Assembly (NCBI GenBank): GCA_021292165.1
Contig: JAHFWL010000433.1
Location: forward strand, 437,001 to 501,000
Source: Shinisaurus crocodilurus
Lineage: Eukaryota; Chordata; Lepidosauria; Squamata; Shinisauridae
Direction of reading: 5' to 3'
Length of the DNA: 64,000 bases
Position numbers and translations under genes: made by a program. This document shows positions 1 to 64,000 of the stretch, one piece after another; position 1 is the first letter of the stretch, and each line of letters begins with the position of its first letter. The notes below the pieces were generated by a model. That model did not search any database. It had not been told where the DNA came from and saw only the letters and a program-made list of their open reading frames with translations.

Positions 1-68
1 ACCTGAGGACTGCTGCCCTGTGGTACTATTCCACACAGCTGTGGTACACATGTGCTACAGTTCATATA

Positions 69-335
69 CAGTAATACCTTGGATTGCAAGTAACTTGGTC
101 TGAGAGCATTTTGAAAGACAAGCAAATTTTTAAAAATAAATTTTGACTTGATAAACAAGCGACATCTTGCAAGACAAGTAGTCACCGTAGGGATGTAACC
201 ACTCGCCTCGAGTGGGCGTAGCGGGCCGAAATCGGCCCCGCTCACGCCTGCCAGAGACTCGCTTTGATATAAGAGTGTTTTAGATTACAAGCACGGTTCC
301 GGAATGAATTATGCTTGCAATCCAAGGTATTACTG
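69..335. mobile_element. pogo/Tc1-mariner-like MITE, copy 1
   Basis: The ends are inverted copies of each other: CAGTAATACCTTGGATTGCA on the left and its complement ending ATTACTG on the right. The element is flanked by TA at 67-68 and 336-337, the target duplication expected for Tc1/mariner/pogo elements. It has no coding capacity. The interior at about 180-268 is GC-rich and differs from the two other copies (27098-27347 and 59372-59622). Confidence 0.85.
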
Positions 336-549
336 TATTGCCTTCTGCCTCCCTGTTTCTTATGTGGTGGTGGGGTAGCAACTTTCCCCCTCCCATCTAC
401 TACACAGACTTCTTGCCACACTCATGCCCAATTGCAGAAGTACCTAATTCAATTTTGGGCAGACTTCAGGCTTACAGGATCTACTTCCCCCCCCCCCCTT
501 CTAGAACCCTGAGATCCACCATCCAGAGCCTGACACAAAAGACATACAC

Positions 550-688
550 TTAGAATGCAATCCTATGCACATTTAGACAGAAAAAGGTTCTACAATTCCC
601 AGCATTCCACAGCCAGCATGGCTGCCTGGGGAATGCGGGGAGTTGTAGGACTTTTTTCTGTCTAAACATGCATAGGATTGCACCCTAA
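550..688. mobile_element. Palindromic MITE, TTAGGGTGCAATCC family
   Basis: Two arms of about 60 bp are imperfect complements. They contain TGCAATCCTATGCA, a TTTAGACAGAAAA block and an ACTCCCAGCATTCC-like block near the centre. A second copy lies at 26672-26811 and a fragment at about 42240-42310. Non-coding. The superfamily is not certain. Confidence 0.7.
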
Positions 689-1175
689 GAATTAAAGAAT
701 TCTGAGCCCAGGAATTTTTTCTGAGTACCAAAACTGATCGGCACTCACGGTCCTTACATGCCCAAACCACTCCTAGTTTTCACCTCACGCTTTCTTCTTT
801 TCAGCAGCATTATTTAGGGAACAGGGTGTGGGGAGTCAAATTGTTGTTGCTATTGTTAAACAAGGAAGTCAGAAATCCTTGCAGATCTACTGCAAATCAC
901 CTGAAGATTTACCAGTAGACCCCAGTTGACCTTCTGCCCACCCCTGATCTAATTAATGCAATCTCCCCCTGCTTTTTTTTTTTTGATGGGAAGAATTGTG
1001 TGCATTGGATGCTCCTGCAATCAGCTATGGGCAAAGAGCACATGATTCATGTGCGTGGTCATCTGCATGGCGACTGGACTTCCTGCCATGCAAAGAGGAA
1101 TGTCAAATACAGTGACACATCATCACAGGATTGGTGGGGCTTTCACGGGCTGTGTCCAAGTTGGCAGGGGAGCCT
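689..1175. other. No gene recognised
   Basis: Apart from a T-run at about 974-984, I recognise no gene, RNA or repeat family here. The open frames are short and lack known motifs. Confidence 0.5.
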
Positions 1176-1284
1176 GGTGACACTTCTATGGCAGTGGGGC
1201 TTCTTATCAGTTTCAGTTTTTATACTGAGCTTTATAGGACCTATCCATGCTGCTCCATAGTGGTGAACCTATTCTGGGGATGGC
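1176..1284 (+). mobile_element. MITE fragment, GGTGCTGAAC family
   Basis: The block GAGCTTTATAGGACCTATCC followed by a TGCTGCTCCATAG stretch matches the subterminal region of the MITEs at 42997-43196 and 45460-45651. It appears to be a diverged half-element. Confidence 0.5.
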
Positions 1285-1448
1285 ATACAGAAGAAACCCT
1301 GCCAAGCTCTGGGATATACATGCAGGAGAATGAGGTGGTAGAAGGGGCTGCCCCACTTCAGACTGCAGCTGGGGCCGGGGGGGGTTGTTCTTCAATTGTG
1401 TCATTGCTTTAACCACCATTGTGAGTTGCAAAGGCAGGATATGAACAG

Positions 1449-1512
1449 TCCTATGCCCACTTACTTGGGAGTAACCCCCATTGAACTCCATGGGAGCTAC
1501 TTCTCCGTAGAT
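1449..1512. repeat. Short MITE fragment (ACTTACTTGGGAGTAA type)
   Basis: A CCTATGCCCACTTACTTGGG stretch is followed by a CCCATTGAACTCCATGGGAG block. Related copies are at 3226-3290, 7218-7312 and about 55280-55310. Non-coding. Confidence 0.55.
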
Positions 1513-1680
1513 TGTCCTGTTAATCAATGATGCCCCACATCTAACCACCTTCAGCCATCTAGCCAGCGAAGAAGAGGTAGAACCCCATGGTGTGCAGAGG
1601 TTAATGGCATTGCATGGAGAGCATTTGTTCCCTGCCACATGCCCCTCTTCCCTCCCCATTCCTTTTTCCTTGTGTGTTGT

Positions 1681-1812
1681 GTCTTTTTAAGATTGTCAGC
1701 CTGTGGGCAAGGGACTGTCTTGTTAATTGATTATATATGAAGCCGCTCTCGGAGCCTTTTTGGTTGAAGAGCAGCATAAAAATGTTTCAAATAAATAGAT
1801 AAATAAATATTT
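1681..1812 (+). mobile_element. LINE 3' tail fragment
   Basis: The segment reads like a LINE 3' end: AAGATTGTCAGCCTGTGGGC, then AAGCCGCTCTCGGAGCC, then a TAAA-type tail. It is related to the tails at 14631-14943 and 25870-26025. The LINE family was not determined. Confidence 0.55.
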
Positions 1813-2060
1813 ATTTATTTATTCATTTATTATATTTATACCCCGCCATTTTTCCTGCAAGGAACCCAAGGCGGCTTACATAATCCTCCTCCTTCTCTCC
1901 ATTTTATCCTCACAACAACCCTGTGACTGTGAGGTAGGTTAGGCTGAGAGTCAATGACTGGCCCAAAGTCACCCAGTGAGTTTCATGGCCGAGCAGGGAC
2001 TAGAACCCGGATCTCCCAAGTCCCAGTCCAACACTCTAACCACTACGCCACACTGGCTCT
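1805..2060 (-). mobile_element. Sauria-type tRNA SINE
   Basis: On the minus strand it starts AGAGCCAGTGTGGCGTAGTG, a tRNA-derived head with A-box-like GTGGTTAGAGTG and B-box-like GGGTTCTAGTCCC. The conserved CACAGGGTTGTTGTGAGGAT body follows. The tail ends GGCGGGGTATAAATATAATA. This matches the architecture of Sauria SINEs, which are known from squamates and end in a Bov-B-like 3' tail. It is nearly full length. Confidence 0.85.
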
Positions 2061-2770
2061 ATTTATTTAAATATTTATATAATCCCTCAAATTTTACAAT
2101 CTCCAAGCATGCTTCAAGAATGTGTGAGTCCCTGGGTGCAATTTTTCAGTGGCTTTGAGATTCTACCGTAGCCATATGCAGAGTTCACCATCCACCTGAT
2201 CAAGTATCTCATGAGGGGAAGAGCGGGGACTAAGCCTATTGGTCCGACCCCTCCGTCACATCTTCGCCAATGGTCTCTGCAGCCCACCATGCATTGAGGG
2301 CCGAATGTCTGAAGTGGAGAGCCGGCTCTACTATAAATTCTTCGTGTGATTTAGAACCCAGGAAAATCAGAGTTCTAAATTGCACTGGGATCCTACATGG
2401 GCAGCGAAGGCTTCCAGCTGCCAAAATTACCCTTCTAACACATGGAGGGCTGTGATGATGCAACAGAGGGGGCGGAGCCAACAGGTTAATCCCCACCCTC
2501 TCCTTTACACAATTCTTATTGCAAGTGTGTGTGTATGTGTGTGTGCGGTGGGTGGGTAACTTCTGAATAGGGCTCAGACCAGTTCAGCACGGAACAAGTG
2601 CAAGATACCTGCGGGCTGAACCTGAGATTTGGCACATTGTCATTTTCTGAAATAAATCATATCTACGGTCAGGAAGGAAGACATGTGAATTGCATAGCTG
2701 CAATCATACACTTCATAAGATGTTTTCAGCATTGTCATTAGTGGTGGTGAACCAACTGGCTGAATTAGAT
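2061..2770. other. No gene recognised
   Basis: Apart from a short TG-rich run at about 2525-2546, I recognise nothing with confidence. A stretch near 2240-2500 may be an unnamed diverged repeat. Confidence 0.4.
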
Positions 2771-2782
2771 GCTCTTCATCTC

Positions 2783-2851
2783 ATCCTCCTCCTCCTCCTC
2801 CTCTCCTCCTCCTCCTCCTCCTCCTCCTCCTCCTCCTCTTCCTCTTCTTCT
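2783..2851. repeat. (TCC)n microsatellite
   Basis: Near-perfect TCC/CTC triplets followed by CTT variants, giving a pure pyrimidine tract of about 70 bp. Confidence 0.95.
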
Positions 2852-3225
2852 ACATTACTATCAATTTAAATAATACAGAACAGGGCAGCCATCAGCTATT
2901 TCCCCCTTATTATCAGGGGAGGCACTTTTTGGTCTTGTTCCTAATGATAGCTTTTCACATTTCTGAGTCAATGCTGTCATCTCCACTACCAAGATATCTG
3001 TTTTATAACATGATTCTGCTCTGCATACGTATGCACACATACTGTGAGTTCTACCTCGGGTCATTTACAAGTATCACTTCTCATCCTCCCCTCCTCCTCA
3101 ATTGGTTCACTGTATTTGCAAAGCTGGAGGATGTCTGAAAAGCAACAGCATGACCCAGAGTTCACTGAACTCCATGGCACTGTTTCAGTTGATTTTACTG
3201 GCCTTAGCATTCACATTCTCAGGTT

Positions 3226-3290
3226 GCAATCCTATTCACACTTACTTGGGAGTAAGTCCCATAGAGCTCAGTGGGACTTTCTTCTAAGGT
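3226..3290. repeat. Short MITE fragment (ACTTACTTGGGAGTAA type)
   Basis: A GCAATCCTATTCACACTTAC block leads into a GGGAGTAAGTCCC stretch. Same family as 1449-1512 and 7218-7312. Confidence 0.6.
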
Positions 3291-3360
3291 ACATGGACTT
3301 TGTTAAGATTGGGTAGCATGCAAGGGGGGATTTTTTTTGGCACCTGATCCTTCTTATTAT

Positions 3361-3562
3361 TCCTGGTTATCATTTATATAGTGTGTTTCGAGTGTTTTCA
3401 AAGTGACTCACATTATCCCAGTAATTCTTACAACAATCCTATAAGGTAGGACTTCATAATTATACACAAAGTACATATTGCAGAGCTCAGCTTGAGAGAT
3501 AGTGAGTTCATGGCTGAGATTATATTAAAACCAGGGACTTCCTAGTTCACAGCTTATGGCCT
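3361..3562 (-). mobile_element. MIR-like CORE SINE, diverged
   Basis: The order of blocks resembles a reversed MIR: ATCATTTATATAGTG, then ACAACAATCCTATAAGGTAG, a diverged body and ACCAGGGACTTCCTAG. It is highly diverged, as expected of an old SINE, so the assignment is tentative. Confidence 0.45.
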
Positions 3563-3651
3563 GGGCAGAACTGGTTGTTATCTCAGACCATGTGTGATCC
3601 CAACCCTATGTTTGCCAGGATAACTGGAACGTGGAAAGCAGCACCTGCTCC

Positions 3652-3860
3652 AGGTTTTGGAGGGCCCTTGGGCAAGATACCCTCAATGGGCCCCCTCCCT
3701 CAGTGAGTCTACCTTCTCATCACTGTGGTCACTAGCTGCTATTGCTCCTCATCATCCTTCTTGCTTGAAAGGCAAAGAACCAGTGAGTACGTAGGCAGTG
3801 GAATCTACTGCTGCTGCTCCTCACCATCTCCATTGTCTGGGCCAGATTGAGAGGCAGGTG
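3652..3860 (+). repeat. Dispersed repeat family D, copy 1
   Basis: The blocks GGAGGGCCCTTGGGCAAGA and CTGCTATTGCTCCTCATCAT recur at 8900-9245 (reverse orientation) and 23405-23625, with a related segment at 46503-46815. Copies tend to end near ATGCCAGCCCTG, which suggests a hAT-like MITE. Non-coding. Confidence 0.55.
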
Positions 3861-4299
3861 AACAAGCAGGTTGAAATGCTGAAGAGGAGAAGCAAGTCCA
3901 GGGGGCTCTTGTCAGTGGAACCCTGCGGGAGTGTGGGCCTCAGGCAGGTGCCATGCCTCCTACCCTTGAAGGTGGCTTTGGTGGGAGGCAGGGGATATGT
4001 GCAGGAGAGCATTTTATTGGCAGGAGGAAGGAGTGCACTTAACCCCTTCCACGCCCCCAAATTCTCACTTGCAAATGTTGCCTCCCCAAGGCTATTTTTC
4101 TCCTACCTAAGCCTAGCTGGGGTGTGAGGGGGAAACACATTCAAGGTAGGGGTAACAGCAGGCAGGGGAGGTACGCTCTTGGGGCTTATGGATTGTCTCT
4201 CATGCCAGTGGACCACAAAAACTTAACATTACAAGCAAAACATGGGCTTGAAACTGTGTTTTGGTCTACACATGTCTAGTGCTGCCCTCTTACACCACA

Positions 4300-4572
4300 G
4301 GCTTTTCTACATGAGCCATTTATTGTGCGCTTGTCATTCACGGTTGTTTATGGGTTCTTTAGATGACATCGTGACCCTCCAGTTTTGCTTCTGTATCTAA
4401 TGAGCACTTTCTGCGAGTTTTTTTTTTAGAGCAGGGGAAATGCAGCATTTAATTGTGAAAGCGAAAGAAAGAGCAATTTCCTCCTGTGTATTCATGCTAT
4501 TCCACTATACCACAGTGCCACCTGGAGGTTATGTAGCAGAAAAACAGGAAAGGAAATTCTCTTCATGTAGTG
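4300..4572. mobile_element. MITE family G, copy 1
   Basis: The left end GGCTTTTCTACATGAGCC is mirrored by TTCTCTTCATGTAGT on the right. The interior has a CCTGGAGGTTATGTAG block. Two other copies lie at 31617-31970 and 50192-50592. Confidence 0.6.
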
Positions 4573-4666
4573 CTCGGATCACAATTCTGTGACGAAACCA
4601 AAAGTAGATTCAGCAGATTAATAACCTTGTCTAATCATTCCAATTCCAAATATCTTTGGAATTGAT

Positions 4667-4898
4667 CAGGGCTGACCCAAGACATTTTGCTGCCTGAGGC
4701 GAAGAACAAGATGGCGCACCCTTGCACTCCATGTGCAAAAGCCTTCTGGACTGGCAGATGAAGCTGCCTTCAACATTAATGATGGAATAGCATCCTCCAC
4801 TGTACCTGAAGGCAGCAGACTAACATCTTACTGCCACCTCCCAGCATCTGCCACCTGAGGCAACTGCTTCACTCTGCTTAATGGTAGGGCCGGCCCTG
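4667..4898. mobile_element. hAT MITE with 8-bp duplication
   Basis: The left end is CAGGGCTGACCCAAGAC and the right end is GGGCCGGCCCTG. The flanking 8 bp are GAATTGAT (4659-4666) and GAACTGAT (4899-4906), one mismatch, consistent with a hAT target duplication. The internal text resembles the 'CTGCCTGAGGCGAAG' group of hAT MITEs. Non-coding. Confidence 0.85.
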
Positions 4899-5042
4899 GA
4901 ACTGATGACTAAAAGTGCTGTATACAATACAGTACCCTAAAAATAATAAAGGGTGAGGTATTTGGAAGTGCGGCAAGAAGGAGAACTGCCACGATGGGAG
5001 ATGTGCAAAGTCACAAAGAACTTACATTCACAATCTATACCA

Positions 5043-5108
5043 GCTGGCTGGGGCATGCTGGGAGTTGTAGGCCAAAAACATCTGGGGACCCAAGGTTGGA
5101 GAACACTG
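5043..5108. mobile_element. hAT-like MITE fragment
   Basis: The right half of the element found complete at 54910-55001: GGCATGCTGGGAGTTGTAGG, then ACATCTGGGGACCCAAGG, ending GGTTGGAGAACACTG. Confidence 0.65.
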
Positions 5109-5733
5109 ATCTATACACTTCTAGACCCATGTACTGTATTTGAATTCACGCAGCCTGAGCTAAGGTATGGTGTACAAAGCAACATTTCAGCGTGTTCTCT
5201 CTCTCTTCCTCTCTCTCCCTACATACCTTTGTCTATTTATCTGCTCTATATTTATCATATGTTCAGCAGCTTGGAGTTGTGTTTCCTTCAAATAATAAAA
5301 ACACCCCTTCATTCCATCCAGACATGTGGAATCAGCAATATGTAAACTAGATATTGTTTTTTCAAATGCCTTTAAGCAAAACTCCAGGAGAAAAAAAATG
5401 TAACAGTGTAAAGCAGGATTAAAGATCTGAGAACCATTGGGATTGACCTAGGTGAACTTAGTTTTGAAGCTGGGAGAGGCCTGAAGACAATCTATTCCCT
5501 GTATTGAATCAGTATCATCCATCCGTAATCATGCTTAATAATACATTATTCCAGCACATCTAAATTACTGTACGCTGCAAGCAAAAAGCACAGAAGGTGA
5601 GCGTTATCTTTCCATGTTCTTCCTTTGCACTGGACTTGTTCTTTTCCCAGCCCAGTTTTAACTCACTCACGCTCATTTTTATCTGCCAGCCATGAACAGC
5701 TCTGCCAATAGTCCCCAAAGTTGGCCTAGAACA

Positions 5734-6106
5734 GCAGTGTTGACCCTCTTTCAGCCCAAGGCCTGAATTCCATTTTGGAGAATCTCTCAGGGGGTGCATT
5801 CCAGCGGTGGTGGTGGTGGTGGTGGTGGGGAGCTGAAGGCAAAAAGGGGAAGGATCAAAGGCAAAGAAGGCAGGGCCAAAAATACCAGCATATTTTAGCT
5901 TAAAGCTCTTACTGCCAGTGGAGAGTTTGGAGAGTCATTCTAAACTTTTAGAATGGGGAAAAAACTGCACAAAAGCCAGGGAACCACTAAACTATCTGTG
6001 ATTTGGGGAAAGGGTGCAGGGCAAGAGGAAGGGGAAGGGGCACATCCATCTGGGGCATCCCAGGCAGGCTGGATTTGGCCCGTAGGCCGGAGGTTCTGCA
6101 CCTCTG
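5734..6106. mobile_element. hAT-like repeat, CAGGGGTGCAGAAC family
   Basis: The left end reads CAGTGTTGACCCTCTTTCAG and the right end is close to GGTTCTGCACCTCTG. The interior includes ATTTTAGCTTAAAGCTCTTA and a run of GGT triplets at 5806-5827. Related copies: 26988-27568, 28657-29018, 39775-39930, 41489-41792 and 58563-58957. Non-coding, presumably non-autonomous. Confidence 0.65.
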
Positions 6107-6168
6107 GCCTATAAGATTTTTTTTAAAATCCCAAGAGCAATCCTATGGCCCCTAGACAGCATCTAGAT

Positions 6169-6304
6169 CAGAGCTCTCCAACCTTGGGTCTCCAGATGTT
6201 GCTGGACTACAGCTCTCAGAATCCCTTGCCATTAGCCATGCTGGCTGGGTATGCTGGGAGCTGTAGGCCAGCAACATCTGGGGACCCAGGGTTGGAGAGC
6301 CCTG
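6169..6304. mobile_element. Palindromic hAT-like MITE
   Basis: The left end CAGAGCTCTCCAACCTTGGG mirrors the right end, which finishes GGTTGGAGAGCCCTG. The arms pair over roughly 65 bp. The flanking octamers ATCTAGAT and GTCTAGAG agree at 6 of 8 positions. Open frames on both strands here are only the two readings of a palindrome. Confidence 0.75.
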
Positions 6305-6624
6305 GTCTAGAGGATTCTTCAGATTCCCAGCTCCGAGGTTGGAAAAGAGCTCCCATCTTGGAGCTGAGGATTCGTGCTTGGTTCCCCCACCCCACCCTTG
6401 CAGCCACTGTGGAAGGAACCTCAGTGGTTGCTTCTTCGAGGTTGCAGGAGCAACCTCAGAGAAGAGGTAAAGGGGGAATTCCAGGGGGCAAGGAGGGGAA
6501 GAGACCAGGGCCGCCAAGATACAATGTATCCCGGCAGTGCTCCAGCCTCCTTCCCTCCCTGTCTGAAGTGCCACAGCTCGATGGTCGAAATTGTCCATCT
6601 AGCTGACTTGCAGGGCAGGAGGAG

Positions 6625-6727
6625 CAGGGGTGTGTGTGAAGATCACCTCCATGCTCCTCCTGCCCTGGATAGGATGCCTGTAATCCTCTGAGTTTGGAGG
6701 CTTATGGGCATCCCCAATGGATTGCAC
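6625..6727. repeat. Short MITE-like repeat
   Basis: The GTAATCCTCTGAGTTTGGAG stretch followed by GGATTGCACC resembles segments at about 34140-34265 and 52490-52570. Small, non-coding, family not named. Confidence 0.4.
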
Positions 6728-7217
6728 CCCATTAGTGTCTGACCACGCCAAGGTGGTGCAAATAGTGAAATAGGCACAGCTGAACAATAATGAAAGCCAA
6801 GAGCAATTCCTTTTTGCAATTAAATTTACTGGATAGCATTTCTGCATTTTGATTGTGATGCTCATTATCATCAGGCTCTTATTGACAGTGGGCTACACTA
6901 GGAACTTGTGTCTGTTTGCACATTCTTCTGTTGACTTCTTAGGATAAGCAAAGTCTGAAAAAGAATGCTCAAACAGTCACAGAAAGCAAAAGGCAAATTG
7001 AAACACCTGCTGGTGATTCAGCATATAAAAAATAATTGTCTGGAAATATTGTCTCAGTGAGTTGTTGGGATGTTTGTTCTGTTTTGAGAGAGCAGCTGAA
7101 ACCAAATTCTATTATCCCCCCAGGCAAACTTAGATTAATAGAGAAATGGCTCAGTTAAGTTTCATATTCCCTTTCTTAAGAAAAGGAAAATGATCAGAAA
7201 AAATCCACTCCCCTAAT
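6728..7217. other. No gene recognised
   Basis: AT-rich sequence in which I see no gene, RNA or repeat family. Confidence 0.45.
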
Positions 7218-7312
7218 TAGTTTAGATGTCTATACATGTCTACTCAGAAGTAAGTTCCATGGTTTTCGATGGGGCTTACTCCCAGGTAAGTTTGTATCAG
7301 ATTGCAGTCTAG
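7218..7312. repeat. Short MITE fragment (GGGAGTAAG type)
   Basis: A CATGTCTACTCAGAAGTAAG block is followed by GGGGCTTACTCCCAGGTAAG. It is the reverse orientation of the family at 3226-3290. Confidence 0.6.
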
Positions 7313-7330
7313 GGTGGAATTCTACATTGA

Positions 7331-7646
7331 CTGCGTTCAGACAACACGATAACCCACACTCAAGGCTTGAGTGTGGGTTGTCGTTGAACTGTAAGTTGTT
7401 GTTGAAATGTGGGTTATCATGTTGTCTGAACCCAGCTGAGATAACAAACCATGGTGAACAACCCACAGTTCGCAACCCAACAGCAAACCATAGATTTTCT
7501 TCATGGGTTGTTCATGGCCTGTTAGCGCAGCTGGGCTAAGACGACATAATAACCCACATTTCAGCAACAATCCATAGTTCAACAATAACCCACACTCAAC
7601 CCATACTCAACTCTTGAGTGTGGGTTATTGTGTTGTCTGAACCCAG
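7331..7646. mobile_element. Palindromic MITE pair, GTTCAGACAACACRATAACC
   Basis: The outer ends read GCGTTCAGACAACACGATAA and its complement GTGTTGTCTGAACCCAG. An internal GTTGTCTGAACCCAG near 7422-7436 closes a smaller palindrome, so two nested or tandem palindromic units are present. Related ends occur at 13380-13475. Non-coding. Confidence 0.7.
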
Positions 7647-7944
7647 TCACTATATTGGCAAGCATTTTTCCCAGGAAAGAATTGGAAGGCAGGAAGGGCA
7701 TGCAGCTTTGGGAGGGACACACATGGAGCAGTGAGGGAGGAAGGGGACACCCGCCTAGCCAGCCAGATCAGCCAAATCAACCCTGGCGATCAATGGGAAG
7801 ACAGATGTTGCAGCCAGATCGCCCTCACATCCAGGAAGGGCATGCTTAACCCTTACCATGCCAGCCAATTCTTCTCTGCAAATGCCTCCCAGGCTATGCA
7901 GTTAGCTTCTTCTCATACTGGAGACGAGCTGAGATTGTGCTGGG

Positions 7945-8476
7945 TGTGAAGGATTGAGGCCTACACAGGCTTAAGTTTGTTGAAGCCTGAAGGCCCAAAC
8001 ACTTCAGGATGGGAGGGGGAGTTTGTGAGTTTTAGTTCACCCAATAGAAGTTAAGAATTAGTTCTCCTGTTCAAGGTCACATGGTTATAGCCTTCCAATC
8101 CTGGGAAGGCTATATATGTGTGGGGTGTGGTCAGCTAGGGGGAGAGAGAGACTGACTGCAGAGAGAGACTGACTGCAGAGGAGAGAGGTAGTCTGAAGTT
8201 AAGCTAGTGAACCTTGTATTATTTGTTTGTTTAATTTTATCATACTTGCTTTTGAATTATAACTGCTCTATTATGTAAATACCCTAATATAATAAGTAAA
8301 GTGTTGTTGTGTACCCTGAGTTGTGGGAGTGACTTATTCACCACGTCTAAAGCCTATTCCCATGCTACTGGAAACAGGCAAAGGATTTGATCTCCTGGAA
8401 TGGGAGAGGCTTTGAGAAGAGGCAGAGATCTTCCAAAGGCAGGTTAAGGGGTCCCTGCAGTAGCGGAACCTTGACA
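7945..8476 (+). mobile_element. Solo LTR of an endogenous retrovirus
   Basis: The 532-bp segment begins TGTGAAGG and ends CCTTGACA, the TG...CA form of an LTR. It is flanked on both sides by the identical 5 bp CTGGG (7940-7944 and 8477-8481), the length typical of many retroviral integrations. A TATA-like CTATATATG at 8110 could mark a U3 promoter. A duplicated GAGAGACTGACTGCA block lies at about 8144-8178. There is no internal gag, pol or env on either side, so it is a solo LTR left by recombination. The orientation is inferred from the TATA motif. Confidence 0.75.
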
Positions 8477-8595
8477 CTGGGCGGGGTGGGGGGACAGGAG
8501 AAACAGTCCATGGGGCATTTCTAGGAAGTGAGTGTGGGAAAGATCAAGTATCCCCTTCTCACCCACGGATTGGAAGAGGACGTAGGCAGCATTGG

Positions 8596-8740
8596 CTGGT
8601 GGTTCTAATGCTGCCATGGTGCTGAACCTATGGTTGCGGGGGTAGGGTTCAGCACCATGGATAGTTCCTTAAAAGTTCAGACTGAAACCTGGAGTGGATA
8701 CACCGCTCCACTGACATTGGAGCCACCAGGCTTCACTGGA
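8596..8740 (+). mobile_element. MITE fragment, GGTGCTGAAC family
   Basis: Contains CCATGGTGCTGAACCTATGG, TTCAGCACCATGGATAG and GAGTGGATACACCGCTCCAC, ending GGAGCCACCAGGCTTCACTG. It corresponds to most of the complete element at 42997-43196. Confidence 0.7.
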
Positions 8741-8899
8741 TGTAGGTGTGACTAAATGCTGCTGAATTGTGCCTATCCATATGCCCACTCAGGGAGTCCT
8801 GGGAACTGTCGCTCTGTGAGGAGTGCTAAGGCACCCTCTAACAACAATTCTCAGGATTCTTAAGGAGTTTGCTACAAGCTTTCCCTCAAAATCTGTGTC

Positions 8900-9245
8900 A
8901 AGGGTAGGCATGATTAGGTGACTGCTGAGGGCCCACATCCCAGCAGGGGCCCTGCTGACAAGAGCTCAGTGGACTTGGTCTTCCTCTCCACCATTGCGGC
9001 CTGCTTGTTCACCGTGCTCTCAGTCTGGCCCAGACAACATTAGTGATGAGATGGAGGAGCAGTAGATTCCACTGCCTGCTAGCTCACTGGCTTCCTGCTC
9101 GTCAAGCAACCAAGTGGTAGTAATGATGAGAAAGAGGAGCGGGAGCAATAGTGCCTGCCTGGTGAGAAAGGCAGTGAGAAGACAGACTCACTGAGGGAGG
9201 GGATCCATTGAGGGTGTCTTACCCAAGGGCCCTCCAAAATTTACA
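8900..9245 (-). repeat. Dispersed repeat family D, copy 2
   Basis: Reverse-orientation copy of 3652-3860. The shared blocks are the complements of CCTCAATGGGCCCC and CTGCTATTGCTCC. It ends ACCCAAGGGCCCTCCAAAA. Confidence 0.6.
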
Positions 9246-10165
9246 TAGTCCTGATTATGCCATTGGGAGCACACCAGGGCCTAGAACCCTCTTTAAAGCC
9301 TATGTCCCTCGTATTCTGGACAAGTTCCTGCACACCATCTTCCTCATTTGCATTACCTGCCAGGGGCTGGGAATTGGGGGAGTTGTGAGTGGAGTGGAGA
9401 CACACCCATCCAGGCCAGGAGGGGTGCAGACTGCAGGGAACCCTTGGATGCTCCTATGTGGGTACCATCCATGGAGTCATGCAAGAATTGTTGTAAATGT
9501 CTGCCCAGCTGACATCAATTTCTGTAACTGTAAAGGCCTGGTTTCCCATCAAGAACATCCTTGTTTGCAGAACCATCTGCTGCAAAGGAAGTGACCTCCT
9601 CCTATGACCCAAGAGCATGACCAGACAATGAGAGACCACAACAGTTTCACAGGAGGAGGAACAGGAAGTATGTCTGTATTTCAGCAGAGCTGCGTATATA
9701 TTATTTACGTTAATAGGAGTTCATATGAGACATTAATACCGGTCTTGGAAAAGATGGGCGGCAGGAGGATGAACACAGCATGACCTCAACTGCCCAAGAA
9801 GGAAATTAATTGCCCACCAGCCATTCTTACTTATTATACCTATTTTTTCTTACTTAAAAAGTATTGCTTCAGAGTGAAATCAGATGGAGAGAGCCCTATA
9901 TTGGTTTTGCTACTGTCTTCTCTTCAAACCTTCTATGGTACTCTGCTGCTTTTTTCAATAGTGTGACTGTACAATTAAGCAGTGGGCAGACACCATCTTG
10001 TGTCTGATTTGGAATTGATCAGTGTGATCATTTTTTACTTCTCAAGTAGCACAACACCACCACCACCTTTTTATTTTCCCACTGCCACCGCTTTACACCT
10101 ACACTGTGGCACCCGACTCTGCCCCCACTCTCATGGAAGCTCTCAGTAGCATGTTTGTCAGGTGC
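9246..10165. other. No gene recognised
   Basis: An open frame of 128 codons lies at 9208-9594 but shows no recognisable domain. I see nothing else I can name. Confidence 0.4.
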
Positions 10166-10169
10166 CTTG

Positions 10170-10505
10170 AAGTTTCCCCACCAACAGTTCACCCCAGGAC
10201 AGCAGACTGAGCAGGCACACATGAAGTCCCCTGGTCCCAGTCTTCCCCAGTACATCGGGTGAGATGTCTAGGCTAGGACATGTCCTCCGCTTGAAGGCCA
10301 GTCAGAGGACAGTCCTCTGTTTGAAGGTGTCCTCTCTTTGAAGAGCTGTCCAGTCTGGTTTAAAGATAAAGAACCCTCAGAAGGGAGAGCAGGACCTTGA
10401 AGCTGCCCATCAACAGTGATCACCTGGACAGAAGACTGAGCAGGCACACAGCTCACCTGGTCACAGTCTGCCCCAGTATAAATAGTGAGATGTACTGTGT
10501 TTCTG
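10170..10505 (+). repeat. Dispersed repeat family F, copy 1, partly duplicated
   Basis: Core blocks are CAGAGGACAGTCCTCTGTTT, TTAAAGATAAAGAACC and CTTGAAGCTGCCCATCAACA. The distal half (GACTGAGCAGGCACACA to AGTGAGATGT) occurs twice, at 10170-10266 and 10400-10500. Other copies: 26462-26640, 30437-30503, 36365-36628 and 49040-49300. Non-coding, not matched to a named family. Confidence 0.6.
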
Positions 10506-10514
10506 TTTAAATTA

Positions 10515-10775
10515 TAGAGCGCCAATGTGGCATAATGGTTAGAGTGTTGGACTGGGACTTGAGGATTCCGGGTTCTAGCCCCACTCGGCCATGAAGCTCA
10601 TGGGGTGACTTTGGGCCAGTCACTGACTCTCAGTCTAGCCTACCTCACAGGGTTGTTGAGGATGAAATGGAGAGGAGGAGGAGGAGGAGGAGGAGGATTA
10701 TTATGTAAGCTGCATTGGGTTCCTTGCAGGAAAAAAGGTGGGATATAAATATAATAAATAAATAAATAAATACAT
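10515..10775 (+). mobile_element. Sauria-type tRNA SINE
   Basis: Starts near GAGCGCCAATGTGGCATAAT. It has the GGTTAGAGTGTTGGACTGGG head, the GGGTTCTAGCCCC B-box-like motif, the TCACAGGGTTGTTGAGGATG body, a GAG-rich run and a GGTGGGATATAAATATAATA tail. Full length in layout. Confidence 0.85.
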
Positions 10776-12229
10776 AATAGTAATTTCCAAATTGGCATCT
10801 GTACATATAAACTAGCACATGCACATTGTAGGTCCTCTTTTGCCCTCTCTTTTGGTGATGCATTTCCTCTTTTCTGGTGATTTGTAAGTGGCCACTCTCT
10901 TATCTAGGCCCTGTGGTAAGCACCTGATGGTGTTCTCAGAAGCCTGAAATTCCAGAGGCCCTTTAGATCTTTTCAGATCCACTCCAAACTCCACAGCCTT
11001 CATGTGGATTCTGAAAAGGGACTAGAAATAAAGAAAAAGAACCTTCCAAATTTGGTGGAAGGACCAGTACCATTGACAAATTCGGGATAGCACACACACC
11101 TGAGTTCATGCTTAGGCCAGCTTACAGTCTCTCACTCCAAATTACAGACCCCTTGATGAAAAGGGCAATGCTATTCCTGAATTCAAGGTCTTCCATGATA
11201 TGGAGGTTTGGGGAGGAAAGTTGTTATGGGCTGGCTCAGGGTTCCATTCGCCTGGTAGCAAGCTAAGAAAGGGGGCAGGCTTTTCTTTTCTTTTCTTTTC
11301 TTTTCAACTATGTATAAAGTTGTGCAAATGAATTTTATGAATGCATGCATGCAATCAGCTACCTCATCCAAGAGCTGAAAAGAAACAGTTCTCATGCTGC
11401 CCATCGCTACAATAAACTTGCCCCGCCAGAGGAAATTGGCTCTTTGAAACGCTTACTGTGTGTGTTTTATTGCCATATTGCCAGGGGCTGAGTATGGCCT
11501 TTGGGTTGGACCATGACTCTGTTACTGAGGATCATAGCTCAATCAGCTGGGGAGTTACCCCAGTAAAGAGCTTGTCCAGGACCAGTGTAATTAGGCTTCA
11601 TTACAAATAGGTTCACCTTAATTTGCTGCCAGTTGCAGCAAATTACTATGCCTAACCTTCAGGCTGCTTGACCTCATACCAAAGCATGAAATGTTCATTG
11701 TACATAACCTGCCATATTTAATTGCAAACATAATCCGGAAAGGGACATGTGGAAAATACCGAGTCATAAAGCCTTCAAAGGACTTAGAATGCTTTTTAAA
11801 GAGAAATTACATGCTTATTCCCATGGGGTTTTAAGTAGCGAAGCTAGTTCAGTACATGGCCAGTTCAATCCAATATAACATTATCTGGCTCCACAATAAA
11901 GTCTTTGCCCAGAGAAATGTGATTATATTAAATTATACTGAAGTTCCACTTCAATCAGGATGCTGCCAGAATAAAATAAACAATAGCAATTAGAGCACAA
12001 AAGTGGAAACACTTAAAGTACTTTATTATGACAAATTATTTGAACAGGTGTTTAAGAGGAATTATGTGTCATCTTGCACTGGTGCTGAAGGACATGTGAA
12101 AGAATAAGAGAGTGTGTGCTCATTGGTGTGTGCCCTCATGGAGTCAAAGCGAAGGGTGGAGTGTTCCCTCTGAAAGCAAAATAATTCCACTCAGATTCCA
12201 GAAAGAACTTATATGCTTGCTTCATACTA
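10776..12229. other. No gene recognised
   Basis: About 1.45 kb in which I see no gene, RNA or clear repeat family except a (TTTTC)n tract at 11281-11304. Confidence 0.4.
11281..11304. repeat. (TTTTC)n microsatellite
   Basis: Five tandem TTTTC units. Confidence 0.9.
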
Positions 12230-12372
12230 TTTAGGCTTAAATATTGTTATTTATTTAATTAATAATAACTGCTGAGTAATTAAGAATTAATTGATATTGA
12301 TATTAATTAATATTAATAATTTATAAGTAGCAACAAATATTAATATTAATATTAATAATAATACTAAAGCTT
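12230..12372. repeat. AT-rich tract, TAAT repeats
   Basis: Degenerate runs of ATTAATA and AATATTAAT. Low complexity. Confidence 0.8.
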
Positions 12373-12470
12373 TATCTATGAATATAAATAGAAAACAGGC
12401 TGTTTGCACATACAAAAACAAGCTTTATCTTGGGAACACAGGTAGGATATCAGGGTCAGGGAACATAACG

Positions 12471-12652
12471 AATTCATAGATTTCATAGAATTCATAGATC
12501 ATAGAGTTGGAAGGAGCCTACAAGGCCATCGAGTCCAACCCCCTGCTCAATGCAGGAAACTAGAGGAGGGGTCTCCCATCCAAGTAATCACCAGGCCTGA
12601 CCCTGCTTAGCTTTCCACGCTCAGGCAAGCTGATCAAGTACAGGTCTCAGGC
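12471..12652 (-). mobile_element. 5S rRNA-headed SINE with CR1 tail, copy 1
   Basis: On the minus strand a 5S-rRNA-like head contains GGAAAGCTAAGCAGGGTCAG and ACTTGGATGGGAGACC. This is followed by a CR1-type 3' tail (GGTTGGACTCGATGGCCTTG and CCAACTCTATGATC, then TCTATGA repeats). Other copies: 25073, 28429, 36990, 43588 and 53737. The head includes the 5S internal promoter region; the tail would allow CR1 machinery to mobilise it. Confidence 0.85.
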
Positions 12653-12778
12653 AATAACAGGTAAGTAAATATTTTTCTTTTTATAGCACTTTTTCACTCT
12701 TCTAACAGGCTCATCTCTAATATCTTCCTATCTCCTTACCTCCCCCTCCCTGTCTAACAGCTCTCTCTCTCTTTCCAC

Positions 12779-12857
12779 TGTTTTTGTGGATTGTTGTGAA
12801 CCACCCAGAGAGCTTCGGCTATTGGGCGATATATAAATGAAATAAATAAATAAATAA
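12779..12857 (+). mobile_element. L2-like LINE 3' tail
   Basis: A TGTGAACCACCCAGAGAGC stretch leads to CTTCGGCTATTGGGCGATAT, then AATAAA repeats. Same tail type as 41105-41165 and 56850-56935. Confidence 0.65.
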
Positions 12858-12904
12858 TATTTGCTTACTTTCATGTTTAATATTATTTATTTAAAAGATA
12901 TTCA

Positions 12905-13240
12905 TTGATTTATATGTATGAAGATTTATATCCCACCTTCCTGGTGCTTATGCCATACTCAAGGCCACTAACAATGATGAAAAACAGTAATACAATAATA
13001 ATACAATATAGTTTCCCCTCTCCCCCAAATACAATATAATAAAAGCAGGGACAGGTACAGCAGATAAAACAGAGATAGTATATTAAAAAAACCCACACAA
13101 CCTCCCTGATAAAACAAAAGCCTGCCCAAGCAAGAAGTTTTTTGCCATATGATGAAATACTGTAAGAGAAGAGGCCAACTGAGTATCCCAGGACAAAGAC
13201 CTCCACAGTTTACGTGCGGCCATAGAGAAGTTCACACCTA
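12905..13240 (-). repeat. LINE-related dispersed repeat
   Basis: Shares layout with 56960-57250 and 62240-62460: a 'TATATCCCACCTTCC' start, a CA/AAT-rich middle with ACAATA runs and a distal block on a CCACAGTTTACGTGC theme. It appears non-coding. Family not determined. Confidence 0.4.
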
Positions 13241-13247
13241 CACCAAA

Positions 13248-13378
13248 GGAAGGGGACACAGCTTAGTGGCAGAGCACATGATTTGCACGTAGAAAGTCAC
13301 AGGTTCAACCCCCACCGTCTCCATAAGGGCTAGGAAAGAATCCTGCCTGAAACCCTGGAGAGCCACTGCCAGTCAGTG
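13248..13378 (+). mobile_element. tRNA-derived SINE
   Basis: A-box-like TTAGTGGCAGAGCACATGAT and B-box-like AGGTTCAACCCCCACC, followed by CTGGAGAGCCACTGCCAGTC. Same family as 39415-39620, 55100-55282 and the distal half of 60456-60770. Confidence 0.75.
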
Positions 13379-13379
13379 G

Positions 13380-13475
13380 CTGGATTCAGGCGACACGATG
13401 ACCCACACTCAAGGGTTGAGTATGGGGTTGTCATTGAACTGTGGGTTGTTGTTGAAACGTGGGTTATTGACTGGG
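13380..13475. mobile_element. Palindromic MITE fragment
   Basis: GGATTCAGGCGACACGATGA followed by CCACACTCAAGGGTTGAG resembles the ends of 7331-7646. Confidence 0.6.
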
Positions 13476-13499
13476 TTCACATGACATGTTATGCCACCC

Positions 13500-13608
13500 T
13501 GGGCACGCTTCCTGGGGTGGTGGTGGCTTATAAGCAAGTACAGTCCTACTGCCCAGGTCCCGTGAGAGTGTCGTTGTCCAGGATGGGTTGTAGTAGATCA
13601 CTGATGAT
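13500..13608 (-). mobile_element. Penelope-like element, C-terminal part left of hAT
   Basis: Read on the minus strand, this continues in frame from the PLE coding sequence that stops at 16873. TPLKCIIS is completed across the CTGATGAT duplication and followed by DLLQPILDNDT. It is the same retroelement, interrupted by 13609-16864. The plus-strand PLE fragment right of the L1 reads PLRCIISDL at the homologous point, supporting the join. The left limit is blurred by MITE sequence. Confidence 0.8.
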
Positions 13609-14092
13609 CAGGGATGGGGACTCGGACTCCAGGACTCGACTCGTGAGTCGGACTGAGTCCCCCCTCTGACTCGAGTCCCACTCGAGTCCCAATATTTTTA
13701 ATGGGACTCGAGACTTGACTCGAGACTCGAGTCCAAGGACTCTTCAACATCCCTGGGCTGTGCCAGAAGGAGTGGAGAGAAGTGCGATTGCCGGCGAAGA
13801 TTTTATTTTTAAAAATCATTTTCCTAAAATGCAACCTTTCAGATATTTTGGGTTTGGCTGCCTCTGCCTGCCTGTTTGGGGTTCCCAGCCTCCTCTGCCT
13901 GCCTGGCAGGGCCGGATTAAGAGCATTATGGGCCTGGTGCTGAGGATTTTGGTGGGCCTTTTTATGGAAATAAATAAAATGAAGACGCAATTTTTATATT
14001 AAAACAAATTAATATTTTAATTACCATTAAAGTGCCAAAACAGAAACATATTGAAAATATTTCTTTTTTTGTAAACAATAAGCTTGTTAACT

Positions 14093-14212
14093 CAATAAAA
14101 CCTGATGGAAGTGGGCAGTGTCCGTGAAAGCTTATGTCAGAATGAATGTGTTGGTCTTTAGGGTACCACAAGACTCTCTTGTTGTTCTTGCTGCAATAGA
14201 CTAACACAGCCC
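14093..14212 (+). mobile_element. Penelope-like 3'-terminal fragment
   Basis: Contains GTCCGTGAAAGCTTATGTCA, TTAGGGTACCACAAGACTC and ending GACTAACACAGCCC. This resembles the 3' end carried by many reptile PLE copies. Compare the tail at 23161-23188. No coding sequence. Confidence 0.6.
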
Positions 14213-14345
14213 ACCCCTTCGGGAATTATGCAGACTGTTAGGCAACAATGTACACGAACCGAGCTCTTACTCAGCTGCCCCCCCCCCACGTGCTATATGG
14301 AGAGAATGCTATTGACCTGCCTTACAGGGTTGATGTAAGGATTAC

Positions 14346-14415
14346 AACAGGGGTCCTCAAACTTTTTAAACAGGGGGCCAGTTCATTGTCTCTCAGACTG
14401 TTGGGGGACCGGATT
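14346..14415 (+). mobile_element. hAT-Charlie-like terminal fragment
   Basis: CAGGGGTCCTCAAACTTTTT followed by GGGGGCCAGTTC looks like one end of a Charlie-type hAT. I could not find a matching opposite end. Confidence 0.55.
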
Positions 14416-14548
14416 ATAGTTTAAAAAAAAAAAAAGAACGAATGGATCAAGTAAAAAAAAAGGACCTGGGTCATTTTTTTTCACTTGATAGGGGTGAATT
14501 TTTTTTTCTTAAATGGAAAGTTATTATAAATTAATTATAATGTTAACA

Positions 14549-15024
14549 AGTGATTAAATGGAGGATGGAATGTTATTTTGATGGCAAAAGTGGGTAGAAA
14601 TTAGTGATTTATTTATTTATTTATTCCATTTATACCCCGCTCTTCAGCCAGAAAAGGCTCTCAGAGCGGTTTACACAGATTACTGGTAATAATAAGACAT
14701 TCCCTACCCTCAGGCTCACAATCTAAAAGACGTGACACAAAAGGAAAAGGGATTGGGGGGGAGGAGGAAGAATGCCAAACATTATATTGGTGCCTGAGTT
14801 TGGCATTCTTCCTCCTCCCTCCCAATCCCTTTTCCTTTTGTGTCATGTCTTTTAGATTGTGAGCCTGAGGGCAGGGAATGTCTTATTATTAATCTGTGTA
14901 AGCCGCTCTGAGAGCCTTTTCTGGCTGAAGAGCGGGGTATAAATGCAATCAATCAATCAATCAATCAATCAATAATAAATGATTAAATGGAGGATGGAAT
15001 TTTATTTCGATGGCAAAAGTGGGT
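14549..15024. repeat. Inverted pair of LINE tails within direct repeats
   Basis: Two oppositely oriented LINE tails (14631-14780 and 14798-14943) pair as about 148-bp arms around a 17-bp spacer. They share GCCGCTCTGAGAGCC-like and CTTTTGTGTCA-like blocks. Outside the hairpin a direct repeat of about 48 bp (GATTAAATGGAGGATGGAAT start) occurs at 14549-14597 and 14977-15024, with a (CAAT)n tract just before the right copy. Confidence 0.75.
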
Positions 15025-15177
15025 TTAAAAAATAAGAATGTACTACCTTTTTTGCTGTCTAAAATTGAAATACATTATAAAAGGCTACCTACAAATTATA
15101 AGCCTGTTTTGCTTTTGTCTGGCTGCTCTGTGTGTGTGAGTGCTTTGTGTGGGGTAAACTGAAATACATTATAAAAG

Positions 15178-15325
15178 AGTCCCTGACTCTCAGCCTAACC
15201 TATCTCACAGGGTTGTTGTGAGGATAAAATGGAGGAGGAGGACTATGTAAGTCGCCTTAGGTTCCTTGCAGGAAAAAAGGTGGGGTATAAATATAACAAA
15301 TAAAATAAATAAATAAAATAAATGT
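15178..15325 (+). mobile_element. Sauria-type SINE, 5'-truncated
   Basis: Only the 3' half is present: CTGACTCTCAGCCTAACC, CACAGGGTTGTTGTGAGGAT and AGGTGGGGTATAAATATAAC with an AAAT tail. Its TATAAATA belongs to the SINE tail and is not a gene promoter. Confidence 0.8.
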
Positions 15326-15377
15326 GAAAAGGCAGCAGCGCCTGTATGGGAAACAGGTGGGCAGGCAGGAAAGAGGG

Positions 15378-15725
15378 CACTCTGAGGGAAACTGGGGCAG
15401 ATGCCGGGAAGGAGGGAGAGTACTTTGAAGGAAGCTGAGGCAGAAATGGAAGGAGAAAGGGAATAGAAGGGGGGGACCCACTTTGTGCCTGCCTGCCTGC
15501 CTTTCTTTTTTGCTTGTTTCCCTTGAACTTTGAGGGAAACTGTATGCACACTTTGAGGGAAACTGAGGCAAGAAGGAAGGTGCTTTGGGGGAAGCTGAAA
15601 CAGAAAGAGAACGGAAGTGTCTGCGTGTGAGGGGGGGGCATTTTGTGCCAGCCTTGCTTTCCTTTTTGCCTCGGGTTTCCCTCAGGGAAACTGGACAAAT
15701 ATTGAGGGAAACTGAGGCAAAAAGA
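15378..15725. repeat. Degenerate TTTGAGGGAAACTGAGGCA repeats
   Basis: At least seven partial copies of a 15-20-bp motif, starting near 15380, 15422, 15527, 15550, 15582, 15682 and 15700, with purine-rich spacers and GCCTGCCTGCCTG. It lies next to the captured exon on its intron side, so it could derive from RAB26 intron 1 or from the transposon. Confidence 0.6.
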
Positions 15726-15960
15726 GAGGGAGACGTAAATGGATAAACTTGGAGGGCGGCGGCGAGAAAGGCTCCGGGGCGAGGCGGCTCTGGGGAGCAG
15801 GCTCAGGTCCCCCCCCCGCGTCCAAGCGGAGGAAGAGGAGGAGGGCGTGGCGCGCGCCCCTCGCGGCAGCCCCACCTGGCGAGGAGGAGGAGGAGGACGA
15901 CGCCCCCAGGCATGCCGGGGGCTTCGCGCGTGCCCACCCGCCCGGTTCTCCCCCCGCCCA

Positions 15961-15965
15961 CTCAC
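15961..15965 (-). other. Splice donor after RAB26-like exon 1
   Basis: On the minus strand the exon ends TTCAAG and is followed by GTGAGTGG, a strong consensus donor. It preserves the phase-0 boundary expected before VMLVGDSG. Confidence 0.75.
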
Positions 15966-16208
15966 CTTGAAGGCGACGTCGTAGAAGAACTCTCCGCTGT
16001 TGCTGAGCGAGGGTCTGCTGGGCAGCGCCACCCCGTTGGCGGCGCAGCAGGAGGAGGCCGCCGCCGCCACCGCCACCGCCGCTCCGGCTGCCCCCTTGGC
16101 CCGGGCCGCGCCCCGGCCGCCGGCATCGGCGTGTTGCTGGGTGGCGGGCAGGGCGGACGAGGGCGCCGAGGTGCTGCCCTTGCTCTTGGGGCTCTTCCTG
16201 CGGGACAT
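15966..16208 (-). CDS. RAB26: RAB26-like first coding exon (captured copy)
   Basis: The exon encodes 81 residues starting MSRRKSPKSKG and ending GEFFYDVAFK, directly followed by a GTGAG splice donor (15965-15961), phase 0. Vertebrate RAB26 proteins start with a very similar MSRKKTPKSKG and reach the GTPase fold with FYDVAFKVMLVGDSGVGKT; here the donor falls just before VMLVGDS, so only the variable N-terminal extension is present. RAB26 is a small GTPase acting on secretory granules and vesicles. The middle is Ala-rich and low in complexity. The ATG has A at -3. No exon with the P-loop, switch or C-terminal Cys motif is recognised in the window. The exon sits inside two nested hAT-like insertions, so I read it as a mobilised copy, not the native gene. 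It could act as an alternative first exon if a downstream acceptor exists. Confidence 0.8.
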
Positions 16209-16872
16209 GCTGGCGCGGGCTCGGGCTTGGCTCAGCGCGCCCTCCCGGCCGGCTGCGAGCAGCAGCAGCAGCAGGCGGGCAGCCCCAGCGCCGGCGGCAT
16301 CCCTCCGTCCCTGCCCTCTCTCCGCCCGCCGATCCCGCTCTCGGCCGCCGCGTGACCCTCATTTCCCCCCCGCACCGCGCGTCCCTATTGGTGGGCCTAT
16401 TTTGGGGGAGGGGCCTGGAGCTGGCGCTCCAATAGCCCCTATGTTAATCCGGCCCTGCTGCCTGGTCTCTTCTTAACTACGTAGTTCCACAGTTTGAATT
16501 GTCCAAGACAAACGCCTCTGCCTGCCTGCTTTGGGGTTCCCTGCCTCCTCTGCCTGCCTGGTTATTTTGGGTTTGTCTGCCTGGTCTGTTCTTGTCAAAA
16601 TCAGTGGCAGAGTTTTGAAATAAAAAGGCACACTTGTTGTGCCTAGAATTTATTTCAGCCACATATCTGAAGTAGCCTTATTTTGCTGGGAAACCCCCCC
16701 CCCCCACTGATTTTAATAGGGACTCGTGGAGTCAGCTTTGGGAGGGACTTGGGGCTTGTGAGTCACCATTTTGGACCAAGGACTCGGACTCGGACTCGAG
16801 ACTCGGGTCCAAAGACTCGTGACTCGACTCGTGACTCGAGACCAAGGACTCTTCAACATCCCTGCTGATGAT

Positions 16873-17410
16873 ACATTTGAGTGGTGTTAGCTGGGAGCTA
16901 TAGGTGACAACAAGTGGTGTTATGTTAGTTTCGCTTCTGGAACTGTCCTGTAGTAGATTTTTCCTGGGTATTAGTCTGGGCCTGTTGATCTGTTTATTCA
17001 CTTCATTGAGTTGGTATAGTCTGAGAAATTCCTGATTTATAACCTTAAGCTGTAAGTCTTTGTCTGATGGGTCAGAGCAGATGCAGTTGTATCTTGGCTG
17101 CAGACAATGCTTTTTGTGGTGTGTTCTGGGTGGAAGCTAGAATTATGTAGGTACATGTAGTGGTCTGTAGGCTTCTGATATAGCGTGGTGTTTATATTAC
17201 CATTATGTAGTTGTACCGTTGTATTAAGAAAGTGGACCTGTTGCATGGATGGTTCTAGGTCCAGGTTGATGGTGGGGTGAAAGTTATTGAAGTCCTGATG
17301 GAATTTTGTCAGGGCCTCCTGTCCATGAGTCCAGATAATAAAGATGTCATCAATGAATCTCAGGTAGAAAAGAGGCTTTTAGGGACAGGAGGTGAGAAAG
17401 CGTTGTTCCA
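16873..17410 (-). pseudogene. Penelope-like reverse transcriptase, C-terminal part (degraded)
   Basis: The minus strand encodes a PLE reverse transcriptase region: LRFIDDIFIIWTHG, with the catalytic ID-D pair, then VHFLNTTVQL, TTLYQKPTDHYMYLH and SFHPEHTTKSIVCSQ. Further on come PLVVTYSSQL and TPLKCIIS. These are characteristic PLE RT and post-RT motifs. A stop and frame break interrupt it near 17037-17040. No GIY-YIG endonuclease is seen, so the copy is 3'-truncated or deleted. The chain is cut at 16873 by the outer hAT-like insertion and resumes at 13608. Its upstream half is not on this strand but lies reversed at 17420-17569. Confidence 0.85.
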
Positions 17411-17419
17411 AGTCAGCCA

Positions 17420-17584
17420 TGAAGATATTGGCCTACTGTGGGGCCACGCGAGTACCCACAATTACTTGAGCTTTGGAGAGAACATATATCTTCAGATCAA
17501 TGGGACTGCCATGGGCACTCACATGACTCCGCAGTATGCCAACATCTTCATGGCTGATGTGGAACAGCTAAGACCACTCAGATG
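17420..17584 (+). pseudogene. Penelope-like RT fragment, opposite strand, left of L1
   Basis: The plus strand reads YLSFGENIYLQINGTAMGTH, then MTPQYANIFMADVEQ, the PLE RT segment that normally lies just N-terminal to the FIDDIF motif. It points the opposite way to the minus-strand PLE at 16873-17410, giving a head-to-head layout with the junction near 17410-17420. The L1 inserted at its right end; after the L1 the text continues as PLRCIISDL-like coding and a PLE 3' tail (23150-23188), so this copy also lost its central part. Confidence 0.8.
17570..17584. repeat. L1 target-site duplication, left
   Basis: AAGACCACTCAGATG, identical to 23135-23149. Confidence 0.95.
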
Positions 17585-17769
17585 GGGGGAGGAGCTTCGC
17601 CAGCTATGGAACAGTAGCTTTTCTGCAGAGCTCCCGGAATGATTTGATAACATCTGCAAAATACACAGGAAAGACAAATCGTGAGTTAAAACTCCTTTGC
17701 TGTTTGCTTTCTGGAAGGTATGCAGATGCAGAGCTAATAAAGAAATAAAAAGAACAGTTTTCTTTTGCT

Positions 17770-18894
17770 GTGCTTTGCTTTGGATTGTTTATGAGCTCCA
17801 GACGGGTGAAAAAGTCCCTACCCCCTCTTTGGAAACGCGATCGGGCGCATCCCTCGGATAACAGTTTGAAAAGGCTAATTAGGATCCTTGATACGAAAGA
17901 TACTGAATTTTCTTATCAATTTGAGCAACAGGGTCCTGATAAGAAGCTACGAGGTAGTGAAAGTTCCGAGACAGCGAGGGGGAAGGGCGGAAAAATGGCG
18001 GATTCAGCTGGCAAATTCCCTGCTGGTGCCAAGCCAAAGACAACATCTCCAGCTAAGCTTAAAGGGGCAGCACCAGATTGGGAGAAACTTTTATTACAGT
18101 TTCAAAGCTCTATGGAAACAGGCCAGCAGAAACATACAGAAGCAATTGAGAAATTTCAAAAACTGCATCAAGAGGATATGAAGCAGATGAGAGAGTCCAT
18201 AGATCGTATGGGGGTTCAAATTAAAGAGCTGCAAGTTAGAGTGGATAAGGTTGAAAAACTCCAGGTGAAGGATGAAAAAAGTTTTGAAAAGTATGAAACG
18301 AAATTTAATGAGATGGAAATACAGATGATCAACATGCAAGACAGGCAACGTCGTTCCAACATTCGGATCAGAGGCTTCCCCATGGAGATGGGGGAGACTG
18401 GATATAAGTTAAGAGGCAGTATTTTGGAATGGATGAATGAAGCTGTCTCTGGAGAAACAAATCTTTGGGATGATATGGACATTGAGATTGTGCATAGAGT
18501 GGGAGCATTAAGGCGTGGTATGACATCCAGAGATGTTGTAATGAAATTTGCAAATTTATACAAGAAGGATGTCTTCATGAAAGCGATCAGAAAGAAAGGT
18601 CAAGTAGCTTTTAAGGGGGCTACTTTGCAAATCTACAATGATCTTTGTCAGCAAACAATTAAGTGGAGGCGAAGTGTTAAACCGTGTACAGCAGTCTTGA
18701 TCAGAAAGGGATTACAATACAACTGGGGTTATCCAGTCTTTCTTACTTTTGTGTGGAATAGTAAGAGATACAAGATCTCATCATGTGACCAAGGCATGGG
18801 CCTGCTGGGAGAGTTGGGGCTTCATGATGATGCAGAGGGTCCAGAATTGATGGGTCAACTGGAAGAAGAAGGAGCCAGCGGAGGAATTGTATAA
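17770..18894 (+). CDS. L1 ORF1 protein (RNA-binding nucleic-acid chaperone)
   Basis: An uninterrupted 374-codon frame. Residues about 104-190 are heptad-like and rich in K, E, Q and M (coiled coil, trimerisation). Residues about 192-275 form the RRM-like domain with RRSNIRIRGFP, then IEIVHRVG, and about 276-340 the C-terminal domain with RKKGQVAFKG and a hydrophobic VFLTFVWN stretch. L1 ORF1p coats the element RNA and acts as a chaperone in the cytoplasmic RNP. The first Met gives an unusually long N-terminus. The Met at codon 76 (17995, MADSAG) has A at -3 and G at +4, would give 299 residues, and is the more likely start. The tail after residue 340 is acidic and glycine-rich. No break is seen. 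Confidence 0.9.
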   Translation: MLCFGLFMSSRRVKKSLPPLWKRDRAHPSDNSLKRLIRILDTKDTEFSYQFEQQGPDKKLRGSESSETARGKGGKMADSAGKFPAGAKPKTTSPAKLKGAAPDWEKLLLQFQSSMETGQQKHTEAIEKFQKLHQEDMKQMRESIDRMGVQIKELQVRVDKVEKLQVKDEKSFEKYETKFNEMEIQMINMQDRQRRSNIRIRGFPMEMGETGYKLRGSILEWMNEAVSGETNLWDDMDIEIVHRVGALRRGMTSRDVVMKFANLYKKDVFMKAIRKKGQVAFKGATLQIYNDLCQQTIKWRRSVKPCTAVLIRKGLQYNWGYPVFLTFVWNSKRYKISSCDQGMGLLGELGLHDDAEGPELMGQLEEEGASGGIV

Positions 18895-19161
18895 GAGGTT
18901 GTTTCAGCACGAGAAGAAAAAAAGAAATAGAAAATGTTTTATAAAGAAGTTATCCGGGAGGGAATTAGGGACTGCTGTTCGGGCTGGTGATGGGTCCTTT
19001 CCCCCCCCCCCCTGGGATAGGTGGGTAGGTTTAGGGTGGGGCAAGTTGCCCTGGCTTAGCAGGGGGGATAGTTTAGATGAATGTGGGGTTGGGTTAAGGG
19101 GTATGTTATTGTGTACTATATTCACTTTTGGGGACCAAAAAAGGAAAAATGATGTTAATAG

Positions 19162-22100
19162 ATGGATTATAAGTTAAGAATTTCAACTTTAAATGTTAAG
19201 GGGCTAGGTTCAGTTACTAAGAGGAGGCGAATAGAAGCACTTCTTAAGAAGGATAAGGCAGATATTATATTCTTGCAAGAAACGCACCAGGCAAGGAAAG
19301 GAGTCAATGAATTGAAATTGAGGTGGTCTAGAATATATGAGATAGCATGTGGATCATCTAAATCACGAGGAGTAGCAATTATAATTTCAAAGAATTGTGG
19401 TTTTAATGTTTTAAAGGTGAAAAAGGATGGTACAGGTAGATATATTATAATGTATGGGACCTTGGGAGGGGAAGAATATGTTATAGTTAATGTTTATGCT
19501 CCCAATCAAAATCAAGGAGAATTTTATCAACATGTGTTTAAAGAAATGGGTAATTTTCAAAATCAAAGGGTTATTATGGCTGGGGACTTTAACATGGTAT
19601 TGGATAGAAGAAAAGACAAATCCAATCCGACGAGAGAAGATCAGAGAAATAATTTAACGATCTTGAATAAGTTAATTAGTAAGGAAGGGTTGCTAGATGT
19701 TTGGAGAGGGGTCAAGGGGAATGCGGAAAGATATACATTTTACTCATCAGCAAATAAGAATTATTCTAGGATAGATTTTATTTTTGTGTCCAGGACACTG
19801 TTTTCAAGGGTCTTGGGCACAGAGATAGGAGTGATAAAAGTTACAGATCATGCTTTGGTTAATATGGATTTGAAGATACATAAGGATTATAGAGAAGCGA
19901 AAAGATGGAGATTGAATTGTAATATTTTTCGTTTTAAACATTTAACAGAAAAAATAGAGAGGGAATTGAGGGAAATTTGGGAATTTAATCAAACAGAAGA
20001 ATGTACTGAAGCGATAATATGGGATACAATGAAGAGTGTAATGAGAGGAATAGGATTGAGAGAGGCAATAAATTTGAGGAAACAACAAGAAGTTTTTTTA
20101 TCAAAAGCTAGAGGGGGAGATTAGGGATTTGGAAAAGAAGTATTTAGAGAAGAGGAATAAAAAGATTTTTGCAGAATTACAGGGTAAAAGGAAAGAATTG
20201 GAGAATAAAGAACTGGATAGGGTACAAAGGAATTTGATTTATACAAAAAGGGAGTATTTTGAGAATAGTAATAAAAACTCTAAAATGTTGGCTAGATTAG
20301 CACAAAAAAAAAAAAGAAAAAAGCTTAGTGGGGGTGATTAAAGACAAGAGGGGTAAAGAATATAATCTAGTAAAGGATAAATTGAAAATTTTTCATGAAT
20401 ATTATACGGAGTTATATAAGGCAGGAAAATGGTCGGAAGCTGAGAGTAGAAAATATATCGAGAAAAATTTAAAAATAAAAATTCAGGATGAAGACAGAGA
20501 GAAAATGGAGCAACCATTCACAGAAATTGAAATAGAAAGTGCTATAAATAAATTGAAACAGGGGAAAACGCCAGGACTGGATGGTCTGGGGGCGGAATAT
20601 TATAAAGTTTTTAAAAAAATGTTAATTCCAAAGTTAAAATGGTTGTTCAATGATATTTTACAGGGGGGAGAGATCCCCCCGTCATGGAAACAGTCCTTGA
20701 CTATTTTAATCCCGAAACCAAGGAAGGATTTAGCAGAACCAGGTTCTTATAGACCAATATCATTAATTAATCAAGATGCTAAATTATTGACAGCAATTTT
20801 AGCTAGAAGAATGAATAGTTTTCTAAATAAGTATATAGGGATAGATCAATGCGGTTTCATTCAAGGAAGACAAATGGCAGACTTAACAAGAAGGGTTCTG
20901 AATATAATATATTTAATAAAGAAAAATAATTTGAAAGCGGGGGTTCTTGCATTGGATATTTTTAAAGCCTTTGATTGTGTGGAATGGCCTGCATTAAAGA
21001 TGTTAATAAAAACTATGGGGTTTGGAGAAAAATTTATAGGTATTACTAACCAATTATATACTCATAATGTTACGTCGGTAATTGTAAATGATGGAATAAC
21101 AGAAACTATTAGCCTAGGCCGGGGAACTAGACAGGGTTGTCCCCTTTCCCCTGTATTATTTGTGTTAGTTATGGAATTGTTAGCGAATTCGATAAGACAG
21201 GAGAAGAAATTACTGGGGATAGGGATAGAGACCAAATGTAAGATAAACCTTTTTGCAGATGATATCTTGTTAACATTAGAAAGGCCTATAGAAAATTGGG
21301 ATTGGATAGAGAAACATTTAGATGAATTTAGAGAAGTAACAGGGTTAAAAGTTAATTGGGATAAATCGGAGATAATGACATTTAATTATAGTAAACTGGA
21401 GGAAAGGGGATTTAAACAAAGGAAAGTGGATATAAAGATAAAAAATATAATTAAATATTTAGGTATTGATATATTAAAAGATATGGATAAAATAGGGGAA
21501 TGCAATTTTAAAAAACTAAAAGATGAAGTTAAAAATCAAATAGAGGATTACAAAAAATTGGGATTATCGTGGTTTGGTAGGATAGCTTTGATTAAAATGA
21601 AGATTTTACCGAAGTTTAATTTTTTATTTAGAATGATACCATATAAGATACCAGAGAAAGAAATTAAAGAGTGGCAAGTAATGTTAAATAGCTATTGTAA
21701 TGGGGGAAAAAAATCAAGGATTACTAGGAATAGATGGTATAAAGCTCAAAAAATAGGGGGACTTGGTCTCCCTAATTTAAAATGGTATTATATAGCTAAT
21801 CAACTTAGATATATTATGGATATTATTGTTAGAAAAGATATTATGTGGTGGGAAATAGAAGCATTTGAATTGGGTAATAGGGTGGATAAATTCTTATTTA
21901 CAAAACAAGGACATATTATGACTAAAAGATTAGAAAATCCCTTTTTAAAAAATATGTTAGAAATTTCGGGTAGAAATAAGGAAATATTTTTACCAGGTAT
22001 ATCCCCGCTTACTCCAGTGGTGGTTATGGAAGATTTTCCCGAGAATGTTAGACATTTAGAACGAATTTTTAGAGAGAAAAAGGTGATAACTTTAATGGAT

Positions 22101-23000
22101 TGGCTGGAAAAAATGGAGACAAGACAGCAAATAATCGATAGGGTTGGGGCAGGAAGAATTTCTTGGTTAAATTTAATTCAATTAGTACAATGGGGTAAGA
22201 AATGGAAGAGGAGACATGAGCATGAAAGGGATTTCACCGCATTTGAGCAGGTGGTTATGTCTAGAGAACTTGTAGAAGGAAATGCATCAGCTAGGGGTCT
22301 TACAAAGATGTTATATAAAATGTTGCAGAAATCAGAAGAGCAAGCAGAAAATCTTAAAATAGTTTGGGATACAGAGTTTGAAGAGGAAATATCAAAGGAT
22401 GAGTGGAACAAGATTTGGGATAGGCGAATATTGAAAAATATGTCTATAAGAATTAAAGAGAATTTTTATAAGCTAATTTGGAGATGGTATTTGACTCCAG
22501 TGAGATTAAATAGAATAGATAATAAATGTTCTCCAATGTGTTGGCGAGGATGCCAGGAATTGGGTACATATGCTCATATGTGGTGGAGTTGTAAAAATGT
22601 AATGGATTTTTGGAAAATGATTTTTGAGGAAATATCAGAAATTGTTGGAGCTGATTTAGAGGTTTGCCCTAAACTAGCTTTGCTATCAATAACGGAAAAG
22701 GTGATCGGTCCTCAAAATGTTAAAGAATTAATTATAAATTTGTTAACGGCAGGTAGCCTAATGATAGCAAGGAAATGGAAAATCCAGCAAGTTTTCACTA
22801 TTACTGATTGGTATAAAGAAGTATGGGACATGGCTTTGAATGATATGTTGACTTGTAATATTAAATGCAAAAGGGGTCAATTAAAGAAAAATAATTTCAA
22901 GGATATTTGGGGTTTATTTTTGGAATATGTGTTTAAAAAGGGGAAAGGGAGTTTACCCTGTCAAGATATGTTGTATTTTTGGAATAATGAACAATTATAG
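19162..23000 (+). pseudogene. L1 ORF2 (endonuclease-reverse transcriptase), two frameshifts
   Basis: The first segment (19162-20124) encodes an AP-type endonuclease with all expected active-site elements: N11 in STLNVKG, E40 in LQETH, YAPN at 112-115, GDFN with D142, SRID with D205, and the D229/H230 pair. A one-base shift in a G5 run (about 20113) moves the frame to a segment ending at 20341; a second shift in a 12-A run (20302-20313) moves it to 20328-23000. The last segment holds the reverse transcriptase: PGSYRPISL, ALDIFKAFD (D210), GTRQGCPLSP and FADD (D311/D312), and near its end a Cys-rich CSPMCWRGC...GTYAHMWWSC region. The protein nicks target DNA and primes reverse transcription there. 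As written it cannot make one full-length protein; both shifts sit in homopolymers, so sequencing error is possible. Confidence 0.9.
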
Positions 23001-23087
23001 AGTTATTGGATTATTTGGTCCCATGGTGATGGGAGCACAATATTAGTTATATGTGTGTGTTATTTTCTTTGTATTGTTTAAAAATTT

Positions 23088-23128
<41 letters not shown>

Positions 23129-23134
23129 TAAAAA

Positions 23135-23190
23135 AAGACCACTCAGATGTATAATCAGTGATCTGCAGACTAACATGGCTACCACTCTGG
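23135..23190 (+). mobile_element. Target duplication and PLE 3' remnant right of L1
   Basis: AAGACCACTCAGATG (23135-23149) repeats 17570-17584. The next bases read TATAATCAGTGATCTGCAG and GACTAACATGGCTACCACTC, a PLE 3'-type tail. Confidence 0.75.
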
Positions 23191-23404
23191 AAGTTGTTTT
23201 ATTGTATAATTGATTTTTTTAAAGTTATAATTTATATTTGTATTGTGGTTTTATCATTGTAAATTGCCTGTTGTACGACATGTGGTCTAGAAATATTTTA
23301 AAATTAATAAATAAATTAAATATTACCTCCAGAATCAGAGGCAGTAGGCCAGTTGCTGGGGAACACAAATGGGAGGGTGCTATCGTACTCATATCCTACT
23401 TGCA

Positions 23405-23625
23405 ATGTCGGGTCCAGGTTTTGGAGGGCCCTTGGGAAAGACGCCCTCAATGGGTCCCCTCCCTCTGTGATTCTACCTTCTCATAGCCATTGACAGCAGC
23501 TGCTATTGCTCCTCATCTTCCAACTCAAAGGGGCACACATCATTCAGTTCCTTCTGGAGTGTGGGTCCGCGGCAAGTGCCCGGCCATGCCTACCCTTGAT
23601 GCCAGCCCTGCCTACTTGTACTCAT
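23405..23625 (+). repeat. Dispersed repeat family D, copy 3
   Basis: GGTTTTGGAGGGCCCTTGGG, CCCTCAATGGGTCCCCTCCC and GCTGCTATTGCTCCTCATC match 3652-3860. Ends near TGATGCCAGCCCTG. Confidence 0.65.
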
Positions 23626-23759
23626 ATCCTACTTCTCATGGGCAGCTAACTAACCACTGTGTGAGCAGAATGCTGGATCAGGCCAAATGCCTGTCTAGTC
23701 CTTTGGGAGGAGGTGGTCCCTAAGGTACAAACGGGAGGAGGTGGTCCCTAAGGTATACT

Positions 23760-24062
23760 TGACCTAAGCCAGTTTAGGGCTTTAAAGATCATCACCAGCA
23801 CTTTGAAACACATTGCCTGGAAACAAATTGGTAATCAGTGCAGCCCCTGCAGAACAGGTGTAATATAATCCCATAAATAAGTGCCTACCAGCATTCTCCA
23901 GGCTACATTCTCAACCAAATGCAGTTTCTGAAAACTCTTCAAAGGTAATCCCATGTAGAGTGCAATGCCCCTTACATTTTTTTTAATCAAGGCAAAATAA
24001 AAACCACCCTGCAAAATAGAAAACGATACAATTAAAAAACAAATGCAGAAGCCATCATTCAA
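23760..24062 (-). pseudogene. LINE (L2/CR1-like) fragment
   Basis: Minus-strand translation gives ALYMGLPLKSFQKLHLVENV, matching the L2 copy at 51773 (YMGLPLKTVQQLQLVQKV). The downstream part, read on the plus strand, has the common CACTTTGAA...GGAAACAAATTGGTAATC block of reptile LINEs. Fragmentary and broken. Confidence 0.55.
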
Positions 24063-25072
24063 TAACTAAAGCCCTCCACAAACTTTAACAAGCAGCATAG
24101 TTTCTACCTGACATCTGAAGGTTATCAAAGTCAGCACTAGGCAGATATAGGTCTTTTGGTGATGGTGGGGCATTCCGCAGTAGGGGGCCACAGCAGAATA
24201 GGCCTCCCACCTCACTTCAGAAAACTTTTTTTCAAAGCAAACCACCACTGCTGTTGCTGTCTTTCAAAACTTCATGAAACGTAATTGTTCAGGCCCAAGT
24301 GGGACCCGATCCCCTAATTGGAGAAAGAAATCCTATATAATAATAATGAATTCATTCTCTGAGTGTGGATCTTTATGTAGCCAAAATGGTACCATTCACA
24401 CACAAGACGGAGGAATCAGCAGGCTCCGGGGAAACCTCAAGGTTTTCAGAAACACAACAAACTTTTGAGAAAAACAAAAAAAACATAATGGGGTGGCTGT
24501 TGGAGGTGGGAAAATAGAAAACCTGTCTGGGGGTGGGGCGGGGCGGGGAGAGTGGGAATGGAATGGAGTATGAGCATTTTGTTGTGGGAATTCAGTGCAG
24601 ACAGGAGTCAAGTCTTACATAATGCACAAGCAGCAGAAGCAAATGTTGTTACCTTTGTTACTCATTCAGGGATGTCACGTGCAAAATGTATACTTTGGCG
24701 TTAGCATCAAGTTTTGAATCAACCAACGCACTTCACCCCTTTGTGCCATTTGTGCCATCCGCACCTCCTGTTGACTTAGCTATTTCATTTCTAAATTCCT
24801 CAGCTGACATGCTACCTTCCTTCCTCTGCCTCTAGGGCTATTGACAGAGACATGATACTCCTCTTTATCACTTGTTAGGAAAATCTTGCAAAAGCAGCTG
24901 GCCAGAGAGACTGATTAGGCTGCCGGTCCAGGTATTAGGCCTTGAGACATGGCTGCTCTCTGGAAAAAAGGCTTCCGCCCTGGAGGAATGCTGGCATTCA
25001 ACATTGGCTTTAAAAAGAGGAATACACAGGGGTGCAGGTCTAGGAATGTATCAGCCTTGGGAGTCAAAGGGA
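24063..25072. other. No gene recognised
   Basis: No gene, RNA or named repeat is seen. A G-rich stretch lies at about 24528-24552. Confidence 0.4.
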
Positions 25073-25266
25073 ATGTTGAGCTGCCTGTGGCTGATGCTGG
25101 CTCAGCTTGTCTGAGCGTGGAAAGCTAAGCAGGGTCAGGCCTGGTTATTACTTGGATGGGAGACCCCTCCTCTAGTTTCCTGCATTGAGCAGGGGGTTGG
25201 ACTCGATGGCCTTGTAGGCCCCTTCCAACTCTATGATCCTATGAACTCCTATAACTCCTATGACCA
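25073..25266 (+). mobile_element. 5S rRNA-headed SINE with CR1 tail, copy 2
   Basis: Same structure as 12471-12652. The head contains GGAAAGCTAAGCAGGGTCAG and TTACTTGGATGGGAGACC, then the CR1 tail GGGGTTGGACTCGATGGCC and a run of CTATGA-like repeats. Confidence 0.87.
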
Positions 25267-25339
25267 GAGGCAGTAAACCTTTTAATACCATCATACTGGG
25301 GAGAAGCAACATAAGATGGCTCCAGCATGGCCTGCAGAA

Positions 25340-25425
25340 TTATTTGCCTGGCCACTGTTGGAAACAGAATGCTGGGTTAAATGCACTGTTGTCTTGATCC
25401 ACCAGGGCTCATGGCATGATCGGTA
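25340..25425 (+). mobile_element. CR1 3' UTR-like fragment
   Basis: GGCCACTGTTGGAAACAGAA followed by TGCTGGGTTAAATG fits a CR1 3' UTR. Short, diverged. Confidence 0.5.
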
Positions 25426-25545
25426 TCTTCTTTCTTTTTTGAAATCATTCTTCCCTCCATGTTTTTTCAGGGATTACTCATGAGTAACCATTGCTTGCCC
25501 TGCTGCTGCTACCTTACTCCTGTGTCATGCCAAGAAATAATAAAG

Positions 25546-25663
25546 CAGGGTTAGGCAACCTGGCCCCCTCTAGATGGTTTGGACTGCAGCTCCCAGCATG
25601 CCCAGCCAGCATGGCCAATGGTCAGGGATTATGGGAGTTGTAGTCCAACGGACATTTGCCCTG
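25546..25663. mobile_element. hAT-like MITE (GGACTGCAGCTCCCAGCATG)
   Basis: Starts CAGGGTTAGGCAACCTGGCC. A palindromic core of CTCCCAGCATGCC and GGGAGTTGTAGTCC. The right end is degraded (TTTGCCCTG), so the boundary is approximate. Confidence 0.55.
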
Positions 25664-25869
25664 GGACTGCAGAAGTAAGAGGAAAGAACACTTTGGCCCC
25701 ATCCGTTGGCCAAAGGAACAAGAGCCACCGAGTGCTATTCAAGCAAGAACGCCAGCAAGGGAAGATCAGCCTGGCCCAGAGTGCATTGAAATGCCCCCTT
25801 ATAGCTCACCACCTTATTCTGGCCTTGAAAATCTGGCCTTCCTCCTCTTCCTTTTCCCTCCACTCCTCT

Positions 25870-26025
25870 TCGCTTGCATTTCTTGTCTTTTTAATTTGTA
25901 AGCCTGATGGCAGGGCCTGCCCCCCCTCTATATATTTATTGATGTGACCCACTTTGGGAGACAATAATTGTCTGCAAAGCAGGATAAAAATGCAGCAAAT
26001 AAAATAAATAATAATGAATAAATGC
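25870..26025 (+). mobile_element. LINE 3' tail fragment
   Basis: TTTGTAAGCCTGATGGCAGG, then ACCCACTTTGGGAGACAAT and a GCAGGATAAAAATGCAGC tail with AATAAA repeats. Related to 1681-1812. Confidence 0.5.
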
Positions 26026-26461
26026 CTCATGTCTTGCCATAGTTTTCAATAAGGTTAATATCCTTGTAACCATGTGGCCTTCTAGAAAGCAACAGGGAGA
26101 TCCCAAATGGAGCATGCAACAAGCTTCATTAAACAAGAGCAAAGGCAGTTATTCATATTTGGTAATACAAGACATCCACCGGGATAAAGAAACTCTATGT
26201 GTGCGCTATTCACTGCCTACTATGGCAGGGATAGATTGCTTCCCTCATGCTACTAACCACACAGGAACTTCAAACCTTAGCTGCAGTAAGATATACCAGC
26301 TAGAATCTCTCCAGCTGAAATTTGGCTCCTCTTTTTCTTGCCAACAAACATGCCTGGAAGGATGTCTTTTGCTCAGAGGGGTTCTGACCTAATTACAAAG
26401 CTTAGGCCAAACACAAAAGAAGAGTAAACTGAGAACTGATTTTGAAAGGATTGTACATAAG

Positions 26462-26640
26462 TTGACCAGGTGTCCTCTTTCACAGCCCTCTGATGGAAGG
26501 GCTGCCAGGGACTGTTCCCTACTTAGAAGACATCCTCTTTTTAAAGGACTGTCCAGTTCTAGTCCAGAATAAAGATAAAGAATCACCTAAAGGAAGAGCT
26601 AGGCCTTGAAGTTGCCCATCAACAGCATCTGGAGAGCAAC
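26462..26640 (+). repeat. Dispersed repeat family F, copy 2
   Basis: CCAGGTGTCCTCTTTCACAG, AAGATAAAGAATCACC and GGCCTTGAAGTTGCCCATCA. See 10170-10505. Confidence 0.65.
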
Positions 26641-26671
26641 CAACTATGAAATTGGCTCAATTTTGGTTCAC

Positions 26672-26811
26672 TAAGGGCACAATCCTATGCATGATTAGAC
26701 AGAAAAGAGTCCTACAACTCCCAGCATTCCCCAGCCAGCACAACTGGCTGGGGAACGCTGGGAGTTGTAGGACTTTTTTTCTGTCTAAACATGCATGGGA
26801 TTGCACCCTAA
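26672..26811. mobile_element. Palindromic MITE, TTAGGGTGCAATCC family
   Basis: CAATCCTATGCATGATTAGA at the left is mirrored by the AACATGCATGGGATTGCACC end. The CCCAGCATTCCCCAGCC and GGCTGGGGAACGCTGGG arms pair at the centre. Confidence 0.8.
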
Positions 26812-26987
26812 TGGACTTTTACCTGCATCTTTTGTTGAGCAATTTTAGCTACGTTTTATAAATTAATTTATGGTTATAGTACGGTTATTAGTGTGTAAAA
26901 TTTGCAGCTCTTATTTTATCTCTTATTTTTCTTTGGTTTCAATTGATCAAGAAATTATCTCTTTGGCTTGACTTGGAGGAAAACAGA

Positions 26988-27568
26988 AGTGCAGAACCTC
27001 TTTCAGCTCGAGGGCCGAATTTCATTTCAGAGAACCGTTCAGGGGCCACATTCCAGAGGTGGGCAGGGCTGAAGGAAAAAGGGTAGGGGCCAAAATACAG
27101 TAATACCTTGGATTACAAGTAACTTGGTTTGAGAGCGTTTTGCAAGACAAGCAAAATTTTTAATATTTATTTAATTTTTTTTTACTTGATATACAAGCGT
27201 CGTCTTGCAATACAAGTACTGTAGTACGGCTTAAATTAAAAATCTCTGTACAAATTTTTTGGGGGGGATTTCGTTTTGATATAAGAGTGTTTTGGATTAC
27301 AAGCACCTTTCCAGAACGAATTATGCTCTCAATCCAAGGCATGACTGTACCGGCCTATTTTAGCCTAAAGCTCCTCCTACTGCTAAGTAAGCCTTAGGAG
27401 CGGCATCACAACCTTTTAGAATGGGAGAAAAAATGCACAAAAGCTGGAAAACCACCAAACAACCAGTGGTTGAGGAAAAGGGTGTGGGGCCAGGGGAAAG
27501 GGGCATGGTCATCTCAGGAACCCATAGGGCTGGATTGGGACCCTGGACCTGAGCTTCTGCACCCCTGG
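26988..27568. mobile_element. hAT-like repeat interrupted by pogo-like MITE
   Basis: Left part GTGCAGAACCTCTTTCAGC and right part GAGCTTCTGCACCCCTG frame one element of the family at 5734-6106. It is split by the TA-flanked MITE at 27098-27347, so the hAT-like element is older. Confidence 0.7.
27098..27347. mobile_element. pogo/Tc1-mariner-like MITE, copy 2
   Basis: Left CAGTAATACCTTGGATTACA and right end AATCCAAGGCATGACTG, flanked by TA at 27096-27097 and 27348-27349. Interior nearly identical to 59372-59622. Confidence 0.9.
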
Positions 27569-28428
27569 AGTGGAAGATAATTTGTTTCCAGTTTGATGAG
27601 ATGGATCTCCTACAGGCTCCTTTTGTCCATGTTCCTTGGGTTTTGTGCCATGGTGCACTGCTGACCTTCCACAGCATAAAGCACAATGCATGTCCCTTGC
27701 CTCTTGTCCAATGCTAGAGTCTAGCATTGGCCAGTCTAGAGACTTGGAAGTCTAGAAACCTGGACTTCCAGAGTTACAATGCCTGGGATGTAGGCACATG
27801 TTTTGACAACAAAGTCTGCCGCAGATTGCTTAGCCCTGCTGTGACATCAGTGTCAGGAATGTGTCTGAATATTCCACATCTCTAGTAATTATGGGAATCA
27901 ACCTCCGTCAGCAAGGTGAGATTGGTTTTTCAGGGAAATACCACAACATCCTCTTGCTCTGGCATGCCAGGATTCCGTTTTGGAAGCGATTCACTAGCAT
28001 AGCTTCTGCTTTTAATTCTGTAACCCAGATGTTGCATTTCCAGATGCGAATGGCCACCATGTAAACACTGAACAGAGCTGCAGTTAAGAATATTTCTGGA
28101 GGAAATCAGGCAGTTCAGAAGTAGCTGGCATAGAAAACCAATGCAATCCACGTGGAGTATATTTTACAGATGGAATCACATACTGTAACAAACACCGGTT
28201 CCGGTATGCATAGAGGAATGTCAGATGGGACTTTTGAAAACGAAGACCTCCCCCTGTTCAGCAACGAGATGGCTACTTTGATTAGGGGATGGAGGGTGGT
28301 GGGGCAGGACTCCTCTGTCAAGTGGCAGAGTCTACCACTTGACAGACCTCAGCTGCTTCTCTGTTGGGAACAGGACACCAGCTGGTGCTGCTCAGGGGAC
28401 TGGATTCAGGCCTGGGGTGCCTAGTTGT
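27569..28428. other. No gene recognised
   Basis: No gene or named repeat is seen. The open frames here are short and lack domains. Confidence 0.4.
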
Positions 28429-28612
28429 TTCATAGATTTCATGGATTTCACAGATCACAGAGTTGGAAGGAGCCTACAAGGCTATCAAGTCCAACCCCCA
28501 GCTCAATGCAGGAAACTAGAGGAGGAGGGGTATCCCATCCAAGTAATAACCAGGCCTGGCCCTGCTTAGCTTTCCACACTCAGACAAGCTGAGCCAGTGT
28601 GAGCCACAGGCC
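28429..28612 (-). mobile_element. 5S rRNA-headed SINE with CR1 tail, copy 3
   Basis: As 12471-12652. The complements of AGCTAAGCAGGGCCAGGCC and ACTTGGATGGGAT are present, with the CR1 tail to the left. Confidence 0.85.
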
Positions 28613-28656
28613 TGTATTTTGCTGAACTTTAGGACAGAGTGTTGGTTGGATTAGAG

Positions 28657-29018
28657 CAGGCGTGTTGAACTCTCTCAGCTCAAAGACCCATTTCCATTTC
28701 AGAGAGGAGCTCAGGGGCCACAGAGAGGAGCTCAGGGGCCACATGCCAGGGGTGGGCAGGGCCAAAGGCAAAGGGGCGGGGCCAAAATGCAAAAAAATAT
28801 ATACTAGCATATTTTAGCTGAAAGCTCTTACTGCCAGTAACTAAGCTCGAGGAGAAGCATTTCAACCTTTTAGAATGGGGGGGGGGGATGTGAGAAAGAT
28901 CAAGAAACCACCAAACAGTGGTTTGGGAAAGGGGGGTGGGCCAGGGAAGGGGGCATGGCCATTTGGGGAACCCCGAAGGACTGGATTTGGCCCATGGGCC
29001 TGAGTTTCTGCACCCCTG
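28657..29018. mobile_element. hAT-like repeat, CAGGGGTGCAGAAC family
   Basis: Left end CAGGCGTGTTGAACTCTC, right end GTTTCTGCACCCCTG. GAGGAGCTCAGGGGCCACA is tandemly duplicated at about 28702-28742. The interior is shared with 5734-6106. Confidence 0.7.
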
Positions 29019-29019
29019 A

Positions 29020-29130
29020 TTAGGGAGTCCTCTATTCAAGTCCTTGCTTGGACATGAAACTTACGGAGCAACTTTGACCCAACCACTGTCTCTCAGCCTG
29101 ACCTACCTTACAGGGTTGTTGTGAGGGGGG
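29020..29130 (+). mobile_element. Sauria-type SINE, partial
   Basis: ACTGTCTCTCAGCCTGACC followed by TTACAGGGTTGTTGTGAGG is the SINE body. The head is diverged and the tail is missing. Confidence 0.6.
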
Positions 29131-30436
29131 GAAATGGTGGGGGTATCACCAGATATGCCACTGGGAGCCCCTTGTTAGAAGGGTGGGAGACTTGTGATAA
29201 TAACAATAATAGAAGCCAGTGCTCGTGTCCATTCATGCCAGTGCTTAAATGGGCATGGGACACAAAGAGGACTGCACCAAACGTGAAGAGACCCCAGCGG
29301 ATCAGGCTGTTGGCGGCTGGTTTGTCCCCTAACAACACTCTGTGTGAAACTAGCACCCGTCCCTCCTTTCTCCTTGTGTGGAATAATTGGACTTTGTTTA
29401 CAGATGAATCAAGAGCTCCATTGTAAAAGATGACGGGGTCTAACTGGGAAGAAAACTCTTGGCAAGTATTAATTGTCAGTTCTTTGGTGTGATGTTTCCT
29501 GTCATGTTTTCACCTCAAGGAACTGGACCGCGTCCAAGCAGGACCCGTTTCTGCTGTACCCTTTTTTATGAAGAGATTCTTGTTCACAGACAGCATGAAT
29601 GTAAAGGGGAGGAGATAGAACAATTAGCTCCCCCACCACAGCCCCCCGCTGCCCTCACTCCCCGATAATAACTCAATTTAAGTAACCTGAAAAGTCCGAC
29701 ACCAACAAGGCATACAGGGAAACTAAGAACAAGGCTGGGAAAGGAGATTGCCCGCCGGCGCACCCATGTTGAGCCTTAGTGCGGTTGTGTGGAATCTTAC
29801 CAACCCAGCCACCACCAGCCTGAGAGGCACAATGGAGTCGGTGTGGCCAAGTGTAGTCTCATCTTGTGGGCTTACGTCATGTTACACTGATTGTAAGTGT
29901 GACTCTGGAGGAGGATGTAAATGACAACAAGCTTCACTCTGGGAGGCTTTGATCCTCTACTCCTCTCCCCCCCCCCAAAAAAAAAACTGCTACTGAGCCC
30001 AATTGTGTCCTATGGTTTTATTTACGCACTTCCGGTGTAAGGACTGTGCCAGATGTGGGTGGGGTTGGGAACATGCCAGGACTCTGAAGTGCATGAGGGG
30101 CCCACCCAGCTGACCACTCTGCCACTGCTGCTTTGTGCAGGGGCTTGAAAACCCCAAAGGGGCAGACTCTTCCACAGAAGCACTGTGGGTGACAATACCT
30201 GGCTTCAAAACTAATTTAGTACTAGGAACATGCTATCATCCCCCAGGCCAGAAAGCACAGGGTGATCTTGAGATGGAAAATGAAATCCGAGAGGCCTCCA
30301 AATGAGGAAGGGTTGTAATGGCGGGTGACTTCAATTACCCCCACATTGACTGGATAAATGCATGTTCCAGTCACGATAAAGAGGTTATCTCCGTAATTGT
30401 TTTCATGGTGCATGAAGTATGCACTGTAAATTTAGG
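29131..30436. other. No gene recognised
   Basis: About 1.3 kb without a recognisable gene or named repeat. A C-run and A-run join at about 29966-29986. Confidence 0.4.
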
Positions 30437-30503
30437 GTGACCAGATGGCCTACTTTTCAGAGGATAGCCCTCTGTTTGAAGAGCTGTCAGAGGACAGTCC
30501 TCC
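30437..30503 (+). repeat. Dispersed repeat family F, fragment
   Basis: GGTGACCAGATGGCCTACTT with CTCTGTTTGAAGAGCTGTC and AGAGGACAGTCCTCC. It abuts the CR1 at 30504. Confidence 0.55.
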
Positions 30504-31195
30504 ATAAGAACCTAAGAAGAGCCATGCTGGATCAGACCAAGGGTCCAGCATTCTGTTCCCACAGTGGCCAACCAGCTGCCCATGGAATCCCAGAAGCAGG
30601 ACATGAGTGCAACAGCACCCTCCTGCCCATGTTCCCCAACAACTGGTGTACATAGGAATACTGCCTGTGATACTGGAGGAAGCACACAGCCAATCAGGAC
30701 TAGTAGCCACCAATGGCCTTCTCCTCCATGAATTTGTCCAATCCCCTTTTAAAGCCATCCAAATTCCTGGCCATCACTACACCTTGTGGAAGTGAATTCC
30801 ATAGTTTAACCATGCACTGTGTGAAGAAGGGCTTCCTTTTATCTGTCCTGAATCTGTCACCAATCAGCTTCATGGAATGACTCCAGGTTCTAGTATTATG
30901 AGCGAGGGAGAAAAGTGTCTCCCTGTCCACTTTCTTCACACCATGCATAATTCTGTACTCCTCTATCATGTCTCCCCTTTACTTGCCCTTTTTCTAAGCT
31001 AAACAATCCCAGCTGCTGTAACCTTTCCTCATAGGAGAATTGCTCCAGCCCCTTGATCATTTTTTTAGTTGCCCTTTTCTGCACTTTTTCCAACTCTACT
31101 TGAATGTCCTTTTTAAGGTGCGGTGACCAGAACTGTACACAGTATTCCAAGTGCGGTCGCACCATAGATTTGTATAAGGGCAGTACGATCTTGGC
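30504..31195 (-). pseudogene. CR1 LINE, 3' part
   Basis: Minus-strand reading gives [20 protein letters not shown], then [20 protein letters not shown] and, after a frame break, CMVKLWNSLPQGVVMARNLD. These are the C-terminal parts of CR1 ORF2 (region after the reverse transcriptase). The 3' UTR ends near 30504 with GCCATGCTGGATCAGACC-type text. 5'-truncated and frameshifted. Confidence 0.85.
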
Positions 31196-31198
31196 AGT

Positions 31199-31255
31199 TT
31201 TATTTATTTATTTATTTATTGTATTTCTAGATCGCCCATCTAGCCGGTAACCCTG
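31199..31255 (-). repeat. LINE tail with (AAAT)n
   Basis: A TTTA run is followed by GATCGCCCATCTAGCCGGTA. The same tail recurs at about 51305-51355. Confidence 0.55.
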
Positions 31256-31616
31256 CAAGGGACAGCATCTGCCTAGCATCATTTTATATCCCTCATAATA
31301 CCCTAGAACTAGTGTCATTCCAGGGCATTTTAGTGGTAGAGAAATGACAGCTGCCACACACACAAAAAACAGTGAAGAATATTCTGCAAAAATTCTTTAA
31401 ACTAGTGGCCCTCTTTTTCTAGGGGCAGGGGGTGAGAAAAAGAAAAACAATCCAGAAGTTTTCTCAGGAAAATGTCTTCTGAGAAATTTCAGCTCAGTTC
31501 TAGTTTGCCTTCCATGTCTGATTGTGAGAAAAAGAGTTCTCTGGAAGACAGCCGGGCTGGTTGGCTGGAACACTGAAGAGGGCTGGCCTGAAATTTTGCT
31601 GCCTGAAGTTTGCACC

Positions 31617-31970
31617 TTAGAGCTTTTCTACACAAGGCTGCTAATTGCTGTATCTACTTTCTGTTTCATCGCAGAATTGAGATCCAAGCTCTACACAAAG
31701 AGCTTTTCCTTTCCTGCTTTTCCTCTACATAACCTCTAGGTGGCGCTGTGTTATAGTGGAATATCACAATTGCACAAGTAGGAAAATACATTTTCTTTCT
31801 CTTTCAGAAATAATACTCCATTTCCCCCACTCTAAACCCACCCGGGAAAGTGCTCTTACGGAACTGAAGTGAAACTGGAGGATCACACAACATAGTCTAA
31901 AGAATCCATTAACAGCCGTGAGTAAGGAATCACAACTGCACAATAAATGGCTCATTTAGAAAAGCTCTTA
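31617..31970. mobile_element. MITE family G, copy 2
   Basis: Left GAGCTTTTCTACACAAGGC is mirrored by GGCTCATTTAGAAAAGCTC on the right. The interior has CTCTAGGTGGCGCTGTG. Compare 4300-4572 and 50192-50592. Confidence 0.7.
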
Positions 31971-32029
31971 ATCTTTAAAAATAAATAAATAAATAAATAA
32001 ATACATAAAACCTAAGAAGGCAACCCACC

Positions 32030-32330
32030 ACAGCAACAGTGCACCCTCTTTCCCCATCCATCCTCCCACAGGTATCCCAGGGGACACTGTGGCAGGACTG
32101 ACTTCTCTCCCCCTCCCCGTGCCATTGCGAGCCATTTTCAGCTCGCCATGGCTTTTTTGCACGTTACCCTTTTCTTCTCTGAGATCACGAAATCTGGCTT
32201 GACAGCCAGGTTTTCGCGATCCCTGTTTTGACAGCCACTGACAACCCCTTCAAAGTGCCCGAGCGGCACCTTGGAGGGGCTGTCAGTGGTGGCAGGGGCT
32301 GGTAAGGAGAAGGAAGTCAGCACCAAGCCC
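32030..32330 (-). repeat. Dispersed repeat family H, partial copy
   Basis: CAAAGTGCCCGAGCGGCACC and TTGGAGGGGCTGTCAGTGG correspond to blocks in 46940-47795 and 52840-53965. Confidence 0.5.
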
Positions 32331-33688
32331 CAGGGTATAATACTTTGCATTGTCATGCAGAAGACTTGCGTTTCGTTCCCACCCCTGCCTCTTGTTCCTT
32401 GGGTTTGGAGTAGAGTACCGTGAAGGAAATGTGCTCAGCCCTGGGGGAGAAGGGAGTGCCTTACATTGATCAGCAATGAGTAACCACCCCAGACGGTTGA
32501 TTAAGAAGTAATAAATGGGTTGCTACAGCCCTAAAGGTGTGGTATGAAACAGAATGGGAGAAGGAGAGTCTCTTGGGAAGGCTGCCGGTACGTACAAGCC
32601 CTTGCTGAGAAGACAGATACCTTCTGACATTGAAGTCTCAAGAGACTAAGACAAAAGACAGTTTCATGTTCGAGTCACAAGATCAGTTCAATTAAGCTGA
32701 ACTTGGTCTAAACACAGAGGTGCTCTCTGGGAAGATTACATGATGGGTGGAAGTTGCTGATGAACACAGAGAAACTGCTTGTGTGGTCTGGGGCAGTCCC
32801 TTAGTTTTCAGGAGTCCTGAGGTTAGTAATATTGTTGGCATCTGGAATTAACAACGTGCAAGAAGTGGATTGCAGAGTCTACCATCAGACATCTCACTAG
32901 ACTCCTGGAATGGTTCTCTGAATTGGCCTGGGAAGGTCCCCATAAGTTGCCTGACCCAGGCTAAGAAAACCCAGCATGTCAATGTAAGTCAATAAGATTA
33001 GCAACCCATGTGGACACACCAGGGCCAGCTTTCTACATTATTTATGTTGGGTCCAGCAGACATCAAGCAAAACAACCCTCTGAGCATGGATTATTTCTGG
33101 GCCCACCTGTTCACCCATCTCTACCTGAGATCGAGGCAGGCAAGATCAAGCAAAAGGGAATGCAGGTTGAACCAGCATTGTCCCTCCTCTTCCTGGAATG
33201 TTCTGCTAGCTACTCCTCCTTGCAGGTAAAGTGGCAAGGTGCAGCAAAATAATTACTCTGTAGAATCCTCCCCAGCCAGTGGATCCTATTCCCAATCCCA
33301 AGATTGTGGCCAGAGTTCTGTAAGATGTTTGTTCAGACACCATATGGAACCTCACTGATAAATGAGTTACTCTGCTTATTTTCCAAATTCCACCCCCCTT
33401 TCCATTTCCCCCAAAACAGATGCTCAGAATTCTGTGGCAACTGAGCATACTCAGTTCTCATTGGGGTGGGTTTTGTTTGTATGTGTGTATGTATGTATGT
33501 ATGTTTGTGGGGGTTGCGCCTTATTTTTCCCCCCTAAAGGTTTTGTTGTTGATGATGTTGTTGTTGTTGTGCAAATCTTGGTGTTCCCCTGAGCATCCTA
33601 ATGCCTCCCGCTTGTTTCTCAGCGGCCCAGTTTTGCCTACAATTCTGTTGGCACTCACCAGCTGAGCTCACTATTAGAAGGAGTGATA
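32331..33688. other. No gene recognised
   Basis: About 1.35 kb without recognisable genes. A short TATG/TGTA tract is at about 33478-33508. Confidence 0.4.
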
Positions 33689-33689
33689 T

Positions 33690-33860
33690 CACCTCTGAAC
33701 CCGAAGGTTCCAGTTATCTATCATGGCTAATATCCATTCATAGACCTATCTTCCTGTCTTCCATAAATTTGACTAACTCCATTTTAAAGCTGTCTTAGCC
33801 CTTGATAATCACCACATCTCACGCCAGTGAATTCCACATCCATTACGTGTTGTGTGAAGA
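33690..33860 (-). mobile_element. CR1 fragment
   Basis: AACTCCATTTTAAAGCTGTC and CAGTGAATTCCACATCCA resemble the CR1 copy at 30720-30830 read in the same orientation. Short. Confidence 0.6.
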
Positions 33861-34270
33861 AGTACTCCACCTCTCCCACGCCTGGTGGCATAAGCCCCCT
33901 TTTTGCCCCATAGGCAGCGATGAGAGCTCCTCTTCCACACCCTCCCTGGGCAAAAAAGCGTGCCTCTAACTGGCAAGTGCTGCTGCTGGTGCCTGCCATT
34001 TTAACCCCCTCTCAATGCCCCTGGTTTGTCTCATGCATGAAAATGGTCTCATTCTGTCCACTGTGGAGGCCATGGCTCAGTTGAGATTTGTACCCAGATC
34101 TCTCCAGTCCATTTTCACAAATCCCGTTAAAAGCATCTCAGAGGGCACAATCCAATGAGGCTTCCCTTAACCCTCCAAGCTCGGAATATTATGGGCATCC
34201 TATGCAGGATGGGAGAAGGCGGAAGCGACAGTCGCCTCTGCACTCCTCCCGCCCTGCAAAGCAGCTAGAC

Positions 34271-34536
34271 CAGGGGTTCTCAACCAGGGGGGGGGAAATT
34301 CCCCCCAGGGGGGAATTTCAGGGTTTCAGGGGGTGAATTGGGACCACAGGCTCAAACTGTTGGAATACTGATCTTTCTACAAATCACAATTCTACAGATT
34401 GTACATAATCTACAGGACATCACACCTTATTATTGTATGGCACCGATTAAGTCAGACAATCTTGGAAAGGGGGGGGAATGACATTCTGACGTATGGTGAA
34501 AGGGGTGCATGGGGCAAAAAAGGTTGGGAACCACTG
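34271..34536. mobile_element. hAT element with 8-bp duplication
   Basis: Left CAGGGGTTCTCAACC, right GGTTGGGAACCACTG. The flanking octamers AGCTAGAC (34263-34270) and AGCTGGAC (34537-34544) match at 7 of 8. Non-coding. Confidence 0.85.
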
Positions 34537-36364
34537 AGCTGGACTGCCAATTTTGGCTGTCCAACTGTCTGTGGTGCTTCGTAGGGGGAGGGAAGGAGGC
34601 TGATACATGGTGTCTTGGCGGCACTGGTCTCCTCCCCTCCCCGCCCCCTGGAACTCCGCCTTTACCCTTATCTGAGGTCAGTCTTACAACCTTGGAGACT
34701 CAGCCAGCACAGTTCTTTCCGTGCCAGCTGTGTGTGTGTGGGGGGGGAGGGAGCTCCAAGCACAGATCCCGAGCTCCAGTGTTGGAGCTGTTTTCCAGCC
34801 TTGTAGCTGGGAATCCAAGCAATCCTACGTATGGCTGTCCAGACTCATTGTCTAGGAGCCATAGGATCGCTCTGCCCACCTTTCTCTTGCTAGTAGTGTA
34901 TGTGTGTGAATGTTGCTAATGGTTGGGTTAGAAAGGAAGAGATTTTTAACTTGCATCTATGTTCTGGCCAATGTAGACTTTAAATTTAGACCTGTGCGCA
35001 AATGGCCTCTCGGAATTCTCCATCATATTTGTGGGCAGAGAAAGGCAGGGGGGGGGACACACCATCTCACCAAAATTGAGGACAAATTGTCCAACACTGT
35101 CTAGGGGTGTGTGTGTCACCGTTCCAGTAGCAATAGCACTGCTTCTTCCTTTCCCCCCTTCTTTTTCTTTTTTTGCTGTTGCTGCAAGTGGCGGCAGCAC
35201 AACCATGTTGGCAGGATGGCGACCATTTTGGATCATTCCAGGGTTTCAGGGCATTGCGTGTGTGTGTGTGTGTGTGTGTGTAGAGGGGAGGGGAGGGAAT
35301 GGCAGCTGCCACACAAAAAATCAAAAACAGAAACAAATCAAAAATCTGGAGAAAAATTGGCAAAGTGGTTGGGGTGAGAGAGAAAAAACACCCTCAGAAA
35401 TCTTCTCAATAAATGTCCTCTGAAAAGTATGGCTGAGCTGTAGATATCAAATCTACAGCAAAACTGCTGTTAGAGTCTGGTTAAGTCTTGACATTAACAT
35501 TCAGTCCACGGTGAAACAACAACAGTTAATTTATGGCTCTTGATTGTATTGTACTCATTACCCTTTCCTGTATTTCACAGTATAAACCCTCAAAAATGCT
35601 TTGGTTCAAGGCACAGTGTAATCTGTCATCAGTCCTAGTATGACACATCACTTACTTGTCACCCTCAGAGCTTCCATAACACACCGAGGGAATCCATTTC
35701 ATGTACATGCTTTGCAATGCATCACTATCTTCCATGCTATCAACTTAGGGCCAAACTAAATGTTCTTCAAATCATGCATAGCAGATCATGACCGGCTATG
35801 TGTGATTGGCTTATTTACTTCAGCGTAAATGTGCACAACGCCCGATTTGGACTGGGATCATGGTGCTCTGGGAGGGGAGGATTTAAGCTCCCCTGCATTT
35901 TCATCTGGAAATTCCACCCCCACCCCCAGGTCCCACGTGGGATTGTAGAGGCCTTTTGAACTTAGGCCGAAGCTCCCTAGGGCTACCAGTCGCCCAACCC
36001 TGTTATAATACAACAACATCTCCTTTCATTTTTTAATCAGATGCATACATCGTCACCCCAATCAAGAAAGGGCGACCAACCGGCATGGGGAAACGGCTTC
36101 TGTGCACAAATTAACCCTTTGGCGATGGTTCTTTGCAAGCAAAAAAGGTGCGGCTTGAGGGGGAAAGACGCATGTCCCACAAACAGATGGACAGCGCTCT
36201 CTGCTCACCTCCTGCTCACTTGGGGGGGGGGCTGGCAGGGGGCAGGGATGAAGTGGCCACTTACACATTGCCAAAAATAGAGGGCATGCATGCATTACCT
36301 AGCAAAGGGCACCAATTTGCATAACATTTGCACATGCAAATGTATATGTATAGATGCAAATGTA
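34537..36364. other. No gene recognised
   Basis: Contains a (GT)n tract at 35257-35281 and other G-rich or T-rich runs. No gene or named repeat is recognised. Confidence 0.4.
35257..35281. repeat. (GT)n microsatellite
   Basis: Uninterrupted TG dinucleotides. Confidence 0.95.
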
Positions 36365-36628
36365 GAAAAAGAACTATAATGAAATAGAAATACAACACAC
36401 ATCTCACTTTAAAGGGGAAGATTGTTACCGGGTGAGGGGTGTGCTGGTGGCTCAGTCCACTGTTAACTCTCGGTGGGCAGCTGTGAGGCCCGTGCTGCTC
36501 TTCCTCCTTGTGGTTCTTCTTTGACTTCCATTCAACCAGACTTGGACTGCACGCCTCTTCAAACAGAGGACACCTTCGAACAGAGGACTGTCCTCTGGCA
36601 GGACTCTCCTCTGTAAAATAGGACACCA
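36365..36628 (-). repeat. Dispersed repeat family F, copy 3
   Basis: The complement of CAGAGGACAGTCCTCTGTTC is present, with CTGTTTGAAGAGGC. It ends in a TATTTCTATTTCATTATAG tail. The orientation is reversed relative to 26462-26640. Confidence 0.65.
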
Positions 36629-36989
36629 GGGTACTCTAGCAAGGATGGCTCTTTCTCTAACTTCAGATAGGTCCTTTGTATTCTGCAAGGGTCTTTCACG
36701 AGGAATGATATGCTGGTTCATGCTTTTTAATGATTCCCACTGTATGTTTTTACTATTTAAAACATGTTTTAACAGTGACTGCGAAATCATTATTTTGTTT
36801 TGTGTTGTAAACCACTTTGGAGGCGGGGGCAGGATTAAAGGTGAGAAACAAATGAATAAAATAAGAGGAATAATAAATGAGCATAGATTCCAGGCATTTT
36901 TGCAACTCCAATGGCTGGTTAGCATCACTGAAGCCTGAGTAACGAGTCTGCGTGTATTTGGTCCCTGTGCGCACACACACACACACAAT

Positions 36990-37156
36990 TGCTCACGCCG
37001 GCTCAGCTTGTCTGAGCGTGGAAAGCTAAGCAGGGTCAGGCCTGGTTATTACTTGGATGGGAGACCCCTCCTCTAGTTTCCTGCATTGAGCAGGGGGTTG
37101 GACTCAATGGCCTTGTAGGCCCCTTCCAACTCTATGATCTATGAATCTATGAATGA
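36990..37156 (+). mobile_element. 5S rRNA-headed SINE with CR1 tail, copy 4
   Basis: GGAAAGCTAAGCAGGGTCAG, TTACTTGGATGGGAGACC and the CR1 tail CCCCTTCCAACTCTATGATC. It ends in ATCTATGAATCTATGAATG. Confidence 0.9.
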
Positions 37157-37826
37157 CACTGAGAACATAGAAACCAGCAGCACAACTCATGTTTCATCTG
37201 ATGGAGCTGTCTGGTAACGCATGAAGCCATGCTTTTTCCAGGCATTTGGACAATTGTTTTGACTGTGATGAAAGTGGCAAGCTGGTTAGGCCAGGGCAAA
37301 AACGTAGCCAGGGAGCTAGGAGCACATGGCAATTTCCAAGGGAACGACTAGCAGCAGCAAGCCGAGGAAACTTGCACCCTCGGAGACAGGAGAATCTGGA
37401 TTTGATTCCGAGCAGCCCATGAAAATGTTGGCAACTGGTCTCTAATTCTTAGTAATGTGCAATAAGCACAGCTAATTGAATTCCCAGTCGAGAAAACACA
37501 AACTCTCCTATGCGTCTTGGCAAATGACAGATCATTTCCCAGCAAGCCGCTTCTCTTGGTTGACACCACTGAATAGCGTCCAGGCCTTGGGATCACTGAT
37601 AACTCCTGAACATTTTGCTACTATTGTTTGACTATGTGTGCGCTCTGCCCTCTGTCATGTCTCAGAAATGCCTCCCGCTGTCCTGTCCCAGAAATGCTCC
37701 TCTCCTGACCCCTTCCCGGCTCCCTTTTTATCCCTCCTATTTATAAAGTAGATGTATAACTGACAGATAGGATGAATCAATAGCCAGTTTAGGGGAATAT
37801 TAGTGGAAACGCTCCTTTTCCTTTTC
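37157..37826. other. No gene recognised
   Basis: No gene or named repeat is seen. Confidence 0.4.
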
Positions 37827-37827
37827 A

Positions 37828-39372
37828 TAGAATCATAGAATCATAGAAAAGTAGAGTTGGAAGGGGCCTACAAGGCCATCGAGTCCAACCCCCTGCTCAA
37901 TGCAGGAATCTAGGTCAAAGCATCTCTGACAGATGTCTGTCCAGCTGCACCTTGAATGCCTCCAGAGTGGGAGAGCCCACGACCTCCCTAGGTAGTTGAT
38001 TCCATTGTCTTATTGCTCTGACAGTCAGGAAATTTTTCCTGATGTTTAGGTGGAATCTAGGTTCCTGTAACTTGAGCCCATTATTCCGTGTCCTGCAAAC
38101 TGGGATGACCGAGAAGAGATCTTTGCCCTCCTCTGTGTGACATCCCTTCAAATACTGGAAGAGTGCGATCATATCTCCCCTCAGTCTCCTCTTCTGAAGG
38201 CTAAACATGCCCAGTTCTTTCAGTCTCTCCTCATAGGGCCTTGTTTCCAGTCCCTTTATATATCCTTGTTGCCCTCCTCTGAACCCTCTCCAGTTTGTCT
38301 ATGTCCTTCTTAAAGTGAGGTGCCCAGAACTGGACGCAGTACTCAAGATGAGGCCTAACCAGTGCCGAGTAAAGGGGAATTATCACTTCCCGCGATTTGG
38401 AAGCTATACTTCTATTAATACAGCCCAAAATTGCATTTGCCTTCTTTGCAGCCACATCGCATTGCTGGCTCATATTCAGTTTGTGATCTACCACAATTCC
38501 AAGATCCTTCTCACTTGTAGTATTGTTGAGCCAAGTGTCCCCCATTCTGTAACTCTGCATTTGGTTTCCTCTCCCTAGGTGCAGCACTTGGCATTTATCC
38601 CTATTAAATTTCATTCTGTTGTTTTCGGCCCAGCGCTCCAGCCTATCGAGGTCACTTTGAATTTTGTTTCTGTCTTCCAGAGTATTAGCTGTTCCACCCA
38701 ACTTTGTGTCATCTGCAAATTTGATAAGCATTCCCTGTACCTCCTGATCCAAGTCATTAATAAAAATGTTGAAGAGCACCGGGCCCAGGACCGAGCCCTG
38801 TGGTACCCCGCTCGTTACCTCTCCCCAGTTTGAGAAGGAACCATTGATAAGCACTCTTTGAGTCCGATTCTTTAGCCAATTGTGGATCCACCTGATAGTT
38901 GTTCCATCTAGCCCACTCTTAGCTAGCTTACTAATCAGGATATCATGAGGCACTTTGTCGAAAGCTTTGCTGAAGTCCAGGTATATAATGTCCACAGCAT
39001 TCCCACAGTCCACAAGGGAGGTTACCCGATCAAAAAATGAGATCAGATTAGTCTGACAGGATTTGTTCTTGACAAATCCATGCTGGCTTCTAGTAATCAC
39101 TGCATTGTTTTCAAGGTGCTTGCAGACTGACTTCTTTATAATCTGCTCAAAAATCTTCCCGGGGATTGATGTCAGACTGACTGGCCTATAGTTCCCAGGT
39201 TCCTCCTTCTTGCCCTTTTTGAAGATGGGAACAACATTTGCCCTCCTCCAGTCGTCTGGCACTTCACCTGTCCTCCATGATTTCTCAAAGATAATAGACA
39301 GTGGTTCTGAGAGTTCTTCTGCCAGTTCCTTTATTACTCTAGGATGCAGCTCATCAGGCCCTGTCACTTTCT
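37828..39372 (-). mobile_element. CR1 LINE, 5'-truncated
   Basis: A 1.5-kb 3' piece of a CR1 retrotransposon. Its 3' end (plus-strand left) carries the CR1 microsatellite, seen as ATAGAATCATAGAATCATAG at 37828-37850. Upstream lies the reverse transcriptase coding region. There is no endonuclease, consistent with the usual 5' truncation. Confidence 0.93.
38231..39367 (-). pseudogene. CR1 ORF2 reverse transcriptase, partial
   Basis: A 378-codon open frame begins within the RT domain: PGNYRPVSLTS, YLDFSKAFD (D131), TSGVPQGSVLGP and IKFADDTK (D219/D220), so motifs A to C are intact. After FADD it continues through NTLEDRNKIQSDLDRLERWA and VVDHKLNMSQQCD to [20 protein letters not shown]. It reaches a stop near 38231 after RATRIYKGTGNKAL. 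The remaining tail is in another frame at 37915-38208 (LQKRRLRGDMIALFQYLKG and AIRQWNQLPREVVGSPTLEA), so at least one frameshift lies near 38210-38250. The endonuclease half and the ORF start are missing, so it is not functional as a complete element. Confidence 0.9.
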
Positions 39373-39414
39373 AGCACTGCACACCTGTCATTTTTCTTGT
39401 ATAGCCAGCCATGA

Positions 39415-39620
39415 ATGGCCGTAGTTCAGTGGCAGAGCTTCTGCTTTGCACACACAAAAGGTCCCAGCTTCAATCCCTGGCAACTTCAAGAAGGATTGGG
39501 AAAGATTCCTGTCTGAAACTTGGGGGAACTGCTGCCAGTCAGCATAGACGACACTGAGCTCGATTGACCAATGGTCTCTAATCTGGTGTCACTGGGCAAT
39601 CAATCCTGTCGGTAGAATTG
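39415..39620 (+). mobile_element. tRNA-derived SINE
   Basis: GTAGTTCAGTGGCAGAGCTT (A-box-like), CCAGCTTCAATCCCTGGC (B-box-like), a TGTCTGAAACTTGG body and GCTGCCAGTCAGCATAGACG. Same family as 13248-13378. Confidence 0.8.
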
Positions 39621-39717
39621 GCAATACAATCCTGTGTATTGTTAAAAATACACAGCTTCACACAGCAGCTCTAAGCTGCTCTTTTTAAAATTCACATTAG
39701 TATCTTTTCCTGTCTGA

Positions 39718-39768
39718 AAATAGGAAGTTGCGCTATACTGTCAGGCTACTGGTCCATCTAGCCCAAGA
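39718..39768 (-). mobile_element. tRNA SINE 3' end fragment
   Basis: TAGGAAGTTGCGCTATACTG and CTACTGGTCCATCTAGCCC match the 3' end of the SINE at 60456-60655. Confidence 0.6.
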
Positions 39769-39774
39769 AACTCT

Positions 39775-39930
39775 CTCAACCTGAGGGCCAAACTCAATTT
39801 CAGAGAAGCTCTCGGGGGCCACGTGCAAGAGGTGGGCAGGGGCAAAATATGAAAAATGTCAGCGTGTTTTAGCTTAAAGTTCTTACTGCCAGTAACTAAG
39901 ACTTAGGAGAGGCTTTCCCACCTATTCGAA
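39775..39930. mobile_element. hAT-like repeat fragment, CAGGGGTGCAGAAC family
   Basis: AACTCAATTTCAGAGAAGC, GGGGGCCACGTGC and TAGCTTAAAGTTCTTACTGC match the interior of 5734-6106. No ends are visible. Confidence 0.55.
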
Positions 39931-40484
39931 TGGGGGGAAACGAGGGCCGGTCCAACATGAAACAGGGTTCTGAAACCTCTGTGTGTTTAAAGTGGCCCCA
40001 GGCCCTGGCTGTGCCCGACTAATGGTCAGACACATCGGAGGTCCGAAGGCGCCGCCTCTCCCATCCAATACTCAGTGCAGGCAGCAGCCTGCGCTCAGTA
40101 TTGGACTTTAAATTTTTTGTTAAAAATGTGTGTGTGGGGGGGGTGGAAGGCAGTCCTCCCAAAGTACCACTGGGCACCCTTGGGGGGCATCTACAGGATG
40201 CCCCCAAACTGGGTTGTGAAAGCTGCCCCTAAAGGAACTTTTGCAATCTGGAAAAAAAAGGGTTAAAAAAAAAAAAAGTCAAGCTGCCGCGAGCCTGAAA
40301 CGGCTGGCCGCAGCTGCAAGGATGGGGGTGAACTCGGTGTTCCTGTGGTGTCCCCTGGGATACCTGCGGGAGGACCTGTGGGTCAACCGTGACCAGGAGG
40401 AGAGGCACGACCCCTGCGGTGCCTGATCATGTGTTGGGCACTTTAACCTTCCCTGTGCCTTTTTGGGTTGCAGGTTAGTGTGTC

Positions 40485-40660
40485 ATCTGGGTTTAAACAA
40501 CAAGCTTAACCTACAAGGGTTTCCTTAACCCTACTGCAAACCATGGCATAGCAGGGTGGTTTGGAAGCCACCCCAAGGTCACTTCTAAAGCATCCTGCTG
40601 GGCTCAGATGACAGCACTTAACCTACTGTGGTTTAGCGTGTCGTGCGAACCCAGTCATAG
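40485..40660. mobile_element. Palindromic MITE, AACCATGG type
   Basis: TTTAAACAACAAGCTTAACC at the left and GTGTCGTGCGAACCCAGTC at the right. Related to 57282-57537 in its GAACCCAGTC end. The palindrome is degraded. Confidence 0.55.
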
Positions 40661-40689
40661 AGTCAGCCAGGTCCCTATTGGACACTCAC

Positions 40690-41165
40690 GTCACCTGGTC
40701 CGTCTGGCTGGGCGGCAGACAAAGTTCTGCCTCTGGCCACAAGAGGGGCAGTGCTGCAGCACAGCAGTTATCAGGCCCTCCTCCAGATGCCTCCTCTGAG
40801 GGAGGCTTGGAAGGCGGCAACAAAGGAGAAGGCCTTCTCAGTGGTGGCCCCCACCCAATTGTGGAACGATCTCCCCAACGAGGCCCACCTGGCTCCTGCA
40901 TTCTTATCTTCTGGCGCCAGGTTAAGACCTTCTTCTTCTTCTCTCAGGCAGTTGGCAGCATATGATGAGGTTTATAATCAGGTCTTGAATGCTGTCTTGT
41001 TGATTGTTTAAAACTGTATTTAGATATATATTTGTCTCTTTGGGTTTGTATGTTTATATGTTTGTATGTATGTGGTTTTAATAATGCATTTCTAACGTTT
41101 TAATCTGTGTAAGCTACCCAGAGAGCCTCGGCTGTTGGGTGGTATAGAAATGTAATAAACGAAAT
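40690..41165 (+). pseudogene. L2 LINE, 3' part
   Basis: Plus-strand reading gives PPLREAWKAATKEKAFSVVA, then PTQLWNDLPNEAHLAP, the C-terminal end of L2 ORF2. The 3' UTR ends CTCGGCTGTTGGGTGGTATA with an AATAAA-type tail. 5'-truncated, with frame breaks. Confidence 0.8.
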
Positions 41166-41488
41166 GAAAGCAGGGAGGGAGCTCCCCTCTCCCAGTGAGC
41201 TACTGTTGCTGGGGCAAGAAGGGAGGTGCATAAGCCATGCTGCCAGAGAGTCCCTGGATCGAAACCCCTTGTGACTGACAGACTTTTATAAAACAAGAAA
41301 TACTTTATCATGACATCTGACTTTTGCTGCATCTTCTACGGTAGACTTTTACCAGGGGTCAGTACCAGTTTTAGACATTTATACACACACATCTGGCCTC
41401 CTCTGTGTACACACGCAATGCTGTAAATGAAATAAGAATGTGGCCAACTGGAAATAAGTGGGATGAACCTGCATTTCATTATACAGGA

Positions 41489-41792
41489 CAGGAGTGCAGA
41501 ACCTCAGGCCCAGGGGCAAATCCAGCCCTCTGGGCATCCCAATCCAGTCCTCCGAGGTCTCCCAGAAGGCCCCAACCCTTTCTCCCTTTCCCCAGCTTTT
41601 GTGCAGTCCCCCCCCCCTCTAAAAGGTTAAAATGCCTCTCCTAAGGCTTAGTTACCGGCAGGAAGAACTTTGAGCTAAAATAGGCTCGTATTTCTTGTAT
41701 TCTGGACCCGCCCATCACTTTGGCCCCACTGCGGCCCCTGAGATCTTCTTCAAAATGGAATTTGGCCCTCGGGCCGAAAAAGATTCTGCACC
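41489..41792 (-). mobile_element. hAT-like repeat, CAGGGGTGCAGAAC family
   Basis: CAGGAGTGCAGAACCTCAGG start, TTTGGCCCTCGGGCC and AGATTCTGCACC end. Compared with 5734-6106 the interior is reversed. Confidence 0.65.
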
Positions 41793-41799
41793 AATATAT

Positions 41800-42239
41800 T
41801 ATAGGACAAGGGATTGATCTACGGGTCTCACTCTTGAACTCAAGGGGAAGAGCAAGCTACCGTACAAAACAAAAGTGCGTTCCACAGTTCCACTCCTGTG
41901 ACCCTGACCGATAACATAAGAGAGGCTGATGTAAAGAATACATATAAAATTGTGTTCCCTTGGCCTACAAAAGCACCAATAAAAATCATGTAACTCTTGC
42001 CTCATATTTTGGACAGGTCACAATGACTCCTGACCCGAATGAACTCGGAGAGGTTGCTTGCCTCTGAAATGTAGAAATGTACAGTAAATAAAATGCCCCG
42101 TCTTCATGATCCTGATAAGAGCGATAAAGCTGCTGTGTTTAGGAGTTGCCAGCAAAATGCCCATCGTGATGACAGGCATGGGGCAGGAGAGGCACGGGCA
42201 TTCTCTTGCGGAGAGAATGCCCGTATATCAAAAGGACTC
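41800..42239. other. No gene recognised
   Basis: No gene or named repeat is seen. A short palindromic MITE piece of the TGCAATCC family follows at about 42240-42310. Confidence 0.35.
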
Positions 42240-42996
42240 CTGGCGGGGTGCAATGAGGCATGAAGGCTGGGGCATGCTGGGAGCTGTAGGACCTTTCCTG
42301 CCTAAACATAGCAACATACCCTCCCTAAATGATTCATCTATCAATTGCATTGATAGATGAATGCATGTGTTGTGAAGCACAATTCTAACCAACTGGAGCA
42401 CATCTGGATTCATCTCATCATAAGCAGTGGTGCAGCTAGGTAATTTTAGACCCTGGTTTTAAAGGTCTTACGGGGGGGGGGGGGCTTTGGATCGTCATGT
42501 GTATTATTTCAGTTGTGAAGCACACAATGGATGTTTCTCTTCCTCCTCACACTGACGGCCATTCCATGCTTTACCACTCTTCTACAGTCCTTTTATATTA
42601 GAGCAAAACAACCACAACAATCCTTGTTTGCCAACCTTGGTTTAAGAAAAAAAGAAAAGAAAAAGCAATACTCTGAGCTCATGCAGTTTTATATTAAACT
42701 CACTTCAATCATAACTTGACCATGACGACAGGAATACAATGGAGATTGCTTCTGCTGCCCTGATGCTGAACACAATTAATTTGGAATAGGCACCATAGAA
42801 AAAGAGACTATGTTTTTAGAGTAAAATTAACAAAATGGGCATCTGTACATGCCTGGCCAGCCACCCCAACTAGCGATGCTGCTGAATTTCTTAAATACTT
42901 GGCGGATTGGCTGAAACTCTTCCATTCATCATGCTCACCTTTATGTGTTACGTACATATCGGAATAGCACCCGCAGTAAAGTAGTACAGAGATTCC

Positions 42997-43196
42997 CAGT
43001 GGAGGCTGGTGGTGCTAGTGTCAGCGGGGCTATGTATCCACTCCAGATTTAACTCTGAACTTTTAAGGAGCTATCCATGGTGCTGAACCTATTTTGGCCC
43101 TGGTGTTCAGCACCATGGACAGCTTCTTTACAGTTCAAACTGAAATCCAGAGTGGATACACTGCCCCACGGACATTGCAGCCACCAGCCTCCACTG
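42997..43196. mobile_element. Complete long-TIR MITE, GGTGCTGAAC family
   Basis: Ends CAGTGGAGGCTGGTGG and CCACCAGCCTCCACTG. The inverted arms extend for about 90 bp through GTATCCACTC and CCATGGTGCTGAAC around a short centre. A target duplication is not clear. Partial copies: 1176-1284, 8596-8740 and 56500-56680. A related element is at 45460-45651. Confidence 0.8.
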
Positions 43197-43587
43197 CAGA
43201 TCCCTCTGCTAAATTTTCAGTCATCCTGCCACCGAGAAACCCCCCCCCCCAACACACTGGAAGCAGTCTCATTGGCTGCTTCTCCCATTGTTATCGTCTC
43301 CATGGCAGCTCTGGCTCCAAGGAGGAGGAGGAAGCTGTGGGGTCCATCTTCATACCAGTCATCGGTGACAGCGAATGAACATCACATGACATCATTACAC
43401 AGGCAGGCCATGTAAAATCAGAAAGGGGGCATCACGTGGTGATGCATGACATCATGCCAGCCACACTCTATGAGTCCAGAGTACAGCTCCCAAGATGCAC
43501 CTTGATACTGCGCATGTGGAAAAACTCACATATGCAGAATGAGATTTCGTATTAAAGGAGAACCCTTGTCCAAACTCAAATGGACAA

Positions 43588-43772
43588 ATTCATAGATTCA
43601 TAGATCATAGAGCTGGAAGGGGCCTACAAGGCCATCGAGTCCAACCCCCCTGCTCAATGCAGCAAACTAGAGGAGGGGTCTCCCATCCAAGTAATAACCA
43701 GGCCTGACCCTGCTTAGCTTTCCACGCTCAGACAAACTGAGCCAGCATGAGCCACAGGCTTGTATTTACTTT
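43588..43772 (-). mobile_element. 5S rRNA-headed SINE with CR1 tail, copy 5
   Basis: The same composite as 12471-12652. The complements of AAAGCTAAGCAGGGTCAGG and TTACTTGGATGGGAGACC are present. Confidence 0.87.
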
Positions 43773-44557
43773 CTGAGTAAATAACGAATTCACTCAGGGT
43801 TAGTTTGTCCTTCACTAACCCCAACTATAAGATATGTTTAAAAATAATAAGAAAGGATGCTGCAATAAGCAGTATCTGCCCCGGTGGCTTCCTGCATATC
43901 CTTGCTGGCCCAGGTGTTGATGCTTCACCCTCACCACCTCTCATTCTCTGGCTGGTCATTTAGCCCCCCCGGGCTGCGGGGCCCTGAACTTTGGCCCTGA
44001 GGTTCAACCCAAGCTGCACCACTGGTTGCCAACCCTGGTCTGTCAGTTGGAAAAGTGCTATCTGTTTAAGGAAGGGTAGAGGAGAGAGAGAGAGAAGAGA
44101 ACCAAGTCCTGTAGCTGCTGGGTAGCCTCTACTGCTAGACAGGCATTCCTCCAGGCCTGGCTGAAGTTCTGCTCTTGGTGCTGCTGCAGAGCTGGTGGCC
44201 TGAGTGGTGGGCGCTCTTCTCAGCCTCTCACTCCCTCCATCCCACAGCCTGCCGCTTAAATGCAAATGAGGCCTGGGTCAGGCAGGCTATATCTCTGTCC
44301 TTACCCCATCAGTCCTGCTACACTTCCAGCCCAACCCACTGGACCACAGAGAATCCTGCAGGGCAGATCCCACTCGCTTACATAAATTTGCATATAGACA
44401 AAAAACAAGAATTCTGAAGCAGAAAGCTTACTTTAAAAACAAACAAACCATGATGCACACATGTGTCATAGAATGCAGACTCTTGGAATAGACCCATGGG
44501 AGAGAAAAAGGGGGAACACTTCTCTTTAGATGCCGCTTGCCATCTGCAGTTGATATA
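43773..44557. other. No gene recognised
   Basis: No gene or named repeat is seen. Confidence 0.4.
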
Positions 44558-44577
44558 AGTGTGTGTGTGTGTGTGTG
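44558..44577. repeat. (GT)n microsatellite
   Basis: Tandem GT dinucleotides. Confidence 0.9.
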
Positions 44578-44654
44578 ATTTATTTATTTATGAAGTTTAT
44601 TCTTGCTTTTCATTATAAAATCCCAAAACAGGGCACAATCAATAAAATTTTCTG

Positions 44655-44693
44655 CTGTCTGTCTGTCTGTCTGTCTCTGTCTCTGTCTCTGTC

Positions 44694-44739
<46 letters not shown>

Positions 44740-44741
44740 AT
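44655..44741. repeat. Compound microsatellite (CTGT)n(CT)n(TA)n
   Basis: CTGT tetranucleotides and CTGTCT units pass into CT and then TA dinucleotides. Confidence 0.95.
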
Positions 44742-45353
44742 GTGATGCCTTGTTAACCAGGGGCAACTTTTTCTTGATTATTTTTAATTGATTCCTCTAA
44801 TCAAGGAATCAGTTAAAGGTTGCAGCCCTGAAATTCACTGATTAAGGCAGCTGGTGGTGAGAGCAGAAAAGCCCCCAATTTCTATTTCCCGGATCTGTAT
44901 AAGCTTTGGGGGCTTGGCATGCTTGCCTCAAATACTAGGCAAGCGTCACAACAACAACCCCATAATTCTTCTTCAGCTCACATTTTAATCTGAGCTGAAA
45001 AAGAATCGAACTCCTTCCCCGTTCCACCCTCCTAGCGGATGTCTGTAGTCCTTGGGAAAATTATATTTCTCGGGTCTGCTTGCACCTGGTGTACTGCGTA
45101 GCAGTACTCCAGGGGCTAATCTACATGGGGAATTTACCTCACACACTGGCGCAACACATGACGCTATCCCCAATCCGTGTCGATCCCAGGTTTTGTCTCC
45201 AAAAACCGGGGGGGGGGGGGGAGAAAGCATTTTCCTAAAGTACTTCTGTAACAGATTCTACATTTAGCGTGACTCCCCTGCATTTTGGGATTAAAGTGTT
45301 CCCTACCACATGGAGGAGAGGGACCGTCCCCCCTCCCTTTCCCCGCTCTCTTC

Positions 45354-45492
45354 TGGATAAGGAGCCCCCACTGACACAGGAGTCGCCGGCCTGCCCTGCC
45401 TGGCCGTGGATGTGAAGCAGAAGTTCCGCTTCGCAGCCACGGCCAGGCAGGGCAGGCCGGCGACTCCTGTGTCAGTGGGGGCTCCTTATCCA
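45354..45492. repeat. Perfect 56-bp inverted repeat (cruciform-prone)
   Basis: The arms 45354-45409 and 45437-45492 are exact complements over 56 bp, separated by 27 bp that are themselves nearly self-complementary. The ends read TGGATAAGGAGCCCCCACTG and its complement. A third copy of the terminal motif is at 45619-45651. Confidence 0.95.
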
Positions 45493-45651
45493 TCACAGCA
45501 TTTTTGTTCGAGCTTTATAGGAGCTGTCCGTGGTGCTCCATGGCGGGGAACCTAGTTTGGGGATGGAGTTCAGCACCATGGGCAGCTCCTATGAAGCTCA
45601 AACAAAAAAGGGCTGCAATGGATAAGGAGCCCCACTGACACAGGAGTCGCC
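45460..45651. mobile_element. MITE with GGCGACTCCTGTGTCAGTGG ends
   Basis: The right arm of the perfect palindrome (45460-45492) and 45619-45651 are the inverted ends of a 192-bp unit. The interior has TTTTTGTTCGAGCTTTATAG and, in reverse, CTATGAAGCTCAAACAAAAA. Its interior is related to the family at 42997-43196. Confidence 0.75.
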
Positions 45652-46500
45652 TGTGGCCAGATAAGTAAGAGGGAAGTGGGGAGGCAGTTTGGAAGAGGGT
45701 TGCTGCCGGGTGAGTGGGGGTTTGAGGGCTTGCATTTGAAAAGTGGGAGGGGGAGGGGAGGGTCGTGGCTGGACTAGCGGAAGGGGTTGGGAGGGATTTG
45801 CCTGCATTTGGTTCTTCTGAGGTTTCTTGGGGGAAGGCTTGGTTAAAACCTGAGGGTTCCCCCCCCCCCCAGCACTCTGCGAGAAAGCCCAGGGAGACAG
45901 CATCCTTCAGCATCCATTATCCTGCTCACTTGCTCTTCTGCTGCTTTTGATAAGAGGTTCCATGGAACATTGAACACTTTCCAAATTCTCCTGCCTGCTT
46001 TTATATCTTGTTGCATTGGTACAAAGAGCAGGAGAAAGAGGCCAAGCAGGTTTGTTTAATCTCTCTGCTGTGCCTAATCATGCTACCCTGGCCTGGGCTC
46101 CAATTCCACGCTGCAATTCTATGCGGGCAGTAATCCTTCAGGAAATCCGGAGGTACACCAACCCAATCCTGATAGTTGTCCGGCAGTAAAAAAACAACAA
46201 CAGTGGGATAGCTTTAGCTGCCACTGCTCCAACAATACTTTGTGCTGTTGCTCCTCAAGAGGCTGGCTCCAGTTTCGAGGGGAGTGGCTTGGCATAGTAC
46301 ACTCTGGCAGGCCTCCTCCTCCTCCAGTGCCCCCCCCATGAGCCTCGGTGGGCAACAATGGTGGACAGCAGCAATGGTGCTTTGATAAGTGCTGCGCAGG
46401 TTGGAGCCACCATTATTTTGATCTTCCAGAGTGGCCCAAAGCAACGGTCTCCAAGCCACTTGGCACTCCTTGGGGTGTCAGTAAGGGGGGCTCAGGGCGG
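45652..46500. other. No gene recognised
   Basis: Contains a G-rich region at about 45665-45770 and a C-run at about 45859-45870. No gene or named repeat is seen. Confidence 0.4.
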
Positions 46501-46502
46501 CA

Positions 46503-46815
46503 GCCTCTGACAGGGTGTCAGGGTCCCAGCAGCTGCCTGAGTAGGCCCCCTCTGCTTCTGTCCTGCTGCCCACTCCCTTGTCCTCACCCTCTGGACTAAA
46601 TTTGTACAACTATCCAGAGGGAGAGTGCGAGGCTTCTCTTAAATTCTCACTCTGGTCCCTGCGTGCAGGGTCAGAGAAGACAAGTTGCTAGCAAGGAGGA
46701 GGAGGAGCAGGGCCAGGAGGTTCTGGAGGCTGACAATGGACCCCCCACAGGGTTGTGGGCCTCGGTAGGTTCCCAACAATGCCTACCCCTGATGCCAGCC
46801 CTGATGCTGGGGTGC
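46503..46815. repeat. Dispersed repeat related to family D
   Basis: TGCCTACCCCTGATGCCAG followed by CCCTGATG at its right side. Similar to the end of 23405-23625. Confidence 0.4.
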
Positions 46816-46862
46816 TCCTTAAATGGGCCAACTTTAGTACAGTTTTTGCAGAAAGGTGGTAT

Positions 46863-46864
<2 letters not shown>

Positions 46865-46906
<42 letters not shown>

Positions 46907-46907
46907 A
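46865..46907. repeat. (GAT)n microsatellite
   Basis: About 14 tandem GAT units. Confidence 0.97.
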
Positions 46908-46939
46908 GGTTGTTATATGGAAATGTCACTGTAGAACAT

Positions 46940-47795
46940 AAGTGGGAAAGTGCAAGCCACCCCATTTACAGAAACACATAGCTTTGACAGCTGTCAAAGT
47001 TCAGGCTTCCTTTTAAAATGGGTTTTTTGACAGGACTAACCAGGGCTTTTTGAAAGGCATATACATATGTACATAACCCTGTCAAAACCCGTTGGTTAGC
47101 CCTGTCAAAAACCTCATTTTAAAAGGAAGCCTGAATTTTGACAGCTTCTGTCAAAACTGACAGCTCCTATAAATAGGGTGGCTCACCCTTTTCCACCTTC
47201 CTGAGCACCGAGTAAAAGTAAAACATAAACCTATTTTACAGCCTCTCTGGGTCAATGTCCATGATGATTGGTGCCCACTCCAGTTTGACAGCAGACACCT
47301 TCCAGCACATTGCCCAGGTGAGGCTTCCCATTTCAGCCCCCCCCCCCAAGTGTGCACCTCTGCATTTGTGGAAGTCCAACTAAATTTTTGTTTTAAAAAA
47401 ATAGATGAAAAAATTTGCGCAAGTTGTTTGCACTTAAACCCTTAAAAATGGGGTGGTGAACCAGTGACAGCCCCTCCAATGTGCCACTTGGGCACTTTGG
47501 AGGAGCTGTCACTGGCTGTCAACTCTCAGATCATGGAAAGCAATCTCCGGGGGGGGGAAGGGGGGGAAGCCGAGGTGAGTGAAAAAGAGCTCGGGATTGC
47601 AGCGAGGAGAGGAGATAAGGTGGCTTTAGCTGCCAATTCACCTGGGAAATTGGCTGGAGGACTGAGGGAAGAAGGAAGGGGGGACAACCAACAGCATCTG
47701 TTGGGCACATCGTGGGTTTTTCTGCAAACAACCAAACCACCGTTGGGTATTTGCAGGGTGGCTTAGCATGATGTGTGAATGCAGCCACTGGCTTG
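46940..47795 (+). repeat. Dispersed repeat family H, copy A
   Basis: Internal blocks: TTTTTGACAGGACTAACCAG (repeated inverted at about 47088-47115), GCCTCTCTGGGTCAATGTCC and CAGTGACAGCCCCTCC. The right end is GGCTTAGCATGATGTGTGAA. Copy B lies inverted at 52840-53965. An open frame at 47464-47766 has no recognised domain. Confidence 0.65.
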
Positions 47796-48984
47796 TCGAT
47801 GGGGCAGGAGACAGTTCTTGGGATATCCAGGCCCAAAGCTATTTAAGGTTCTGTTGACAAGGCAAAGGCAGGAGTCAGTGCTCCTAGTATTTATACAAGA
47901 CCTATCCAATCTAGAGGCATCACACTGCCTGCCAATAGGAGCTGATGTTGCATGTCTCTTTTCTTTTTGAACCTGAAGGACTACGAAGTACACGCTTTGA
48001 GGACTAAGTACGTGCTGTCCAAAGTAGTTTGCTAGGTCCCCTCCCAGGCTCAAACTGAGGTTCATGGTTCAAGCGTTGCAGGCTCCACTTCAGGAAAATC
48101 CATGGTGAAGGTCTGCTTTGCTATTCTCAGAGCTCAATACAATATGCAGCCCACTGGATACAGAGGCTCACTGTTGTCGATTTTTAGCCAATAACAAGGC
48201 CACTGGTGTACTCCCCTGCTACTCTCCATGCAGATGATGATATCTCACTCCTGTCTTGTGATCATTTATCTTTGTTTGATCCGTGACTTGGCATTTATCT
48301 TCTTGACATGTGGTTTAGATAGTATCACTTTGAAATAGGGACTATCTGTCTGTATCTTAGATGATTGTAAAGTAGAGATTGCTGTGAATGGAGCACCATG
48401 GGATTTGGGTGAGCGGGCCTGATCCAGGATGGGTTTTTGTGGGTGGGTGAGAGGAAATCAAAGCTTTAAAACTATTTAAAGAGCTATAAAACTGTGTTTT
48501 TCAGCATCATTTGTGTTTGTGACTCACACGCCACAATTTCCGTACTACAGGGCTATTTCATATTTCAGACGGGCTCATGACATTTGGGATTAAGAAACCT
48601 GGACGCATCTGCAAAATTTCACAGTATTGTTTGGGATGTTCAAATCCAATTTTAAAGCTGGTCTTGAAGGAGTTAAAGTGATTGGAGTTAAGGAGTTAAA
48701 GTGATAAGACGTTAAAGTGCTCAAGGGTGCAATCCAATCTGGATGCCTATATTGGGAGAGGCATTTTGACATTTCAGAATGGTCAAAACACCACACAAAA
48801 GCTGGGAAACACTAAAAAATCATGAGAAGGGGAGGGGGAAGCGCAGACCACGTGGTGACGTGTGGAAGGGGGCATGGCCATCTGGGGAAGCCCAGGTGGT
48901 TGGATTAGAATGGCCATTTATGAATCACCAAAAAAAGAAAATAATGCATCTCCAACGAAAGAGGACAAAAGGGGACACTGATTT
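47796..48984. other. No gene recognised
   Basis: No gene or named repeat is seen. GGAGTTAAAGTGAT is tandemly duplicated near 48670-48705. Confidence 0.4.
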
Positions 48985-48992
48985 GCATATGC

Positions 48993-48995
48993 ATG

Positions 48996-49024
<29 letters not shown>
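48993..49024. repeat. (AC)n microsatellite
   Basis: About 15 AC units, adjacent to a family F copy. Confidence 0.95.
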
Positions 49025-49026
<2 letters not shown>

Positions 49027-49303
49027 ATTATAATTTAAATAGAAATACAGTACATTTCACCATAGTGTGGGAGATTGCTGCCAGGTGAGGTGACCTATGT
49101 GTCTGCTGTCCCCAGGTGCTGCTGATGGGCAGCTTCAAGGCTTGCTCGCCCTTTTTATGGTTCTTTATCTTTAAACAGGACGTGGACTACTGGCCAGCCC
49201 TTCAAACAGAGAACAGCTTCAAAACAGAAGGCAGTCCTCTGGTAGCCCTTCAAACAGAGGACTGTCCTCTGTGAAAGAGGATGTATGGCCACCCTAGTGC
49301 TGG
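49025..49303 (-). repeat. Dispersed repeat family F, copy 4
   Basis: The most complete copy. On the minus strand it begins GGGTGGCCATACATCCTC, then CAGAGGACAGTCCTCTGTTT, TTTAAAGATAAAGAACC and CTTGAAGCTGCCCATCAGC, and ends TTTCTATTTAAATTATAATA just before the AC/GT microsatellite. Confidence 0.75.
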
Positions 49304-50191
49304 ACTGAGACTTCAGATGGGCTGGATTTTGTTCCTTGGGCCTGTGGTTGAACTTTCCTACTCCAAAGAGCGCCTTCGTTTGGTCCCTTCTTGAGCCTCA
49401 GCTGCTCTCTTTCTGTTTTTCTTTGGCTTCTCGGTGCTTGCTCTTGTGCTGGAAAAGATCCAGCAACTGGAGAGCCAAGAAAAGTCATAGGCTTGGCCTG
49501 CAGGACTCTTGCATCCCTTCAGTAAGAATTACTTTGCACCTGCAGTATTCTTGTGTTCTTGACAATGGGTTAAGTCATATCGTCCTCAATTGTCCTACTG
49601 AGAAAAGGCTAGGCCAGACGCTAGCAGCACATTTGAATTATTGTTTTAAAGTTTGCCAACACCAAATTGTAGAAAAGAAGGAACACCCATCATGCACACA
49701 TGATAATTGGCAGCGTGTTTTTTTTCCTGAGAGCTCTACATGGCTGAGTTTGGTTGCAACAATGAAGTAGTTGTGTTGTTGCTCTGTTGTAGGGGTTGGC
49801 AGAAGGTAGATCAGAATCTACTGATAGGTCTCCAGCTAATTTGCAGTAGATTAGCTAGGGTTTCTGGCTTTCAGTGGTTAAGCAATAGTGACACCAAAAA
49901 GGGCCTTTCCCTTTGCAAATTAGGCTGCTAAAGCTGATTTGTGTGTGCAAAGCTTTGTGTGTGTGTGCTCCAGTCCTGGTACTGAGAACAAAGTCTTAGG
50001 TTGAGCATATGCTCATAGACACCTTTCCATTCAATTCTATGTCTCCTTTCCTGAGCCACTATATTGCATCTGGGTCCAGTTGGTTGACCCCAGGCATCTA
50101 GTGGAAAACCAAGGTAACAAGCCTAAAGTCTGACCAGCACTGCTCTATTGCAAACTCAAATCTGGATTTCTGCCTGCATGCAATTCTACGG
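49304..50191. other. No gene recognised
   Basis: No gene or named repeat. A 144-codon open frame at 49336-49770 has no recognised domain. Confidence 0.4.
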
Positions 50192-50592
50192 GCTTCTCTA
50201 CATGAGGCTTTTAACCCCTCACTTTACCAAGGATTCTGCTTCCAAATTCTTTGTGGGATCAAGATTGGCTCCTTCACACATGCCCCCCCCACCTGGGTTT
50301 TTCTTTTTCTGCCTTTCTATATGTTCCATTACACAACCACAAGGTGGTGCTGCAGTATAGCAGAATTGTGAAAATACACACAAGCATTTCATTCTGGCTC
50401 ATTCCGCCATTTTCTGATAATACTACACTTTCCTCGCCCTTAAAAAAGCCACAGAAATGCTTGAAAAGCACGGGAGAGGCCCTGGAAGATGAAGAAGTTA
50501 TGTAAAGCACCCACAAATTACCGTGAATGAGAATCTGAGGAATCATGTCACGTGAGCACACAATAAAGGCCATGGGGAGAAAAGCCCTACAA
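50192..50592. mobile_element. MITE family G, copy 3
   Basis: Left GGGCTTCTCTACATGAGGC, right GGCCATGGGGAGAAAAGCCC. The interior includes ACCACAAGGTGGTGCTGCAG. Compare 31617-31970. Confidence 0.75.
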
Positions 50593-50949
50593 TGCATTGA
50601 AATGTTTATAGTCATCCCGGGCTGACTTTCTAGCCATGGCCTGAGGTGGCCATATGCATGCAATCATGCCCATGTGCTGAACTCAGCACAAGTTCGCACC
50701 CATTCCCAGTCATTCAAAAAGCTGTGGTTGCCACTGATGTCAAAAGTCAATATGTGATTTCAGTTGGAAGTCAGCATGGACTGACTAAAGTCTCTTTCCC
50801 TTCCCTTCCAGAAAGAATGGTTGCAACAGTTAGTTGCCCTCATAGAGAGAAGACAATGGCAATGACTTCTGCTGGCAAGTCAATGAAGCTCAATTAATCA
50901 TCTGCACTGATCCAAATCAGTGCTGAGTTTGGGTTGGGAGAGGTTACCT

Positions 50950-52690
50950 AGACCCATCTCAATCAGGCTTTCGGCCAGGATATTAGACTGAGACTGCTTT
51001 GGTCGCCGTGGTGAATAATGACCTACGCTTGGAACTGGATATGGGGAGTGTGTCTCTACGAGTTCTTCTGGATCTCTCAGCAGCTTTTGATACAATTGAC
51101 CATAGTATCCTATTGGATCACCTGGTGAGACTGGACCTTGGGAGCACTGTATTGCATTCCTTCTTGTCAGGCCACGTCCAGAAGGTGGAGGACTGCTGTT
51201 CAATACTGTGGCCTTTGATCTATGGTCTCCCACAGGGTTCTGTTTTGTCCCCTATCTACATGTAACTGCTGGGAGAGGTAATCCAGAGCTTTGGAGTGAG
51301 ATGCCATTTATTTATTTATTTATTGTATTTTTAAATTGCCCATCTAGCCGGTACCCGGCTACTCTGGGTGCCATCAATATGCTGATAACACTCAGCTCTA
51401 TTGCTCTTTGTCACCAACTCAGAGGAAGTATCAACACCCTTGAATGTTGCCTAAGTTTGATAATGGGCTGGATGAAGTTGAACAAGCTGAGATTAAATTC
51501 AGTCAAGACAGAGGTGCTATTGGTCAGTAAAAAAAACCTGGCTTGTGGATTGGGATTCAACCTGTTCTGGATGGGTTCACACTCTCCTTGATAGATCAGG
51601 TTCATTGCTTGGCAGTACTCCTATGTGGTCCTTGGATCTTCAGGTGGCAGCGGTGGTGAGGAATGCCTTTGCATAACTACATCTAACCTGCCTGCTGCAA
51701 CCATTCCCTAGTCAATCTGATCTGGCAACAGTTATCCATGCCATTGTTACAACATGGTTAGACTACTGCAATGTGCTCTACATGGGGCTACCCTTGAAGA
51801 CTGTACAGCAGCTTCAATTGGTGCAAAAAGTGGCAGTTAGGCTGCTAACCAGTGCATGGCATCGAGATCATATCACCCCCAATTCTGAAAGATTTGCACT
51901 GGTTGCCAATTGTTCTCCAGGCTCAATTCAAGGTGTTGGTGTTAACCTTCAAAACTCTAAATGGCTTAGTGCCTGGCTATCTGAGGGACCACCTATCTCG
52001 GTATGAACCTACTCAGTTATTAAGATCAGAAGGAGAGGCACTTTTGAAGACACCCTTGCTTGAAGAGGCCCATTTGTTGGGAATGTGGGTAAGGGCTTTC
52101 TTCTATGTTGCTCCCAAACTCTAGAATGCACCCACCACTCTCTCTGCATTCAGGAAGAGGATCAAGAAGACATATCTTTTTAACTTGGCTTTTAAAATCC
52201 TTCTGGGCACAATCCTAAGGCTCCTAGACACTGCCTAGAGGGCCATCGAATAGGTCAGAGTCCCAGCACTGACCTCGGAAATGCATTCTGAGGTTGCAGC
52301 TGGGACTGACTTTGGAGCACTCTCTCTCTCCACCCTCGTGTGGTTCAAAGACTCAAGTGTCAGCGCTGGGTGGGCATTCCAGGGGGTGGAGAGTGGAGCC
52401 GCCCTTCCTCCTCAGCCCCTCCTCCTCATGAGCAGGGGCAAAAGACAGACGGCTGAAATTGGCCATCTATGTCTTTTGCAGGGTGATTGTCTTTTGCAAT
52501 CCTCCCGCTCTCGGTTGGACGCCCGTAATCCTCCAAGTTTGGAGGGTTATGGGCAGCCACATTGGATGGAGCCGTGTGATGGTTTTTAGTGTTGTTTTTA
52601 ATGTTTTTATATGCTTTTATTTGACTACAGTTTTTATGTTTTGAACTTTTTGTAAATCACTCTGGTTGGTCCCAGAAAGGCAGTACAGAA
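50950..52690 (+). pseudogene. L2 LINE, RT and 3' part
   Basis: Plus-strand motifs in different frames: LLDLSAAFDTIDHSILLDHL (RT motif A), GLPQGSVLSPIYM (motif B), YMGLPLKTVQQLQLVQKV, then VLTFKTLNGLVPGYLRDHLS. The last part is the usual L2 C-terminal region. An inserted tail is at 51305-51355 (TTTA run). Multiple frameshifts and stops make it a decayed copy. Confidence 0.87.
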
Positions 52691-52839
52691 AGACAATAAA
52701 TAAAGGGGATAATGGAGGTGCAATCTAACTAGATTTACCTTTGCTGCAACCTGAAGCATATTTTGTAGGTGATCTCTTTAACACTCCTGTCTGTTTTCAG
52801 CTGTGAGATGAGTTCAAGTGATTTAGACAAATCAATACT

Positions 52840-53965
52840 ACCAACATGGATTCTCACATCATGCTAACCCACCCTGGCAAAAAGCCACGGTGAGTTGATT
52901 GTTGCCTGAATAAACCATGGTGCGCCCAACAGACAATCGGGCTCACCATGAGTTGTCCCCCCTTTCCTCCTCGGTCCTCCTGTGGGTATCCCAGGGAACT
53001 CCACAGCAGGACTGACTTCTCTCCTCTCCGCCACGATCATGAACCCTTTTCTGCTTGCTGCAGCTTTTTTCGCTATCCCCCCCCCCCCCGAGATTGCTTT
53101 TCATCATCTCTGAATTGACAACCAGTGATAGCCCCTCTGAAGCACTCCAGTGGCACACTGGAGGGGCTGTCACTGATTTGCTACCTATTTTTTTAAAAAA
53201 ATTGCACCCCAGATGTGCACAAATATTTTCATTTCATTTAATTTTATATTTGTAGTTGGACTTGTGCAAGTGCACACTTGTGCAGTTTTGGGGGTCTGAA
53301 ATGGGCAGCCTCATCTGGGCAATGTCCTGGGAGGTGTCTGCTGTCAAAGTACAGCAGGCAACCACAATTAACATTGACCCAGAGAGGCTGCAAAGAGGTT
53401 TATTTTTGAGTTTGCTTTCCCATGACAGCTGTCAAAAGGTGAGCTGTCAAGGGAAAGCAAAGACACAAGTGATCTTTGCTTGTGAAAGAGGGTGGCCAGA
53501 AGATCACCTCCTCTACTTTGTTTGGCCGGACCTGACTCTTCTCAGTGCCCTGCATCTCTTCCACCCTTTCCCAAGTCTCTAGGTACTCGGGAAGGTGGAA
53601 AAATGTGAGCCGCCCTTTTTACGGGAGCACTTTTATAATGGGGTTTTTGACAGGGCTAATCAGGGTGGGTTTTTTTTGACAAGGTCATATGTATATGTTG
53701 CCCACAAACAAGCCACCCTGTGGGAAGTGATCCAGCTTCACATAGATTCATTTTTCATAGATTATAGAGTTGGAAGGGGCCTACAAGGCCATCGGGTCCA
53801 ACCCCCTGCTCAATGCAGGAAACTAGAGGAGGGGTCTCCCATCCAAGTAATAACTAGGCCGGACCCTGCTTAGCTTTCCATGCTCAGACAAGCTGAGCCA
53901 GCGTGAGCCATGATGGGCTCTTGTCAGCCGCGATGGGTTCTCATGTCGTGCAAATGCAGTCAATG
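52840..53965 (-). repeat. Dispersed repeat family H, copy B
   Basis: Left end TTCTCACATCATGCTAACCC and right end near TTCTCATGTCGTGCAAATGC suggest terminal inverted repeats. The interior contains AACCAGTGATAGCCCC, GACCCAGAGAGGCTGCAAAG and TTTTGACAGGGCTAATCAGG. The 5S-CR1 SINE at 53737-53912 lies within it. Confidence 0.65.
53737..53912 (-). mobile_element. 5S rRNA-headed SINE with CR1 tail, copy 6
   Basis: As 43588-43772: the complement of GGAAAGCTAAGCAGGGTCCG and a TTACTTGGATGGGAGACC head, with the CR1 tail on the left. Confidence 0.87.
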
Positions 53966-54909
53966 AATTCCCTTGAAATATCTGTACATCCTATTTAATT
54001 GTTCCAGTCTCTGTCTGCATATTCAGTGTACTGTGTAGGATTGTAGTGGAGATTACTTGTATTTGTGACAGTATTTCACAACAAAGACTGAATAGGTGGC
54101 AGTTCTCAAAGCCACTATTAGGGAATTGTTATAAACCCATGGTGGTAGAACACTTTTGAGTTTTGGTAAATAGAGAAAAATGCTAGCAGCGGGTCTGGTT
54201 TAACAATTCGCTGCACAAAATTCTTTCCTGTCGATCATATGTAGTCTTGTGTAAAGGCACAGACCTGTTCTTTTCATACTTTGTGTGCCACCCCTCATGC
54301 CCCCACCCTCTATCTACTTGTTTAAAGAAGGGAATAAAACTATCTTGTATATCCAAATCAAGGACTACACATTGTGTAGAACTTCTTTTTGCCCAGCACT
54401 CCCACAGGCATAGCTGAGAAAGTGTTGGCTGTGTTTTCTTTTAAGTTATTTTAAAACTCACCACAACAGTCACAGGAGAAAGGCGGGGTGGGGGTGGGGT
54501 GGGGGAAAGAAGGTATGATTATGAAATGTTGGACTCTTTCAACAGAAAGGAAATGTTTTCCCTGCTCACTCCATGACTGAAGCAAATGTTTGGAAGGGGT
54601 TAACCGGTGAACAGTTTACAGCTGGAGATGTGCGTGTAACCAGGAAATGGCACACAAAACCATGGGACCAGCTGGAGCCTGCTGGAATCTCATTCATGTT
54701 GGCAATAGCTCCCGAGGTCTCAGGCTCTGACATCACCGTGTTTTGCGTCACAGCGGCATGCCTCCAGCCACTTGTCCTTTTTTCATCAACTCCCCCCCTC
54801 CCGCCCGGACACCGCCTCTTCAGTTAACCCAGTCACTGGCTCCAATTTGTAAATACAGTCAGGGTTATACAACTCCAATCGCACACGCACACACACACAC
54901 ACCTTACGC
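53966..54909. other. No gene recognised
   Basis: No gene or named repeat is seen apart from GGGGTGG runs near 54483-54506 and a short CA tract at about 54885-54902. Confidence 0.4.
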
Positions 54910-55001
54910 CAGTGTTCTCCAACCTTGGTGTTCTCCAAGGCTGGGGCATGCTGGGAGTTGTAGGTCAAAAACATCTGGGGATCCAAGGTTGGAGAACACT
55001 G
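54910..55001. mobile_element. 92-bp hAT MITE with perfect duplication
   Basis: Ends CAGTGTTCTCCAACC and GGTTGGAGAACACTG. The identical octamer CCTTACGC precedes (54902-54909) and follows (55002-55009) it. Centre GGCATGCTGGGAGTTGTAGG. Non-coding. Confidence 0.95.
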
Positions 55002-55099
55002 CCTTACGCTGTTGCCGTCAGTTTAACTCTGCAGAAGTTAATAGATGGACACTGCAATCCCACTCGATGTTTACTCAGAAATAGACCCAATTGATTTCA

Positions 55100-55282
55100 A
55101 AATCTGCCTTATACTGAGTCTGACCATTGGCCCATCTAGCCCAGTATTGTCCACACTGACTGGCAGCAGCTTTCCAAGGTTTCAGGCAGGAATTTTTCCA
55201 GCCCTACCTGGAGATGCCGGGGATTGAACTTGGAAGCTTCTGCATGCAAGGCATGTGCCTTACCATGAAGCTATGACCCTTT
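55100..55282 (-). mobile_element. tRNA-derived SINE
   Basis: TCTGCCTTATACTGAGTCTG start on the plus strand, then CCAGTATTGTCCACACTGAC and GCCGGGGATTGAACTTGGAA (complement of the B-box region). Same family as 60456-60655. Confidence 0.8.
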
Positions 55283-56499
55283 CAATGGGACTTACTCCCA
55301 GGTAAGTATATAGAAGGGTGGCAGGCTAAGTTAAGGCATTGCAGAAAGTGTGAGAGAGCTCAGTTCAGACATCACACCAAACCATGGTTTGTATTAACCA
55401 TACTTTAACATTCAAATGTTAAATGGTTTCAGCTTCCTAACATGCAGGCAACCTAAGTCTTAGAGCTACTTATCTGCTTTCATTTCTCCCTGCTTGGTGC
55501 TCTTGTTTCTATGGGGCAGGGGGCTTTGGATGTGGAGCAATGGCCGTAACTCTGATTTAGTTACAGTTCAGGCTTCAGGCATTGCACCGAACCAGAGTTG
55601 GCACAAACCATGCTTTGCAATTCCACTTTCCTTTCCAATGGTTTCCAGTCCTGGTTGATCAATTTGTCAATTCAACCACCACACCAAACCCTACAGTTTT
55701 GTGGGTGGGATGAATCCTGTGTGTAGCTCCTGAAGACTCAGCCTTCAGCAAGTCTCCCATGGAAGGGCATACCATTCGTGTGGAGCAGCTACTGAGAATG
55801 CTCCTCAACACGCTCAGATTGCATAGATTTGGCACAAGCAAGAGGGCCCTTGTGGCCAGTCTTAGGGGCCATAACAGGACTTTGGGGGAGAAGAGGATTG
55901 GATTCAATATCATGCAAGGGGAATGCATACAGAAAAGGACCTCTACTGATGCAATGGGATTTCCCTGTCCTGTACCCTCCTGCATACCCCAAATCTGCTC
56001 CAGGGGGCTTCTCAACTGTCCAGATTTAGGGGGGCACATGGGGGGGCTTGCAGGGGAAATCTATTCCACTAGTGGTTCCCATTACATTAGTGGACAACCA
56101 GCATTGGATCCAACCCACCCTTTTAGGGTGCTTCCACACAATTGATTTCCAGAGAGATTGGGTTGGGTCCAGAGCTGTGCTTAGTGGAGTTCTTCTTGTG
56201 CTGGAGGGAGCGGGCAGGGAGGCGATCCTTGCTATTCCTCCTCTCCCCTGCAGTCTCCTGTGCTTCCTGAAAAGTTGCTGGGGGGGGGGGAGCTTCCAAA
56301 GCAGCATGAGAGGTGACGCAGGGGCTGCAGGTAGAAGGGGGATATCAGCAAGGGTTGCATCCCGGCCTCCTTCTTCCAACAGGGAGCCTCTGCTGGATCC
56401 TGGTGCCTTCTATGAATGGAAGAAACCCTTCCATTTATGGAATGGCCAATTTGGATCTAACCCATTCATTTATGGAATGGCCAATCTGGATCTAACTCT
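55283..56499. other. No gene recognised
   Basis: A diverged AACCATGGTTTG-type palindromic MITE may lie at about 55355-55460. Open frames at 55759-56145 and 56048-56506 lack domains. Confidence 0.4.
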
Positions 56500-56680
56500 G
56501 GCTTAATGTCAGAGGAGCAGTGTATCCACTCTAGATCTGAACTTTAAAGGAGCTATCCATGGTGCTGGAACCCTATCCCCAAAAGAGGTTCAGCACCATG
56601 GATAGTGCCTCAAGAACTCAGACTACAACCTGGAGTGGATACACCAGCCCACTGACATTGCAGCCACCAGCCTCCACTGA
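56500..56680. mobile_element. MITE, GGTGCTGAAC family, left-truncated
   Basis: GTGTATCCACTCTAGATCTG, TATCCATGGTGCTGGAACC and a right end GCAGCCACCAGCCTCCACTG. Confidence 0.75.
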
Positions 56681-56849
56681 ATCCTGTGTATAGTTTCTTT
56701 ATGTAAGATACAAAGTGGTAATGTAGTTGCAGAAGAGACCAAATCCTTTACTGAATTTGTAGTTACATACCTCATTCAGTGATTTCCCAAATTATCAAAC
56801 GTTGAAGGTTAGTGGCAAGATATTTTATTTCTTGTTTATGTATTCGGCA

Positions 56850-56935
56850 GAGAGCTTCGGCTGTTGGGCAGTATATAAATAAAATAAAATAAAATAAAAT
56901 AAAATAAAATAAAATAAATAAATAAATAAATAAAT
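56850..56935 (+). mobile_element. L2-like LINE tail with (TAAAA)n
   Basis: GAGAGCTTCGGCTGTTGGGC and GTATATAAATAAAATAAAAT, followed by pentamer and tetramer repeats. Confidence 0.7.
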
Positions 56936-56959
56936 AATATTATTAATAATAATAATAAT

Positions 56960-57250
56960 ATTTTTAGGCTGCCCTTCATCTTCACAGATCCCAGGGTGGT
57001 GTACAATGAGCATGACCAACACCAGTCATACAAAAATAAGATATACAATAAAACAAAGTGGTCATAATCAGACAATTGAGAAGCAGCTGAAACAATAGAA
57101 AAGACTAACGGACACTAACCAACTTAAAATGCCTGGGCAAATAAAAAACGGTTTTGGCCTGGTGCTGAGAAGATTGCGATGTCGGCACGAGTCATACCTC
57201 TGCGGGGAGGGTATTCCACAAAGATATCATTTTCGAGGTATGAATTTGAT
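56960..57250 (-). repeat. LINE-related dispersed repeat
   Basis: TTTTTAGGCTGCCCTTCATC, CAGGGTGGTGTACAATGAG, an ACAATAAAACAA region and GGGTATTCCACAAAGATAT. Layout as 12905-13240. Confidence 0.4.
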
Positions 57251-57281
57251 ATGGACCATGAAACTTTAATAGGCTCTCTGT

Positions 57282-57537
57282 CTGGGTTCGCACCACACGT
57301 TACACCACAGTGACTACAGTAAACCCTAGAACAAGCCATGGCTTCGAAGGGTGGCTATGAAGCCATGGCTAAGAAACACTGACTGGGTTCACACAGCACA
57401 CGAAGCCACCGTGGCTTAGTGCGTTGTGCAAACCCAGTCGGTGTTTCTTAGCCATGGCTTCAAGCCACCCTTCGAAGCCATGGCTTGTTCTAGGGTTTAC
57501 TGTAACCACTGTGGCGTAACGTGTTGTGTGAACCCAG
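57282..57537. mobile_element. 256-bp palindromic MITE with inner palindrome
   Basis: The outer ends CTGGGTTCGCACCACACG and TGTTGTGTGAACCCAG pair almost throughout 57282-57537. At the centre (about 57383-57437) a smaller palindrome has the same kind of ends, CTGGGTTCACACAGCACACG and TTGTGCAAACCCAG. Non-coding. Confidence 0.85.
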
Positions 57538-58160
57538 TCTCTGTTTAACAATCTCAGGATGTCATTTTACAGTGTTGATGCATCATCTGCCAAATGGTGA
57601 ACCACATGTCATTGGAGGCAACAATTTAAGTTTGTCCATTCTTAATGAATGAGCTGTCTGCTCAGTGGGCAATAACTGTGGTTTTGGCAAACCTTTCCCC
57701 CTAAACATTGCAACTCCTGCTGAAAGTAATGTTTGCCAGTGGCGTCTTATTGCAATGTATCGGAAGTTGACATCATATTTGATCTAATAATGAAAATAAT
57801 GCTTCCCTTCCTTCATTTTTTGGGGGTGGTGGTGGGAGGAACATTATGTTGCTTATTAATGAGCTAATTGTGGAATAGCCAGAATATTTCACTACTGAAA
57901 TTTGTTTTGATTTGTAAGTAGCAAACAGAATCCTCATCATATCAGAAAGCTTTTTATAGGCAGACGTTCTTCTTTACTTTCTAAAATCTTAGTCGTTCAA
58001 AATTCATTCATACTTTTTCTAGTTTTCTCGAAGATTTTGCTTATAGAGGCATGTTGTTTTGTTTTTGTTTTTTTACAACACACCCAGAGAGTCAAACATC
58101 TGTAAGTACACCATATAAACTGTTTAGGGGAAGTCCATGTGCTATGCATCTCAAAAAGGA
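57538..58160. other. No gene recognised
   Basis: AT-rich, no gene or named repeat seen. Confidence 0.4.
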
Positions 58161-58239
58161 CCCTGGCATCTTTAGTAAAAAAAAAAAAAAAAAAAATTAA
58201 ATTAAAAAAAATGACCAGGTAATTGATTCCAATTGATGG

Positions 58240-58350
58240 ATCCCAATTGATGGGAAAGACCTCTGCCTTAGACCCAGAAAGCTTCTGCCAGTCAGAGTAG
58301 GCAGTAATGGGCTATGGATGAATAGTCTTACTGATATAATGTAAGCCATC
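58240..58350 (+). mobile_element. tRNA SINE body fragment
   Basis: GGGAAAGACCTCTGCCTTAG and GCTTCTGCCAGTCAGAGTAG match the SINE body. An A-run lies upstream at about 58179-58198. Confidence 0.55.
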
Positions 58351-58562
58351 CCAATAATTTCAGCTACAGTTGACTGGGGCCAATGCTTTTATATTGTACT
58401 AATTAATATTTAGGATACTGAGAAGCTTAACATAACATGTAGTTTGTTCCTTCTCTCTGACTTATTTCAACAAAACTTATGCAAGGCTAACATTCTCTGG
58501 ATTGGGACCATTATCTCATTTGCTCTGCAATTATAAATCTATCCCTATCTGTCTATCGAGCC

Positions 58563-58957
58563 CAGGGGTGGGGAACCTCTGGCCCGAGGGCCGAATACGG
58601 CTCTCCTGAGGTCCCAATCTGTTTCCCACAGGTTGCCACGCCCCTTCCCCAGGCCCCACCCCCTTCCCCCCAACCGCAAATCATGTGGTGGTTTCCTGCC
58701 TCTGGGGCATTTTTTCCCCCATCCTAAAAGGTTGAAATGCCTCTCCTAAGGCTTAGTTACTGGCAGTAAGAGTTTTAAGCTAAAAACTGAGCAAAAACCA
58801 GGAAACCACCGAACAGTGGTGGAAAATCAGTAGTCTGGAGGAAAGGTGGGTGGGGCCAGAAGAAGGAGGCATAACTATCTGATAAAATCCAGAGGGCTGT
58901 ATTGGGACCCCAGGAAGTCTGTGTTTCAGCTGGTGGGTCTCATGTTCCCTACCCCTG
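58563..58957 (-). mobile_element. hAT-like repeat, complete ends
   Basis: CAGGGGTGGGGAAC at the left and GTTCCCTACCCCTG at the right, 13 of 14 complementary. The interior has GGCCCGAGGGCCGAATACGG and AAATGCCTCTCCTAAGGC, shared with 41489-41792. Confidence 0.75.
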
Positions 58958-58975
58958 ATGTCACATCATATAGAT

Positions 58976-59124
58976 CAGCCTTCCCCCCCCCCCACAACCT
59001 GGTACCCTCGAGATGAGCCAGACTGCAACTCCCATCATCCCCACCAGACTGGGGGTGATGGGAGTTGTGTTCCAGCACATCCTGAGGGTGCCAAGTTATG
59101 CGGGGGCAGGGGGCGGGAAGGCTG
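58976..59124. mobile_element. Palindromic MITE (CAGCCTTCCC ends)
   Basis: Left CAGCCTTCCC, right GGGAAGGCTG. The centre pairs GCAACTCCCATCATCCCC with GGGTGATGGGAGTTG. No clear target duplication. Confidence 0.65.
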
Positions 59125-59169
59125 ATCTATAGTTACTAGCCATGGTGCCTAGATAGAAACTCCTTATTC

Positions 59170-59352
59170 AGAGGCAGAGAATGCCACTGAATGCCAGTTG
59201 ATGAGTTGCAACTGTGGGGAAGGTATGTGTCTTTCCAGCTCCTGGCTCCTGCTTCTGGGCTTCCTGGCAACATCTGGCTGGCCACTGTGGCAAACAGGGC
59301 ACTGGACTACAAGGACTTCTGGTCTGATCCAGCAGGCTTCTTCTTACAAGTT
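59170..59352 (+). mobile_element. CR1 3' UTR fragment
   Basis: CTGGCTGGCCACTGTGGC, AAACAGGGCACTGGACTAC and GGTCTGATCCAGCAGGCTTC. This is the complement of the text at 30504-30560. Confidence 0.7.
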
Positions 59353-59371
59353 CGATGCTCTTAAGGAACTA

Positions 59372-59622
59372 CAGTAATACCTTGGATTGCAAGTAACTTG
59401 GTTTGAGAGCATTTTGCAAGACAAGCAAATTTTTAAATATTTATTTAATTTTTTTTGACTTGATATACAAGCGACGTCTTGCAATACAAGTACTGTAGTA
59501 CGGCTTAAATTAAAAATCTCTGTACAAATTTTTTTGGGGGGGATTTCATTTTGATATAAGAGTGTTTTGGATTACAAGCATGTTTCCGGAACGAATTATG
59601 CTCTCAATCCAAGGCATGACTG
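59372..59622. mobile_element. pogo/Tc1-mariner-like MITE, copy 3
   Basis: CAGTAATACCTTGGATTGCA left, AATCCAAGGCATGACTG right, TA at 59370-59371 and 59623-59624. Near-identical to 27098-27347. Confidence 0.9.
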
Positions 59623-60250
59623 TATATAGAAATGTTTTCTCCATGGTGTATTTCAAGAGCAAGAGCATCTCTTCCTGCTGCCGTCCTGAAGAGGTCTGAA
59701 GGAAGCCCCAGCTGATGGGGGGGGGGGGAAGTACCATTAACGTCAACAAGGGGAACAAGAGCCAGCACCCTTCTTGTGGTCTGGATGTGTCATCCAGGCA
59801 AGAAGTACTAACGGCAACTAGCGCAGAGGTTATTTCTTTCTATAATCTCACCACTGTTCACATCCTCATTAGCTCCTTCCACCGCTCCCTGTCACTTTTC
59901 AGATAACTTCCTGTTCTTCCTAGCGCCGATAACTAATTCCAGCTTGCACAATGAAAACCCAAGCAAAACACCTGAATCGAATCGAATCAAAACAAAGGCA
60001 AAATGCTTGCATTGTTCTTTCCTGCACTGCAAGTGACCGGGCAGCTCTGTTGCTTTTCTGCATTCATTTCCCCTCCTCCTTCATGCCTTGCATCGGTGTT
60101 CCAGAGCAGAGGAGTTTGTGTCATGAGTAGCAACAACTCCGGGGCCACATTATCGTCATGTATTTTCCTTACGATTGCGCAAGCAAGTGCTGTACCTTAT
60201 AAAGGCCAAATCCAGTACTTCTTTCATATTGTTTCACAGGGGGCCTGAGG
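59623..60250. other. No gene recognised
   Basis: No gene or named repeat is seen. A G-run is at about 59717-59728. Confidence 0.4.
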
Positions 60251-60455
60251 AGGGGAATCCCCCTGTTATCTCCAGTCCAATTCTTGACCCCTTCCAAGCT
60301 CCTGGTAGAGTCCTAGGGGTGGGCTTGGGCAGCGGGTGGGGCCACGGAGGGAGCCAAAGGCTCTTCAGGCCAGATGGGGAATGTCTGCCAGCCGGATTAG
60401 GCCTGTAGGCCAGAAGTTCTGTTCCCATGACTTAGGGTGAATTCATACAGTATGT

Positions 60456-60770
60456 TCAATTTAGGAACATAGGAAGCTGCCTTATACTGAGTCAGACCAT
60501 TGGTCCATCTAGCCCAGTATTGTCAACACTGACTGGCAGCAATGGCTCTCCAGGGTTTCCAGCAGGAGTTTTCCCTACCATACCTGGAGGCTGGACATCG
60601 AACCTGGGACCTTCTGCATGAAAAGCAGGTGCTCTATCACACTGAGCTCTGGTCCCACCCTACAGCACCTGCTGTTCCAAGGCGGTCACCCATCCAAGTA
60701 CTAACCAGGCCCGACCCTGCTTAGCTTCCGAGGTCAGATGAGATTAGGCTGTTCAGGGCTGGTCCCCCTT
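60456..60770 (-). mobile_element. Composite 5S rRNA + tRNA SINE
   Basis: Read on the minus strand, a well-preserved 5S-rRNA-like head (about 60765-60660) contains TCGGAAGCTAAGCAGGGTCG and AGTACTTGGATGGGTGACCG. A tRNA-like unit follows: A-box-like GAGCTCAGTGTGATAGAGC and B-box-like CAGGTTCGATGTC. The SINE body then ends ATACTGGGCTAGATGGACC and CAGTATAAGGCAGCTTCC near 60456. The 5S part is closer to the gene than in the 5S-CR1 SINEs and lacks their CR1 tail. Confidence 0.8.
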
Positions 60771-62235
60771 ATGCTCTGCTGTCTGTGTTCTTTATAGATC
60801 TGGTTCTGCATACCACACATAAAGCCTCATGGGAGAAGGGGGCTGATTGCAGCTCTTTCTGTTAACATGCCTATGAATCCCATAATCCCCACAGTTGTAC
60901 TTACGTGGCATTTGCAAATATCTTACCAAAATCACCTGTGCAGCCAGTATGCTACTGTCTATTTTTGTTGCAGCAGTACCAGCTACTGAAGAGGCAAGCC
61001 ACTGTTCAGTTTTCAAAGCGGCTTGCCTCTTTGCTAGTGGGGACAACTGTGATCGAAACAGGGAGCCAAGCTCTACCATTGAATGCAGTGCCTCCTGTAC
61101 GGCTACAGTTTGTGGGGAGCGGGGTGGTGGTGTCACTGGGCCATGGGTCAAAATTGCCTTCATGAGGAGATATGCCTTTTGAAGCTGAAGCAAATATATA
61201 TGGAAGTTTATGAGTCCCGATAAATCTCCAGATGTCTTTTGTAGATACCACAAAGGTCCAGGAACAGTTGTAGCTATTTTGATGCAGAGTGAGAAAGAGA
61301 GTTTAATCTAGTGACTTCCAGCTAGTAGAATGAGTGGTGCTACATGCCTCCACTTGTTCTTTTCATTCAAGCCGGTTGGTCATTTGCCATCAATTCTTAG
61401 TTTCAAATAGGATGTGCCAAAAATGGAAAAGCCCAGGGGAAGTGAGAACCTCAAGGAAGAAGTCAAGATTACTTATGTAAATACTTCTTGTAACTCTGCT
61501 TTAAAAGGCAACTCTGTGGAAGTTACAGTCAGTGGATAGTATGTGAAATGTTTCCAACGGGCAGAGGACAAAAAGGCTATGTCCTGTTCAATCAGGGGTG
61601 GGTAACATGCGGCCCACCTGTACATTTTTGCACCCCCCCCAAAATCCAGTGACTTTCCTTGCAAATGAACCGTGCAGGAAGGGTACATCTTTGCAAGCAG
61701 AATTGCACTCCCAAAAGCATCCCCAAGCTCCCAAAGCGCTCCCTGCTTTTTAGGGGGGGGGGGAACTGCTGCGTTTTTTTGCCATGGGGTGGTGGCAGTA
61801 AATTCAGCAGCTAGTTCAGCGACGGCAGTTTCAGCAGTGGGGATAGGGTGCAAATATCATCTGCAGATCTGGTGTGATTAAAAATGGAGTGTGCTCACAG
61901 GTGTTTCCCATGAGCCCTGACTGCCTTGACGTAACCCAGGCCTGCACAGTTTGTGACACACCAAGATAAATACAGCTGTCCAAAATTCCTGTGTTTGCTG
62001 CCTGCCTGGAACTATAAATACTGAGGAGTTGTCAAGCATCTAGCCAACTCCAGTACATGGCTGTTGGGCTGAGCTTGAATCACTTACAAAGTTCTATCAA
62101 AATGATGAATAGTTCATGCTATTTAAGATGGCTTCTCCAACAGTAAACTTTATGGACATGATCCAACCTAAGGTTCAAGTATGTGCTTAAATCTCTCCCA
62201 CTTAATTCAACAACTCTTAGTGCATAGCCATGCCG
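60771..62235. other. No gene recognised
   Basis: GAGGCAAGCCACTG at about 60990 and an inverted GGCTTGCCTCTTTG near 61021 form a small hairpin. A hAT-like end CAGGGGTGGGTAACATGCGG at 61594 has no partner that I can find. Confidence 0.4.
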
Positions 62236-62239
62236 TATT

Positions 62240-62460
62240 TGTTTGTTTATTCACTGTTTGTATCCTGCCTCTCTGCAACTAGGCCTCCTACGCAACTTTA
62301 AAACCCAGCAATTAACAATATATACACAATATCAACAATAAAACAAAATCAAAAGCATAAAAACAGCAATTAAGCCAATCACAAGCAAAATGCAGGGCCC
62401 ATTAAAAGCTTAGCAGGACAAAAAGGTCTTTGCTGACTTCCTGATAATTAAAAAGGACTG
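62240..62460 (-). repeat. LINE-related dispersed repeat
   Basis: GTATCCTGCCTCTCTGCAAC, AACAATATATACACAATATC and ACAATAAAACAAAATCAAAA. Layout as 12905-13240. Confidence 0.4.
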
Positions 62461-63634
62461 AGATCTCCTTAAGAAAAGGATACCAAAGATGAGGTGCCTC
62501 TACCACTTGGGATTCCAATGTGGTGCCCATGGACAACAATGTGCTCGCAAACACCTCCCTTGGTGCCTGCCAGAGACTCCCTGCCTCTCTGGACGTTTAG
62601 TTTTATTTTTAAAGGTTTTTTAAAAATACATTTTTTAATGGAGAGGCCGGCATGCTGCAAAGTGCAGAGCTTCCCTCCTGCGCCATCTTTATTTGGGTTC
62701 AAAAAAAGTGTGGTGTTGAGTTTTGGAGCTCAGACCTCCACCTTTACCTTGTACTTAGGTTCTTGGGCAAGTTTTTTCTCTCTCTTTTAGCCTCACCAGT
62801 TTGTCTTCCTGGAATTGATCCTTTTACGACCGGCCATTACCGGATTTATGGATGGGCAAGTCCCCGCATGGCAGCCATTTTTGTGAGCATCCACGACACT
62901 CAAAATTCCAAATAGGCCCAGAAAAAGACCGGGGACCTACTCCATGTAGCCAAAAGTTCCATTTTCTCACCTTCAAGACATGCTGAGTAGGGCCTCCCTT
63001 GGAGATCTTGATGAGTGAGCAGGTTGATATCCTAGTTGATTCATGGTATATTGCAAATTAGACAGATAGTCAACTCAAAGTAATGTATTTATTTTATTTT
63101 ACTCAAACCATTCTTCCAACAAGCTCAGGATAGTATGCCTCGGATCTGTCCCTTCTATTTAAGCCTACGACCCTTTGGTGCTTGATCTACCCAGAGGTCC
63201 AGACCCTCTCCACATCGCCCCCTTGAGTAAGAGGTGCCTATGTTTGAAAAGAACAGGCTTACGGTTAGCCAGAGAGAAAGTGTGCAGCATCAGTAAAAGG
63301 AAACTAGTTGACCCACTGGAAAGAAAAAGGAAATTAGCTGAGCCATGGGAAAGAAATTCTTACAGCTCATCCTGGTGCCACCCCATTCATTTGTGCTGAC
63401 AGCCAAGGAAAAAATGATGCATTCTGAAGTTCGCTACAACTGAAATATTATTAAGATATTTATGCTGGGGGGAAATATATATTTGTGCATTCACACAACG
63501 TGGATCCTAAATAGGACCCTGGTTGCTTGGCTAAAAGAGCATCTTATGTACAGGTCCCAAATGGCAGAGTTTAAAAACAATTCATGTGCCAAACGTTGTT
63601 TGTCTCAACATTTGTGAATTTTCATCTCCTAGAG
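62461..63634. other. No gene recognised
   Basis: A TGGTGCCCATGGAC stretch near 62520 may be part of a MITE. Otherwise nothing recognised. Confidence 0.4.
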
Positions 63635-63768
63635 CAGGGTTGGGGAACCTGTGGCCATCCATATGGATTCCACATTAGACTCCTGCCATCATCCTTGGCC
63701 ATGCTGGCTTGGGCTGATGGGGGTTTGAGTTCAAAAACATCTGGAGGACCACAGGCTCCCCATCCCTG
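63635..63768. mobile_element. hAT MITE with 8-bp duplication
   Basis: CAGGGTTGGGGAACCTGTGG and right end CCACAGGCTCCCCATCCCTG are complementary at 18 of 20. The flanking octamers TCCTAGAG and TCATAGAG match at 7 of 8. Confidence 0.9.
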
Positions 63769-63803
63769 TCATAGAGTAAAGGTTTGAGCTAACTCACACT
63801 ATA

Positions 63804-63840
<37 letters not shown>
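63804..63840. repeat. (ATT)n microsatellite
   Basis: About 12 tandem ATT units. Confidence 0.97.
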
Positions 63841-63843
<3 letters not shown>

Positions 63844-64000
63844 CTAGTGGTAATAGGGTGAGTGGGAGAGAAAAAGCAAGGCTAGGGAATTGGAAGGAAG
63901 TGAAAAAAGAAGGGAAAGGACGGGGAAGGGAGAGAAATAGCAAGGAAAGGGATTGGGTGGAGAGAAATTGCAAGGCTATTTATAATGGCTAGAAAGCTGT

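Follow-up and report, generated by a model that had tools for sequence, protein, structure and literature searches.

Gene capture by cut-and-paste transposons was surveyed in animals by Tan et al. (2021), who recorded 370 Pack-TIRs, 208 of them hAT elements, in 100 animal genomes (PMC8277862). According to that account the captures are almost always single-copy; four multicopy Pack-TIRs are listed for the 100 genomes, three in frog and one in alligator, and hAT-N8_XT carries 291 bp of the CAPSL 5' UTR on three frog chromosomes (PMC8277862). The strings 'lizard', 'reptil' and 'squamat' do not occur in the main text of the same paper, which also describes Ssk-FB4 of Drosophila, a MULE-like element that holds a nearly whole gene and is present in four copies in populations (PMC8277862). 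Bat Helitrons are quoted as carrying the promoters of 15 genes in 4,690 copies, and the NUBPL promoter and splice donor captured by HelibatN3 trapped exons in cell culture (PMC4778049).

The element described in this study has features in common with each of these systems. Like the animal Pack-hATs, it has hAT termini and a TSD around a piece of a host gene; unlike those that PMC8277862 describes, it is present in at least 71 copies, carries a promoter together with a coding exon and a splice donor, and belongs to a family in which different genes are found on one body. Ssk-FB4 is likewise a TIR element that carries a host gene together with 5' upstream sequence and is inserted at several loci, each with its own TSD, but there the cargo is a nearly whole gene and the element is MULE-like (PMC8277862), whereas here a promoter-exon piece sits in a hAT-like element. 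The NUBPL-carrying HelibatN3 is similar in that a captured promoter, a short N-terminal coding part and a splice donor were amplified (PMC4778049). Plant Pack-TYPE elements, including the maize Pack-hATs, are also non-autonomous TIR elements with gene pieces, although from plants, and the available text of PMC8903248 describes no promoter-plus-first-exon family of such kind. The first-pass annotation of this DNA knew of no described hAT case in a squamate, and our search of the open literature, covering titles and the openings of abstracts, found no vertebrate or squamate hAT with a captured promoter-exon unit; hAT gene capture in animals as such is already published (PMC8277862). The new points are the copy number, the promoter-exon cargo and the several different cargos on one body. 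We consider the best explanation, at a probability of about 94%, to be that a non-autonomous hAT-like family captured a promoter-exon piece of RAB26 and spread it by transposition, with sister elements carrying other cargos.

The window analysed here is a stretch of 64,000 nucleotides (C1383:437001-501000) of the 2.19-Gb assembly. Its positions 13907-16457 are occupied by a 2551-bp non-autonomous hAT-like element. The left TIR, CAGGGCCGGATTAA (13907-13920, plus strand), recurs as an exact inverted copy on the minus strand at 16444-16457 (14/14), and the left TSD CTGCCTGG (13899-13906) agrees at 8/8 positions with the right one (16458-16465), so that the 14-bp inverted ends and the 8-bp duplication noticed at the first inspection are both exact. 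In the window we counted six pairs in which TIRs of at least 8 bp and an exact 8-bp TSD lay no more than 6 kb apart, whereas 30 first-order Markov shuffles of the window gave 0.27 such pairs on average, and the longest TIR accompanied by an 8-bp TSD in any of the shuffles was 9 bp. The left 1.9 kb of the element is a body made of nested repeats (13907-15840, plus strand), which the sister copies have in common as far as element position 1157-1958, the limit varying with the type of cargo, and which includes a foldback pair of an interspersed repeat (14605-14967) with arms of 85-94 nt that are 89-97% complementary. The right end (16352-16457, plus strand) is common to part of the other cargo types. 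A CpG island extends from 15740 to 16387, with 80 CpG, an observed/expected ratio of 0.86 and a GC content of 0.76, and no second island in the window passed the 500-bp scan used. None of the six frames of the inner element contained a Pfam domain.

A second hAT-like element, which spans 13609-16864 and has an 8-bp TIR, CAGGGATG, encloses the first. The left part of the outer element lies at 13609-13906 and its right part at 16466-16864, and the TSD CTGATGAT is found at 13601-13608 and again at 16865-16872 (8/8). Since two TIR/TSD pairs, one of the inner and one of the outer element, are present, exon 1 came to this place by insertion. The outer element interrupts a frame that reads like a Penelope reverse transcriptase and in which no Pfam domain was found; when the flanks of the outer element are joined, the frame is open for 20 codons, which argues weakly for the interruption. 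In the host context, Pfam searches covered 1-14999 in three minus frames, 25000-39996 in one plus frame and 40000-54998 in all six frames, and detected one reverse transcriptase fragment only. A PDB search with one minus frame returned only two ORC3 chains (E 0.05), and P0001 had no PDB match up to E 10.

The captured RAB26 DNA lies on the minus strand at 15841-16351, with the left edge uncertain by some 25 bp, and comprises exon 1, the promoter CpG island upstream of it and, on its other side, some 124 bp of intron 1, at 92.6% identity to the native gene on contig C7. The coding part of exon 1 (15966-16208, minus strand) holds 81 codons and adjoins the intron 1 splice donor GTGAGT (15960-15965, minus strand), which is GTGAGC in most copies. 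A human RAB26 query matched the window by tblastn over residues 1-75 (38% identity, E 7e-9), and the same query gave no other convincing RAB26 exon in the window. The CpG-dense segment with 81 codons of RAB26 exon 1 and its donor was therefore read correctly from the outset, and the alignment to the native gene narrows the captured part to a fraction of the block, the left 1.9 kb being body.

The native RAB26 gene was located by a search with human RAB26 for exons 2 onward and by a degenerate pattern for exon 1. Exon 1 is at C7:71641995-71642228, and exon 2, the P-loop exon with VMLVGDSGVGK after the acceptor, at C7:71645463, with later exons following. The longest captures (L010 and L011) align to 818 bp of the native locus (C7:71641535-71642352), made up of exon 1 with 460 bp of sequence before the ATG and some 124 bp of the first intron, and the short form seen in the window ends inside this stretch. 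The donor and the intron sequence are kept in the element, which places the capture at the DNA level. In 5.9 kb around the native exons 1 and 2, the best matches to the TIR were two 14-mers with 3 mismatches each, about what chance gives by our own arithmetic.

A search with the whole element gave 7943 first-look candidates, of which the best 40 were scored and all 40 fetched. Among these best 40, nine (the window's own copy included) matched the full length 1-2551 at 95-100%. Both TIRs and an 8/8 TSD were found in 37 of the 40 copies, and all 37 TSDs were different, which implies real transposition. The three others fit less neatly: the right TIR is absent from the fetched stretch in L031 and L040, and the TSD of L032 is out of register. 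The exon-island query gave 126 candidates, and all of the best 40, which were scored, cover 543-552 query bases at 91-100%. Moreover, a degenerate pattern spanning the exon 1 end and the donor matched 52 places, and its reversed control none. The union of non-native RAB26 exon 1 copies (L001-L011, L041-L073, L079, L080 and L084-L108) amounts to at least 71, in addition to one native exon; the number is a lower bound because the searches score only the best candidates. The right TIR was within the fetched stretch in 67 of the 71 (11/11, 31/33 and 25/27). Some copies are probably segmental duplicates: L092 and L093 have a stop in common, and the near twins L055/L056 and L106/L107 probably arose in the same way. 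L077 and L078, which are older RAB26 copies of full length, show TSDs of 7/8 and 8/8, respectively. The copy nearest to the parent among those noted, L051 (C7:71194181), is about 450 kb from native RAB26. Like a multicopy Pack-TIR, the family thus occupies a number of sites away from the parent, with TSDs that differ from site to site. The first-pass annotation had proposed the capture of a gene fragment by a DNA transposon and predicted many copies, and both proposals agree with a native gene on C7 and TIR/TSD-bounded copies elsewhere. Neither of the two outcomes that it had set against its own reading was found: RAB26 does not run continuously through 15965 to a P-loop exon, and the genome is not devoid of a second RAB26 exon 1.

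As to the class of the element, the start of CAGGGCCGGATTAA is of the CAGGG-type hAT motif class, and a short TIR of this type and an 8-bp TSD are both present in the inner element family. The target consensus of Ac-type hAT elements is nTnnnnAn; the 37 TSDs have T at position 2 in 12 and A at position 7 in 8 cases, with no clear nTnnnnAn pattern, so the hAT assignment rests on the TIR start and the TSD length. Helitrons are rolling-circle elements and are not known to have TIRs or TSDs, and membership in this class was rejected because the inner element has both; the RAB26 carrier, a TIR element with an 8-bp TSD, differs in this respect from the rolling-circle Helitrons of bats. hAT transposase domains abound in the genome. 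For the hAT transposase domain PF05699, the 150 best-scored of 7321 candidate matches were all over the cut-off, and several of these loci have open frames of 838-856 aa. The TIR CAGGGCCGGATTAA was found in none of the 3' flanks of six fetched transposase genes (0/6), where one 14-mer at 3 mismatches from the TIR was no more than chance gives.

In the sister copies the common body is followed by CpG-rich segments that differ between copies, and then by the right end, which exists in at least two sequence types within the family. In L036 and L039 the cargo (F) is EIF2B5 exon 1 with its promoter and a GTGAGC donor; L036 keeps the EIF2B5 frame open as far as the donor, and in L039 the frame breaks a little short of that site. 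Compared with the native EIF2B5 locus on contig C3, where later exons lie downstream of exon 1, L036 is 97.2% identical over 1.37 kb and L039 95.9% over 1.26 kb, and no TIR with up to 3 mismatches was found in 2.6 kb at this locus. Thus, for both RAB26 and EIF2B5, TIRs surround a host sequence whose parent locus, over the 5.9 and 2.6 kb examined, is without the element, which is how a Pack-TIR is recognised. Besides the native gene, 55 EIF2B5 exon-1-like places were found among the best 62 of 137 candidates, and not all of these need belong to the RAB26-carrying hAT-like family: of the two that were fetched, L082 has the right end of that family with rearranged EIF2B5 pieces, and L083 lacks the family termini and consists of EIF2B5 pieces in tandem and inverted arrangement. 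Two more cargos, C and D, are first-exon-like segments. Cargo C has a start, an open frame and a donor-like site in L027 and L028, and its start was not found in L030; cargo D shows these three features in L037 and has a broken frame in L029, and in L031, whose assignment to D is doubtful, neither a start nor a donor was found. Cargo E has a donor-like site in 4/4 copies without a clear frame, and cargo B is a further CpG-rich segment without a legible exon. As the bodies are almost alike whether the cargo is RAB26, EIF2B5 or another segment, capture happened more than once. Whatever the cargo, the bodies of 39 copies (L040 excluded) diverge by 0.3-2.8%, and in a body tree without support values, built from copies chosen for their likeness to the window, the older RAB26 copies interleave with B copies, which is suggestive of a reassortment of cargo and body.

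Thirteen copies were compared with native RAB26, from which they diverge by 1.1-3.4% outside CpG sites and by 9-14% within them. The low non-CpG difference indicates that the RAB26 capture is recent, on a scale not calibrated in years. In 44 copies, 437 of 3480 native-CpG cells had become TpG or CpA, with 38/2359 in the reverse direction, and this loss of CpG points to germline methylation of many copies.

The alternative that survives best, although we regard it as improbable, is that host promoters and first exons are kept to express the element's own transposase or that of a partner, with the exon frame under selection. Such a function would be consistent with the four legible first-exon cargos (RAB26, EIF2B5, C and D) and the donor-like site of E facing one way, with the promoter side by the right TIR; however, the two-sided probability that all five would point the same way by chance is 0.06, and the inner element has no transposase domain. 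It would also be consistent with the intact exon frame in 60 of the 71 RAB26 copies (41/44 and 19/27) and with indels in multiples of 3 being 12 of 17 in the exon compared with 18/50 on the intron side and 6/14 on the 5' side (44 copies), but many of the exon length changes fall within codon repeats. Coding selection on the captured exon was rejected: a hint in 44 copies, in which nonsynonymous transitions were rarer, was gone when all 71 were used. The nonsynonymous and synonymous counts were 28/37 and 26/29 for CpG transitions (P = 0.20), 24/116 and 10/50 for other transitions (P = 1.0), and 7/74 and 8/50 (P = 0.40) and 37/268 and 8/59 (P = 1.0) for two classes of transversions. As the rates are alike in all four classes, the retention of the frame reflects youth and not selection.

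We give still less credit to a one-off filling of a gap inside an already inserted hAT, the transposition-independent route by which, according to PMC8277862, most animal Pack-TIRs arose. The right junction would suit it, as native and copy have CTATCCA in common, then AATGA with a 2-bp offset, and diverge thereafter. However, the reported cases of this route are single-copy and for the most part close to the parent gene (PMC8277862), whereas the composite here occupies at least 71 sites, and the copy in the window and its RAB26 parent lie on different contigs; gap filling is therefore contradicted for the spread and may yet describe the very first capture. That the block is simply the native first exon of RAB26, with transposons only inserted around it, has next to no probability despite the intact frame, start, donor and CpG island, since the exon is accompanied by the TIRs and a TSD at dozens of loci, no further RAB26 exon follows in the 15.9 kb of the window downstream on C1383, and the C7 gene, with exons 1 and 2 lying 3.2 kb apart, rules this reading out.

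Under capture by a hAT-like family with subsequent transposition, the reading we prefer, a non-autonomous family ending in CAGGGCCGGATTAA and making 8-bp TSDs would have acquired the 818 bp of native RAB26 just inside its right end, with the promoter side by the right TIR and the splice donor towards the element body. The loss of some 317 bp from within the upstream sequence would then have given the 2.55-kb form of the window, and a hAT transposase acting in trans would have moved the composite to at least 71 places, a few of them probably reached by segmental duplication; on nearly the same body, capture occurred more than once, yielding EIF2B5 exon 1 with its promoter and the other CpG-rich segments. 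The structure, the native donors, the junctions, the copy number and the independent TSDs are direct observations, and from them we infer mobilisation in trans by a hAT transposase and a capture via template switching during repair or replication. By analogy with the NUBPL unit of HelibatN3, the captured unit could start and splice chimeric transcripts.

In a wider sense, it is tempting to see here one vertebrate hAT family that has time and again taken up CpG-island promoters along with first exons (those of RAB26 and EIF2B5 and two or more others), in one orientation by the right TIR wherever legible, and disperses exon-trap units of promoter and donor, a TIR-transposon counterpart of bat Helitrons; we put this extended reading slightly short of an even chance. 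A practical consequence is that gene prediction may place false first exons of RAB26 and EIF2B5 at dozens of sites. At the same time, several cargo types are found on almost one body, so the family offers a way to see how a TIR transposon gains new cargo. One of these cargo units was put in at least 71 places within a few percent divergence; thus, one promoter can be compared in many contexts, and it can be asked which copies stay unmethylated and transcribed.

The non-autonomous hAT-like transposon that carries the RAB26 promoter and exon 1 (the inner element) lies within an outer hAT-like element, which occupies positions 13601-16872 including its TSDs (TIR CAGGGATG; TSD CTGATGAT, 8/8). GACTCGAGTC motifs were abundant at both ends of the outer element, and its insertion site falls within an RT frame that we take to be Penelope-like.

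Other putative mobile sequences were also detected in the window. The 3.4-kb segment at 25144-28550, bounded by an 18-bp TIR (GTTATTAC...) and the 8-bp TSD CAGGCCTG, could be a further DNA transposon, and a MITE-like unit of 92 bp (54910-55001) was delimited by a 19-bp TIR (CAGTGTTC...) and the TSD CCTTACGC. An L1-like element (17749-23000) lies on the plus strand: in Pfam it showed a weak RNA-binding-like domain, below the cut-off for that domain, and an endonuclease, and these are followed by an 899-aa open frame that was RT-like as judged by eye. The minus strand contained a 379-aa RT frame (38231-39370; RVT_1 at 9e-36) as well as 7SK-like (7566-7832; 138 bits) and 5S rRNA-like (60657-60774; 52 bits) sequences; the last two may be retrocopies or belong to SINEs.

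Among the 40 copies fetched as matches to the whole inner element, about 14 (L012, L014-L026) carried the CpG-rich segment termed cargo B, the assignment in L022, L023, L025 and L026 resting solely on match limits. In the copy L013, about 24 bp aligned with the captured RAB26 DNA at its left edge and were followed by an unrelated segment, which may reflect replacement of the cargo. No termini of the inner-element family were found in the stretch fetched for L083, an EIF2B5 exon-1-like place that consists of tandem repeats of EIF2B5 promoter/exon pieces with short inverted pieces in between. In L083, EIF2B5 DNA is amplified in a second form.
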